Source: Tetrahymena thermophila SB210
Taxonomy: Eukaryota; Ciliophora; Oligohymenophorea; Hymenostomatida; Tetrahymenidae
NCBI RefSeq assembly: GCF_000189635.1
Contig: NW_002475959.1
Span: 303,095 to 367,094 of the forward strand
DNA: 64,000 nucleotides
Reading direction: 5' to 3'
A program made the position numbers and the translations under genes. The notes below the pieces were generated by a model that was not told the origin of the DNA, did no database searches, and saw only the letters and a list, made by a program, of their open reading frames with translations. Shown here in pieces: positions 1-64,000 of this stretch. The stretch's first letter is position 1. Every line of letters starts with the position of its first letter.

Positions 1-3000
1 GTAGGAGTTATAGACAAATAGTATGTGAAATATTTAAAACAAGTATTCCCCGATTGGTATGAAAAGATAATGGGCAAGTAAAAAAAAAACTATTAAAGCT
101 ATCTTCTAGATTTAAGTTATTTCTAGGATTGTTATGTATTTTCCTAACAATAAACCTAAAATAGATATATCATGAACAATAAAAATCATTTAATAGATTA
201 TCACTACAGTGAAAAGCTTTTAGATCACTATAAATAAGTGGCATCTAACTTTTTTGAAGTAGAAGTGGCAAATAATTCACATGATAACAATAATAATTTA
301 CAAAGCATTTAAATTTTAAATTAAATTAATACATCTGATGAAGATGATTTTGAAAACGCAGAATAAATGAAAAACTAAGAGGAATTTGATAGCAACATTA
401 AATATTCTTAGAAAGAAATTGAAGGAATCAAATAATGGAAAAAAAGAATAGCTGAAAGAAACATAAGTATAGCGTGGGATATCTCAAATATTTCTGTTCA
501 TAAAAGCTAAAGCCAAATTGAAGTATGCTAAATATAAATTTATAATTATATAATTTATTAATTGATTTCTTTTACAAATTTAGAATAATGTATTGAAAAA
601 TGGATCTTTTGATAAACCCTATATTATTTGTCTGCCATATTAAAAAAGCTCAGATTAATCTTTTTAAAATAACAAAGACATGATTATTCTCCATTTTAAT
701 TACATATACAAATTAGCCTTCATTAAAGATAATGAGTATAACTACTTCTTACATCCTTACTCTTCAGCTTCTTATTATGTCTAAATTATCAACCTTATTT
801 TCACGATTTATAGTCTTATTTTCACACCTATTTATGTCTTTTTCGGGCTTTAAATTTCTATTTTACCTTTAGTCTTTGAGGTATTTTTATTTACTTTTTT
901 TATCATAATTAAAGTATTAAGCAACATTACCTATTAAATAATATAATAAACTAGCTAAATATCAATTCATACACATAAAAAAAATTAACTTTTATTGGTA
1001 TAACTTAAGAATTAATTCATACATTTTAGGATGAAACTTTAAAAGCTTTTAATTAATTTACAATTAATCATTAGCGTGTTTAGATCCAATATTTTAGCTG
1101 ATTCATAATTAATCGGTTAAACCAGTTATTCAAACAAAATTACATAGCATATTTTAATTATTTTAATGTTATATTTATTTTTAAAATATTTAATTTGATA
1201 TATTTTACTTATTAAAGATTATTCATACTATGTATTTGTTTGTTGAACTCTTTATAGATTTGAGAACGCCATACTTCAAACAAGGATTGTTGGTAGCAAA
1301 TAGTAGAAAAATTTTTACTTATTTATGGGAAAAAAAGAACTTAAAACTAAGACTAACTTGTTTATTTCCTCTTAATATTATTCTTTGGTAAATAAGCTAA
1401 GATTATCAAGAGAGATCTTTTACCTTAAAACTTGTTTTCGTTTTACTCAGAGGCATACGATTATTATAAATATTTAATTTAGATGCTATTCTTGTTAGAA
1501 TTTAAACGCATAATAAATCTAAACAAAAAGCACTAGGCATGCTTGTAGGTTTTTTGCATGTGTTAATTATGTGGCACTATTTTTCTTCACTATGGGTTTG
1601 GTATGCTTACAACATCTCAGTTCCTAATTTTGTAAATATTATCCATATTACACTTTTTTCAAATATTATGTCAAATAAATAAATTTATTAAAATTTTTTC
1701 TATGTGTATATAATTAGCCTGATTTAAATTGGGTCTTGGCAAATAATTTACAAGATGCTGATTTAATTAAAAAAATACTCAATGGGCTTTTTTTTGTTAT
1801 GAGTATTGCCACAACTTGTGGATATCCAACGATGAAATCTAATAATGACATAGAGAAAATATTCTTCATATTTGCTATTTATTTTGGAGATGCAATTATT
1901 GCCTATGATTTTGGTTTGATTGCTACCCAGTCATTACTTTTACCATAGAAATACTAAGAGATAGACAAAAAAATTAAGTAATTTAACATACTGTAGATAC
2001 TTAACAATTAAGGCAGATATTTCATAAAAAACTTTTTTTGTGTTGTCATAATTAAAGTTAAATTTTAAGTTTTTAATTTTAAAATCAATCAACCTTAATT
2101 ATTGAGAAGCTACAATATTTTTACTTTATAGGATAGTATTCAATTTTAATTAATTTAAAATAAATCTTAGGTAATTTAAAATATTGCTAAATATTGGTAT
2201 TGATCACAGTAAAAATAGCAGCATAATAAAACTTAACAAAAAAATTGAACTTTCATATCTATACAAACTATACTCAAATTTATATGTCGAATAATAGCTG
2301 AAATCGATATAGTATTTGATACCTTAAACACTGGTGAATATAATTTAATTCATAATATTTATTTTAAATTGAATCTATTTTTTAATAAATAGTACGACCA
2401 ATTATTTTAAAGTCATTAATCTAATTATCTACAAAAGATACCAATATTACTGGAGCTTTCTAAATCCATTCACTTTAGAAATATTTAAAAGCATATTGAA
2501 CTTAAAGTTTTTTTACCATATGATTTTGTAACTAAGAAGGATTCTTAAAACAGTTATTTGTGTTTTGTAAGCAAAGGTAATGTGAATATTCTTTCTCCCA
2601 AAGAAAATGCAGTTATCTAAGTATTAAATGAAGGTGACTTTTTTAGCTAAGTTACTTTAACTAAATATGGTAAAAGCTCTTCTTGTCCCATTTACACATC
2701 AAACATTGCAGAGATAGTTTAAATTAAGCATAAAAACGTTAGGTTGATGTTTCAAATTTTCCCAGAGTTTAAAAACACAATTTATAAATATGGTAAAAAA
2801 TTTTTTTAATTTAAATATTTTATTTAAATTTATTTCATTAATCAAAAGCAAGGAAATAAATTTGTGTGCCTGTTACATAAAATTAAATAAAGTTGAATCT
2901 GCTTAGTAATTATAAGGAATAAGCTTTATTGTAAGTAAATAAATATTATTCAGGTCATCTGAATAAAGGAAAAAGAGATTTAAATATGAACTCGAATATT

Positions 3001-3039
3001 TTTCTACCCAAGTTTATGACTCAGAGTGATAAATATTGA
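1..3039 (+). CDS. Four-repeat cyclic-nucleotide-binding ion channel, gene A (3' part only)
   Basis: The gene is cut by the left window edge. The visible 761 residues correspond to the end of repeat III's CNBD, the III-IV linker, repeat IV and a short tail. Exons read with TAA/TAG=Gln: 1-522, 584-880, 1218-1631, 1718-1977, 2132-2333, 2393-2792, 2849-3039. All junctions are GT..AG and the phases add up. Repeat IV has hydrophobic segments at about 670-880 and 1500-1631 and a pore helix plus loop containing TTCGYP at 1811-1828, which resembles a CNG-channel pore more than the potassium TVGYGD. A degenerate CNBD follows (2393-2792; FVSKGNVNILSPKE, then EGDFFSQVTL where FGE is expected). The first base matches base 11691 of gene B, and identity is high through exons and introns. 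Relative to B, a one-base shift near the 3' end brings TGA at 3037-3039, and most of B's tail is missing, so A is C-terminally shortened. The channel family is confident; the ligand and ion are unknown. Confidence 0.85.
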
Positions 3040-4246
3040 AAATGTATGAGTAGCTTAAATAATTAATAACTTTATTCAATAATTAAATTAAATAATAAAA
3101 ATTTTAATGTAAATTTAATCATTCATTTTTAAATAACTAATAAATTTTTAATATTTTTTAAAAATGATTTTACTAAAATAACTTTAAAAAACTACTTTTA
3201 GAAAAATAGACTTTCTAAAATCATATATTTGTTTTATTTATTGTTAATTATTTAGTCATCTAAGTAAAAATATAAAAATAAAATATAAAAATATAAAAAA
3301 TTTTGTATTAAATTGAGTTATAAAGATTAAAAAGAATATTTATTAGTATATTTTACTTGGTTATTTAGATTTTTTTCTAACAAAATTATTTTCTAGCTAG
3401 GTTTAATCTACAAAAAAATACTTAATAGATTGCTAATAATGTATTTTTATAATTATTATTGATAAAATGCATTTTAAAAAAATTTCGTAATTCTTCAATC
3501 ATATTTATTAAACAAAATATTGATATATCTAATAAGTTAATTATTTAATTTTTGAAAGACTTTGTTTCGGAAATATATTAATTTACTTATCAAGAAGTAA
3601 ATATTGCTATCCTTAAGAGTAATTGTTTTGAAGTAGAATTAGTAAAAATTATACCGTGTTTTGATAATTATAATCACTTCTTTCTTATTCAATTCAAATT
3701 TCTTCTCCTTGAAATATAGAAACCTTATCATTTAAGGTTGTATTAATTTTAAGACTCCAAAATTTTAGTGAATAAGGTAGTTAGTTTTTTACTCATTCAT
3801 AAATTAAAAAAGTATGATTTGAGTAGAGCTCATGCTAAAAGAAATGAAGAGTAAACAAAAAAAAAATTCTATACTATTAAAAAAAACCTAAATTAAATAT
3901 TTTTATTGTGAGTTGGAACTATTTACATATAAAAACTTATTATTTAGTTTGATTGTTAGTGCGTGTAATCACTTTATATTTTTTGGATTAATTACGATGA
4001 CAATAAATGAAATATATTAGAATCAAAGACAAAGCTTGTAAGAATAAAAAAATTTGATCAATAACTTTTATTATTAAATATTCATAATCTAATAAATAAT
4101 AAGCAAAAAGTAATTTATTGTATTTTATTAAAAACACTGCAACACTCCTAACACTGTAAAAGGATTTGTTATATATAAAGCAATATTTTTGCCAAAGCTC
4201 ACATTAAATTATCTGATAATAACTCCATACTGAATAGAGCTAGAGG
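3040..4246. other. Intergenic spacer between channel genes A and B
   Basis: About 1.2 kb of AT-rich sequence. Near 3100-3170 there is a stretch (ATTCATTTTTAAATAACTAA and neighbours) that also occurs in the last intron and 3' end of gene B (15515-15565). This is the remnant of a longer A tail after an internal deletion. No other coding signal was recognised. An in-frame TGA about 33 bases before 4247 bounds gene B on this side. Confidence 0.6.
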
Positions 4247-7200
4247 ATGACTGCCAAATAAACAGTTTTATTAAATAGATTTTATGATTTAAAATAAAAA
4301 AATGAGAATCACTCTTATCTGAAATCAACAAACTTTCTATGGAATGTTTCTATATTCATTATTGATTTATATGTTGTTTCTATTTACCAGATATGGCTTG
4401 CTTTAGATTTAAATCCGTGTAACATGTACATAATATTAGGCATATCACTGGAGTTCATTTATTTAGTAAATCTCATTTTAGTTATTGCTATAAAAAATAA
4501 ATAAAGCAATATGCGCTATTACTTCTTTACTCATTTGAAATTCAACAGTATTTATTCAAGTAAAAATAATTTTAAAATTATTATAACATAGAATTTATTT
4601 TTAACTCTTAAACAATTTATAAATTAATCTAATTTCAAAATATTTTAATTTTTTATTGCATTTTAGATTAAAGAAATAACATAGATCCAATATTTTTGTT
4701 AAATAAATAAAAAAGGTACAGTATCATTGATGAATCTTATATCTTTAATTCCTACTCATCTGATAATAGTTGTTTATTTAAAAAAATAAGGAAATACTGA
4801 TATTTATTAGGATGTGAATTTTCCTAAAGCTCTCAACTTAGCTTTATTAACAAAGCTCATAAGGTTTTTAAATATAAAAGAATTCCTCGATAAATTTGAG
4901 CACTTAGTCAAATTTCTAGATTTTAACAAGCTCACTTTTTTTAGAATATTTGTTTCTTTATTTTAGCTTTTATAAATTACTCATTTATTTGCTTGTTGTT
5001 TTGTCTTCTATAACATATACATATAGTCTGGCTACTTTTCTGTGACTCCATATGATATTTCAGGTAATTATATGAAGTATGTAGTGGGATTATAATGGGC
5101 AGTTGAATCTATGATAGGTTCTAGCTTTGGTGATGTTTATCCTCCTACAGATGGTGAAATATTCTTGACATTTATTTCTATGGTTGCTGGAGGTGTATTT
5201 TATTGTAAAATCTTTTCTGATTTTAGTAGTCTTCTTTAAATTAGTGAACAATTTACTCTTGAACTAAGGTAAAATAATTTTTTATACTGTAGATTAACAT
5301 ATTTTGGAGTAGTTTTATTCTGTTTTTAAAGAATTAAATATAAAAAAGTCAAAGTAATTTTAAAATAGTAACATCAAATTCTGATCAAATAAGCTCTAGT
5401 TTTTGAGTAATTGTTAAATGGAAATAAAGATACAATGAATATAATCTAGCATATTATCAAATTTTTTCTATTAAATGCTAAACTTATTTATTTTTATATT
5501 ATCAGGTAGAAATAAAAACAGGCTTACTTGCTCGCAAACAATAAATAAGTCTCTTAAAAAACATTTGACAAAATATAATATTTCTATAACAACTTTGAAG
5601 AAGGATAAAAAATATGTAAACATTCATAAATTAATTAACTGAAAGCTTTAATTTCAAATTAATCTAATTTAAATTATTTAATTTTACAGTAATGTATTAC
5701 AGCATAATATAAGAACTTCCTTCTCAATTAAAGCATGAGGTGGTATTAAAATTCTAATAGAACTTAGTGCAAAATGTGTAAATCTTTAATTTGGGATAAG
5801 CCGAGTTTGTTGCTAAAATGCTCAAAAAAATGTATCCTCAAGTAGCTGTAAAAGATGATTTTGTATTAAAAATGGGAGAATCAGCCTAAGACTTTTACAT
5901 TTTAGCGAAAGGCCGGGTAGAGATAGTGAATTAAGATAAAAAGTAGGTGATTAGAGTTTTAGAGCCAGGAGCTTACTTTGGAGAAGTTGCTATCCTGATA
6001 AATTAATATAGAACATGTTATGTCAAAGCCCAGACTGATTGCATATTTATGTGCATAAAAAAAGATGACTTTTTAAAAATTTTAAATAAATTTCCAGAAA
6101 TAAAGGACTTCCTTCTAAGAGTTGGTTAACAAAGAATGGGTGGAACTAAAAATAATGAAGACATTTTCCATAATATTGATAAATGCTAAATAAATAAATT
6201 ATCTCTATAACCATTAGAAATTAAAAGTAAAATCTTTTTGGCTTTTAATATACTGAATATATTCTCTTATATTGTTACTATAAAACTATAAATCTTATTT
6301 AAATTTTCTTAAAATTTTAAAATAAAAATAATATGAGTTTCTAATTTTTTAAATTAAATTAAAATATGTTAATATTATTTATAATATCTATAAGATACAT
6401 AAAATTCGAACCATTCACTTATAAAAAGAGGACACATATAGGATACCATATAAAATAATTATTTTGCTAAAGTAGATTAATTGAACTCAAAAAGTCCTTA
6501 AAATGACACACAAAAGTGTTAATCACAATTTCTCAGCAATGAAGAAGCTAATTTTATAGGAGAAAGTATAAATATCTCTTTCGAAAATGAAAATTTAAAG
6601 AGAAAAATACAAAGAGTTCGAGAATAAAAAGACTTAAAAGTCTTAGTCCTGAACTAGAAGGTAATATAAATTTGTACATTTAATCAAAATATTATTTTTA
6701 TTATTTTATTTAAGGTGATGATTTACTGGGCTATGATTTTGCTTATAGTTTTAACTTACAATCTTTTTTACTCTCTTTACAGTATTTTATTTAGTGAAGA
6801 CTTCGCTGGTGATGTTTCTATAGTTCTAGAAGCACTAAGTTTTTTAATTAATTTTATTGACTCTCTCATATTTTCAAGACTCTCAACTTTTTCAAGAAAA
6901 GATAATGAATTTATTTTGAGCAGTAATAAAATATTATTCAATTACTTAAATAAGGAGTTTTTCTTTGACATGTTAGCTACTGTACCTTTCTCTAACATTT
7001 ATCAATTAGTTTGCAGTGAGCAAGAGTTTTAAAATAGCTTAATTTTTATCAGACTGTTTAGGCTATTAAGATTAATCAAATTTAGGAGATTTTAGTAATA
7101 TATTTATATATTGCAAGATCAGTACAAAATTAATTTTAAGTATGCAGCTTTAATTAAACTTGCATATGTATACTTTTTCCTCAATCACCTAAATGCTGGT

Positions 7201-10200
7201 ATCATGTACATACTTTGTAAATATGAATATGATAATAATTTAAGCTACTCTTTAGGAGTTTAAATGGATGGTTAATCAATTGAATAAGAAAGGCCCTTTA
7301 TGATTAAAAACTTTTATGTAAATTTTCTGTATTGGTCTTTCTGCGTTAGCACTCAAGGTATAATTTATAATTTAACAGTTTAAATTAATTTAAAAATTCA
7401 TATTTATATTTAGAGTAAAAAAATAATTTCGAAGCTAGTTATTAAAAATATTGATTTATTTTATTATTTTCATAGTTATTCATATTAAAATCTTTTTTAT
7501 TGTCTTAAAATAAAAATCCATATTATTGCATTAATATTTGATATAATTTTAGGAGCATATGGAGATATATGGGCTATGAGTTCATTAGAAAAGACATACT
7601 AAAATGTGACAAACATATTTTTTAAGATATTTTTCTGTTTCTTGTTTGCAAATTTAGCTTCAGTTACAACTGTATCAAAAAATAAGCTTGAACAATACTT
7701 GGAGGAGGTAGACTCTTTTAAATATTGGTCTAAGTTGATAGGGCTTTCTTCTGAAATTCAAAATAGAATTATAAAAGTTTACAATTATAGGTGGTATCAT
7801 CAAAAAGGTATCGAAGATAAAGAATTAGAAGAAACCTTGCTACCAGATAACATTAAAGATAAAATTTTACACCAGAGAATGAAATTGTAATTTAAAATAA
7901 AATGCTTCTTCTATATTTTTAATATTATTTATTTTAATAAAGCATCGTTAAATTAATAAATCCGCTTCAAAATTCATAATTAGATAGTATTTTAATGCTT
8001 TTTCTTAAAAGATTTGAGAAAATTATCATCACGTAAGGAGAATTTGTTTTCTAAAAAGGAGATTTGGCTCAAGAAATTTACTTTATCGAAGAAGGAGTAG
8101 TGTAAATAGTTAATAATAACAATAATAATGAAGAAGTCTTAGCTGAAATAAGCTAATATGGTTATTTTGGTGGATTAGAATTCATAAATATAGTTCCTTC
8201 TCTCAGAAAAATTTCTATAAAGGCTAAAACTAATACATCACTTTTTATGCTTGAACTAGATTAGTATTATCAATTACTTGAAGAATATCCATTTGCTAAG
8301 ATGTTTATACAAAACATCTATCCACAAGAACAGTCAGAAGTATTTATTTCTCTTATCTTTCTAAGCTTTAAATATAAAATTTAATTTTTATTTAATTAAA
8401 ATAATTAATAGAACAACAAATAAAAGATTTTTGAAGATAGAATCTAACATATTAAATAAAATAAAAATAAAAATTTAATAGATTTAGTTGATTTTGAAAA
8501 TTACTAGGTAGATAATGAAGCTAATTTAAATAATTAAGAGTTTTAGTAGATTCATTAAAAACTGAATATTGATGAGAATTACAAAATGAGAATATAATTA
8601 ATTAACCAAGAAAAATAAATCACATTTAACCAATAAATTCTATACAATAATAATAATCATAGTAACTAAATTTTGTTATACAATGATCTGATTGGCTCTG
8701 TTTGTTAAACTAAGGTGTGCTCAGAGTAAAACTATTTTTATAATTAACCAAATACTCATAATCTTTAAGATTTATAAATTACACATAAATTGTAACAACA
8801 TCCTTAATAAATTGAGTTGATGCGGTTTGATAAATAAGAACCAAACTAAATAAAAGAAGCGATATTTAGCATTTAATAAGATTAATAAATAAATTTAAAT
8901 GCTCAATTGAATTAGAAACAAGATAGTAAAGTAACTCTTTAATAAAAAGATGAAGTTTTAAACAATATCAATAAAAATTTATTAAAGTAATAAGAACCAA
9001 AGTAAATAGCAATTAAAAATTTTTAAAAACCAGAATAAATTGATGTTTAGTAGCTTAATTAATCACAAAGGAGATTAAGTTTAATTTATTTTGATGATAG
9101 TAGTGATTTTTCAAATTATCAAAAACTAGAAAACGTAAAAAATAATCAATTAAAGTTGAACACTCATAGTAATCTTAGCTAAGCTTAAATTAGAACAGAA
9201 AGTAATAGCAGTCTTAGTCAAGATAGTTAGAAGAACTTTCCAAAAAATTATAGACAAAAAGAATAGAAAAAGCGCTTAAGCTAACTCAAACAGCATAAAA
9301 ATAATTATTTAAAGAAGAAGAAATAAACTTTTTCATTAGAAGACTTACAACAAATTCATTCAAAAGAAAATAATCTTGGCTTATATAATTCTTCTTTTGG
9401 AGATTATTCATAGAATTTAAGCTTACTAATTTCTAAAAATAGTCTAACAAATTTGAATTTAGATTAATTCGGAATAATTCATAACATTAAGAAATTTGAC
9501 TCTGACGAGTTTAATTAAAATTAAAATGATCATTCATTTTTAGACTTAGAGATGGAATATAACTAAGAATTTGAGAAAATACAAAGCTATTTTGATAAAA
9601 ATTTAGAATTTTAGGTTCTCGTCAATCAAATTTGTGACTAAACTAAATAATATAATAATTAGTTAACTGATCAGGAATTCAACGAATTTGAAGAAATTAT
9701 AGAAATAATTGGTATAACTTAAAATGAAATTTAAGAAGAGAGTTAACTAAATAATAAAATTAACTTGAGTGGAATGTATGAATAAGATATTCGTAATTTA
9801 CAGTAGAATCAAGATCAATCATAAATAATTTCTAATATAAATTCAAACTACTTAGATTACAGTACATTTAATGATAGCTATTACTAAATTAATGAACTTG
9901 ATAAAAGCATATCTTATTCTTAATTGAGTTTTGATCTAGAAGAACCTATTAAGGATGATGACTGTAAAGAAGAATTGTCAAAGCAAATAAAATAAAGCTA
10001 ACTTTTAAATTAAAAAAATTAAAAAATCAGTAAATTAAGAGAAAGATTTATACAATTTTTACTAAATGTATACATCACTTTTTCAAAAACAGAAAGTTTG
10101 ATATCTTTAACTCAGCTTTATTTTACAATAATAATTCCTCTTTATCTTGCATTTAAAGAAATATCTTTCTAAAATTCAATTCTTATTACAGTTGAAATTC

Positions 10201-13200
10201 TGATTATAGTTAATGAATTTAGGTATCTTATAAAGCTTATTAAGTTATATAAAGAAATAATAGCTAACATCTCTGAAATTAAATATGGCAGCTGTAAGAA
10301 ATTTAATTTATTAGCTTTATTTTTTTTTTTTAAATTTTGAAATTTATTTTGAAATTAATTTTAGAATTTTGATAATATTAAAAAAATTATTTAACTCAAT
10401 GTTTTTAAATAAAAAGCTTAACTTTAACTAGTTGCTGCTAATAGCTTCTCATAAAAAATATACTCTTTGAAAATTTTCTAAAAAAGAAAAGAGAAAGTTT
10501 TTATAATGATGCTCTTAGAAATATTGATGATTATTCCTTTTTGTCTGATCTTCGATTTGCTTTAAATAGAAGGAATAAGAACGAGATTTGAGCTCATATT
10601 TCTTTAGTTAATTAGAGTTATTCCATTTTGCAGAATATTCAATGTTCTTTCAACATTAAAAAAAAAAAATATTTATTTGTGTAGAGTTATTGAAACTCTT
10701 TTAGTATATGTTCTATTCTGTCATTTACTTGGATGTCTATTTATAGTTTTAGGAAAAATAGAATAAGATTTTAATGCTTCATGGCTGATAAAAGTTCCTG
10801 CTCCATAAGCTTAATTTCCAAATAATATAGTAATAATTTTCATTCATAAAAAATATAAATAAATAATTTCATTTTAATTATAAAAGAGAATTCAATTATC
10901 AATAAGCAATAGAAGTTTATACTTGCATGCTATATATTGGGCATATGTAACTACATCCCATGTGGGGGTTGGAGATGTAACTGGAGTTAATTTAAGAGAA
11001 AAGATTTTTAGTATTTTTGTTATGTACATATCAACCTTCACACATATCATAATATTTGGAAATCTGGCCTCTATGGCAAAAGAAGCTGCTTTCATGCTAA
11101 AGATTAAACTTGATTAAAAATATGAAAAAATATTTTAAACTGTTAGTCTTTTGAATGTTACTTCTTTTAAAATATAAGTTGAAGTAATTTTCATAAATAT
11201 TTGACAAAATTTATTTTATTTCTTATAAATATTTAAAATATTTAGAGTTATATAAATTTTATTTGGAATGACTCGTATGGCTTAGATGAAAACCAAATTT
11301 TGGAGAAGTTGCCTTTTTATTTGAAAGTTGAAATCCTCAAAAAACGATATAAAAAATGTATTAATGAAACATTTGTTTTCAAATCTAACTCTTGGTAAGT
11401 AGATATGAACATTGTTCACTCAATTCTGAGATTTATGAAAGTCAAAATTTTCTTAACAAATGACGTAATAGCAGAAGCAGGCAAGTCTTACCAAGATTTG
11501 TACATCTTTTTACAAGGAAAATATGTTACCTTTCAATTAAATGGCAAAAAAGCGTATGAGGCATAAGTAGGAGGTTTTTTCGGAGGATCTTAAACTGATT
11601 TACCTCTGACATTATATTATCAAGCCAAGTAAATAACTAAATCTAAACATTCTCATAACGAAATTTTATTTAAATAGAAATATCTGCAAGGTAGGAGTTA
11701 TAGACAAATAGTATGTGAAATATTTAAAGTAAGTATTCCCCGATTGGTATGAAAAGATAATCGGCAAGTAAAAAAAAATGTATCAAAGCTATCTTCTAGA
11801 TTTAAGTTATTTCTAGGATGACTTTGTATTTTCCTAACAATAAACCTAATATAGATTTATTGTAAACAAGAATAATCATTTAATAGATTATCACTACAGT
11901 GAAAAGCTTTTAGATCACTATAAATAAGTGGCATCTAACTTTTTTGAAGTAGAAGTGGCAAATAATTCACAAGATAACAACAATAATTTAAAAAGCATTT
12001 AAATTTTAAATTAAATTAATACAACTGATGAAGATGATTTTGAAAACGAAAACACAGAATAAATGAAAAACTAAGAGGAATTTGCTAGCAACATTAAATA
12101 TTCTTAGAAAGAAATTGAAGGAATCAAATAATGGAAAAAAAGAATAGCTGAAAGAAACAAAAGTATGGTCTGGGATTTCTAAAATGTTTCTGTTCATAAA
12201 AACTAAAGCTAAATTGAGGTATGTCAAAATATATTTATAAACTTATAATTAAAAGCAATATTTATTCATTTTTTACAAATATAGAATAATATATTGAAAA
12301 GTGAATATTTTCATAAGCCATTTGCTATTTGCCTACCATATTAAACAATTGCAGATTAATCTTTATAAAACAATAAAGATATGATTATTCTCCACTTTAA
12401 TTACATATACAAATTAGCCTTCATTAAAGATAATTAGTATAATTATTTCTTACATCCTTACTCTTCAGCTTCTTATTATGTCTAACTTATCAACCTAATC
12501 TTTACCATTTATAGTCTTATTTTCACACCTATTTATGTCTTTTTCGGGCTTTAAATTTCGATTCTACCTTTAGTCTTTGAGGTATTTATTATTATTTTTA
12601 TCATAAATAAAGTATTAAGCAACATTACCAAATAAATTTTATAAATATTCAAATCAATAAATATTATTATAATCATTCATATAAAAAGAACTAATAAACT
12701 TTTACTGGTATAATTTATGAATTAATTCATTAATATTAAAAATGAAATAATAAAAGCTTTTAATTAATTTGCAATTAGCCATTAGTGTGTTTTAATTAAA
12801 TATTTATTTTGGCTGATAGATACTTAATCAATTTTCAAACAAAGTTATATAATATATTTTAATGTTATATTTAAAAATAAATATTTAATTTGAAATAATT
12901 TACTAATTAAAAAGATTATTCATACTATGTATTTGTTTGTTGAACTCTTTATAGATTTGAGAACACCATATTTTAAACAAGGATTGCTTGTAACAAATAG
13001 TAGAAAAATATTTGCTTATTTATGGGAAAAAAAGAACTTAAAACTAAGACTAATTTGTTTATTACCTCTTAATATTATCCTTTGGTAAATAAGCTAAGAT
13101 TATCAAGAGAGATCTTTTACCTTAAAACTTGTTTTCGTTTTACTCAGAGGCATACGATTATTACAAATATTTAATTTAGATGCTATCCTTGTTAGAATTT

Positions 13201-15664
13201 AAACACATAATAAATCTAAATAAAAAGCTATAGGTATGCTTGTAGGTTTTTTACATGTGTTAACTATGTGGCACTATTTTTCTTCACTATGGATTTGGTA
13301 TGTTTACAACATCTCAGTTCCTAATTTTGTAAATATTACCAACATTACACTTTTTCAAATATTGTTTTAACTAAATAAATTAATATTTATTTCTATGTAA
13401 ATATAATTAGCCTGAATCAAATTGGGTCGTAGTAAATAATTTACAAGATGCTGATTTAATAAAAAAAATACTCAATGGGCTTTTTTTTGTAATGAGCATT
13501 GCCACAACTTGTGGATATCCAACAATGAAATCTAATAATGACATAGAAAAAATATTCTTCATATTTGCTATTTATTTTGGAGATGCAATTATTGCCTATG
13601 ATTTTGGTTTGATTGCTGCTTAGTCATTACTTTTACCATAGAAATACTAAGAGATAGACAAAAAAGTCAAGTAATTTAATATAAAATAGGTACTTAACAA
13701 TTAAGGCAGATTTTTGAGAAAAAAAAATTTTTTTATGTGGCCTTAATTATATAACTAAGAATAATGATCATAAACGATTTAATATACAGTAAAACCTAAT
13801 TAATTTTCACTATTTTCATGGAATTTTTGAAAAAAATTTGAAATTTAATGCCAAATATTAAGTTTTTAAAATTAAAATTAATCAGCCTTAATTAATGAGT
13901 AGCTACATTATTTGTTTTATTTACTTTATGAGAATTTATTGAACTTTAATTAATTGAATAAATATATCTTAGGTAATTTAAAATATTGCTTAATATTGGT
14001 AAAGATCACAGCAAAAATAGCAGTATAATAAAGCTTCACAAAAAAATTGAACTCTCATATCTATACAAACTATACTCAAATTTATATGTAGAATAGCAGC
14101 TGAAATAGATATAGAATTTGATTCCTGAAACACTGGTAAATATAATTTATTCATAATATTTATTTCAATTAAATTATAATTTACTCTTTGTTAAAATATA
14201 TTTTAAAATTGCTTGTATTTTTTAATAAATAGTATGACTAATTATTTTAAAGTCATTAAGCTAATTACCTATAAAAAATACCAATATTACTGGAGCTTTC
14301 TAAATTCATTCACTTTAGAAATATTTAAAAGCATATTGAACTTAAAGTTTTCTTGCCATATGACTTTATAACAAAGAAGGATTCTTAAAATGGTTATTTA
14401 TGTTTTGTAAGCAAAGGAAATGTGAATATTCTTTCTCCCAAAGAAGATGCAGTTATCTAAGTATTAAAGGAAGGTGATTTTTTTAGCTAAGTTACTTTAA
14501 CTAAATATGGTAAAAGCTCTTCTTGTCATATTATCACGTCAAACATTGCAGAGATAGTTTAAATTAAACATAAAAACGTCAGATTGATGTTTAAAATTTT
14601 CCCAGAGTTTTAAAACGCTATTTATAAATATGGTAATATATAAAAAAATTTAAATATTTTATTAAAATTTATTTAATTAATCAAAAGCAAGGAAATAAAT
14701 TTGTGTGCCTGTTACATAAAATGAAATAAAGTTGAATCTCCTTAGTGATTATTAGGAAGAAGCTTTCTCGCAAGTAAATTAATATTTTTCAGGTAATCTG
14801 CATACTGGAAAAAGATATTTAAATATGAACTCGAATATTTTTTTTACATAAGAAAATGACTTAGATGAGTAATAAATGTTGAAAAATTGTATGAGTAGTT
14901 AAAATAATTAAAAATAATAACTTTAATCTGATTTTCAAATTAAAAGTAAAAATGAATACTTGAATAACATTCCATCATAAATTCATTTAAAATAACTTTA
15001 AGAAAGAAATTAAGTACAGATTTCTCAGTGTAATTTTTCGTAATAGAGCTATAGTAGTGAAGCCTCAGGAGGTCATACAAAAAAAATAGGGAATATCAGA
15101 AGAAATTTCCTTCTTGAAGATGATGAAGGTTTTTTGGCAAATAATCTTAATCATTCTAAAGACCAAATAATTTTAAATAAACATACGCATCATTTAAATT
15201 TAGATGTATTTTAAAATAATTAACAATAAAATCCAAAAATTTAGCATAAAAAACTACCTAAAAAATATAGTCATAGTAATTTTAATCATAATAGCTTTCA
15301 TTTAAATTTGCTTAAAGAATGCAATCTAAATGATGAGCAATAGTAATAAATAGGTATACAATCTCAAGGATAAAAAATCATAGAAGCTTAAAAAAACTAA
15401 AATCCACAAAAAGCATTATTTTAAGCTGAAGAAAATACTCAAAAACGCCAAAGTAGTTTAATATTCTTTTAATATTTATATTCAATTAAAACTAAATAAT
15501 ACATCATTTAATTTAAACTTAGTCATTCATTTTTAAATAACTAATAAATTTTTAATATTTATTTAGATGTAATCGAACTCATTTAGTTTAATGATCTATC
15601 CTTAAAAGAAAATACAATTGAAGCTTAAGACTAAAATATATCAATCAAAAATTTAGGAATATGA
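4247..15664 (+). CDS. Four-repeat (pseudotetrameric) cyclic-nucleotide-binding ion channel, gene B, complete
   Basis: Predicted plasma- or ciliary-membrane channel of about 3,000 residues with four repeats, each of membrane segments, pore, C-linker and CNBD. Start: ATG 4247, with an in-frame TGA upstream and a matching ATG in gene C. Repeat I: S1 from about 4325, filter GSSFGD at 5117-5134, CNBD about 5690-6125 with the signature YFGEVAILINQYRT. Repeat II: S4-like RLFRLLRLIKFRRF near 7060-7100, filter TQGAYGD split by the intron 7358-7552, CNBD about 7980-8340 with FGG in place of FGE. Repeat III: S1 about 10090, filter HVGVGD at 10959-10976, degenerate CNBD to about 11770. Repeat IV: pore TTCGYP at 13504-13521, degenerate CNBD about 14235-14632. 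A single frame with no TGA runs from repeat II's CNBD through a Gln/Asn-rich linker of roughly 550-650 residues into repeat III (8340-10290), so this is one gene. Stop TGA 15662-15664. The architecture resembles CNGK (tetraKCNG) channels. Some exon borders are approximate. Confidence 0.88.
11691..14860 (+). repeat. Segment duplicated between gene B and gene A (matches 1-3039)
   Basis: From 11691 the sequence repeats the left edge of the window almost base for base, including introns at the same places, with scattered substitutions and small indels. One intron-borne difference: the intron before 13950 in B has extra sequence absent from A. This is direct evidence of a recent tandem gene duplication. 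The equivalent segment of gene C (about 24060-26800) matches only at protein level. Confidence 0.88.
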
Positions 15665-16595
15665 TACCTTCTATATAACTAAAAATTAAATAAATGAATA
15701 AATAAAAATTTTATATACTATAAAAGTTTTTAATATATTTATTTCTGACTTACTTTCTTACTTATAGGATGATTTTACTAATTACAGAATTGATCAAAAA
15801 AATTGTTCTTTTTGTGTTTCTAAGTTTGAAGATATATAAGAATTTATTTATATTAATATGTCTTACATTATATTACAAACAGACTAGGCTTTCTAAAAAT
15901 TTATGAAAAGTGAGTATATAATTTGATAGTTATAAATTGTTAATAATTGTAAATTAAAATTTATAATGTAAAATAAAGAGTATTAAATAGATATTCAAAA
16001 GAAAGTAGGCATCAGCTAACTTTTTAATTAATTTTGTTTAAATACTAAAAATAGATTCACCATTAAATTATTTATATTAAATTTAGCTAGTTTGTTTTTT
16101 CTGAATTTTGGTCTATTTTAAAATAATAAATAAAAGTTATCTTGAACTTTATTTATTAAAAATATTTTAAATTTAAAAAAAAATAATGTTTTTGCTTTCA
16201 ATGTAACCAAAAAATCACTAAATCAAATAAGATCATTTTTTAACCAATGAGGTGTAAAGAAAAATATTCAACGAAGAAAAAACAAAATATGATAGATCTA
16301 TTCAATTAATTAATTTTTTTCTCAATTTTAAACAAGAAATTACTTTTCATGTAGGACAAACTAATTTATTAATTAATTTCTGATTAAGTTACTCAAAAGC
16401 ATAAGTATCTTGATTTAATTAATAAATAAATATACTGAATCAAACAATATTTATAAGATTAATATAAATAGTAAGTAAAAAAGGATCATCAGAGAAAGAT
16501 AAAATCATTAAAAGAGAGCGTTAAAACTAAAATCAACTAATACTCCAATAAAAAACTACTCCCTCATAGAAAGTGTTTCAAAGATAAGCTTTTTA
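15665..16595. other. Intergenic spacer between channel genes B and C
   Basis: About 0.9 kb, AT-rich. The frame preceding the gene C start stays open for many codons upstream, so an additional 5' exon or an earlier start of C cannot be excluded. Nothing else was recognised. Confidence 0.5.
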
Positions 16596-19500
16596 ATGAT
16601 CGAAAATAAATAAGTATTGCAAGATAAACTTAGAAAACTTAAGCAAAAGAACGCAGATCATTCTTATATTAAGTCAACAAGTTTTATATGGAATCTTTTT
16701 ATTTTTTTTTTGGATTTATACGTGATTGCAATGTACTGCTTCTGGATTTCAGTCTAATTAAACCCTTTACATATGTAAATGGTATTAGGAGTATCTATTG
16801 AGATTTTATAATTAATAAATATGATTCTAGTTATTGCTTTGAGAAACAAATAAAATAACAAGCACTACTATTTTTTTACCTCTTTAAAATTTGATAATCT
16901 TTAGTAAGGTAATTAGTAAAAATGAATAATAATTTATCATTATTATTATTCAATTTAATTACAAATAAAAATTTTTAGATTAGATTTTAATGAAACTTAA
17001 TTGATGTTTTATAAAAAAAATAATTTCCTTTTTAAAAGACTGTTACTTATTTCAGTGCTTTCATTTAAAGTAAAAAACAATTTATCCTCATTTTTAATTA
17101 ATATTGTAAAATATAGGATTTTAATCTTTTATCAATCTGATTTCTTTGGTACCAAGTCACTTAATTATAATATTTTACGTTTAATCAAAACAAGTTTCAG
17201 AATAAGATGAAAATATTTCTAAAACAATTATTTTAATATTACTAACGAAACTCTTAAGACTAGAGAATGTAAAGGCATTCTTGAATAAAATTGAAAATTT
17301 AATCAAATTTCTTGATTTTAATAAATTAACTTTTTTCAGAATCTTTCTTACATTATTCTGGCTCTTGCTTGTAACTCATTTATTTGCTTGCTGCTTTATT
17401 TTCTATAATACTTATATACAATCTGGATACTTTTCTGTAACCTAATATGATCTCTCTTGCAATTACATGAAGTACGTAATTGGTCTTGAATGGACAGTCG
17501 AAGCTATGGTAGGCTCCAGCTTCGGAGATGTTTATCCTTCGACAGAAGGTGAGATCTTTTTAACAATAGTTTCTATGGTTACTGGTGGTATATTTTATTG
17601 TAAAATATTTTCAGATTTCAGCAGTCTCTTAAAAATCAGCCAACAAACCAAGATGGAAATATGGTATAAATAATTATATAAAGATTCTTTTTACAGACAT
17701 TCTGATTTAAGTATAATTTAACTCTTTATAACAATTGAAATTTCAAATGAGGCTTTTATTGAAGCCTCAATGTACTAATCTTTATGGAATATAAATAATT
17801 GAACTTACTCACAAGCTATTTTATTATATCGAATGATTATTATGAAAAATTAAATAGAATAATTGAAAATATTTTAATAATTATTTATTTTAATTTAAGG
17901 GAAAAACAAGAATAGGTATATCTGTTTGCAAATAAGAAATAGGTATCCTAAAAGATTTATGATAAAATACAGCATTTTTACAATAATTTTGAAGATGGAT
18001 AGAAAATAAGTAATATTTTTTATTTAATAATAATAGAAATATTAAACAATTTTTTAGTTAATTACTATAGTATTATTAAGGAATTACCGACTTAGTTATA
18101 ACAAGAAGTAGCTCTGGATATTAATGGTGAACTCATTTCTAATGTTTAAATTTTTAATTTAGGCTCGCCTTAGTTTGTTTTAAAAATGATTAAAAAGCTA
18201 CATCCTAAAGTAGCTGTTAAAGATGATTATATCATTAAAATTGGAGAGATTGCAGAAGAATTTTATATAATTAGCAAAGGGAAAGTAGAAATGCTTGGCG
18301 GTGATAAAAAGACTGTAAATAGAATTTTAGAAAGTGGTTCTTATTTTGGGGAAGTAGGTATCTTACTCAATCAATATAGAACCTGTTATGTCAGAGCTTA
18401 AACAGATTGTATTTTGATGTGCATAAAAAAAGAAGATTTCCTTTAGCTTTTAAATTAGTTTCCATAAGTTAAAGACTTTCTCAAAAAAGTCAGTTAATAA
18501 AGGTTTGCCACAACTAATTATGAGAATTTTAGTGCTTAATATTTACCTTAAAGTAGTTTTAAATAAGAAAATATAAGCTAGCAACATGTGCAATTGAAAT
18601 AAAATTTTTGTAATTTATTATTGGTTTAATATTTAATACAATAAAAAATGATACTTGATAAAAGAAAGAAATTTCTTCTTATTTTAAGTAAAAATAAACT
18701 TATGTTAAAAATTGTAATTTAAAATTTAATTAAAATTTGTTATCTAAAATAATTCTTCGTTTTCATTAAATTAAAAAAAAGGATTTAAATTTTTTAAACT
18801 TATATTTTCTTTAAAAATAGTTAATTCTAATCAGAATAATTTACTGCTTTAAAGACGAAAGAAATTACCATTTATTGGTTTACGCTAGTGTGATGATTCA
18901 TAGTCTCATATTTAAAATGAGTAAACTGAAGAGATATAAAATCAATAGCAGTAGATTCAAAGTAGTGCAGAAATAATTTTTACTGAAGAAAGTATTCATT
19001 AATCTTTTGACAATTAAAACCTAAAAAGAAAAATATAGAAAATATAATAAAGAAGTGACTTAAAGGTTTTAATCTTAAATGAAAATGTAAAAATTTAACT
19101 TATTTTAACAAAAATAATTTTAATAATTTATTTATAATAATAAGATTTTAATTTTCTGGGTGTTGATACTATTAACGGTTTTAACTTATAACCTCTTTTA
19201 CTCCATTTATAGTATTTGTTTTAATGATGATTTTGATTCTGATTTAGCTATTGTTTTTGAGGTTATTAGCTTTGTAACAAATCTTTTTGATTCTATATTG
19301 TTCTCTAAGCTATCAACATTTTCCAAAAAAGACAATGATTTCATTTTAAATAATAAAAAAATATTTTTTTAGTATCTAAATCAGGAGTTATTTTTTGATG
19401 TATTGTCTACAGTTCCTTTTAGCAATATTTATTAATTAATATGTGGTAGTTTGAATGTAAAAAATGACACTTCTTTAGTTAGATTGTTAAGATTTTTAAG

Positions 19501-22500
19501 ATTAATTAAATTTAGAAGATATTGTTAATATCTCATTATTTTGCAAGACCAATACAAAATCTAATTCAAATATAATTCCTTCTTGACCTTAGCTTATTTG
19601 TACTTTTTTATGAATCATCTTAATGCAGGGATCATGTATAGAATTTGCAAGTTTGAATATGATAATGCTGATACTTCATCCCTTGGTTTTTAAATGAACA
19701 ATTACTCAATTCAGTAGGAAATACCTTTTATGGTGAAAAATGTTTATGTTAACTTTTTATATTGGTCTTTCTGTGTAAGCACTCAAGGTAAAATTTTATC
19801 AAAAAAAAGCAAATATTTTTAGGTTTAAATTAATAAAATTATATTCATGAGAATATTTTATTCTATTTGTTTTTAAATTATAATTTTATATTGGTTATTG
19901 AAGTTTTTAAGTAAATTATTTAATTAAAAAATAGGTGCTTATGGAGATATTTGGGCTATGACTTCAATAGAAAAAACTTATTAGGATATTGCAAATATTA
20001 TATTTAAAATATACTTTTGTTACTTATTTGCTCATGTTTCCTTGATTACTGAAGTAAAAAAAAGTATGCTTGCACTGCATCTTGAAGAGCTGGACTCTCT
20101 TAAACAATGGTCAAAACTAATAGGGTTGTATTCAAATATAAAAGGTAGGATTAGGAAATTTTACAATTACAAATGGATGAAGTAGAAAGGGATAGAGGAT
20201 AACCAAATATAAGATAGCTTGCTACCAGAAAATATCAAAGAATAAATAATAAAAAAAGGAATGAGATTGTAAGATTTTTTAAGTTAAGAAATTAAAAAAA
20301 TTTTTTTATTTTAATAAAGCATAGTAGAATTAATTAATCCTTAAGATAATCCATTTTAAGGAGGAGCTATTACCTAATTTTTAAAATAATTTGAAAAAAT
20401 TTTGGTTCCTAGAGGTGAATTTGTATTTTAAAAAGGAGATTTGGCTTAAGAGATGTATTTCATAGAGGAAGGAATAATCTAAATTGTAAAGTTTAATGAT
20501 GACTTAAAAGAGGAAATTTTAGGAGAGATATACAAAAACAGCTATTTTGGAGGTCTAGAATTTATTAATAAAGTTCCTACTCTTAGAAAGGTCTCAGTTA
20601 GAGCCAAAACAAATGCTTGTCTTTATATGCTTAAAATGTAGTCATACATAGATATTGTGTAGGAATATCCTTTTTGCAAGCTGTTTATTGAAAATCTTTT
20701 TCCTTTTATGAATGTAAGAAATTTTTTTAATATTAATGTATGAAATGTTAAATTTAACTAAAAAAAAGAAAAAAGAGAAAAAAATTTTGTAAGACTCATT
20801 AACTTAAATTAATGTTGAAGAAAGTAGTTAGTAGAATTTAAGTAGTTATAATAAGAGAAAAAAATCATTACAAAGCTAAAATATCTTCTTACACAATAGC
20901 TCTAATGTAGTTGATTAAAGTAATGACCAATAAAATATTCTGAAAAGATTAAACGAAAGCTAAAAGAGACTTAAAATAAAAGTTATAAAGTAAGAAAATT
21001 TGGTTGTACTTAATCAACATATTATTTATAAAAATAATGAGAATAGCAACCAAGAAATTCTAATTTATAATGAAATGATTGGGTCTATTATTTAAACAAA
21101 ACTCTTATATGAGAAGATGTATCCTCTTGCAACATAAGATCAGATCAAACAGTAAAACAATAATTAAATTTAAGTTGTTGATGGTAGGAATGATTGTGGT
21201 GGAAATAATGATGAAAATAACAATAATAATCATTAAATTGAAAGTTTAACACATTTGTAGTCACCACAAGGAAACATTTTTAGTAGAATATCAACTAAAT
21301 CAAAGATATTTTAAAGCACAATTGCTTAACTTGAAAATTAAATTGAAGATTTAGTATAAAAAAATTAACTGCTGCAGCAATAACAAAATAAAAAAAGAGT
21401 AAGTTTGTTTCAGTTTGATGAAAGCAATAATAATTTGTAAAATCATTAAAAGCTCCCTTAAATATAAAAATAATAGAATGTAGAATTGTGTTGTTTTAGC
21501 AATATTAATTCAGATGTAAATTTAATGGATGATAGTCCACAAAAATAAGAATACAATTAAAATACAGAAAGAAGATAATCATCAAATTAGTAATATCTCA
21601 AAAGTATTTCTAGTTAATACTAGTAAGCTTTACATTAACAAAATAATAACTAAGTTAACAAATAAATTGCTCATTTTAGAAGATAATCACAAGATAACTC
21701 ATTTCTACAAAGCTTTAGTGAAAGGTATTCAAATAATTTATTGAAACCCATTCTCGCAGGAACTGCTGACAGTTTGTCACAAAAAGTTAATTTAAACGAT
21801 ATTAGAAAGAAATCCTCAATTCTATTAAATTTGCAAGATTAATTTTTTTTTGATTACCTCTCAAGTCAAAATATTTTGAAAACTAAGCAACCATTTAGCA
21901 GTGTGCCACCTTCGATAGATGAATTTTTGTTAGAGTTAGACAGCTAAGAATCTAATGATTCAGAGGAAGAGAGGATTCAAAGTTATTTTGAAAATAATTT
22001 GGAAATAAAAGATGATATTATTGATATAATTTAAAAAGATTTTAAAAATGTTTTATTTATTACAGAAGAAGATTAAGATGAAATTCTATAAATGCTGAAT
22101 GAATTAACAGACAATGAATATAACTCATGTCATCAAAACAGTGATGAAAAAAAATAATGTATGTTTTATGATAATTCAGAGTAAGAAGCTAAGCAATATA
22201 ATTGCATAAATACAAATAAAGCTAATTAAGAATTTGTTTAAAATATTTAAGAAGATATTTTATGTAACGATAATCTAGAGGATATTTAAATATCAGTATT
22301 AAATTAAAATATCTCATTTTCTTAACTTAGTTTTGATTTGGAAGAAAAAATTGAATAAAATAAAAATAAAACATATTTAAAGAATGCATTAAATATATTA
22401 AAGTAGAAAGATATTTATTCTTTATAGAATTTTGGCATACTTGCCTATTTCAAATAAAGATTTAATTCTTTAATAAATACTCTGTATAGGATTTTGTCTC

Positions 22501-25500
22501 AAGTAGAGTATCAAGTATCTTTAGATTAGTATTATTTTACATTGATAATTCCTCTGCACATAGCTTTCACAACTATCTCATTTTACAACCCCATTCTCAT
22601 TATAATTGAAATTTTAGTTATGCTAAATGAAGTAAGATATTTGGTAAAATTAATTTAATCTTATAAAAATACCAATCAAGAAATATCTCAGTTAAAAGTT
22701 ATTCAAAGTAAATTTTTTTATTTTATTTATTCTCATTTAAGGCTAAAAACAAGGATTTATTTTATTTAAAAATATTCAAAAAGACTTTGTTTAAAACTAA
22801 GGAGTGAAGGAAATGAATAAACTGCAAGAAAAAATATACTTACAAAAGAATTTAAAAAGAAGAAAGATAAAGCTTGCTTATATAATTTTTACTCAAGTTC
22901 TTTTGTTGATTCCTTTTTCAATGATTTTTGATTTAATTGAACTAGAACATAGAAGAGACAAATATATTTTAATATACCTTTAATTGATAAGAATACTTCC
23001 TTTCTAAAGATTATTCAATATTTTATCCAAACTGAGAAAAAGGAATATTTATTTATGCAAAGTAATTGAAACATTGATTATGTATTTGTTAATGTGCCAC
23101 GTTATAGGTTGTATACTCATAGTATTAGGAAATATCGAACCTGATTTTAATGGATCTTGGAAAATTAAAGTACCTGCTCCACAAAACAATTTTCCTAATA
23201 ATTATGTAATTTTTAATTTTTAAAAATAAACTAATAATTCTCTTTTTAATTGCAGAGAGATAAACTAGAAATAAGCAATTAAAGCTTATACTTATAAGCA
23301 GTTTATTGGGCTTATGTTACTACTTCTCATGTAGGTGTTGGTGATGTAACAGGAGTTAATCTAAGAGAAAAATTATATAGTATATTAATTATGTTCCTGT
23401 CTACATTCACCCATATTATATTCTTTGGAAACTTCGCTTCAATGGCTAAAGATGCCGGTTTTATTCTTAAAATAAAGCTTGATTAAAAGTATGAAAGAGT
23501 AATTAAAGCTGTCAGAAATATCAATCTCACTTCTTTCTAGATTCAAGTCGAAGTAATATTTAGAAATTTTATGATTTTAATGAGTTATTTTATAAACAAA
23601 ATTTTAAGTCTTACTTCAACTTTATATGGAATGATTGTCTGGGAGTAGACGAGAATTAGATCGTTGAGAAATTACCTTTTTCATTGAAAGTAGACATTCT
23701 AAAGAAGAGATATAAAAATTGTATTAATAAGAGTAGTCTGTTCAAACTAAACTCTTGGTAGATAGATATGAATGTAGTTAATTCAATCTTGAGATTCATG
23801 AAAGTTAAAATATATTTGCCAAATGACATAATCGCAGAGGCTGGTAGATCATATGAAGATTTATATATTTTCTTACAAGGAAAAGTAGAAGCCTTTTAAT
23901 TTAATGGAAAAAAAGCTTATGAAGGTGAAATAGGCTACTATTTTGGGGGATCGCTAGAAAAATTGCCTTTGACTGTTTACTATCAAGCAAAGTAAATTAA
24001 TTTAAAAGAAAAATCGTAATTATTTGTATTTTTATTTTTATTTAAAAGAAATATTTGCAAAGTTGGTGTTATTGAAAAGCAATAAATGTAATATCTTTAG
24101 ATAGTATTTCCAGATTGGTATCAAAAACTAATTAGCAGATAAAAAAGAAATTATTCGTCTTAACTCTTAAATTTAAGTTTCTTCTAAGAAAATATCCGCA
24201 ACACCAAAATAATAATTAACAGCAAAAATAGAATGATAAATTATGAAATCAGCGATAAGTTAAAAGAACACTATGAGCAAATAGCAGCTAATTTTTTTGA
24301 AATAGAAATAAGTAAAGATAAGTAGCATGATAAGCTAGAAGATATACAAGTATTTGATCAATTTAACATGACTGAAGAAGATTTATCAGAAAGTTAGCAA
24401 TGTAACGCGAATGGATTCAATCGCTAAGTTACAATTAATGAACCCCAATCCCCAAAAGAGAATGATGTGGAGAGATTTAGAAGAAGTAGAGATATAAATA
24501 AAACAATGATTTGGAACTTTTAAAATGTTTCCGTTTAAAAAAGCTAAGTGACTATGTCAGATGTAAATTAATTTTATTATCCGAACTTAAAATCTAAAAA
24601 ATAATAAAAAATAGTATAAAATTCAGAAAAACTAAACTTATAACTAGCCATTTATTATTTGTCTGCCTTAAAAGAGTAAGAATCAATAGTCTTAAGGAAA
24701 ATCTAGAGTTAAAGACATGATAATTCTTCATTTTAGTTACATATATAAGCTAGTTTAAATTAAAGATGCAAGATATAAATACTTTTTACATCCTCATTCT
24801 TCTGCTTCCTTCATACTATAAATCATCAATCTTGTATTTACCTTATACAGTTTGATTTTCACTCCTATATATGCTTGTTTTGGCCTTCAAATATCCACTC
24901 TCCCTATATTCTTTGAAGTATAATGTTTATTTTAAAGCAAACTACTAATTAATTTTCAAGAAAAATAATAATTTTTATTTGAAATATTTAAAAATATATT
25001 TAGCTTTTATTTAATTAAAACTGTAAATTAAATAATTCAAAATATAAAAAAAAATAAATCTAGAATAAAACTATTAAGAAAATTAATATTTATTTTATAA
25101 ATTAGGTACTTCACACAGTCTATTTATGCTTGCAGTTATTTATAGATTTAAGAACTCCATATTTTAAACAAGGAGTGCTTGTTACAAACAGTAAGAAGAT
25201 ATTTGTAGATTAATGGAAGTATAAAAGTCTAAAGTTAAGAATGATTTGTATACTTCCATTTAACATAATTCTTTGGAAAATTAACTAAAATTATTAGGAT
25301 ATATCATTTATATTAAAATTATTTTTGCTTTTACTGAGAGGAATAAGGACTCTGTAGCTCTTTGTTCTAGATGAAATTCTCTTAAAAATTTCAATATAAA
25401 ACAAATCTAAACAAAAATTCTTAGAAATTCTAACAAGTTGTATAAAATTCTTACTCTGGTGGCATTAATTTTCTTCTATTTGGATATGGTATGCATATAA

Positions 25501-27891
25501 TGTTTCTCTCCCGAATTTTGTAAGATTTAAATTTTCAGTTTTAAGGAATATTAAATAAATATATTTAATTTTTGTTTGATTTTTAATCATTATTTTCTTT
25601 TTAATTAAAATTGTTAGCCAGAATATAATTGGGTATAAACAAATAATTTATAGGAAGCTTCTTTACTTGAGAAAATATTAAATTGTCTATTCTTCGTAAT
25701 GAGTACAGCTACTACTTGTGGCTATCCAAGCATGAAATCCAATAATGATATGGAAAGAATATTTTTTATTTTAACTATATATTTTGGAAATGCTATTATA
25801 GCTTATGGGTTTGGACTTATTGCTGAGTAATCACTTTTATTGCCTGAAAAATATCAAGAAATCAATAATAAAATTAAGTAAATTAAGAATTTTAATTATA
25901 ATTTATTGGAAATATTTGTTGAAGTTGGTTTATTTAAATAATTTCAACTTATTAATCAAAGGCCTTCATCACAAAATAGATTTATTTTTTTTTAATAAGA
26001 ATGAAAATCAATATTTAAAATTTTTATATGATAAAGCCTATTTTATTAAAAAAATAATAAAGTTTGATTATTTGTTTCTTTACTTTTTTTGATAAATATT
26101 TTATTAAATAGACAGTTTAGACTTTTATTAAACGATGGTTAAGTTGAATAAGTTAATAAATAAATTCATAAAAAGATAGAACATTGCTATTTGTACAAAT
26201 TACATTCAAACTTATCAGTTGACTAGGATCTGAAACAAATTCAGTCTCTTATTCCTTAGACATTAGTAAAAAATTTATTACCATTTCTTAAATAATTATT
26301 AATAATTAAAATAGTATGATTAGCTTTATCTTAGCCATTAAACAAAATACTTACAGAAAATACCAATTTTACTAGAGTTAACTAAGTCTATTAGATTCAG
26401 AGATATATAAAAGTACATAGAACTTAAGATTTTCTTGCCTTATGATTTCATCAATACAAAAAATTCCCATAATTAAAATTTATATTTTGTGAGCAAGGGT
26501 AGTGTGAATATTCTTTCACCAAAAGAGGATACTGTACTTAAAACTCTAAATGAAGGAGAGTATTTCAGCTCAGTAACTTTAAATAGATATGGAAAAGTTT
26601 ATTTATGCAATACCTTTACCCCTAATTTTGCAGAAGTAGTTTAAATTAGATTAAAAAATATCAAATAAGTTTTCAATACTTTTCCTGAACTCAAAAAAAC
26701 AATATAAAAAAAAGGTAAAATTCAGATAAAAAAATTCTTTTTTATTTTATTTAAAAAAAAAATTATTTATTTATTTTTGATTAAATTAGCAAGGAAATAA
26801 ACACATATTATTTTATCAGAAAATGAATTTTAAATGAATATTCTTACTAATTTTTTAGAAGATGAAGAAGAATAAATAAATAATTATTCAAAGTTCAGAA
26901 AAATAAGTAATAAAGATAATGATTTAAGTTAATCCAGAATTTAGAACGAATAAAATCAAAATATTTCAGAGGAATAAAATTCATCAAGCTATGAAAATTT
27001 AAAGATGAAAAATTTCATTAAAAACATTCAAAGCAAAAGTTAGAAATAAAGGTTTAACATTTCATTACCTAATTTGTGTTAAGTTAACCATAATTAAGAA
27101 AAATAATTTAACAATTCATAGTAGAATTTATAAAAAGAAAATATCAGCACAAAAATTCCTTCAATGAGTAAGAAAAGTTTTAATGATATTAAAAGGGATT
27201 TTCTACTTGAAGACGAAGATGGGTATATAGTAACTGAATATATTTGCACTGATGAAAGATATTCTTCAAGCGACTGTTCCTCAAGTTCAAGCAATCAAAG
27301 CTCTATAGATAGTGAGGATTAAAGTGATTTTAATTAAAATCTAGCAATTTATAAAAGAAAATCCTATCCTACTTCAAAACCCATGCAATATTTCAAAAGT
27401 AAAGAAGCTACTAAAGACAAATAAATTAGTAGCTTTAAAAAATATTAAATATAAAAGGAGCTAAAAAAAGAGTTTAAATAAGTTACTTAGAATTAAAATG
27501 ATAGCTTATATTAAAATAAAGAATAATGGTAGACAAGCAGTTATCCTAAAAACATAGCTCTGTTTGAACAAAGTATTATTAAATATTATTTACTATAAGT
27601 AAATTTATTCATTTTTTTTAAATTAAAGTACGAAAAATTTCTAGCTCTAAAATTAAAAAGTAATATACTTAGACCTTGAATAATTTTTCTAATTAAGAAG
27701 ATATTAATTAAGACTAAATTAACTTTAATGTTGACACTGCAGATAAATCAATTAAAATAATTCAAAATAAGAGAACAAGTATTAAGAGATACTCCAAAAT
27801 GGGTTTGAGTCAAAATAACTAACTTTCTTTCATTGAAAATTCTAAATAAAAATGGAAGAAAAATTTTGTTAATTAATAAAATAAAAAATGA
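16596..27891 (+). CDS. Four-repeat cyclic-nucleotide-binding ion channel, gene C, complete
   Basis: Paralogue of gene B with the same four-repeat plan and intron positions but clearly diverged at DNA level. The ATG at 16596 aligns with B's start (both are followed by Lys/Gln-rich sequence, then HSYIKST or HSYLKST before S1). Repeat I filter GSSFGD lies near 17512-17529 and its CNBD at about 18060-18490 keeps YFGEVGILLNQYRT. Repeat II S4-like RLLRFLRLIKFRR lies at about 19480-19525; the filter TQGAYGD is split by the intron 19798-19934; the CNBD has SYFGGLEF. Repeat III filter HVGVGD is at 23338-23355 and its CNBD has YYFGGS. Repeat IV pore TTCGYP is near 25711-25728. The C-terminal tail (about 26800-27891) is Ser/Asn/Gln/acid-rich and longer than in A, with one intron near 27570-27626 and stop TGA 27889-27891. 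It encodes about 3,000 residues. Ion selectivity and ligand are inferred only at family level. Confidence 0.87.
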
Positions 27892-30031
27892 AAAAAATAC
27901 TTAATTTTATACAATGTGAGCAATCATAATAAAGTCTATTTCAATCTCTACTAAAAATTAAATAAAATATATAAAAAAAAATTTTTATTTTTCAACGAAA
28001 CATTTATTTACAAAAAGAAAAATAATGTAAAATAGCAGTATATAAATTTAATTTAAAAATTTTTATAAATTAATTTTTAGATTATTAGAATTATTACATC
28101 AAATATAAAAAAATACATTTTTAATTTAAAAAAATTCAGTATAGAGCTACTAAGATATAACATTCTAAAGTTCAATTTACTTAGTATTATTTCTATGTTT
28201 AATTAATAAATAAATATTTTAAATTAACAATAGATTGGCTAATTTTATTTTATCAAATTTAAAAAATATTTTTTTTAATTAAACTAAATATTTTAATGAA
28301 ATTACTAATTAATTTTGATAGATTCACAAATTTAACAAAGAAACAATTTATATGTTTAACTTTTTTATGTAAGTTGATAAGTTAAATGGTCTCTTAAAAA
28401 TAGTATTATAGTACAAATCGAATTTTAAAGAAGAAATAATTTTTAATTAATTAATATTAGTAAAAATTCTAGAAGTTAAATAGAATAAATCAAGACCTTT
28501 AGTTTTTAAAATAGAAATATTAAAGATTAATTAGTAAAAGAATCAATCTATGAATAGATCATAGTTTTTAAAACCTAAAATCTTTTATAATTATTCAAGA
28601 TTTCGAATTATATCCTTCGATTCATGGCTCAAATATCAAAATTTTTTCTTACTATTTTATTTTGGTAATATTTATTATCACTCATAAGTATTTATTAATA
28701 TTCACGCTTGATTTTATAAGATATTTTGTTGTTCAACAATATTGGTTAAAACTTTTAGTTTTTAAATTAATTTTAAGATAAAAATTTGAAAATCTATTAC
28801 TTTTAGGTTTATTTACTTATTATAAAATTAAAAGAAAAAATGAAATTTATTTAAAAATATATTGCTCAAATTAAAAACAATTAGTGTAACATCATTTTTT
28901 ATTTAAAACTTTTGAATATTATTAAAAAAAGGATATTTTATTTATATTATTAGTAACATATACAATGTTACAATGTAGTCATATTTATTTTGATTTTATT
29001 TGTTTTTTAATTAATAAGCTTTTGAACTTTATTAAACATTAATAATAACCATAAATTCTTAAAATTTAAAGATTTATAAAAATATTTTTGAACAGAAATG
29101 TATCATGCTTTTAAATTATAAAATGAGAATCTCTTCAGAATGAATAAAATTAGATAACCCTAAATTATATTTTTAATACAAAAAAATGATGTTATATTAA
29201 ATTTTTTCTGATAAATTAAAAAAATGAAAGGGATTTTTTTCTTTTATAAATCGTATTTTTCCAGACAGACATCTCGGTCATATTAAGTGGATTTAATTAA
29301 ATTTTGAAATATATATAAATTTAACTTCTAAATATTTCTTTTATCCTGGTTGTAAAGTTAAGTCTTAATTACATGATTAATTTAGTGCGAATAATTTATA
29401 ATGTATACAAATCTTATTTATGTATTATCAGACAAGCGCTAATGTTATTTTTACATTTATTCTTAAATAAGACTTAACTTTTCTAAAATTTTATAGAAGT
29501 TTTAAAAGTCTATTAAATGAGTAAATGAAAATAAAAAATCTTTTGGGAAAAATTAAAATTATTTTCAAAATAAATATTCCTTTTTTTTGTTAATAAGAAG
29601 TAGTTTAAATTTCGTAATTGGCTTTCTAATAGAATTTCTGATTAGCAACTATTTGGCATTAACATCTTTTGGAAAAAATTTTTTATTATAAAAGAATATT
29701 TTTATAAAAGAAGATAGATTTGAAAAAAGTCAATGAAACTAAATTAATATTTTTAACATTGTAATTAGATTGGACAACTAATCTAAAATATAAAAGAAAA
29801 AAGACACTCTTTCTCTTTATAAAAGAATACATTTCTGTTGTATACAATATCTAATTAGAAAAATGTGATTTATGATTTATAATATTAATACAAATATTAC
29901 AAAAGATTTTTAATTTTTAGACAGATATTCCTTCATATTCGATCGCAATTGCAGTTTAAAACCCTCATAAGGTACATCCTAATAAATAATTAATAAAATT
30001 TTTCATAAAAGAATATTTAATAAAAAAGAAA
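27892..30031. other. Gene-free AT-rich spacer
   Basis: About 2.1 kb between the last channel gene and the protease gene. It is very AT-rich with stops and homopolymer runs in all frames. I see no conserved protein signal, RNA gene or repeat. The protease promoter must lie at its right end, but no recognisable element was found. Confidence 0.5.
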
Positions 30032-31410
30032 ATGAATAAAAAGATTATTGCATTATTATTGTTGGTTGCAGTTTGTGCTGCCTAAACAATGGAAAATGGT
30101 CCTATTGTCCGTGTTCCCATTATTAAGAGAGCTAGAACTGAAATTCAAAAAAAGAATCTCCTTCTTAGACTTAAGGGTATTTATGACAACATTATTAACA
30201 AGGTAATTTTCTAAAAAATAATTTTCAATAAACAAATAAACATTAATTTGTTTAAATTCTTATTTAAATTAAAAATTTTAATTTTTTATTTAAAATAGAT
30301 TTTCGGAATACGTGCTAATTCTTATTCTGAAGTTAAGGTCTAAAATTACGCTGACTTACAATATTTCGGTTAAGTTTAAATTGGTACTCCTGCTTAAACA
30401 TTCACTGTTGTCTTAGATACTGGTTCTTCTGATTTATGGGTTCCCGGAACAGTAATTCTTTAATTTTGAATTTTTTACTATGAATATGAATTAAATGCAT
30501 TTTAATTTACAATATATTGAAAAATTTTAATATAACTTTTTTTTATTATTTCAAAAAGCCTTGCAACTCATTACCCTGTTTGGTCCACAACAAATTCAAT
30601 CCTAAGAAATCTTCCACTTACGTTGACACTGGTAAGTCCTTCTCTATTCAATACGGTACTGGTGCTGTCAAGGGAACTGTTGCTAATGAAACTGTTTCTT
30701 TGGGAGGTTTGACTGCTAAGAACGTCTAATTCGCTAACGCACATTAACTCTCTATGGATTTCTAAACCACTAAGTTTGATGGTATTTTAGGTCTTGCTTA
30801 CAATTAGCTTTCCAACATCGGCGGTTTAACTGTTTTCGATTAATTGGTTGCTCAAGGTTTGGTTGCTTAAGACGTTTTCTCTTTCTACTTCAGTGATAAG
30901 GAAAACAGCGATGATTCTGAATTGGTTTTGGGTGGTATCGATTTTGCTTATAACTCCACTGCTTTCAAGTACTATCCTGTCATTCTTTAAGCCTGGTACG
31001 TTATTGCTGCTGACTCCATTTAAATCGGAGGCGTAAACCTCAAGCTCAACACTGCTATTGTTGATAGTGGTACTTCAGTTATTGTTGGTAACGCCGTTGT
31101 TTTGAATCCCATCATTAAGTTATTCCCTTCTAAAATTGACTGCTCTCAAATCAACACTTACCCCAATCTTACCATCACTATCTCTGGTGATAACTACGTT
31201 CTTGGACCCCAAGATTATATTGTTTAAATTAATTTACAAGGCTAATCTTAATGCTTACTTGGTTTCTAAGCTCTTGAATTACCCGCTCAATTAGGTAACT
31301 CCATCATCTTAGGTGATACTTTCTTCAGAAAGTACTACACTGTTTATGACAGAGTTAATAGCAGAGTCGGTTTCGCTGTTGCTAATCACTCTAATAACAA
31401 GAGTTAATGA
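30032..31410 (+). CDS. Pepsin/cathepsin D-type aspartyl protease (family A1), secreted or lysosomal
   Basis: Endopeptidase of 391 residues encoded by exons 30032-30202, 30299-30451 and 30559-31410. Both introns are GT..AG and in phase 0. The N-terminus (MNKKIIALLLLVAVCAAQ) is a clear signal peptide, followed by a basic stretch typical of a propeptide (IKRARTEIQKKN). The two catalytic Asp motifs are present: DTGSSDLW (Asp about 97) and DSGTS (Asp about 277). The flap Tyr lies in IQYGTGAVKG (about 140). Other A1 hallmarks include FDGILGLAY, LVLGGID and, near the end, IILGDTFFRKYYTVYD. Length, motif order and Cys pairs fit an active enzyme. Codon use is more G/C-rich and more regular than in neighbouring genes, which suggests high expression (inference). 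No transmembrane anchor is seen after the catalytic domain. The exact compartment, lysosome or medium, cannot be told. Confidence 0.95.
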
Positions 31411-32173
31411 TTTAAAAAATATTCTATTAATAAAAATATCAATGTATGTATACATGTAGATTTGTGTTTAATAAACTTAAAATCTCATTAAAAAATAAAT
31501 ACCACTAAAATCTAATTATTTTTAAGTTTTTTTAAATAATATTGAACTCTTTATTCTTCAAAGATTAATTATTTTTTTAAAAATAAATTCTTCATAATTA
31601 ATTATAGTAGCTTTTAAAATAAAAAAAAATAAATAAAAAGTTGATTTGATCTATAAATATGTTTTCCTATTTTAAATTAGAAATTTATTATTCTTTAATT
31701 TTTTTAAAATATTTTTTTTATCTTAATAATTTTTATGAATATAAAAATTAAAACTTACTCATAAAATATAAATGTATGTAGAATAAATTGATTAATTTAA
31801 TGAAGTAATACAATATTGAAAAAAGAAGAAAATCCTATCAATTTAAAGCAAAAAATATCAATATTAATGAAAGTTTCATTGTTTGCTTTAATAGAATTTA
31901 TTTTATTTATTACAAAAGATGGTTTCTTTAAATCAAATAAATTTGAACAAATTAAAAAGTTAATATTCATACACTAACAAATAACAAGTATATACTTTTA
32001 AAAAAAAAATATTATTTTTATGAATATTATATTATTTATATATGATAATTTCTCTGAATTCTTTCTTTCATTATTAGCAACAATAAATCATCATGACATT
32101 CTTAATTAAGTAATTTAGTATAGCTAGTACATAAAAACTGGATAGATAGATGAAACAAGTATTTACGGTATTA
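31411..32173. other. Convergent intergenic region
   Basis: AT-rich region between the 3' ends of the protease gene (+) and the first two-TM protein gene (-). It must hold both polyadenylation signals. No motif or coding segment was recognised. Confidence 0.5.
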
Positions 32174-34441
32174 TCATTTTGATTAATTTAGTAACATAGA
32201 AGATAATATTCTATGATCTATTACATCAAGATTCTCTGTGCCTTCACATCTTGATAAGAAGAGTTTAATTTATTCCAGTTGCAACTCTTATGATTAGAGT
32301 ACTTTAAATTACTCTTAGAGGTGATTTAAATTAATTTCATCTAGTTAAAAATAAAAATTAATAAATTTCAAGAAATTAATTAGATAAATAGAAGAAAACC
32401 TTGTAAGGTGCTCATCGCAGTGTTTATCTAATTTGGTTTTATTTGTTCAATTGCTATTCCTATGAGATTTAAAGCAGCAAGCTATTCTTTGCTTAATAAA
32501 ATCATCACAGCTTTTTTTAAAAATATTATTTCCTTGTAAAACTTAAAGAAATCTAAACTCTCATCAATAGATTTCTCTAATTAGTCTTAAACATCTTGAT
32601 TAAATCCTTTGGAATATAAATTATCCTTATGCTTGCATAATCTAATAAATAGTTTTAAATAATATACATTTAATATATTTTTTATTGAATAAATTTAAAA
32701 ATAAATGAATAAATTTCATATTTAATTTGCCAAAAATTTAATGAAAATTAAATAAACAATTTTACTTATTTCCAAAAAGAATTTTCTCAAGCTTCTGCTT
32801 GGTAGAGATATCATTTAAAATTTTCAAATGTTTTTCTGTTTGCTTTTTAATAAGATTAATATTTTTAATCTAGTTTTTTTAAATACCATTTTGATTTAGT
32901 TAATTAACTTTCTAAGTAAAGTTATTATTTTTTTGAGTGATAAATCGATCTTTAATTATTGGGCTGTTGTTTCCTTTCTGTTATAAATTTGATTTTTATG
33001 GGTAAGATTATTCATTTTTTGCCATATTTGGGACAAAAACTCTCAAATTTTTTTCTAAGTTAATGGAATTCTAAAAACTTTCTACTCTTTTCAGTTTGAA
33101 TTTTTATTATTAATCAAAATTTAAATTTAAATTTTCTTATTCATGCTCTTCTTTAATAAAGTCATTTTCTTTTTTTTCACAATTACTTGTCAATAGCTGC
33201 TCAAATACTATTTAACTAGATTTTGGTGTAAAAAGTTATGGTAAAATATTACGTTGGCTATCATGTACTACATCAGCTTTAGATTCTTAATTTTCTTGAG
33301 TTTAAATGCTTTATTATTCTTAAATTGGTTCATTAAAATTGACAATCTTGTTACTATTGATGACGTTAAAATATGTTCCTAAAAATAAATTTTATAACAA
33401 AATAAAAGAAATATCTCTTCTAATAAAACTTTGTGCCATCCTTCTACAAAAATATCCTAAAAGTATTAGCAAAGCTAAAACACTATTACAAAGAGCTAAA
33501 ACTTGAGTAAATATAGGATATTAAATATAATTATAAATAATGCTCTCATCTAATCTAAACATTATTTCAGATAACATTTTTGAACCTTCTTAAATTACTT
33601 AAGAACGAGGAATAACAGAGCTTTAATAATTAAATGAATTTAAAAAAGAATAAGTTTCTTATTATTAAATTAAAAATCCTTTCTTAACATTGGTAATTGA
33701 TTTTTAAATTTGTAATTCTTCATAGGCAAATACATCTGGTAAACTCATACCTTAAATTACCTTATATTGATCTTGGATGACTTATGAAGTTGTGTCAAAA
33801 TAAGAAGTTTTTATCTTATAAAACAGGCTATAATTATTAATTATGTCTGATTATGTTTAGTTTGAGCAATTTTGTGGAACAGTAGTTGTTATTTGACCAC
33901 TATCTAAGCAGTTATATGATGTTACAGCTATGTATGAAAATTATCTACCAAAGTCGGCTAAATTAGTTAAGTGAAGATCAGGATATTTACTAAAATCTAT
34001 GCAGTAAAGGCCTTTTAATTATGGACTTTAACATTTTACTATATTCAAAGGTAAAACTTAAGTTTATCCATTAACTGAAGAGAAAAAATAACTAAAAAAT
34101 ACTTTATATAGTATATTTTACTCTTCTTCTAATTCCATTAAAGTTTTACTGTATAAGACTGAATAATAACCAAATGCAAACATTTCACTATCTAATTAGA
34201 TGTCAACTTAATCAGATACTATACCTTGTTACCTTACAGTAGGTTCCATTTATCCATCAAAGTAGAGGTAAGATTAATAAAAGAAGTAAATGCCAGTTAA
34301 AATAACAATTGTTACTGTTAAAATAGAACCGAAAATAGTTCTTTTTTTTAGTTATTATTTACTTGCATTAAATTAAATGGATTCAGAGAATATGTCTAAA
34401 TTTTTAAAAAACTCCAATATCTTTATTTTTTTCGTTGACAT
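32174..34441 (-). CDS. Two-membrane-segment protein of a ciliate tandem family, member 1
   Basis: Predicted 694-residue protein; exons on the minus strand 34441-32766, 32641-32400 and 32340-32174, with GT..AG introns and consistent phases. Start: ATG at 34441. The N-terminus has the family signature FFKNLDIFSESIQFNASKQ, then basic KKRTIFG and a hydrophobic span ILTVTIVILTGIYFFY (about residues 40-60). About 220-300 residues with several Cys follow (KCQ.P, YCIDF, YNC, QNCS), likely lumenal or extracellular. A second hydrophobic span is VLALCNSVLALLILLGYFC, followed by basic RRMAQSFIRRD. The rest is Gln/Asn/Lys-rich with a predicted coiled-coil-like C-terminus. No known enzymatic domain was recognised. 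It is very similar to the member at 37657-39948 and less so to the one between them. Function unknown; a surface or membrane-complex role is only inference. Confidence 0.88.
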
Positions 34442-34790
34442 TTATTTCTACTTTCTTTTTCTTCAAATTTTTGTTTAAATAATCAACCTATTTTACAATT
34501 ATATGGTTTTGAGAAATAAAAAACCAATAAAATAATACGACTGAAAAGAATAAATTTTGACAACAGAAAATAAATTATTATGATAAAATTCACCTTAATA
34601 GATTAACAAATTAAAAAAAAAAAAATTTATTTATGCATATTTTATAATTCAGTTAGAAAAATTTTTTTATCTTAAGCTTCTAAGCAAATTATAAAATGAA
34701 ATTATTTAAATACAGTTTTTTTTTTGATGTTTAAAAAAAAAAAATTAAATTTAATATTTCATAAACATAAAACATAAACAATACTTACTA
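34442..34790. other. Short spacer in the two-TM family array
   Basis: 349 bases of AT-rich sequence, upstream of member 1 and downstream of member 2 (both minus strand). It must hold member 1's promoter; no element was recognised. Confidence 0.5.
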
Positions 34791-37103
34791 TCAATATTAA
34801 TTTTATTAATTAATAATTAATGAAGAAAATATTCTTTTATCTAAAATACTCATATTCTCACTATTTTCACATCTTTACAAGAATTATTTAATTTATTAAA
34901 TTTGCAATTCTTTTGATTACAGTACTTTATATTACTCTTAGAAATGATTTGAATATGTTTCCTCTATTTAAAATTAAAATTTATTAATAAAAATAAAATA
35001 ATAGAGTAAAGGTAAACAAACCTGTTTAGCTAGTCATCAGTGTGTTCTCCTAATTTAATTTTATAGATTATAGAGATATTCCTATAACTGATAAAGCAGC
35101 TATTTATTCTTTGCTTAATAAGATCATAACAGCTTTCTTTAAAAATAAAATTTCTTTGTAAAATGTAAAGAAATCTAAGCTATCATCAATTGATTACTCC
35201 AATTGATTTAAAGTATATTATTCCAGTCCTTTTGATTTTAGAAACTCCTTTTTATTGCATAATCTAGTTATTTAAAATATTTATTTTCATGTATTCATTA
35301 AATTCGCTCAATTATTTTATCTTAATTTAAATAAATTTAAAAAGTTAAGAAAAAAATTTAATTTTAATGTCTAAAGATTTAAAAATATGAAAATAAAATA
35401 AAATAGCTTTACTTTGTTTAGAAAAGAATTTTTTCTAATCTCTGCTGTAAAGAGATATCATTTTAAGTTTAGAAATTTTTTTCAGTTTGTTATATGATTT
35501 GCTTAAAATTTTTGAATTAATGAAATTAAACATGATTTTGGGTAGGTAAATGCACTTTCTTTATCTTACAATATCTTCTTGGAATTTTAGTCTCATTTTT
35601 TATAATTTTATTACTTGATCCTTTTATTTAATGTTGGAAATCTTTTTAATAAGATAACTCATTCTTAAAAATAGTTGGAATAAACTCTTTTTTACTATTT
35701 TCTAAGTTTAGACAATTCTAAGAATATTCAAGTTTTTTAAAATTAAATTCTAGTTTTTCTGAATTTTCCTAATTTTTTAATGGTAGAACTTCATTTAACT
35801 ATTTATTTTCATATTCTTCTTTAACATAATCATATTCTTTATCCCCATTACTTGTCGTCAATAGTTATTGAAATACTATTTAACTAGATTTAGGTGTAAA
35901 ACATGTAGGAAGGGTGTTGTGTTTATTTTCTTCATCAGATTCAGCTTAATTTGGTTCAATTTGCTGATTCTAAGAAATTTATTGTTCCTATCTAGATATA
36001 CAGAAATCAATAATATTGTTTTACTCTAAGATGCTTAGATAAGTACCAAAAAAGAAGTTTTTTAACTAAATAAAAAAAATATCTCTTTGAATAAAATTCT
36101 GAGCAATTTTTCTACAGAATGATCCTAAGAGGAGCAATAATGCTAAAATACTATTGCAAAGAGCTAAAACTTCTGTAAATATTGGATATTAAATATTGAA
36201 GTATGTAACACTTTCATCTATATCAAATGTTACTTAATTAAAAGCATATAAACCTAGATCTTAAATAATCTACTTACGGTCATATGTTTAGGTTGATATT
36301 TGATAGGAAATTGGAGAGGAATAAGAATTTTCAGATTAAATTAAAAAACCTGCTTTGACTTTAGTGACTTATGATTAAATTTTGAATTCGTTATATTAAA
36401 ATGTATTAATCTAATTAGGAATAAATTAGCTTTTATATTAATTTTACATTTATTGTGATGATGTATTAAACTAAGAAGCTTAAACCTTAACATTTAAGCG
36501 ATAAGATGACAAACTTATAAGTTATTCTACTGACTATTCATCTGCACAATTATTAGGAATAAAAGTCTTTTATTAATCAATATCTTAGCATTTATAAACA
36601 AGCAAATTTATAAATGAAAAAAATTTATGCGAATCTCCTAAAGTCAGCTTTAAATCAGGCTTTTAGCTAAAGTCAAAACAATTCATACCATATAATTATG
36701 GATTTTAGCATTTTGTAATATTTAATGGTATAACTTCAGAATTAGAACCATTTGATAGTGTATAAAATGCCACAAATGCTATGTATGTTTTATTCTATTC
36801 TAATTACATTTAATTTAAATATTTACCTTCATAGATAGAATAAAAATCGAATCCAATCATCTCATTATCTAATACGATATCAACTTCATTAGATATAAAG
36901 GTTTATTATCTAAATTTAGGATCCATTTATCCAGTAAAGTAGAGGTAGGATGAATAAAAGAAATAAATGCTAGTTAAAACAACAATTATTGTTGTTAATA
37001 AAGCACCTATTATAGTCCTTTTTCTTAGCCTTTATTTTGATGCATTGAACTAAATAGACTCAGAAAATATATCTAAATTTTTTAGAAATTCTATTATCTT
37101 CAT
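34791..37103 (-). CDS. Two-membrane-segment protein of a ciliate tandem family, member 2
   Basis: Predicted 701-residue paralogue; exons 37103-35413, 35263-35022 and 34963-34791 on the minus strand, with intron positions and phases identical to the flanking members. Start: ATG at 37103, giving MKIIEFLKNLDIFSESIQFN; in its neighbours the start lies a few codons further upstream. The first hydrophobic span is LLTTIIVVLTSIYFFY. The Cys-containing middle (KCQNPQL, NCFDF, KCQDID, NCADE) matches its paralogues. The sequence is distinctly more diverged than members 1 and 3 are from each other. The exon 2 motif KKAVMILLSKEQ is kept. Family function is unknown. Confidence 0.87.
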
Positions 37104-37656
37104 CGCTGATTTTTCTTCTACTTATCTTTTTCTCAAGCTTTTGTATGATTAGATCAATTTTAATTTTAATTAATTAAAATTTCATGAATTACTCAGAATT
37201 AAATTATATTATAATTAAGTTATTCCACTCAATTTAAGGATTAAAAAGTATGAATAAAAAAAATAATTAAAATTTCAATAAAAAAACTAAGTAGAAAGTA
37301 AATAAAAATCTCAACTAACAAATCATTTTTTATTTTATGAACTTTCTCGATATCAAATATATATAATTATTATAAATAATATTTGTAATAAAATTACAAA
37401 ATATTAAATAGATAATTAAATATTTCACAATTTAGTTTTTTAAATACATTTTTTAATTTTTTTTTTATATTAAAAGCATTTAACATAAATGAAATGTACA
37501 AAATATATTATTAAATTAATAATTACCTTATATATACTATAAAGATATAAATAAAATTTTAATGAATGTTATTAAGGGATTTAAAATTAAGTAATTTAGC
37601 TTAACTATTACATAAAAACTGGATATATAGATATAAAACAAGTATTTACGGTATTA
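37104..37656. other. Spacer in the two-TM family array
   Basis: 553 bases, AT-rich. It lies upstream of member 2. Just past the stop of member 3 the flanking sequence resembles that past the stop of member 1 (both contain a GATAATACCGTAAATACTTG-like stretch on the minus strand), so the duplication included 3' flank. Confidence 0.55.
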
Positions 37657-39948
37657 TCAGTTTGACTAATTCAGTAATATAGAAGATAGTATTCTATAAT
37701 CAATTATATCAAGATTCTGCCTGCTTTCACATCTTGATAAGAAGAGGTTAATTTATTCTAGTTGTAACTCTTTTGATTAGAATACTTTAAATTACTCTTA
37801 GAGGTGATTTATATTAATTTCATCTAGTTAAAAATAAAATTAATAAATTTTAAACCTTTAATTAATTAGATAAATAGAAGAATACCTGATAAGTTGCTTG
37901 TCGCTGTGTTTCCCTAATTTGGCTTTATTTTTTCAATTGCTATTCCTACAATATTTAAAGCAGCAAGCTATTCTTTACTTAATAAAATCATCACAGCTTT
38001 TTTTAAAAATAATATTTCCTTGTAAAACTTAAAAAAATCTAAACTATCATCAATGGATTTCTCTAATTAGTCTTAAACATCTTAATCAAATCCTACAGAT
38101 TTTAAAAACCCCTTACGATTGAATAATCTATTTAATAGTTTAAAGTAATATACATTTTTTAATATATTTATTGATAAACTTTAAATATATTGATAAAATT
38201 TTAAAATTTTGCTAACAAAATAAAGTTAATTGAAAACTAAGTAAAAAATTTTACCTATTAGTAAATATAATTTTCTCAAGTCTCTGCTAGATAGAGATAT
38301 CATTTAAAATTTTCAAATTTTAATTTGTTTGCTTTTTAATAAGATTAATATTTTTAATCTAGCTTTTATTAATATCAGGTTGATTTAGTTAGTTAACCTT
38401 TTTAAAAATGTTTTAATTTCTTTGAGTCGTAGATTGATCCTTATTTGCTATATTGTTAGATCCGTCCTGTTAGACATTTTATTTTTATTGATATGATAAT
38501 TCATTTTTTTAAGCATTTGGGACAAAAACTCTCAATTATTTTTTTAAGTTAAAGGAATTCTAAACTGTTTCTACCCTATTCAGTTTGAGGTTTTATTTTT
38601 TATCCTAAATTTTTTATTCCAAAATTTCATTTGGCTATTTTTATTCATAGTCTTCCTTAATAAAGTCATTTTCTTTTTTCTCACTATAACTAGTTAATAG
38701 CTGCTGAAATACAATTTAACAAGATTTTGGTGTCAAACACTGTGGCAAAATATTATGTTAGCTTTCTTATTCTTATTCTTATTCGGATTCAGTTTAAGTT
38801 TGTTAATTTTCATGAATTTATTATTGTTAAATTGGTTGATTAAAATTGAAAATCTTGTTACAATTGATGGCTTTTAAATATGTACCTAAAAATAAGTTTT
38901 GTAATAGTATAAAAAAAATATCTCTTCTAATAAAACTTTGCGCCATTTTTCTACAAAAATACCCTAAAATTAGAAGCAAAGCTAAAACACTATTACAAAG
39001 AGCTAAAACTTGAGTAAATATTGGGTATTAAATATTATTGTAAATAATACTCTCATCTAATCTAATCATTATTTCAGATAACATTTTCAAACTTGTATCT
39101 TAAATAAATTGTGAACGAGAATAATTAGTGGTTTAAGAATCAAATGAATTTAAATAAGAGTAAGTTTCTTATTATTAAATTAAAAATCCTTTCTTAACTT
39201 AAGTAATTGCTTTCTACATTTGTAATTCTTGATAAATATATTGATTATACATAGACAAACTTTACATCAGCTTATATTGATCTTATACGATCTATGAAGA
39301 TGTGTTAAAATAAGAAGTTTTTATCTTATAATACAAGTAATAATTTAAATTAACTTGGTCTTATGATTATTGGTCTGCACAATTATCTGGAACAGTAGTT
39401 TTGTATTTATCAGTTTCTTAGCAATTATATGCAAGTACAGTTAAGTATGAAAATAATCTACTAAAGTCTGCTACATTAGTTAACTTAAGATCTGGATTTT
39501 AATTAAAATCTATGCAGAAATAACCTTTTAATTATGGATTTTAGCATTTTACTATATTCAAAGGTATAATTTCAAATTTATTATTATTTGAGGTGATATA
39601 ATAACCCAAAAATACTTTATATATTTTATTTTACTCTTCTTCTAGTTAGATTAAAGTTTTGCCTTCTAAAACTGAATAAAAACCAAATGCAAACATATCA
39701 CTATTTAATTGCATATCAATCTCATCAGATACTAAGCCTTGCTATCTTACAGTTGGTTCCATTTATCCATCAAAGTAGAGGTATGATTAATAAAAGAAGT
39801 AAATGCTAGTTAAAATAGCAATTATGACTGTTAAAATAGAACCGAAAATAGTTCTTTTTTTTAGTTATTATTTACTTGCATTAAATTAAATGGATTCAGA
39901 GAATATGTCTAAATTCTTAAAAAACTCCAATAACTCTTTTGTTAGCAT
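37657..39948 (-). CDS. Two-membrane-segment protein of a ciliate tandem family, member 3
   Basis: Predicted 700-residue paralogue; exons 39948-38255, 38127-37886 and 37823-37657 on the minus strand. ATG at 39948 gives MLTKELLEFFKNLDIFSESI. The first hydrophobic span is ILTVIIAILTSIYFFY and the second VLALCNSVLALLLILGYFC, followed by RKMAQSFIRRD. It is close to member 1 throughout, including the 3' flank, introns and the C-terminal CNLLL-like coiled region (FLSRCES). A Cys-rich region lies between the membrane spans. No domain of known function was recognised. Confidence 0.88.
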
Positions 39949-41171
39949 TTATTTCTACTTTTCTTTCTCAAATTTTTGTTTCAAATAATTGATCTAATTT
40001 ACCAATTTTTTAATTTTTTGAATAAATTATGAAAATAAGTGTTTGTGAAATTGAAAAATCACTAAAATAAATTAGATAATACATGTAATAAATAAAAAGA
40101 ATGGAAAACAATAAATTTTCACAACAGAAAATAAATTACAATGATAAAACTTCACCACCTTATTAAATCAAAAACATTTATATAGCAAAATTTATTTACG
40201 CAAATTTGATGAATGATTGAAATAGTTTTTATAAAGCATAAAAAATCCCTGTTTTCAAAATAAGAATTTTCTTTTTTACATTTTAATTAATCATGAATTA
40301 GAAGTTATTAAAAAGTTCTTTAAATATAACAAAATCAGTGTTTTTTATACTGAACAAATTAATCAGGTTAAAAAAATTATTTATTGAATAAATTAAAAAT
40401 AAAATCAGAAGTATATTTCCATTCGTTTATGAACATTATTAATTTACTTTATGTCTCTCAAAAATTCATGTTTGTTTAAATTTGTTTTTAATAAATTGAA
40501 TGTTTTTATGAATGTTTTTTATCATTTTAAAGTTGAAATTAATTCCACTACTATGATCTTTAGTATTTTTAATATTACATTGGGTTAATGATATAAATTA
40601 GGGATAAACTGAATATTCAGTTATGATGAATAAAATTTTTATGGTACTCGATAAGATATTTTTGAAATTATCTTAATTAAATTAAAACATTAAATTTCGA
40701 TTATTGTAAATCGAAATGGCATTTTACTCTATTATATCCATTTAAAGTAATACCTCTACCCTATATATCACTTTGATTTTATTAAAAAATTTTGCTATAA
40801 TTAAATTAAGTACAATTATTCATTTTATACTTATTACAATTAAATGTTAAGTTGAAGGTATCCAAATAAATATTTTAATTTGGATTTTAGGTAGGTATAA
40901 AATATTTTAAAACATAAATAATTTAGTTTTTCATGATTGTTATTAATAAATAATTCAAAATTCACAAAACAATTTTCTACCGACTAATTATCAAACATAT
41001 AAAAATAATCCATATAAACAATTATTATTTTTATATAACTCATATAAAATAAAAGCTGACTAAAAAAATGGTATGAAAAATTTTTAAGTTAAAATTTCTT
41101 AATAATTTAAAAACAAAACATGTTTAGAATACAAAAAAGTTATTATTATTCATAAATTAAATTTAAAAATA
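39949..41171. other. Gene-free AT-rich spacer
   Basis: About 1.2 kb between the promoter side of two-TM member 3 and the 3' end of the hydantoinase-like gene. It holds a perfect 9-bp inverted repeat (separate entry). No coding signal was seen. Confidence 0.5.
40694..40717. repeat. Perfect inverted repeat, 9-bp stem and 6-nt loop
   Basis: ATTTCGATT, spacer ATTGTA, then AATCGAAAT. The arms are exact complements. In such AT-rich DNA a 9-bp palindrome can occur by chance, but the CG in each arm makes it stand out. No poly-T tract or neighbouring gene end makes it an obvious terminator. Confidence 0.5.
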
Positions 41172-44100
41172 TCAATAATAAGGTTTATATGGGACATTAA
41201 TATCAATGCCCATACCTGGAGGACCTATCACCTTTAAAGCTTCGGGTGTAGTGAATTTAGGGTCAACTGGTAAAGCTATAACTACAGCTCTAAGACCATA
41301 GCACACATCTTCACTATGAATGACTGTTCCTTTGTACTCATCAAGGAGAGTTATTAAATCTGGAGTCATAACTAAAGGTTCTCCGCTAATATATTATTAA
41401 GTTTATTCATCTAATTTGACCTCTTCTGCAAAAAGGAATTCGTTTTTGTATTTGATAGAAACATACTTTTCCTATTTTTCGTTTTAGTTGTATAGTGTTC
41501 CCTTGATAATTACCTCACCAAAGTCATAACCTCCTTATTTTTTCCTTATAGACTAGATAATTTTACCTTTTATTATCACCTTAGCATTAGGAACAACATT
41601 TTGTAAGTCTTCTTCGATAACTTTTTCAACAGGTTTTTGTTGAATATTTATTCCCTAATGTAAAGTTTCACCAATCTTCAAAGCTTATTGATAACCTCCT
41701 TTAAAGTAGTACTTTTGTACAAATTCTCTATTGCTTACTTAACAAGCAATGCTTCCCATCATACCAAAATGCTTTACTACCCAGTCTCTTAAAAGGCCTT
41801 CAAGATTCTAAAATTCTTCATGTAATGGAGGGTTTGATAAATAGATATCATCAATAAGATATCTATTGTTTTTAGAGTCACCAAATGCTAATGGAAGAGG
41901 ACTTTACTTATGAATAATTGGTAAAATATCGCACAATTCAGGGAAAGCTCTACACATCACATTACAATCAAAAACAGGGATGTCTGAAGCAAGACCTAAT
42001 ATTATGCAAGCCAAAGCATTACATCCTCCAACCTCAACACATCCTAAGGAATTAATTTTATTTCCTACAAATTAGTTTAATGCCTTGAAAGAATTAAATA
42101 ACTCGTGAATAGTAAACCCACTTTCTTAAAAGATAGTTGGAGCACCATAGTGGCCTACAATACAGAGAAGGTCTTCATCTTTCATTGAGTCTGGGTCATA
42201 TAAAATCAAAGGTTTTTTTCTCTCTTCAAACAATCTCTAACCAACAAGAACAGATTTTTCTACTGAACCACCACCTCCTGATCCTAATACAGCGCATCCC
42301 CAAGCTAAATTTTTAAATTCTTCAATATTATTTATTACAGTTAATGGCTTCCAACTTCCATCATCTAGATTAAGTTTGGGTATTTCTGGTTTTTTAAATA
42401 CATAATTGATTTTAGGAGTAGACTTTTAAGCTGCCTTAGAAGGATCTAGAGAAAACATTTGATCTAATTTACAAACTTCTCTGAAAGAAGAAGGACATTT
42501 ATCCCAGCTAAACTTTCCTTTTACTTTGATATAAAGTTTCTTTTAATTTTTATTATGAGAATAAGAAACTTCATTAGAAATAATTTCAACAACTTCTACA
42601 GGTTCTTAAGCTCCATTTTACTTGGCTTATTCAATAAGTTTAGCTTCTATTTCTTAAATTAGTTGTTATTCAGTTTAATTAGGTTATATGATCACTTCTT
42701 TTTCAAATATTTCTGTTACATCTGTCAAAGTGGAACCTAATGCATTTGCAACATCTTAATTAGGTAAAAGTTTTTATACTTCACAAACACCCTAAGTGGC
42801 TTCTTCAAGGTATTTACTGTCAACTAAGCAAGCACCACCACCAACAAGTAAAATCTTCATTTTCTAAGTTGTATCTGTAATTAAAGTTTCAATTTCGGAG
42901 GTTAATTTTTCAGTCAATTATTTTTTATGAAGTTCTACTAATTAATCAATTTCTTGAAGATTGAATCCTTTTCCTTACAAATAATTAACGAATCTTTTTT
43001 TATCAGCGCCAGGAATAGATGCTTCTAGAGTGCTATCTCTATAAATAGCAAAATCAGTATTGCAAAGTACTGAACCCCCTTCAAAGGAAACAGCGGATTG
43101 AAGCAGTCTAAAGGCAACAGATTCTTTTTATATAGTTAAAGTTACCCTTTGATTTTCATCTCTACCTACCTATACTATTGAGCCACCTCCAAGAGCGATT
43201 GTGTGAACTAATGGCATTCTGAAATTTAAAATAATTCCATTTACTTCCATAAATTTGCTAGCTGTTCTTGGGATACCTTTGCTCATAACAGCAATATCAG
43301 TGGAAGTTCCACCTATATCAACTACGATAGCATCTTTTTCACCATATAATTAAGAACCGCCTTTTAAAGAGTTAATTATAGAGGCAGAGAATGTGAAGAT
43401 TGGATTAACTTGAGCAACCTAAGCAGACATAAATGATCCATCATTGTGAGAAATAAACAATGGAGTATTGACAAATCCAAGTTCATCTAGAGCTTTTCTA
43501 TAACCTTAAAATGTTATTGAGGAAAGATATTTTAAACATTCATTAATAATAGCTGCATTTTCTCTTTCTAAAAGACCATCTTTCTTACATATTTCGTGTG
43601 TGAGAGTAATAGAAATGTTGTAATTACGTTTCTTACATTCTTCCTAAACTATCTCTCTGGCCTTGATTTCTTGAGAATTATTCATAGTAGAATAAACACC
43701 ACTGATAACGAGGTTATGGATGTCTTATGCTATAATATCTTCTAAACTTTCTATTATTTCTTTTTCATTCATTTTTGTGTACTCTTTTTCTCCATCAAAG
43801 TAAAAACCACCATTCAAGATATAAGATGGTCCTTAAATTCTTTAAAGCAAATCAGAGTTTTCAATTTAGCAAAATGGATAGAAATCTAAACTTTGAGGAC
43901 CGCAGAATCTAATAACTGCAACTTTATTGAGCTTTTCAGTTGAATTTTTATCTCCCTTCTACAATATAGCATTAATAAAATGAGTAGTACCAATGATAAT
44001 AGCAAAAACAGAAGATTTATCGAGGTCAAAAGGGCATTATGAGAGCATCTGCTTAATAGAGTTAGAAATACCTGTAGTAACATCGGGAGTAGTAAAAGCT

Positions 44101-44195
44101 TTTTGTTTGCAAATAATTTGCATGTTTTCAGCTTTAACTAAGACGCTATCTGTGTTTGTTCCACCTACGTCTACACCTATAATAAAGTTTGTCAT
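41172..44195 (-). CDS. Hydantoinase/oxoprolinase-like protein fused to a DUF917-like domain
   Basis: Intronless 1,007-residue protein with ATG at 44195 and TGA at 41172-41174. The N-terminal half matches the hydantoinase A/5-oxoprolinase (HyuA) ATP-binding fold. Phosphate loop 1 is GVDVGGTNTDSVLV (residues 7-20), phosphate loop 2 is VVDIGGTSTDIAVM (about 290), and LGGGSIVQVGRD follows. From about residue 620 the protein has LAWGCAVLGSGGGGS, then GCNALACIILGLAS and a conserved-looking C-terminus (VIGPPGMGIDINVPYK), which fits the DUF917 family that often accompanies hydantoinase A. Known HyuA-type enzymes cleave cyclic amides (hydantoins, 5-oxoproline) using ATP. The substrate here is unknown. 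No signal peptide or membrane span is seen, so it is probably cytosolic. A 3-kb intronless gene stands out beside its intron-rich neighbours; an origin by transfer or from a processed copy is only inference. Confidence 0.9.
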
Positions 44196-47016
44196 TAATA
44201 TTTAGATAGATATTTATGATTTGCAATTTAGTTTTATTTATTGTTTTAATAATAATTATATAATTAATTAATTATCAATAATTTCTTCTACAAATTTTAT
44301 ATAAATTGAAAAGAATATCTTTTTAGTACTTTTCTAGATATGATTTGCCAATTTGTATGTCCAACCAATAAAAAATGAGAATATATTTATGATTTGGTTT
44401 TATTAACATAAAGATATATTTAATTTACCAAATCATAAAAACTTAAGGATGGATTCATCTATTACATTAAGTTTTACATTTAAAGTGTATAATTGATCAC
44501 TAAAATGCTATTTAATTAATTTAATTCGTATTTCAATTAATGTTAGCGATAAAGAAATTTAGATTAAATAAATCTCTACACGTAATATTTGTGTAATTAA
44601 GTTTATATTCAACCTTTACTCAATCAATAAAAGATTAAATTACTTTCTGTTCTTCGAACTTTCTAAAAAAAAAAATCTATTTAGAAACATTTTGTAAGTA
44701 TATTTAATAGAGTTTTTTATTAGTGGTATTAAAAATAAATAGTTTATTTAATAATTATTAAATATTTTATATAAAGATAGCAATCAATCTTTTTTTTATT
44801 TTAAATTTATTTATAATATGTTTTACTTCACATTTATATTGAGATATATTTTATATTAATTTTTATGATTTTTTCTTGCTAAATTTTTATGGTTATCAGC
44901 TGTTAAAAAATTAGTTAAGCTAATTGATAATTTTACATCTTATAGAATAAGTGGTGCCAATCAATTATCAAAGATACTACCTTTCAAAAAATATGAAGGA
45001 TAATAATATAAAAAATGTTAAAAATAAAAGTTTTTCTCAAGTATATGTTCAATATTTTTTGTCTATCTAATTAAGTTTAAAGACTCTCACTAGTATGTTT
45101 TTGATTGTTTGTTTATTTCCTAACTCACTTACTTATTTCAAAAATAATTCAAAATTTGTTAAAATTATTATAATAATCATATTAATATCAAAATTTTAAT
45201 GATGAATGATAACTAATTTGTTCATTTTACTTATATTTTAATATTTTTTAGGTATTAAGACGAGCTTAATTCTTAAAAATCGTAGATAAAAAACATCAAC
45301 CTTTTGCTATAATACATTTTTCTAGAAAATTTAATTAAGCATTTTCATTCTAAAACAATATAATTTTTTTCTTGTTAATTTAGTATGTTAATATCTATAT
45401 TATAAGTATTAGATTCTTAAAAAAATTAATAACAATCTTTAGAAAGATCTTAAGCTAAATACTAATTATATTAGAAATTAAACTTATAAATTTGCTTTTA
45501 TTAAGTTCAAGTTTTGTGATTCTAATAGTTATAAAATTTATATTTTAGACATTTAACTATGGTAAAACTCTATAAATTAATTTATTTCTATTTATTAATT
45601 GTATTTTTTTTAAATTTTATTAATATTCAAGAAATATTTTTTTTTTAATAATTTTATGATTTAATATCCAATAAATATTTATTTTAAATTGTGTCATATT
45701 AAAGATTTAATTATAGCTTTTACTCTACTACAATCAATTTTAAATAAAAATGGATTGAATTTACAGATTTAAATTAAAAATTATAGGAGGGGATTAGGAA
45801 TTGTTTAGAGCCAGCTTACATTTTAAAATTTTTATTTAGTTATTATTCATATTAAAAATATAATTTGCTCTTTCAAAATAATATATTCTTTCCTAAATAA
45901 TTAATGTCTCTAAATTAAGAATAGCTAAGCATATACTACCTGATTATTTGAAAATTTACTCATTATTATAAATTAATGGGCACTATTAAGATGAATGTAT
46001 TATAAGAATAAACTTATTTGAAAGTTCACTAATTATCTATTTAATCATAAAAATTGCAAATTTAAACATATTAAGTTGCTAATTTGTATTACATAAAAAT
46101 TAATTACATTATTTTTACTATCAATAAAAATAATTTCATTGACACATTATTTGTAAGTTTAGTTCTTTACTATATGTTAATTTTTTTAAAAAAGTAAATT
46201 CAACGACTAAAAGTTTTTTTCATTTAAAAATAGCTTATTTTATATTTTAGATTTATATCTTCATTTACATTTAGATTTTTGATTAGTCGTATTTCTGACT
46301 CAGTATATTTAACTTGATAAAAACCGAACTTAGTATTGAATTATATTTTATCTATCTTATTTTTCATTAAATAACTTTTATTTTTTTACAACTAATTTAA
46401 TTTCTTCAAAATATTTTATTATTTCTGGATCAATAATACTCTATATTAAAAATTAATACAAAAATAAACATTAAAGCTTAGCTTACAACAGATATTTACT
46501 TTTTATCATTTATAATAAAAATTAAAATAAAAATTTTTTGAATTCGAAAAAGTAATTTTTTCTAAGAATATAAATTATAATACATGGCATATATTTTGCT
46601 TGTTTGTAGGATTTTAAAGATAAGATTGAAAATAAAAGATGATTCGTTGGTTTTAAACAATGCTTTTCATTTTCCTTTAAATGTATTTTAAATCTTATAG
46701 GTTAGTTAATGATCCGCGCCATAACATATTCGGTTTAATTCTAAATATAGATAAATATCCGCGAAAAGAATTTGCGAATATTTCGAGTTAAACAGATTTA
46801 TTATTTTATGAATGGTATTTCTTATTAATTTAAAGCTTAAAAAATATCAGACACGCATTCATTATTCAATAAGGAAATTTTCATTTAATAAATACAATAA
46901 CTTAAATATAAATAATTTAATTTATAATTAATTAGCAAAAATTAGCTAGCTCTTAATAAAAAGCAATATAAAAAATTCATCAAATATATTGATAAGAGAT
47001 ATCTAATAATTAAAAT
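44196..47016. other. Long gene-free AT-rich region between divergent genes
   Basis: About 2.8 kb between the divergent starts of the hydantoinase-like gene (-) and the FG/Gln-rich gene (+), so it should contain both promoters. It is mostly A/T runs. A less AT-rich patch at about 46620-46800 (with GATCCGCGCCATAAC and CCGCGAAAAG) stands out but has no recognisable identity. No tRNA or other RNA was recognised. Confidence 0.5.
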
Positions 47017-50000
47017 ATGAACTAGGCATATTAGTATTCTTAACAGTAAAACTCAGCATAGATTATAGGCTCTAAAAATCAGAAGAAGAATTTCCCAAAC
47101 ACAGTCAAAAAGCAATAACAACTGCAAGAAGAGTATGATGAAATACTCTATTCTGAAAATGCTATCTAGTCTAAAAGAAAGCTTAAGAAATTAATATAAC
47201 AGAATTCTGGAAATATTAATATCGTCGATGATGTTAGGGATATAAATAAGGCTAAGGAATAGGTAACTTCAGGCTTCTTCCCTAGCTTTGCTAGCTTCAT
47301 TCAAAAAATCAAATGCTTTAGCTTAAAAGATAACATAGTCAACTACTTGAAGAATAAGTAAGCCGAAAGACAAATTTTAGAGTAGGAGATTAACAATTTA
47401 GATATAAATGCAGGTAAATAAGCCCAAAAAAATGAAATGGTAGCTGAAATTAATCAAGAATAAAAGAAGAGCAATTAAATTAATAACTAAGAGACTCCAA
47501 GAAAGTAAAACCTCAACTAACCCAAATCTAGCAGATAGTCTTCATAATCAGTTATTAGTAATTCTAATTTGCAGCAGTAATAATAGTAGTTGAATTATAA
47601 AAAAACTTAAAATAATGTAGTCATTCACTACAACACATATAATATACAAAAAGAATAAAATAATTCATAGAAAAATGTGTAATAATTTAATCAACAGAGA
47701 TAACCAAACTAGGATTAGCAATATTAAATACAATATAGCCAAAATAGCTCTTCTAGCAAATAAAGCAAATAAATTTATTAAACAAACTAGTATCAATAAA
47801 ATTATATTAATCAGTAGCCACAATATTATCAGAGCGCGAATTAAGTATAAAATTTGAATGCCACTGCTATTTAAAGGCATATGCCTGAGGATGTTATGAA
47901 TTAATCAGAAAATTCAGTCTTAAATGGATTTAAATATAATATAAATCATTAATCTTCAAGAATTCCCTCTTCAAACATAGGAAACCACAGTTCTTTCAAT
48001 GCTAGATATACTTATTAAGGATCAAGCTATACAAAATAAAATATCTTACAAAAGATTATAGTCTTTTATGATAATAAATACATTAAAGACTAGTAAAATA
48101 AAAAGAAATTGCAAAATAAAAATCTTCAATAAACAAACTAAACTATGACTTAAGAGGATTAAAAGGTCAAAGTACTCAAACCCATTGCAATAAATCCATA
48201 TAATCTCAGACCCTATAGTTCTGTTGTCAAAAAAGAAAGTAAAACAATTAAAATATTATTGATATTAAATAACTAAAATTTTATATTAATAAATAGGTAA
48301 AATTATTGATATTGAAAGAAGAGTAAAAGAATAAGCATAAATGCAAGTAGAAAGATTATAAAATTAAGAGAGATACAATAATAGAGTAAATTGGTCACTT
48401 GCAGAAAATACCAGGGCAGCTTAGATGAATAATTTTAAATTAACTGAAAATGAAGAGGATAGATATAAGAAACAAAAAATATTGAAAGACCTTCACAAAA
48501 AAATGAAAGAAAAATAAAGATATATGTTAAATGAAGATGATGACGAAGATGAAGAAGACCATAAATCTAATGAAATTGAAGAATATGATTAAATCTTAGA
48601 TAGTTAACTCTAAGATTAGGACTCTAACATGATATATAGTGTGGATTCAAACAAACCATAAAGGCATATTATTGCTAAGAAGAATCAACAAGGCAACCAA
48701 GCAAATGCAAATAAAAAATCATCATCTTCAAACGATGAATTTTAAACATCTTGTTCATCTGATGATGACGGAAAAAATAAAGTAATTTTATTTCATTTAA
48801 AATTTATATAGATCCTACAAAAAACACTTTTATGTTCAAATAACTTTTGAATTCTTTTAATAGGGTTTAGATCTTTCAAAATATTGAAATATTCATTTTA
48901 ATAAATTTAGATTAATGGTTTACATAAGAAGGGTGCTCGCCAAGGACCATCATCTTTGTATCGTTCTCCAGTGCCTTTTATAGGAGAACTAAAAGAAGAT
49001 TTTTAAAACATGATGCTGAAAATGACAGAATCTCAAGAAATATTTGATTTATTTGTTTAGTTTTTAAAGAAAATATAAAGTTCTGAAGGGGCAATTAACA
49101 TTTCAGAAAAATAATAACAAGAAATAAAGTAATAGATTTTACAACAGCTCTAATAAAAAGATGAGAAATTGAATGGATCTATTGATTTTTCAGAAGTAAT
49201 TAAGAATAAAGAAACTATTTTGGCAAGTAATAAGAAAAAACTTTCTCCAATTTAAGAAAAGAGCAACAATAGTGAAAATAAGAACTTTAGTATTGATTAA
49301 ATTTTCAACAACTCTGCATCAAAGTAAGATGACCTTTTACAATTTAACTAGAAATAAGCCCAAGAAACTGTATTTTAAATTAATGGAAGCCAAAATAAGA
49401 ATTAAGCTTAACCAGTTAGTGGTGTCAGTAGCTCAGAAAATACTCTTCATAATCAAAACCCTAACTAAATTTAAATAGCCAGCGAAATTAATAACAATTT
49501 ATTCTAAAAGAACTAAGCAAACAACATATTTTCAACAATAAATCCTAGCAATCAAAGCAACAGTGGTATTAACTTAACTGCTAATAAAGAAGTTTCTAAA
49601 GTTGAAGTTAAATAAATAGCTTCTGATGTTGCTTCAAATATTTTTGGTAATTAAGATAAGAATTAATCTTAAACTGAGGAAAAATCGGAAGAAAAAAAAT
49701 CAGTTTTAGGGCCTAATATATTTTAACGTATAGATAACCCTCCTAATAATTCAACTTCAGGCAGTGAGGAAAAAAGCCAATTGAATAATTAAAATTAGGA
49801 AAAATCTTAAAAACAACCTGCTGTATAACCTTTAAACTTATTTGCTAATTCTGGTGTAAATTTATTTTCTGCATCCAAAGCATCTTAGAAAGACGAAAAA
49901 ACAGAGTAATAGAAACAGAGTGATAAAGTGGAAGAATAAACTGAATAAGATTAATTAAAGAAAGATAATGAAATTTTAAAATCACAGTTAGATATAAGAA

Positions 50001-51703
50001 GATCTGAGTCTTTAACATCAAAGTAAGCTTAAAGTAATAACAATTAACAAGAAATTACATAGTAACCCACAACTTAAAATGCAACTATTACAAATAATTT
50101 AGTAGAATCTTAGGTTTTGTAATAAGACTCAAAGAAGAAAATAATTCCTCTAAAAATTTCAGACTCAAAGAAAAAGGACTAGCAAAATGCTCCTGGCTAA
50201 AATGAAGCAAATAATGACTAAAAAACAAATTAAACTAACACACCATCTATAAATCTATTTGCTCCAAATAATTAAGCTTAAGGAGTGAATATATTCGCAC
50301 CTAAAACTGACAGTAAATCTAAAGAAAACGCTTAGCAAAATTAGCAAACAGACTCAAAATAGAAGAGCCTCTTTTCTTAGAATGCAGAAAATTTATTTAA
50401 TAAAAATACTACTTAAACATAATAAGACCTTGATAAAAAAACTAACATTTAATCTAATGATAGCTCTGGAAATCAAAACAAAAAGACAAACAGTCCTCCT
50501 AACAAGACAACAAATCCCTTTTAACAAGCAACTTAGAATCCATTTTAGCAAACAACTTAGAATCCATTCTCTCAACCATCAAATAATCCTTTTGCTGGCT
50601 CTTCACAACAGAATAATTCTAATAACTAAGCACCAAAGCCTTTAAGTCTTGAAAGTTTAGTTTCCTAAAATAAAAACATGTTTTCAAATCAACAACAAAC
50701 AGCTACTAATTAAACTGCTAATAATCTATTTAGTCAACAAAATAACATATTTGGGAATGTTTAATAATAAAATACAACAAATAATAACACAAATACTGTT
50801 AGTAACAACGCCAATCCCTTTTCAGCTAAGAGCACTCCAACATCAAATAGCTGGTTAAATAACTAAAACACTAATAATACTCTTAATAACAACAATCCAT
50901 GGAATTAAAACAACACTTAGTAGCAAAATTTATTTTAAAATAACTAAAATAACAACTTATTTAACCAACCCAGCAATTAAAATGTATTTAATGCTTCTCA
51001 AAATAAGACAGATGTGTTTGCTAATAACCAGAATGGTAACAACATTTTTAACACAAATACCAATGTTAATAACAATAACCCATTTTTGTAAAGTAACTAA
51101 ACCAATCAAAATAACTAAAATAATGCCAATAGTATTCTTAACTAATCTTTTGGTAATGGAAGCAATAATATGATTATTGATAATAATCAAAATAGTAATT
51201 GGTAAAATTAGAATGCCTTTAACAATAGCAATAATGGAAAACCTTGGAATCAATAAAATAACAGTAGCAATAACTACAATTTCGATTCAATGGGTATAGA
51301 AAACCCAATGAACTAGAGTATGAGCCTGGGTAACAATGGCTTTAACACCAGTTTTGGAAACAATAATGGTAACAACTATTTTAGCCAGAGTAACAATTAC
51401 AATTAGATTAATCCTATTAATAACTAACAATTTTATGAGAGTCGTCAGACAAATTATTTATCCTAAAATGCAGGAGCAAGTACTCTATTTTCAAAACCAA
51501 GCACTCCTCTAAATGTTAAACCAGTAGTAAATACTCCAGCACCAAATAACAACGTCAATGTTTAAAGCTAGTTAAATGATTCCCAAGGTTAATCATCAAT
51601 TTTTTTCGACAACCAAAATAAAACAAAAGGCAATAGAAAAACCGAATAAGCCACAAGAGTTTCAAAGCTCTTGGGACATAATTAAAACAGTAAAAGAATA
51701 TGA
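47017..51703 (+). CDS. Gln/Asn-rich FG/NxF-repeat protein, nucleoporin-like
   Basis: Predicted 1,499 residues; exons 47017-48238, 48297-48781 and 48911-51703, with GT..AG introns and consistent phases. The ATG at 47017 is preceded by an in-frame TGA about 27 bases upstream. Residues 1-400 are Gln/Asn-rich with one more ordered patch (FPSFASFIQKIKCFSLKDNI, about residues 88-107). A Glu/Asp run (EDDDEDEEDH) sits in exon 2. The C-terminal half is low-complexity with many NxF-type motifs (NIF, NLF, NPF, VFNAS, NIFG, SFGNG, NGFNTSFGN), including a cluster of NPFQQ-like units near 50510-50600. Spaced F motifs in Asn/Gln/Ser/Thr-rich sequence are typical of FG nucleoporins, and Tetrahymena nucleoporins are known to use NIFN variants. 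The C-terminus ends basic (KLLGHNQNSKRI). Which nucleoporin it is, and whether it is one at all, is not proven; another prion-like Q/N-rich protein remains possible. Confidence 0.75.
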
Positions 51704-52118
51704 TTTGTCATTTATTTTGTCAATTAAAACTTTATATTTATTTATCATTTATTTTTCACTATCCAAATTGATCATTTGATAAATTTAACTTTATTAAAAA
51801 TTTTAAATATTTATTAATTAATTGATTATTTATTTTCCTTTCTAAATAGATTTTCATTAAAATCAAAACTAAAAATTTTTAAAGTTGATTTAATTTTCAA
51901 GATTAAATATTATAAATATGAAATTGAGTTAATCAAAATTATTTATTAAATTGTATATAAAAATTTAAAAAGTTCTATTTAAATAACTTAAAATTTAATA
52001 TAAAATAAATTTATAAACCTTTTTAATATAAAAATAAGAGACATAAATCACTCACTCACTTATTTTTCAAAAACTAAAATTTAATTTTATTAGTTTTTTC
52101 ATTTTTTTAAATTTAACT
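51704..52118. other. Convergent intergenic region
   Basis: 415 bases of AT-rich sequence between the 3' ends of the FG/Gln-rich gene (+) and the leucine-rich-repeat gene (-). Nothing was recognised. Confidence 0.5.
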
Positions 52119-53783
52119 TCAAGTTATTTTTTTGTCACATACCAGCAGTTGTTGTTCCTTTTATGATAAATTTGAATTTTTTTATTAACCAAGTCTTAAA
52201 AAATATTTTTTATTCCTTCAAAATAAAATTAAGGAATAAAAAAAAAATTATTACTATAACTCAAGATTTATAGCAATTAGGTGTTCATTTTTAGCCAAAA
52301 GATTACATAAATCATAGCAATCAGTATCGTCTAATGCTTATGAGTTGCTATTAATGAAAATAAAATTTAAAACTTTTTATATATATCAATTTTAAAGATG
52401 TAACCTTAAATTCAGTTATAAGCTTGTTAAATAACATAACCTTGCCAAAGCAGTGCCTAAACCAAACCCAAATTATTCAGCAAATGAGTTTAAGCTAATT
52501 AAATAATAAATAATAATTTTTAAAAGAAAAACTTTTAAGTAGCTTATTACGAAAAATCTATTGTTAAATTTTTCAAATTATAACAGGATTATATTGAAGT
52601 CACTAGATCTATAGCTCCTTTATTTCCAAATCCGTTTTCGCTTAATTGAAATTATATAAAATATTAATTAATATTTATTTAAAAATTTATAATTGTTAAA
52701 TAGATCTTACCATAGAGTAAGTTCTAAAGATCTTAAATTTTTACACTTTTGAATTCCTTAACTTAAGCTTAATAAACCTTAATCGTTTATTTGATTTGTC
52801 CTATTTATTTAAATAAATATTGAATAAATATTAAAAAATTAAAAACCTTATTTAACTTTACCATAAATCAATATTTAAGTACTTTAAATTAGAGCATTTA
52901 GACAAATAATTACCCAAATAAGAAGCTCCTTCATCGCCTATGTGGTTGGTACTAATATTAAACATAGGCTAAAACTTAGTGCATAAGAAATAAATAATTG
53001 CTAGAAAATTTGATTTATTAATAAAATTCAATTTTATTGGCTGGCACTCAAAATTAATTAAGCCTTTAAAATTTATAAATTTAAACAGATTTTTATCTGA
53101 ATTTAGTCATTTTTTGCTTTATTGCAATTTAACAAAATATTTAACTTGACTAATTTTGTTTTTTTCTTTTAATTTTGATATTTATTTATTTTAGTAAAAT
53201 TTTAAAGAAATTTTTTGGTCAAATTAATGATCTTAACATTTAGAAACTTCAAATAATGTAATCGTTTTTTAAAAATTACTCAAGTTTTATATTTAGACTT
53301 ATTAAATTTTAGCATTTTTCTAAAGAATTTACTAACTCAAATACATCTGTATCCTCAAGATTACTTTTACTGTATATTTAAAAGAAAAATAAACATTAAA
53401 TTTATAAGAAATTAAATTTAAACTGTAAGTTGATTGATAAATTTTCAAGATTTATGAGTTGCGCTAACTGGGCACTCAAACCAGAACCAGAAATTCCATC
53501 TGAATAAATGGCATTAGTTTTACTTAATTAAAATATTTATAAATTATTTAATATAAATCATAATTTAGTTTGAGTATAAAAACTTATTTTTTAAGATTTG
53601 GTGTTTATAAGCTTTTATAAATTAAAATGAAGTTTTACCTAAAATCTAAATTTGCGTTTTTGAGTTAAGATTTAATTTACTTATCAAGCTATAGATTTGA
53701 TAAAAGTCAAATTCAGCTGATTTAAATTTAAAAATAATATTTACATCTTAGAGATTATAAATATTGCTTATTTTAGATGACAT
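52119..53783 (-). CDS. Leucine-rich-repeat protein (multi-exon, ciliate LRR family)
   Basis: Minus-strand gene with several short exons, most carrying about one LRR unit. ATG at 53783 gives MSSKISNIYNLQDVNIIFKF. Successive repeats on the minus strand are: GSGLSAQLAQLINLENLSIN (about 53500-53440), VFELVNSLEKCQNLISLNIK (53355-53290), EGASYLGNYLSKCSNLKYLN (52950-52870), LSLSQGIQKCKNLRSLELTL (52780-52700), GAIDLVTSIQSCYNLKNLTI (52620-52560), LGTALARLCYLTSLQLNL (52470-52410) and DLCNLLAKNEHLIAINLEL (52320-52265). The pattern, about one repeat per exon with KCxNLxxLxLxL cores, is that of large ciliate LRR families resembling ribonuclease-inhibitor-type repeats. Function is unknown; such proteins usually mediate protein binding. 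The 3' end after 52265 is uncertain. One splice gives a stop at 52119; reading straight on instead meets a TGA about 65 bases past 52265. Exact splice sites of other exons are also approximate. Confidence 0.68.
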
Positions 53784-54829
53784 GACTTTTAATTTTCAAG
53801 AAATCAAAGATGATGAAAAAAATAAAAAATATTTATATTAAAAGAAATTAGGATATTAATTGGCAAAAATAACATAATTAGTATTCATAAAATAAAAATT
53901 TTAATAACCAATTTCAATTGTAACCAAATTATGAAACTATTTTCAGTCACAAAGGTAAATTATATATTTATTATTAATTGAAATTTTTAGTAATATTCTT
54001 ATCTATATTTTAGAATTTAAATGATGAATTAAAATAATAATTAGCTTTAAATAGATTTTAAGTATAAGTTTATAAATAAAAAGTTAAACTTCAAACTAAA
54101 TTGTTTTTTAAAAAATATAAATTGAGTAATTTTATAAAAACAAAGTTTGCTGATAAGGGTAGGTATATTTAAATATTTTGTTTTTATTTAAAAAAATAAA
54201 TACATTTTATTAAATGTTTATAAATCAAATTAAAGTTAAAGTTAAAGTTAAAGTTAAAGTTAAAAAATAAATTATTTTATTCAGAATCTTATCCATTCCT
54301 TAAATTATATTTCTTGATTGGAGTTAAATAATTATGTTTTCATTAGAATTTTAGTTTATCCAAAATATTATATCTCTCCATTTTTTTTATTTGATTTCCA
54401 TTTAATTACCAAGAAGCTATTCAGACTGTGTTAAACAATTGAGGACTATTCAAACATAGAAAATTTATAAATACACTTCATAAGTGTTGTAAAGGAGTGA
54501 AAATATAGATTAATAAAAAGTAATGAAAAAGATTTTTAAAATTTAATCTATATTTTTTTTTATACTAAACAGTTTTCTAAATTTCTTTTAATTATATATT
54601 AATTAGAATAAACTATCAAAAATTTAAAAACCATTTTAACCTATAATAAAAAGTAAAACTAACTAAATATGTATTCAAATAAAACAAATAGTTTTAGTTT
54701 TAAAGTAAATAAAATTTAGTCAAAAAGGTAAACAAAAAGACAGTCAGAAACATACATAGCTATTTATTTAATTTGGTAACACATTTTTTTAAGTAAATGA
54801 TTAAAAAAATATTTAAATTTTAATATAAA
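53784..54829. other. AT-rich spacer upstream of the LRR gene
   Basis: About 1 kb. It contains the TTAAAG microsatellite (separate entry). At 54410-54500 there is a weak open stretch just left of the transposase remnant that may belong to its decayed N-terminus. No confident gene. Confidence 0.45.
54230..54265. repeat. TTAAAG hexanucleotide microsatellite, about six copies
   Basis: Uninterrupted tandem TTAAAG (equivalently GTTAAA) units. It sits in the gap between the LRR gene and the transposase remnant. It is not telomeric. Confidence 0.85.
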
Positions 54830-55260
54830 TTCTTATAGAGGTTGAAAAGCGTTTGTCGAAAGGTAAGGTAGGAATAGAATAAGTAGATGTTACAATCAAC
54901 TCATAAAAATACATTGAAATCCTTTCAAAATATTTTATTTATAAAGGAAATAATAATTGGAGGTTTTAGCATGACAATGTTCCATCACAAATCTTTTCAA
55001 AAGTAAAAATAGCTTTAAGACATAATGCCAAGAGTACTTAAACGCCCCATAAAACCCATATTTAAATCTAATCGAATTTATCTGTGCAAAAAAGATGAAA
55101 TAAATAAAAAAATAAAATATTAAAACAAGAAAATAACTAAGAGAAGCAATATTTAATCTTGGAATTATATTTCTGCTAATAAAATTAATAATATAATTGA
55201 TAATCTATGCAGTGAAAAGATTCACAATGTTTTCTAAAATGAAGGAAGATTTCACTAATA
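54830..55260 (+). pseudogene. Tc1/mariner-type transposase remnant, frameshifted
   Basis: Read with TAA/TAG=Gln, the + strand shows KYIEILSKYF then NNWRFQHDNVPSQIFSKVK at about 54905-55000. This matches the Tc1/mariner (IS630-superfamily) block with W-x-F/L-Q-x-D-N-x-P around the second catalytic Asp. The next expected block, SPDLNPIE-like with the third acidic residue, is seen as PYLNLIEF at about 55048-55075 but in a different frame, so at least one frameshift lies near 55036-55046. The His usual after DNxP is Gln here, and TGA interrupts the first frame. No terminal inverted repeats were identified. It is a decayed fragment, not an active element. Confidence 0.7.
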
Positions 55261-55699
55261 TATTATTGATAATTCATAAATTAAAAAATTTTTAAATTAA
55301 AATATGTTTTTCATTCATTTTTCCTGAAGCTTCTTCTAAATATTATATTTATTTTACATACTAAACCTCATCATCATAAATTTTCAATACTAATTCTGCT
55401 AGATGACTTCAAATACTGTAAGATTAAACTCTCACTATTTAACAAATTCAGTTTATCTCAGAAATAAAAATGGATAAATGAATTATTTAATAAGACAATA
55501 AAATTAAATATTTTCATACTTTACTTTTAATTAAAAATATAAATTATTTGTATTATTTAAACGGGTGGTACCAAAAAAAATTTTTTTTTAGGTAGCATAA
55601 CAAGCTCAATTTTAATTATGAATAATTGATTTTATTTTTAAAAATTTTTGAAAAATACAGCCTTCCAATAATATACTTGGAAGTCCATAAATTAGCAAG

Positions 55700-56345
55700 C
55701 AGAACCTTGATGTTTTCCCTTGGCTTTAAAATGCAACGATTATAAATTCTATATTTAAAAATATTTATGATTTACTATTAGTAAAAAATAAAATTTAAAA
55801 CTGTTTATATTCATAAAACTTCAAGATGTGACATTAAACTCATTTATTAACTTGTTAGCAAACACAAAATTACCAAAATTAGTACCTAAACCAAACCAAA
55901 ACTATTCAGTAAATGAATTAAAGATAATTAAATAATAAATAATGTTACATTTTTCAAATTAAAATAGGATAATATTGAAATCACTAGACGTTTAGCTCTT
56001 TTATCCCTAATTATATAAAATATTAAATAGCACATACTTGAAAATATACAATCGATAAATAAATTAAATTGATCTTATCATAGAGTTATTTCTAAAGATC
56101 TTAAATTTTTACATTTTTGAATTCCTTAACTCAAGCTTAATAAACCTTAATCATTTACTTAATTTTGTCATATTTATTTAAAAAATGTTGGATAAATGTT
56201 TTAAAAAACTAATTTAGTTTTACAATTTAACTTTAAATTAGAGCATTTAGAAAAGTAATTAACCAAGTAAGAAGCTCCTTCATCGCAGATTTGATTGGTA
56301 CTAGAATTAAAGGTTTATTAAAATTATAGTATATAAGAATTAGTT
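55700..56345 (-). pseudogene. Decayed second copy of the LRR gene
   Basis: Parallel to 52370-52960 of the intact LRR gene. Shared pieces on the minus strand are EGASYLVNYFSKCSNLK (about 56290-56225), LSLSQGIQKCKNLRSLEI (about 56130-56080), a degraded NLKN unit (about 56000-55950) and FGLGT (about 55900). The splice donor after LRSLEITL reads TATGATAAG where the intact gene has TATGGTAAG, so GT became AT. The FGLGT exon carries a one-base length difference that breaks its frame, and the matching upstream exons and start were not found. It is therefore a partial pseudogene, though expression of a fragment cannot be ruled out. Confidence 0.65.
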
Positions 56346-57945
56346 AGTTGCTAGCAAAAATTCATTTATTTAATAAAATTCAATTATATTTTCTTAAACA
56401 CTCAAAATTAATTAAATTTTTAAAAAATATAAAAAGATTTTTATTTGAATTTCGTCTTTATGTGCTTTATTAAAATTTCAATAATTAATTAATATTTACT
56501 CCTTAATTATAAATCTGCAATGTTTTTTTGTTTTTATTTAAAATTAATTAAAAAGAATTTAATGAATTTAGAAATAATTTCTATAATTATTTTCAATAGA
56601 ACAATAATTTATATTTATAAATATTTTAAATATTTGAATGAGTTAAGTACACTCTTTTGTAATATAATTTGTTAAAATCTGTTCCAGTTTTTAAGTGTAG
56701 TTTTAATAAAACTAATAATATTTTGCTGATAAATAAAGGAACTCGTAAGAAAGATACTATTTTTTTATAAAGTTCATTAAAAGGCATTTTAATTTACAAT
56801 TTGAAATATCATCAATTAATTAGTTGAACATTTTGAAATTTTAAGATATTTAGTAAACAAAAAAATAGATTCTTTTAATTTTTATAATATTTAATTAACT
56901 CTTTATGTAAGTAATTTTTATCTTTATAGAACATACAAGTAAATGGGTAGCATAAATATATTAATCAATAAAAAATTATCTAAGACAAAAACTTTTAGTT
57001 TAGTATTGAGCATGCTTATTATTGGGAGGTTGATGAATCTTGATGTAAAATATAAAAATTTAATACAATAAAATGAAATAATAATCAGAATGATATAACT
57101 CAAAAATATAATCATTGTTACGAAACTCTTATAGGAGGTGAGAGAAAATTAAAACATAAATATGCATCTAATGTAGAAAAATACTTATTAATCGATAAAA
57201 AATAATTTGATTTCATAAATTAAAATGGAAGAAGTCTTTAAAAATATTGAATAAACTAAGGTAAATTAAAAAAAATTTATTTTTAACGTATAAAGTATGT
57301 AATACTGATTCTACTAATCATATTTCATTTATGATTAACTTATTAAATTTTATTTAAGTATATTTATAGATCCAGAATGATCAACTGCTTCGATCTTGTT
57401 AGTGAAAGTGAACTTTAAAATTGCAAAGAAGTAGAAAAAATAAACTATTTGCTCAAGATCAAATTTATTTATGAATTAGTCAATATATTATTTAAATAAC
57501 ATAAAAAAGTTGTAATTATTATAAAGTATTTTTTATAATTTAATTTTTATGTTGATATCATTCTAATATTTATCAATAATATATCTATAGCAACTAAAAT
57601 AAGTTAATCTTTCATGATATTAGACATTTCTATTAATTTTGTCATTAAAATTTTATATAATATATTAAAAAATTTATTTAAAACATATTTTTTTCTAAAT
57701 AATAATTGATTTTTTCATACAATTGATTTTATTTATATTTAACTAGATTAATCACATTTTTAGGTAAATTGTTATTATTATTTTCATTATTAATATTTAA
57801 GTTTTTTTAGGTTTTGTTTTGTTGCTATTATTTAGTGTTTCTTCAATTTTCTTAAATGTGATCTTCATATTATTCAAGTCGATTTTGCAAATTTTCGATC
57901 TATCATTTAATCCATTCTAGCAAATATTACTTGCTAATCTTCGAG
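56346..57945. other. AT-rich region without a confident gene
   Basis: About 1.6 kb. A short ATG-started stretch at 57225 (MEEVFKNIEQTK, then a possible GT donor) and a TGA-free stretch of about 110 codons from 57379 are present. Both are within what AT-rich, single-stop DNA gives by chance, and they do not join in frame. Nothing else was recognised. Confidence 0.4.
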
Positions 57946-58135
57946 CATTTTTTACTACTATTCAAGCATTCGGTCGGCAATTATTGACTAACGGTCGAAA
58001 ATTTTTTACTACTATTCAAACATTTTTTACTACTATTCAAACATTTTTTACTACTATTCAAACATTTTTTACTACTATTCAAACATTTTTTACTACTATT
58101 CAAGCATTTTTTACTACTATTCAAGCATTCGGTCG
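57946..58135. repeat. 21-bp minisatellite flanked by CATTCGGTCG boxes
   Basis: The unit CATTTTTTACTACTATTCAA plus A or G (21 bp) occurs as five uninterrupted copies from 58021 to 58125. A partial or variant copy precedes it at about 58000-58020 and an isolated copy lies at 57946-57966. The sequence AAGCATTCGGTCG directly follows both the isolated copy and the last copy of the array, so the array looks like an expansion inside a longer ancestral unit. 21 bp equals seven codons, so both strands stay open (TFFTTIQ or CLNSSKK repeats), but no start, splice or wider coding context supports a protein. Confidence 0.9.
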
Positions 58136-59092
58136 AAAATTTTTTACTAATCTTCTTGCATTTGTTAGAATATTTTTCGTTATCTATCAAAAAGTTTATA
58201 ATTATTTTCAATCAACTAATCTAAAGAAGTAACTTTTTTCTCTTAGGTGCAAACACTACCAGTATTTACTAAACTTTGATTGATTTCATTACCTTTTTTC
58301 TATTTTTAAAGAATATAAAGTTTCAAGAATCTGTTTCATTTTTTAATTCTAAAAAAGTATAATTCAAAAATCAATGAAGAATTATAGTTCATCAATTTCT
58401 TTGATAATAAAAATTAAAAAATATTAACCTATTGTGGAATTATACCTCCCCCTTTTTTAGGAGACAAGTATTATTAACTCTAAATTGACTGAATTGACTT
58501 AGATTTTAAATTTGTGTTAGACTTAAGGCTATCAAATTTATTTAGATAAGGATACTTAATTCCTTTAATCATAAAATTTTTAGTAGTTTATTCATTATTA
58601 GTAGTTTACATACTTTTAGTATCTTTCATTTTTTTACCCTTAATATTTTATATTTTTATCAATTTTATTATTTAAATTAATTATATTAAAGCAATTATAA
58701 TCTTATTCAATTTGATATTTTCTCCTTAATTCAATATAATGGGGTATGAGAATTAAAAATTTTTAATATAAAGATGATTTTTAATTAGGATATATTTTGG
58801 ATAATATCTAATAATTAAAAAAAGGATTCGATAATATTCCCACCTTTGATAATGGTTATATAATTAGGTTTTAAATAGTTTTTAAGATTAGATTTTGTCA
58901 AACATATTTATAAAAAAAAAACAATATTTACCAAAATAATTGTGTTAATAAATAATTAAAGTTATAGACGTTTTGTCATTATTCAAATTAGCAATTAGAA
59001 TATTAAAATAATAAACAGCTATTAAAATAAGATTTCAAAAAATATAATTTAAAATAATTTTATAAAAATAATTTAGTTAAAATATTAGCAAT
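58136..59092. other. Gene-free AT-rich spacer
   Basis: About 1 kb downstream of the acyltransferase gene (minus strand). AT-rich; no coding, RNA or repeat signal was recognised. The run CCTCCCCCTTTTTTAGG at about 58445 is locally unusual in base composition. Confidence 0.45.
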
Positions 59093-61540
59093 TCATTATT
59101 TTATTTCTTATTATCCTTATTCTTATTGCTAAAGATTCTCAATATTCATTACAAATTACTAATTATCACTTGCCACTTATTAGTTTTCTTAACTTAGTAT
59201 AATCTGTTAATCTTAAATTTGATTACTTTCATTGCTTATTCTAAATTAGCTTGATTTGCTAAATCTTGATTCAGTTTAATTACTTTTTCTAAATTCAACT
59301 GATTTACCATTTCTTGAAATATTTTAATTACTATTTCTTGAATTGTTTTAATTACTGTTTCTTGTATTTAGTTGCTTATTAATATTTGATTTCCTTTATT
59401 TACTGTTCCTATTTTCATTTTATTTGCTACTTCTTGATGAAATTTACTTGCTGATCCTTAATTAATACTCTTTACTTTTTCTATATTCAATTTAATTACT
59501 ATTTCTAATTTCAGCAGCTATTTATTGTTTGCTTGCTTTTTGACGATTAAAAATTATATTTGCAAGATTTGTGAAAGGCTACTCAATTAAAATAACAAAT
59601 AGTAATGAAAGGGATAGTGTAAATACTAACTCAGTGGAGTAAAGCTAAAGAATATTTTCGTTGTTAACGTAAAGAGAATCTTTGAAATTCCAAAGAGAAA
59701 AGGTAAGAACAATGTAATGGATAAGATATCCCTAGAAAGTCAATTTAGCTATAAATTGAAATATTTTTGAGCTCATAACCTTCATCAAAAAATCCTATGA
59801 ACCACACATTCCTGGTAATAAAACAAGGATTATTCCTACTACATAAATTGTACGGCAAGTTCCAAACCAAAAATTTTAAAAGCCTTAATTCCAGTAATTT
59901 TATCCATTAACTTGAAGAGGGCGAGGACCAAATATTAAAAAGAAAATTAAAAATAATCCTAAAGAATAGCAGCCATATTTAGTAATTTTATATTTTTAGA
60001 TTAAAGTTTATATTTAAGATATGAAAGTTGTTTTTATTTACTTGGATTTTTCCAGTACAAATTCTTTGTAGAAAATACCAAAAATTAAACCTATGAAGTA
60101 AGGAGGAGATCTGCTCCATGGTTTAAAATAGTATTCCTATTTAGGCATAGTTTACAAAGAACTAATTATAAGATAATTATTAGAATAAGATTAATAAAGA
60201 CTAATAGCTTAAAACGTTAAGAATGTAACCAAAATAGATATTTTTCCAGCAAGTCTATGATTGGCATAAATGATAATGAGTAGCAATGAGAATATGAACA
60301 TTTAAATGTCATTAGATAAGTACCAGCCCCATCCAAAACACTTTTGCCCATCATCAAAAAGGTTATCAATAAGTAAAACCCTCACCCACCATCCGTCATT
60401 GCACTATTTTGAGAAATTAATAAATTCGAACCATGTTGGAGAGTCCCCAAAAAATTGAATGTATTTCCAAAATATGATCAAAGCAACTAAATAGGAAGGC
60501 ATGATTCTAAATAGACGATTAACAATAGCGGCAATAAAAGAAATGAGCATTCTCAGTTTTTTTGTGAAAGAAAAAAGCTATAAGAACTTTGGGTCAGCTG
60601 AGACATAAGCTACAAAGAAGCCACCAAGAAAGAAAAAAACATCAACAGAAAAAAGGCAGGAAAAAATAAAGAGTGAAAATGCATTTTTTTGAATTATAAA
60701 CAAATCTAAAGGATTTCCTAAGTACTAAACGCGAATAAAGAATTCATGTCCCAGAATAACCTGCATAAAGCTGATCACACGGATACAATTGAATGCTTAC
60801 AGATCTTTGTTGCTCACATTTAAAGTGAATATTTTTTAAATATTTTCTTTAAGATTCCAACAATTTAGGATTTAAAATATCTTAGATTGTTTTTTCACAT
60901 TCTATTGGCTGTTTCTTAGCTCTTTTAGATCAACTTTTTTGACTTCTTTTTAATTTTCGGTGTCCTTTTGCTATTTATTTTGTTCTAAAAATGGTTTTTC
61001 TAGACTTGATCTAAAAATAACATTTTCTTAAAATTATTTTCTGCTTACTCTATTATTAGTTTATTTTACAAGATTATCTTGAATTTTTTTGTTTTTCATA
61101 AATTTAGAAGCAGCGTAAGATGCAAATATCAGAATTATAAATAATGAGAGAAATAAAGTAACCAGGATGAAGTCAGATGAAGAGAAACTTGGTTGATTAT
61201 TATATGGATATGGAGTGAATGAAATTTAGTTAGCCTAAATAGGATAAGGTAATTTTAAACCTTTTGTAAATTAAATCACAATATTTTTATTATCATTAAG
61301 ATATTCAGCATTGCATTATTAAGGTAAACATAATCCCCTATATATTTTTTATGGGCCCTATTTAACAGAGAACTCTACAAAATTCATTTAAGAATCTCTC
61401 AAGCATGAATTAATGTCTCCTTAATCATTCCATTAAACACCAGAATATTCAAAAGTCTTTTATATAGTTGGATCATCTGAAATCTGCTTAGTCTTTATGC
61501 ATTCTTGGATTTCTTCCAAAATTTACTCACAAGATTTCAT
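59093..61540 (-). CDS. NRF-6-type membrane acyltransferase (acyltransferase 3 family) with repetitive tail
   Basis: Intronless 815-residue protein with ATG at 61540 and TGA at 59093-59095. The N-terminus starts MKSCEQILEEIQECIKTKQ and has the Cys pattern of the extracytoplasmic NRF domain, including SCLRDSQ and GLCLPQQC. A membrane span (FILVTLFLSLFIILIFA) and a charged Gln-rich loop follow. The acyltransferase 3 core then begins at FNCIRVISFMQVILGHEFF, which holds the conserved Arg and the putative catalytic His. Multiple membrane segments follow, with KPWSRSPPYFIGLIFG, TFQGYLIHYIVLTF and LIEQPFTNLA as typical late-family motifs. Members transfer acyl groups to membrane or extracytoplasmic substrates; the substrate here is unknown. 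The last 130 or so residues (59093-59480) form a hydrophilic tail of imperfect SRNSNQN-like units. A GTAAAT..TTTAG stretch near 60050 was considered as an intron but the frame reads straight through it. Confidence 0.9.
59200..59480 (-). repeat. Imperfect tandem repeat inside the acyltransferase gene 3' end
   Basis: On the minus strand, units of roughly 27-33 bases encode SR(N/S)(S/G)(N/K)Q-type variants (RNSNQNNSRNSNQNISRNGK and neighbours). They are imperfect and in frame. They look like a disordered, expandable protein tail and are not a separate satellite. Confidence 0.75.
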
Positions 61541-63975
61541 TTTATTTTTTTTAAGGAGTTTTTGTGAAAAAAAAATGTCGTATCGTAAATTATTATTTTA
61601 TTTATTTATTATTTGAGTTTATGATAAATTTTTCTATTTTTAAATACATTTTTTAAATTGCAACTTTGGTGGTTAATTAAAGCAGCAATCTATTTCAAAT
61701 GTAATATAATAACTTAGTTTACATTCTTTTGCATACAAAAAAACTTTTGTAAAAATATTCATAGGTTAGGTTAAAAGATTTAATAAATTCTTATTAATTT
61801 TTGAATTTATATGATTTTTTTGTTGCTTATTAGGTTTTGATCAAAAAAATTATGAATAGAAAATAGACCAAATCAAACAAAAATAAGCAAATGAAAATTA
61901 AAGAAAATCTTCATTTTATTTTTAAAGTTTAAAACTTTAAGCATAAAATCAAAAAAATTTTGATTGATTTGTCAACTTTTAAAAATTAAGTGTATATGTT
62001 AATAAAAGTAAATGCCTAGTTTAATCATTTTATAATTGGTTACTTTCTATTTATCCTTATGAAAATCTGATCTACCTAATTAGGGAGATGCTGATCAAAA
62101 ATTTAACCAGTTTAAAAAAAGTAAAAAACAGTAAATGGAAATAATTTAAATAAGATTTATTTTAATTTTAGTTTTTTTTATAAAAAATTTGTTTATAACA
62201 TTTATTAGAATTATTATGTTAATAAATAAAGGTTTTAATTTTTTAAGATATTATTAAAAGTATAATTTTTACTATATATCAATAAAAAACGATTAAATTT
62301 AGCTTTTTTTATTATTTTTACTTTTTCTTATAGATGCTTTCTTATCAAAAATTTAATCAAATTTTTTTTAGCCTTTTCTGATCGTAAAAATTGCTTTCAA
62401 ATTTCTATCTTAATAATTATTTAAACTATCTAAAAATAGAGAAACTATTTTTAAAATTGTTATCCATAAAAATAAGGTAGAATAATAGTGAGAAAAAAAA
62501 ATAATTTTATAAAAAACTTATTGTATAGATGAACATAGTTAGATAAATATTTGTCTTATTTATATCTGTTTCATAAGAAGACAATATTGTTCAGATAAAT
62601 TAATTATTCCAATTTAAATAATTAATTATTTAATATTTATTCAACTATATTAGCAACTTAAATGACTGTTAACGATTTCTGTTAAAATATAGTATTTGCC
62701 ATCTAATTATATTTAAATTTTTAAATTAATATTAATGATAAACTAACTCTACATTAAATTAAAAAAATTGATAAAATATTTTAATCTTTTAAATATAAAA
62801 TTTACTAGACTATAAGATGAATGGTGGCAGTAAATATATATTATTATCATTTAATCTTCAAAATAAAAGTAAAATATTTTTTGAATGAATAAATTAAATT
62901 TTTAAGAATAAAATTAATATATTAATTTTGATATTTAAAGTACAGATATTTCCATATGAGTGCTAAGATCTGGATTAAATAAGCTTAAATTTTATAAACT
63001 GTATTTTATGCTTATATAAAAATATAATATAAAAATAAATATTATAAGTCAAATTTATTCTAATGAATTTAAAAATAAATTATTAATATAATGATAGATT
63101 TCACAATTTATTGATATATATATTAATTAATATTTAATTAAATAAAATAAGAAATAGAAAAACAACATAAAATTAATTATCAATAAATTTATATTTTATT
63201 TATTAATTTATATAAAATAAAATTTAAATTTAAATTATTTATTTTAAATTTAAAAGTAAATAAATAAATAAATATATTAATATAAAATTATATTAAATTT
63301 AAAAATTAATTAATTAATTTATTTTTTAATAAACAAAAACATCTACAGAAAAAATTTGCTGCAAATAGCAATACTTAATCTTAGAATTCATTAGGCTATT
63401 ATTCCTTTTATAAGTTAATATCCTCCCCTTATCTAGCTTTTAATATATATTCTGTACTTTTTGTTTCTATTAGCAGCGAAGAAATTTGAACAAAATATTT
63501 TGATCTTAAGTGAATATTCTAATAATTTATTTATGTTTGCATATTTTATTCATTTTGAAAAAAATAATTTGTTGGATTTGACATTTACGTTATTTTGAGT
63601 TATTTTGATGAAAATTATTTTGTGATTATTCAATAAATAAAATTTTAACTAAAAATATCTTTGTAATATGTTTTTCTAGAATCATAATCTTAACAAATAG
63701 AATCTAATATATAAATAAAATATAACATCTTAAATTATTTATATAACTTAAATGAAAACAGCATTTTAATTTAAAAATTATAAAGTAATAATTAATTTTG
63801 TTTATCTAACTAAGAGCTTATTCAGGAATAAAATTTTAATATTTATTTATTTTGAATAAACATATTTTAAGAGTTAATTTTTTTTTAAGCAATAAAAACT
63901 TTAATAATTTTATAAACTCAGAAAATATCAGATAAAATATTTAATTGTTTTATAGTAAATTACTATTTTCATATT
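61541..63975. other. Subtelomeric gene-free region
   Basis: About 2.4 kb between the acyltransferase start and the telomere. It is almost pure A/T in places (about 62600-63330 has long TTAAAT/TAAATA runs). It must hold the acyltransferase promoter near 61.6 kb. No subtelomeric repeat family or gene was recognised. The 15-bp chromosome breakage sequence is not seen, as expected because it is removed during breakage. Confidence 0.6.
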
Positions 63976-64000
63976 GGGGTTGGGGTTGGGGGTTGGGGTT
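63976..64000 (+). repeat. Macronuclear telomere, (GGGGTT)n, right chromosome end
   Basis: Four units read GGGGTT, GGGGTT, GGGGGTT, GGGGTT, with the G-rich strand running 5'->3' to the end as required for a right-hand telomere. GGGGTT is the Tetrahymena-type repeat. The third unit has five Gs, which could be a telomerase slip or a sequencing error. The window therefore contains a true chromosome terminus. Confidence 0.95.

Follow-up and report, generated by a model that had tools for sequence, protein, structure and literature searches.

The window analysed here, 64,000 nucleotides of Tetrahymena thermophila SB210 DNA, carries at 4247-15664 four consecutive blocks of channel-like membrane segments, each followed by a CNBD, and raises the question of whether these blocks form one channel or several neighbouring ones. 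CNG, HCN, KCNH and SthK channels are homologous to the repeats but are tetramers of separate subunits. We find that a single gene, G4, is the best reading of 4247-15664 (+); it contains four S1-S6/pore/C-linker/CNBD repeats in collinear order (Table 1), and its sequence supports this reading. We propose, with a probability of roughly 0.6, that G4 encodes a ciliate CNBD-class channel, a pseudo-tetramer made from one chain, in which labour is divided among the repeats.

Table 1. Features of G4 and its flanking paralogs, in window positions
Feature	Position	Strand	Remarks
Tandem paralog G3, 3' part (C428:295692-306123)	1..3029	+	91-93% identical to G4 per repeat
Gene G4	4247..15664	+	about 3040 aa in 19 exons, read with table 6 code; four 6TM-CNBD repeats
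Repeat I membrane part, S1-S6	4337..5224	+	intron 4560-4715; weak S4 4832-4885; filter GSSFGD 5117-5134
CNBD I	5806..6138	+	exact cassette YFGEVAILINQYRTC at 5974-6018; PF00027 6.9e-21
Predicted I-II junction intron	6227..6394	+	168 bases, GT..AG; joins in phase
Repeat II membrane part	6724..7665	+	full S4 7042-7095; filter QGAYGD split by intron 7358-7552
Exon with CNBD II (7989-8327), entire II-III linker and S1 of III (10113-10160)	7943..10293	+	open frame; PF00027 1.6e-12
Repeat III membrane part	10113..11060	+	filter HVGVGD 10959-10976; Ion_trans 2.4e-12
CNBD III, degenerate	11423..11771	+	shortened cassette FFGGSQT, no arginine; no Pfam match
Predicted III-IV junction intron	12219..12284	+	66 bases, in frame, TGA-free
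Repeat IV membrane part	12486..13608	+	filter TCGYPT 13507-13524; Ion_trans_2 2.3e-5 in pore exon
CNBD IV, degenerate cassette FFSQVTLTKYGKSSSC	14314..14631	+	PF00027 1.1e-6 in exon
C-terminal tail	14688..15664	+	exons 14688-15452 and 15567-15664
Tandem paralog G5	16596..27891	+	one gene of about 3050-3120 aa with four repeats; per-repeat identity to G4 60-65%

Predicted continuity of the chain across the repeat junctions

G4 belongs to a tandem array of five paralogs on its contig, and an old sixth paralog, T50, is found on contig C50. All 18 introns of G4 are GT..AG, with a GC content of 5-18% against 25% in the coding sequence; the splice sites are predictions, picked by model and by comparison with the paralogs. 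The exons of G3 and G4 were set by hand because their near-identity made homology-guided models retain introns of these two genes as coding, and the models of G1, G2, G5 and T50 are homology-guided and could contain residual intron sequence (inserts in G2, G5 and G1). The ATG and TGA at the ends of G4 agree with the best model; a gene finder run without coordinates arrived at the same end but started at an internal ATG, 4730.

The first-pass annotation had proposed a single chain of four channel-plus-CNBD units, joined between II and III by a stretch (8340-10290) in one TGA-free frame and in phase at the other two junctions. That stretch indeed contains no TGA in one frame, whereas the other two frames have 11 and 33, and none of 2000 order-1 simulations of it gave a TGA-free frame (longest run: median 200 codons, maximum 590); the stop-to-stop ORF over the junction spans 7755-10340, or 861 aa. 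The III-IV junction likewise lies within a single uninterrupted frame (C428:314704-315987, window 11610-12893), and since its predicted intron is in frame and without TGA, it is open whether spliced or unspliced. At I-II the phase holds across the predicted intron; G4 has no uninterrupted frame there, and T50 has one open frame.

The separating alternative is that two to four adjacent ordinary channel genes have been misread as one. The gene model is a prediction from DNA, and tandem runs of CNBD matches do exist in this genome; two that were checked, C391 and C112, resemble single-repeat channels. Against this stand the raw frames, which run uninterrupted from one CNBD to the next S1 in four of the six genes at II-III, three of six at III-IV and one of six at I-II. 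Because open frames are shared at the junctions in this way, and because the two junction introns of G4 (168 and 66 bases, against a gap of about 1.2 kb between the G3 and G4 models) leave scant space for a gene boundary, the one-gene reading is favoured.

Selection on the linkers argues in the same direction. The comparison of G4 with G3 covered 11 segments; dN/dS is 0.13-0.43 in every one of them and 0.27 overall (estimates without a significance test), with linkers at 0.23-0.43 and membrane parts at 0.13-0.35. Linker values well under 1 favour one gene, as do linker-exon indels that are mostly multiples of three (5/5 in G3 and 19/24 in G2, against 9/23 in six G3/G4 introns). The linker segments of G4 are very unequal, at about 92, 559 and 166 aa, lengths that rest on segment bounds chosen by the analyst. 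The II-III linker is very long and hydrophilic; a match to it on C129 is taken as probable low-complexity coding sequence.

The gene finder's behaviour bears on both readings. With relaxed splice settings and no forcing it returned one gene for each of the five array members (G3 and G4 minus the first exon), whereas the single-repeat control arrays on C391 and C112 were split into five and three models of 522-1354 aa. A stricter acceptor combined with a low gene-start penalty, again unforced, split three of the five members of the array: repeat IV was broken in G3 and in G4, and the I-II junction in G1. T50 was split under both settings; the relaxed one broke its repeats I and III between S6 and the CNBD. 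Over-cutting by the finder is also apparent in the controls, since two C391 models, of 522 and 559 aa, resemble the halves of a single gene.

The old paralog provides a further argument for one gene, because it carries the same repeat order although its repeats are just 22-33% identical to those of the array. Each T50 repeat matched the corresponding array repeat in 20 of 20 comparisons (89-216 bits), whereas 49 of 60 comparisons with non-corresponding repeats gave no match and the best reached 50 bits. In the repeat tree every repeat class forms one clade (support 100/100, 100/99, 100/99 and 99/97), with 96/97 for the repeat II clade once single-repeat rows are removed. Repeat order in the family appears, from these alignments, to be old and fixed. 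In a genome search with T50 repeat IV, the best array match (6e-7) was only slightly better than a match on C97 (5e-6), at a locus of the ordinary CNBD-channel kind. Weighing the junction frames, the short junction introns, the linker dN/dS and the repeat order of T50, we consider the single chain proposed at first pass supported and a row of separate genes very improbable. To that annotation the present analysis adds the tandem array, the existence of T50 and the unequal distribution of sensor parts among the repeats.

Kinship of the repeats with CNBD channels

Homology to CNBD channels of known structure spans the unit from membrane part to CNBD in repeats I, III and IV of G4 and in repeat II of T50, which served as the query for that class. 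Against the PDB, repeat I matched SthK (E=3e-28) and HCN1 (E=1e-25), T50 repeat II matched CNGA3 (E=4e-24), repeat III matched SthK (E=5e-16) and KCNH2 (E=2e-13), and repeat IV matched 6wel, a cyclic nucleotide-gated channel that we take to be TAX-4 (E=5e-14). Searches of the individual repeats had been suggested as a way of placing them; they do yield CNBD-channel matches for each repeat, but no single family is picked out, because the best matches differ (SthK-type for I and III, CNGA3 for II of T50, CNG for IV). The repeats are only 16-21% identical to one another in hhalign profile alignments.

Pfam by itself misses part of this four-repeat build. Ion_trans is found in repeat III only. Ion_trans_2 also passes there, and for repeat IV it passes with the pore exon but falls short of its cut-off with the whole repeat. 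The cNMP_binding profile passes in I and II and has no match in III; in IV it passes with the exon (28.9 bits) and fails with the whole repeat (25.6 bits; cut-off 27.5). A structure predicted for the membrane part of T50 repeat IV without an alignment had a mean pLDDT of 41 and was useless.

Single-repeat CNBD channels elsewhere in this genome, among them the arrays on C391 and C112, serve for comparison: their domain order within the repeat is that of G4, but they carry one repeat per gene where G4 carries four. Our set comprised 16 models, from a CNBD scan in which 150 places of 540 candidates were scored. The tree included 13 of them, leaving out two with short matched spans and L030 by choice, and these 13 form a clade separate from the four-repeat family. 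The filter T[VL]GYGD is present in all 15 readable proteins, the 16th being a model fragment that starts in the CNBD.

Uneven sensor parts and filters among the repeats

The sensor parts are distributed unevenly, and in the same manner in all six genes. An S4 with five K/R in register is present in every repeat II (6/6), and the other 18 repeats have at most two; the exact phosphate-binding cassette FGE..R[TS]C is present in every repeat I (6/6) and in none of the other 18, although CNBD II (FGE..RGA) and CNBD IV (FGE..RIA) of T50 are less plainly dead than their array counterparts. Since a crude scan found at most three K/R in register in 10 of 15 single-repeat channels of this genome, weak S4s are common there and loss of S4 alone is not special. 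Altered pores in every repeat had been noted at first pass for G4, and this extends to the whole family: a canonical K+ filter (TVGYGD; GYG/GFG) occurs in 0 of 24 repeats.

From what was computed directly (a single chain left open by the sequence, the homology of the repeats, dN/dS values under 1 in each compared part, and residue patterns), we infer one chain per pore, the sensing roles, the ligand and the ion as follows. The four 6TM-pore-C-linker-CNBD repeats of one polypeptide would close around a single pore, as the repeats of CNGK or the four subunits of CNG and HCN do. Repeat II, alone in having a full S4, would serve as voltage sensor, and repeat I, alone in having the exact cassette, as cyclic-nucleotide sensor; a Thr or Ser following the cassette arginine is compatible with cGMP, and its presence in repeat I may permit that ligand. 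The CNBDs of II, III and IV would be mainly parts of the gating ring. With four different filter strands, classical K+ selectivity would be unlikely; the pore would more probably admit mixed cations, although a changed filter is not proof of a changed ion.

The same filters could also be taken to mean that the pore passes no ions and that the protein is purely regulatory, a sensor or scaffold. All filters are changed, those of T50 (GNSTND, QGCFGT, HTTTGD and STGYPQ for I-IV) even more than those of the array, and the length and hydrophilic character of the II-III linker would also suit such a role. Within the five-gene array, on the other hand, no filter strand varies at more than one position, the membrane parts have the low dN/dS given above, and T50 and the array have the first filter position in common (G, Q, H, and T or S). 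A non-conducting protein is thus, in our judgement, unlikely, though it deserves some weight, and we continue to prefer a conducting channel with specialised repeats.

Relation to CNGK and other four-domain channels

CNGK (tetraKCNG) channels are known from sea urchin and zebrafish sperm and from a choanoflagellate, and open when one cGMP occupies a single CNBD or, in zebrafish, in response to pH. The first-pass annotation had compared G4 with them, and as an analogy of build this stands, in that four 6TM-CNBD repeats lie on one polypeptide in CNGK and, by sequence, in G4. A closer relationship, in which G4 is an ortholog of this sperm family and keeps K+ selectivity despite its altered filters, could also draw on the finding that ApCNGK of sea urchin is gated through one CNBD only, although this is the third according to the accessible text (PMC4749565) and the exact cassette of the G4 family is in the first. 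The same text describes a canonical GYG/GFG filter in CNGK, which is missing from every repeat here, and a review gives, in the portion available, near-identical repeats with short, equal linkers (PMC6259924), in contrast to the strongly unequal repeats and linkers of G4. The kinship of repeats 1 with 3 and 2 with 4 reported for CNGK in the available part of a 2020 survey (PMC7576140) was not recovered: the best pairing is I with IV, weakly (77/80.9), and I+III has a p-AU of 0.171, which is no rejection. That part of the survey also found no tandem CNBD channels in ciliates, which are absent from its reported CNGK holders (PMC7576140). CNGK membership of G4, judged against the published description of CNGK, is not supported, because neither the K+ filter nor the near-identical, short-linked repeats are found, and we regard it as improbable.

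Nav, Cav and NALCN channels have four 6TM domains without CNBDs and a filter of the EEEE/DEKA type. They resemble G4 in being single-chain pseudo-tetramers with unequal domains, but G4 has CNBDs, its sequence matches are to CNBD channels and its filters align at the TVGYGD position. Fused CNBD-channel repeats described from the SAR supergroup, as far as the accessible account extends, are like G4 in their fusion and in CNBD decay in some repeats, but have two repeats rather than four, and that account reports none from ciliates. Among the matches listed in a literature search that covered a minority of subscription journals, no ciliate four-repeat CNBD channel was named in titles or abstract openings.

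In a four-domain channel each quarter can evolve on its own, as the textbook examples, sodium and calcium channels, show. It is possible, at slightly less than even odds, that ciliates built a four-repeat CNBD channel separately from animal CNGK and that its repeats then specialised as in Nav and Cav, with I for ligand, II for voltage and a four-strand, non-K+ pore. The four-repeat CNBD channels found in print are CNGK, described in the parts available as near-symmetric, and as the accessible portion of the review reports no repeat specialisation in them (PMC6259924), such a ciliate channel, if real, would mean that asymmetric four-domain channels arose independently a second time, here from the K+/CNBD side. 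In the ciliate family the sensing of ligand, the sensing of voltage and the chemistry of the filter appear to be shared out among the repeats, a division kept between two loci whose repeats are just 22-33% identical. Given that T. thermophila is a genetic model organism, the role of each repeat may be tested in the cell.

Gene model and four-repeat build

The window reads as genetic code 6, with TGA the sole stop, since several of its frames stay open across 600–1086 codons under table 6 and one 861-codon open frame contains 85 in-frame TAA/TAG codons. A purpose-built gene finder, whose splice patterns were set by hand and whose codon preferences were learned from long open frames in the window and the 30 kb upstream of it, returned a single gene of 16 exons (window 4730-15664) at the locus of G4, the gene under study. 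Comparison with its paralogs supplied a probable start at ATG 4247 together with several exon boundaries. The refined model has 19 exons and encodes 3040 amino acids, a length uncertain by tens of residues because some of the short introns keep the frame and contain no TGA. All 18 predicted introns are GT..AG, with a GC content of 5–18% (coding sequence, 25%); one of them (7358-7552) interrupts the codons for the repeat II filter, QGAYGD (window 7354-7566).

The first-pass annotation had described the II-III stretch as free of TGA in one frame, and this holds: that frame has 0 TGA, compared with 11 and 33 in the others, a result matched by none of 2000 simulations. A single exon, 7943-10293, takes in CNBD II, the linker and the S1 segment of repeat III. 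Among the six paralogs, an uninterrupted raw frame crosses the II-III junction in four (G2, G3, G4 and T50), the III-IV junction in three (G1, G2 and G4) and the I-II junction in one (T50); the remaining junction gap in G4 is a 168-base intron, whereas ~1.2 kb separates the neighbouring G3 and G4 models. Run unforced and with relaxed splice settings, the finder made each of the five array members one gene (2675–3185 aa; G3 and G4 without the first exon), and the same settings split arrays of single-repeat channels on contigs C391 and C112 into five and three models, respectively, two of the C391 control models resembling halves of one gene. A stricter acceptor combined with a lower gene-start penalty split three of the five array genes: G1 at I-II, and the other two within repeat IV. 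T50 was split under both settings; the relaxed-setting cuts lay within repeats I and III rather than between repeats. The earlier observation of one gene with four channel-plus-CNBD repeats is confirmed, and the predicted build is supported at the level of sequence.

A tandem family with an ordered set of repeats

The gene belongs to an array on contig C428 and has an old paralog, T50, on another contig.

Positions of the array members and of T50, with per-repeat identity to G4
Gene	Position	Identity to G4	Remarks
G1	C428:268756-282038	45-49%	array member
G2	C428:283014-294575	69-82%	array member
G3	C428:295692-306123	91-93%	array member
G4	C428:307341-318758		array member
G5	C428:319690-330985	60-65%	array member
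T50	C50:192446-205964	22-30%	3370 aa in forced model; start is best-scoring ATG among those tried

In own-genome searches with the membrane parts of G4 repeats III and I and T50 repeats IV and I, in which counts are lower bounds, the best matches lay on C428 and C50, and other loci scored as ordinary channels do (E 5e-6 or weaker). T50 repeat IV matched C97 at 5e-6, near its best array match (6e-7), because this repeat is so divergent; the C97 match adjoins a CNBD match. Runs of CNBD matches at ~5 kb spacing occur on C22, C33, C112, C145, C174 and C391; these look like single-repeat CNBD channels arrayed in tandem, as checked for parts of C112 and C391. The C-terminal tail of G3 seems mostly lost relative to G4, the similarity to the G4 tail ending, by eye, near 3120 (window 2893-3120).

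The repeat order, judged from alignments and trees, is old. Each T50 repeat matched the array repeats of the same number at 89–216 bits in 20 of 20 comparisons; against non-corresponding array repeats there was no hit in 49 of 60, with a best score of 50 bits. When 24 repeats were placed in a tree together with 13 single-repeat channels, each class of repeat formed one clade, and all the single-repeat channels lay to one side of a branch with support 100/99. The grouping of the classes varies, with II+III at 58/21 in one tree and I+IV at 77/80.9 in another; I+III (p-AU 0.171) and I+II (p-AU 0.216) were not rejected, and the tree has long branches.

Between G4 and G3, dN/dS across repeats I–IV is 0.20, 0.27, 0.35 and 0.13 in the membrane parts and 0.18, 0.26, 0.19 and 0.13 in C-linker plus CNBD; it is 0.23, 0.43 and 0.39 in the three linkers and 0.27 overall across the 2740 codons compared. 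Between G4 and G2 it is 0.06–0.56 in 11 of 12 segments, with synonymous sites near saturation and the I-II linker saturated. In the II-III exon, indel lengths are divisible by three in 5/5 cases (G3) and 19/24 (G2), compared with 9/23 in six introns. Given these ratios and this indel pattern, CNBDs III and IV look kept too, degenerate as they are.

Chromosomal setting

Within a genome of 101 Mb in 445 contigs, the window (C428:303095-367094) and its contig close with GGGGTT repeats (window 63976-64000), which we take to be a Tetrahymena-type telomere. The terminus is thus apparently telomeric, which would place a macronuclear chromosome end ~36 kb from the end of the array. A telomerase frame of this genome shows no visible difference from PDB 6d6v chain A, the T. 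thermophila enzyme, along two long stretches with an apparent intron between them, and the organism is therefore very probably T. thermophila. Tetrahymena tandem duplicates are described as commoner in pericentromeric and subtelomeric regions (PMC6564038), taken here to be those of germline chromosomes. The minus strand also carries a single-exon gene of 1007 aa joining hydantoinase/oxoprolinase domains to an S-Me-THD-like part (window 41175-44195), three adjacent open frames of 627–692 aa with weak, below-cut-off ERGIC_N matches (32567-40164), and an 815-aa open frame with an acyltransferase_3 domain (59096-61540). A 949-aa open frame on the plus strand (48854-51700) gave no Pfam hit with E ≤ 0.01.

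A proposed division of roles among the repeats

The filters of repeats I–IV are GSSFGD, QGAYGD, HVGVGD and TCGYPT in G4 and GNSTND, QGCFGT, HTTTGD and STGYPQ in T50; among 16 single-repeat protein models from this genome, 15 carry T[VL]GYGD and the other is a fragment that starts in the CNBD. Because the filter is mixed, K+ selectivity of a G4-type pore is unlikely. Repeat II has five K/R at every third place of S4 in all six genes, compared with at most two in the other 18 repeats, and repeat I has the FGE..R[TS]C cassette in all six. In the array the corresponding cassettes are FGG..R in repeat II, FGGS without the arginine in III and a form without FGE in IV; in T50, II and IV have FGE and lack R[TS]C. 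S4 decay is frequent in single-repeat channels too (three or fewer in register in 10 of 15, by a crude scan), and just 7 of 16 single-repeat models contain even a loose cassette pattern. The notable point is that in all six genes a complete S4 and an exact cassette each survive once, in the same repeats each time.

Since each repeat is by homology a quarter of a CNBD channel, a single chain could close one pore. Voltage would be sensed by repeat II and a cyclic nucleotide by repeat I, and CNBDs II–IV may relay the latter's response as parts of a gating ring. In the sea urchin channel ApCNGK, one binding site is described as sufficient to gate a four-repeat CNBD channel (PMC4749565).

It is worth considering the known four-repeat CNBD channels, with which the first-pass annotation had compared this gene. 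CNGK channels combine four repeats with a GYG/GFG filter (PMC4749565), the repeats group 1 with 3 and 2 with 4 (PMC7576140), and a review calls their domains nearly identical and their linkers equally short, with specialisation not obvious (PMC6259924). The likeness of build is supported; membership of G4 in CNGK is not. A survey with 262 homologues in its trees states that it identified no tandem channels in ciliates (PMC7576140), and among the matches listed in our literature searches none was a published description of a ciliate four-repeat CNBD channel. T. thermophila is described as having 396 predicted genes of the voltage-gated ion channel superfamily (PMC3341644), and CNBD is listed among the seven main domains of species-specific Tetrahymena genes (PMC6564038); databases may well already list these four-repeat genes as predictions with a generic name. 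What most deserves testing is the putative division of labour among the repeats.
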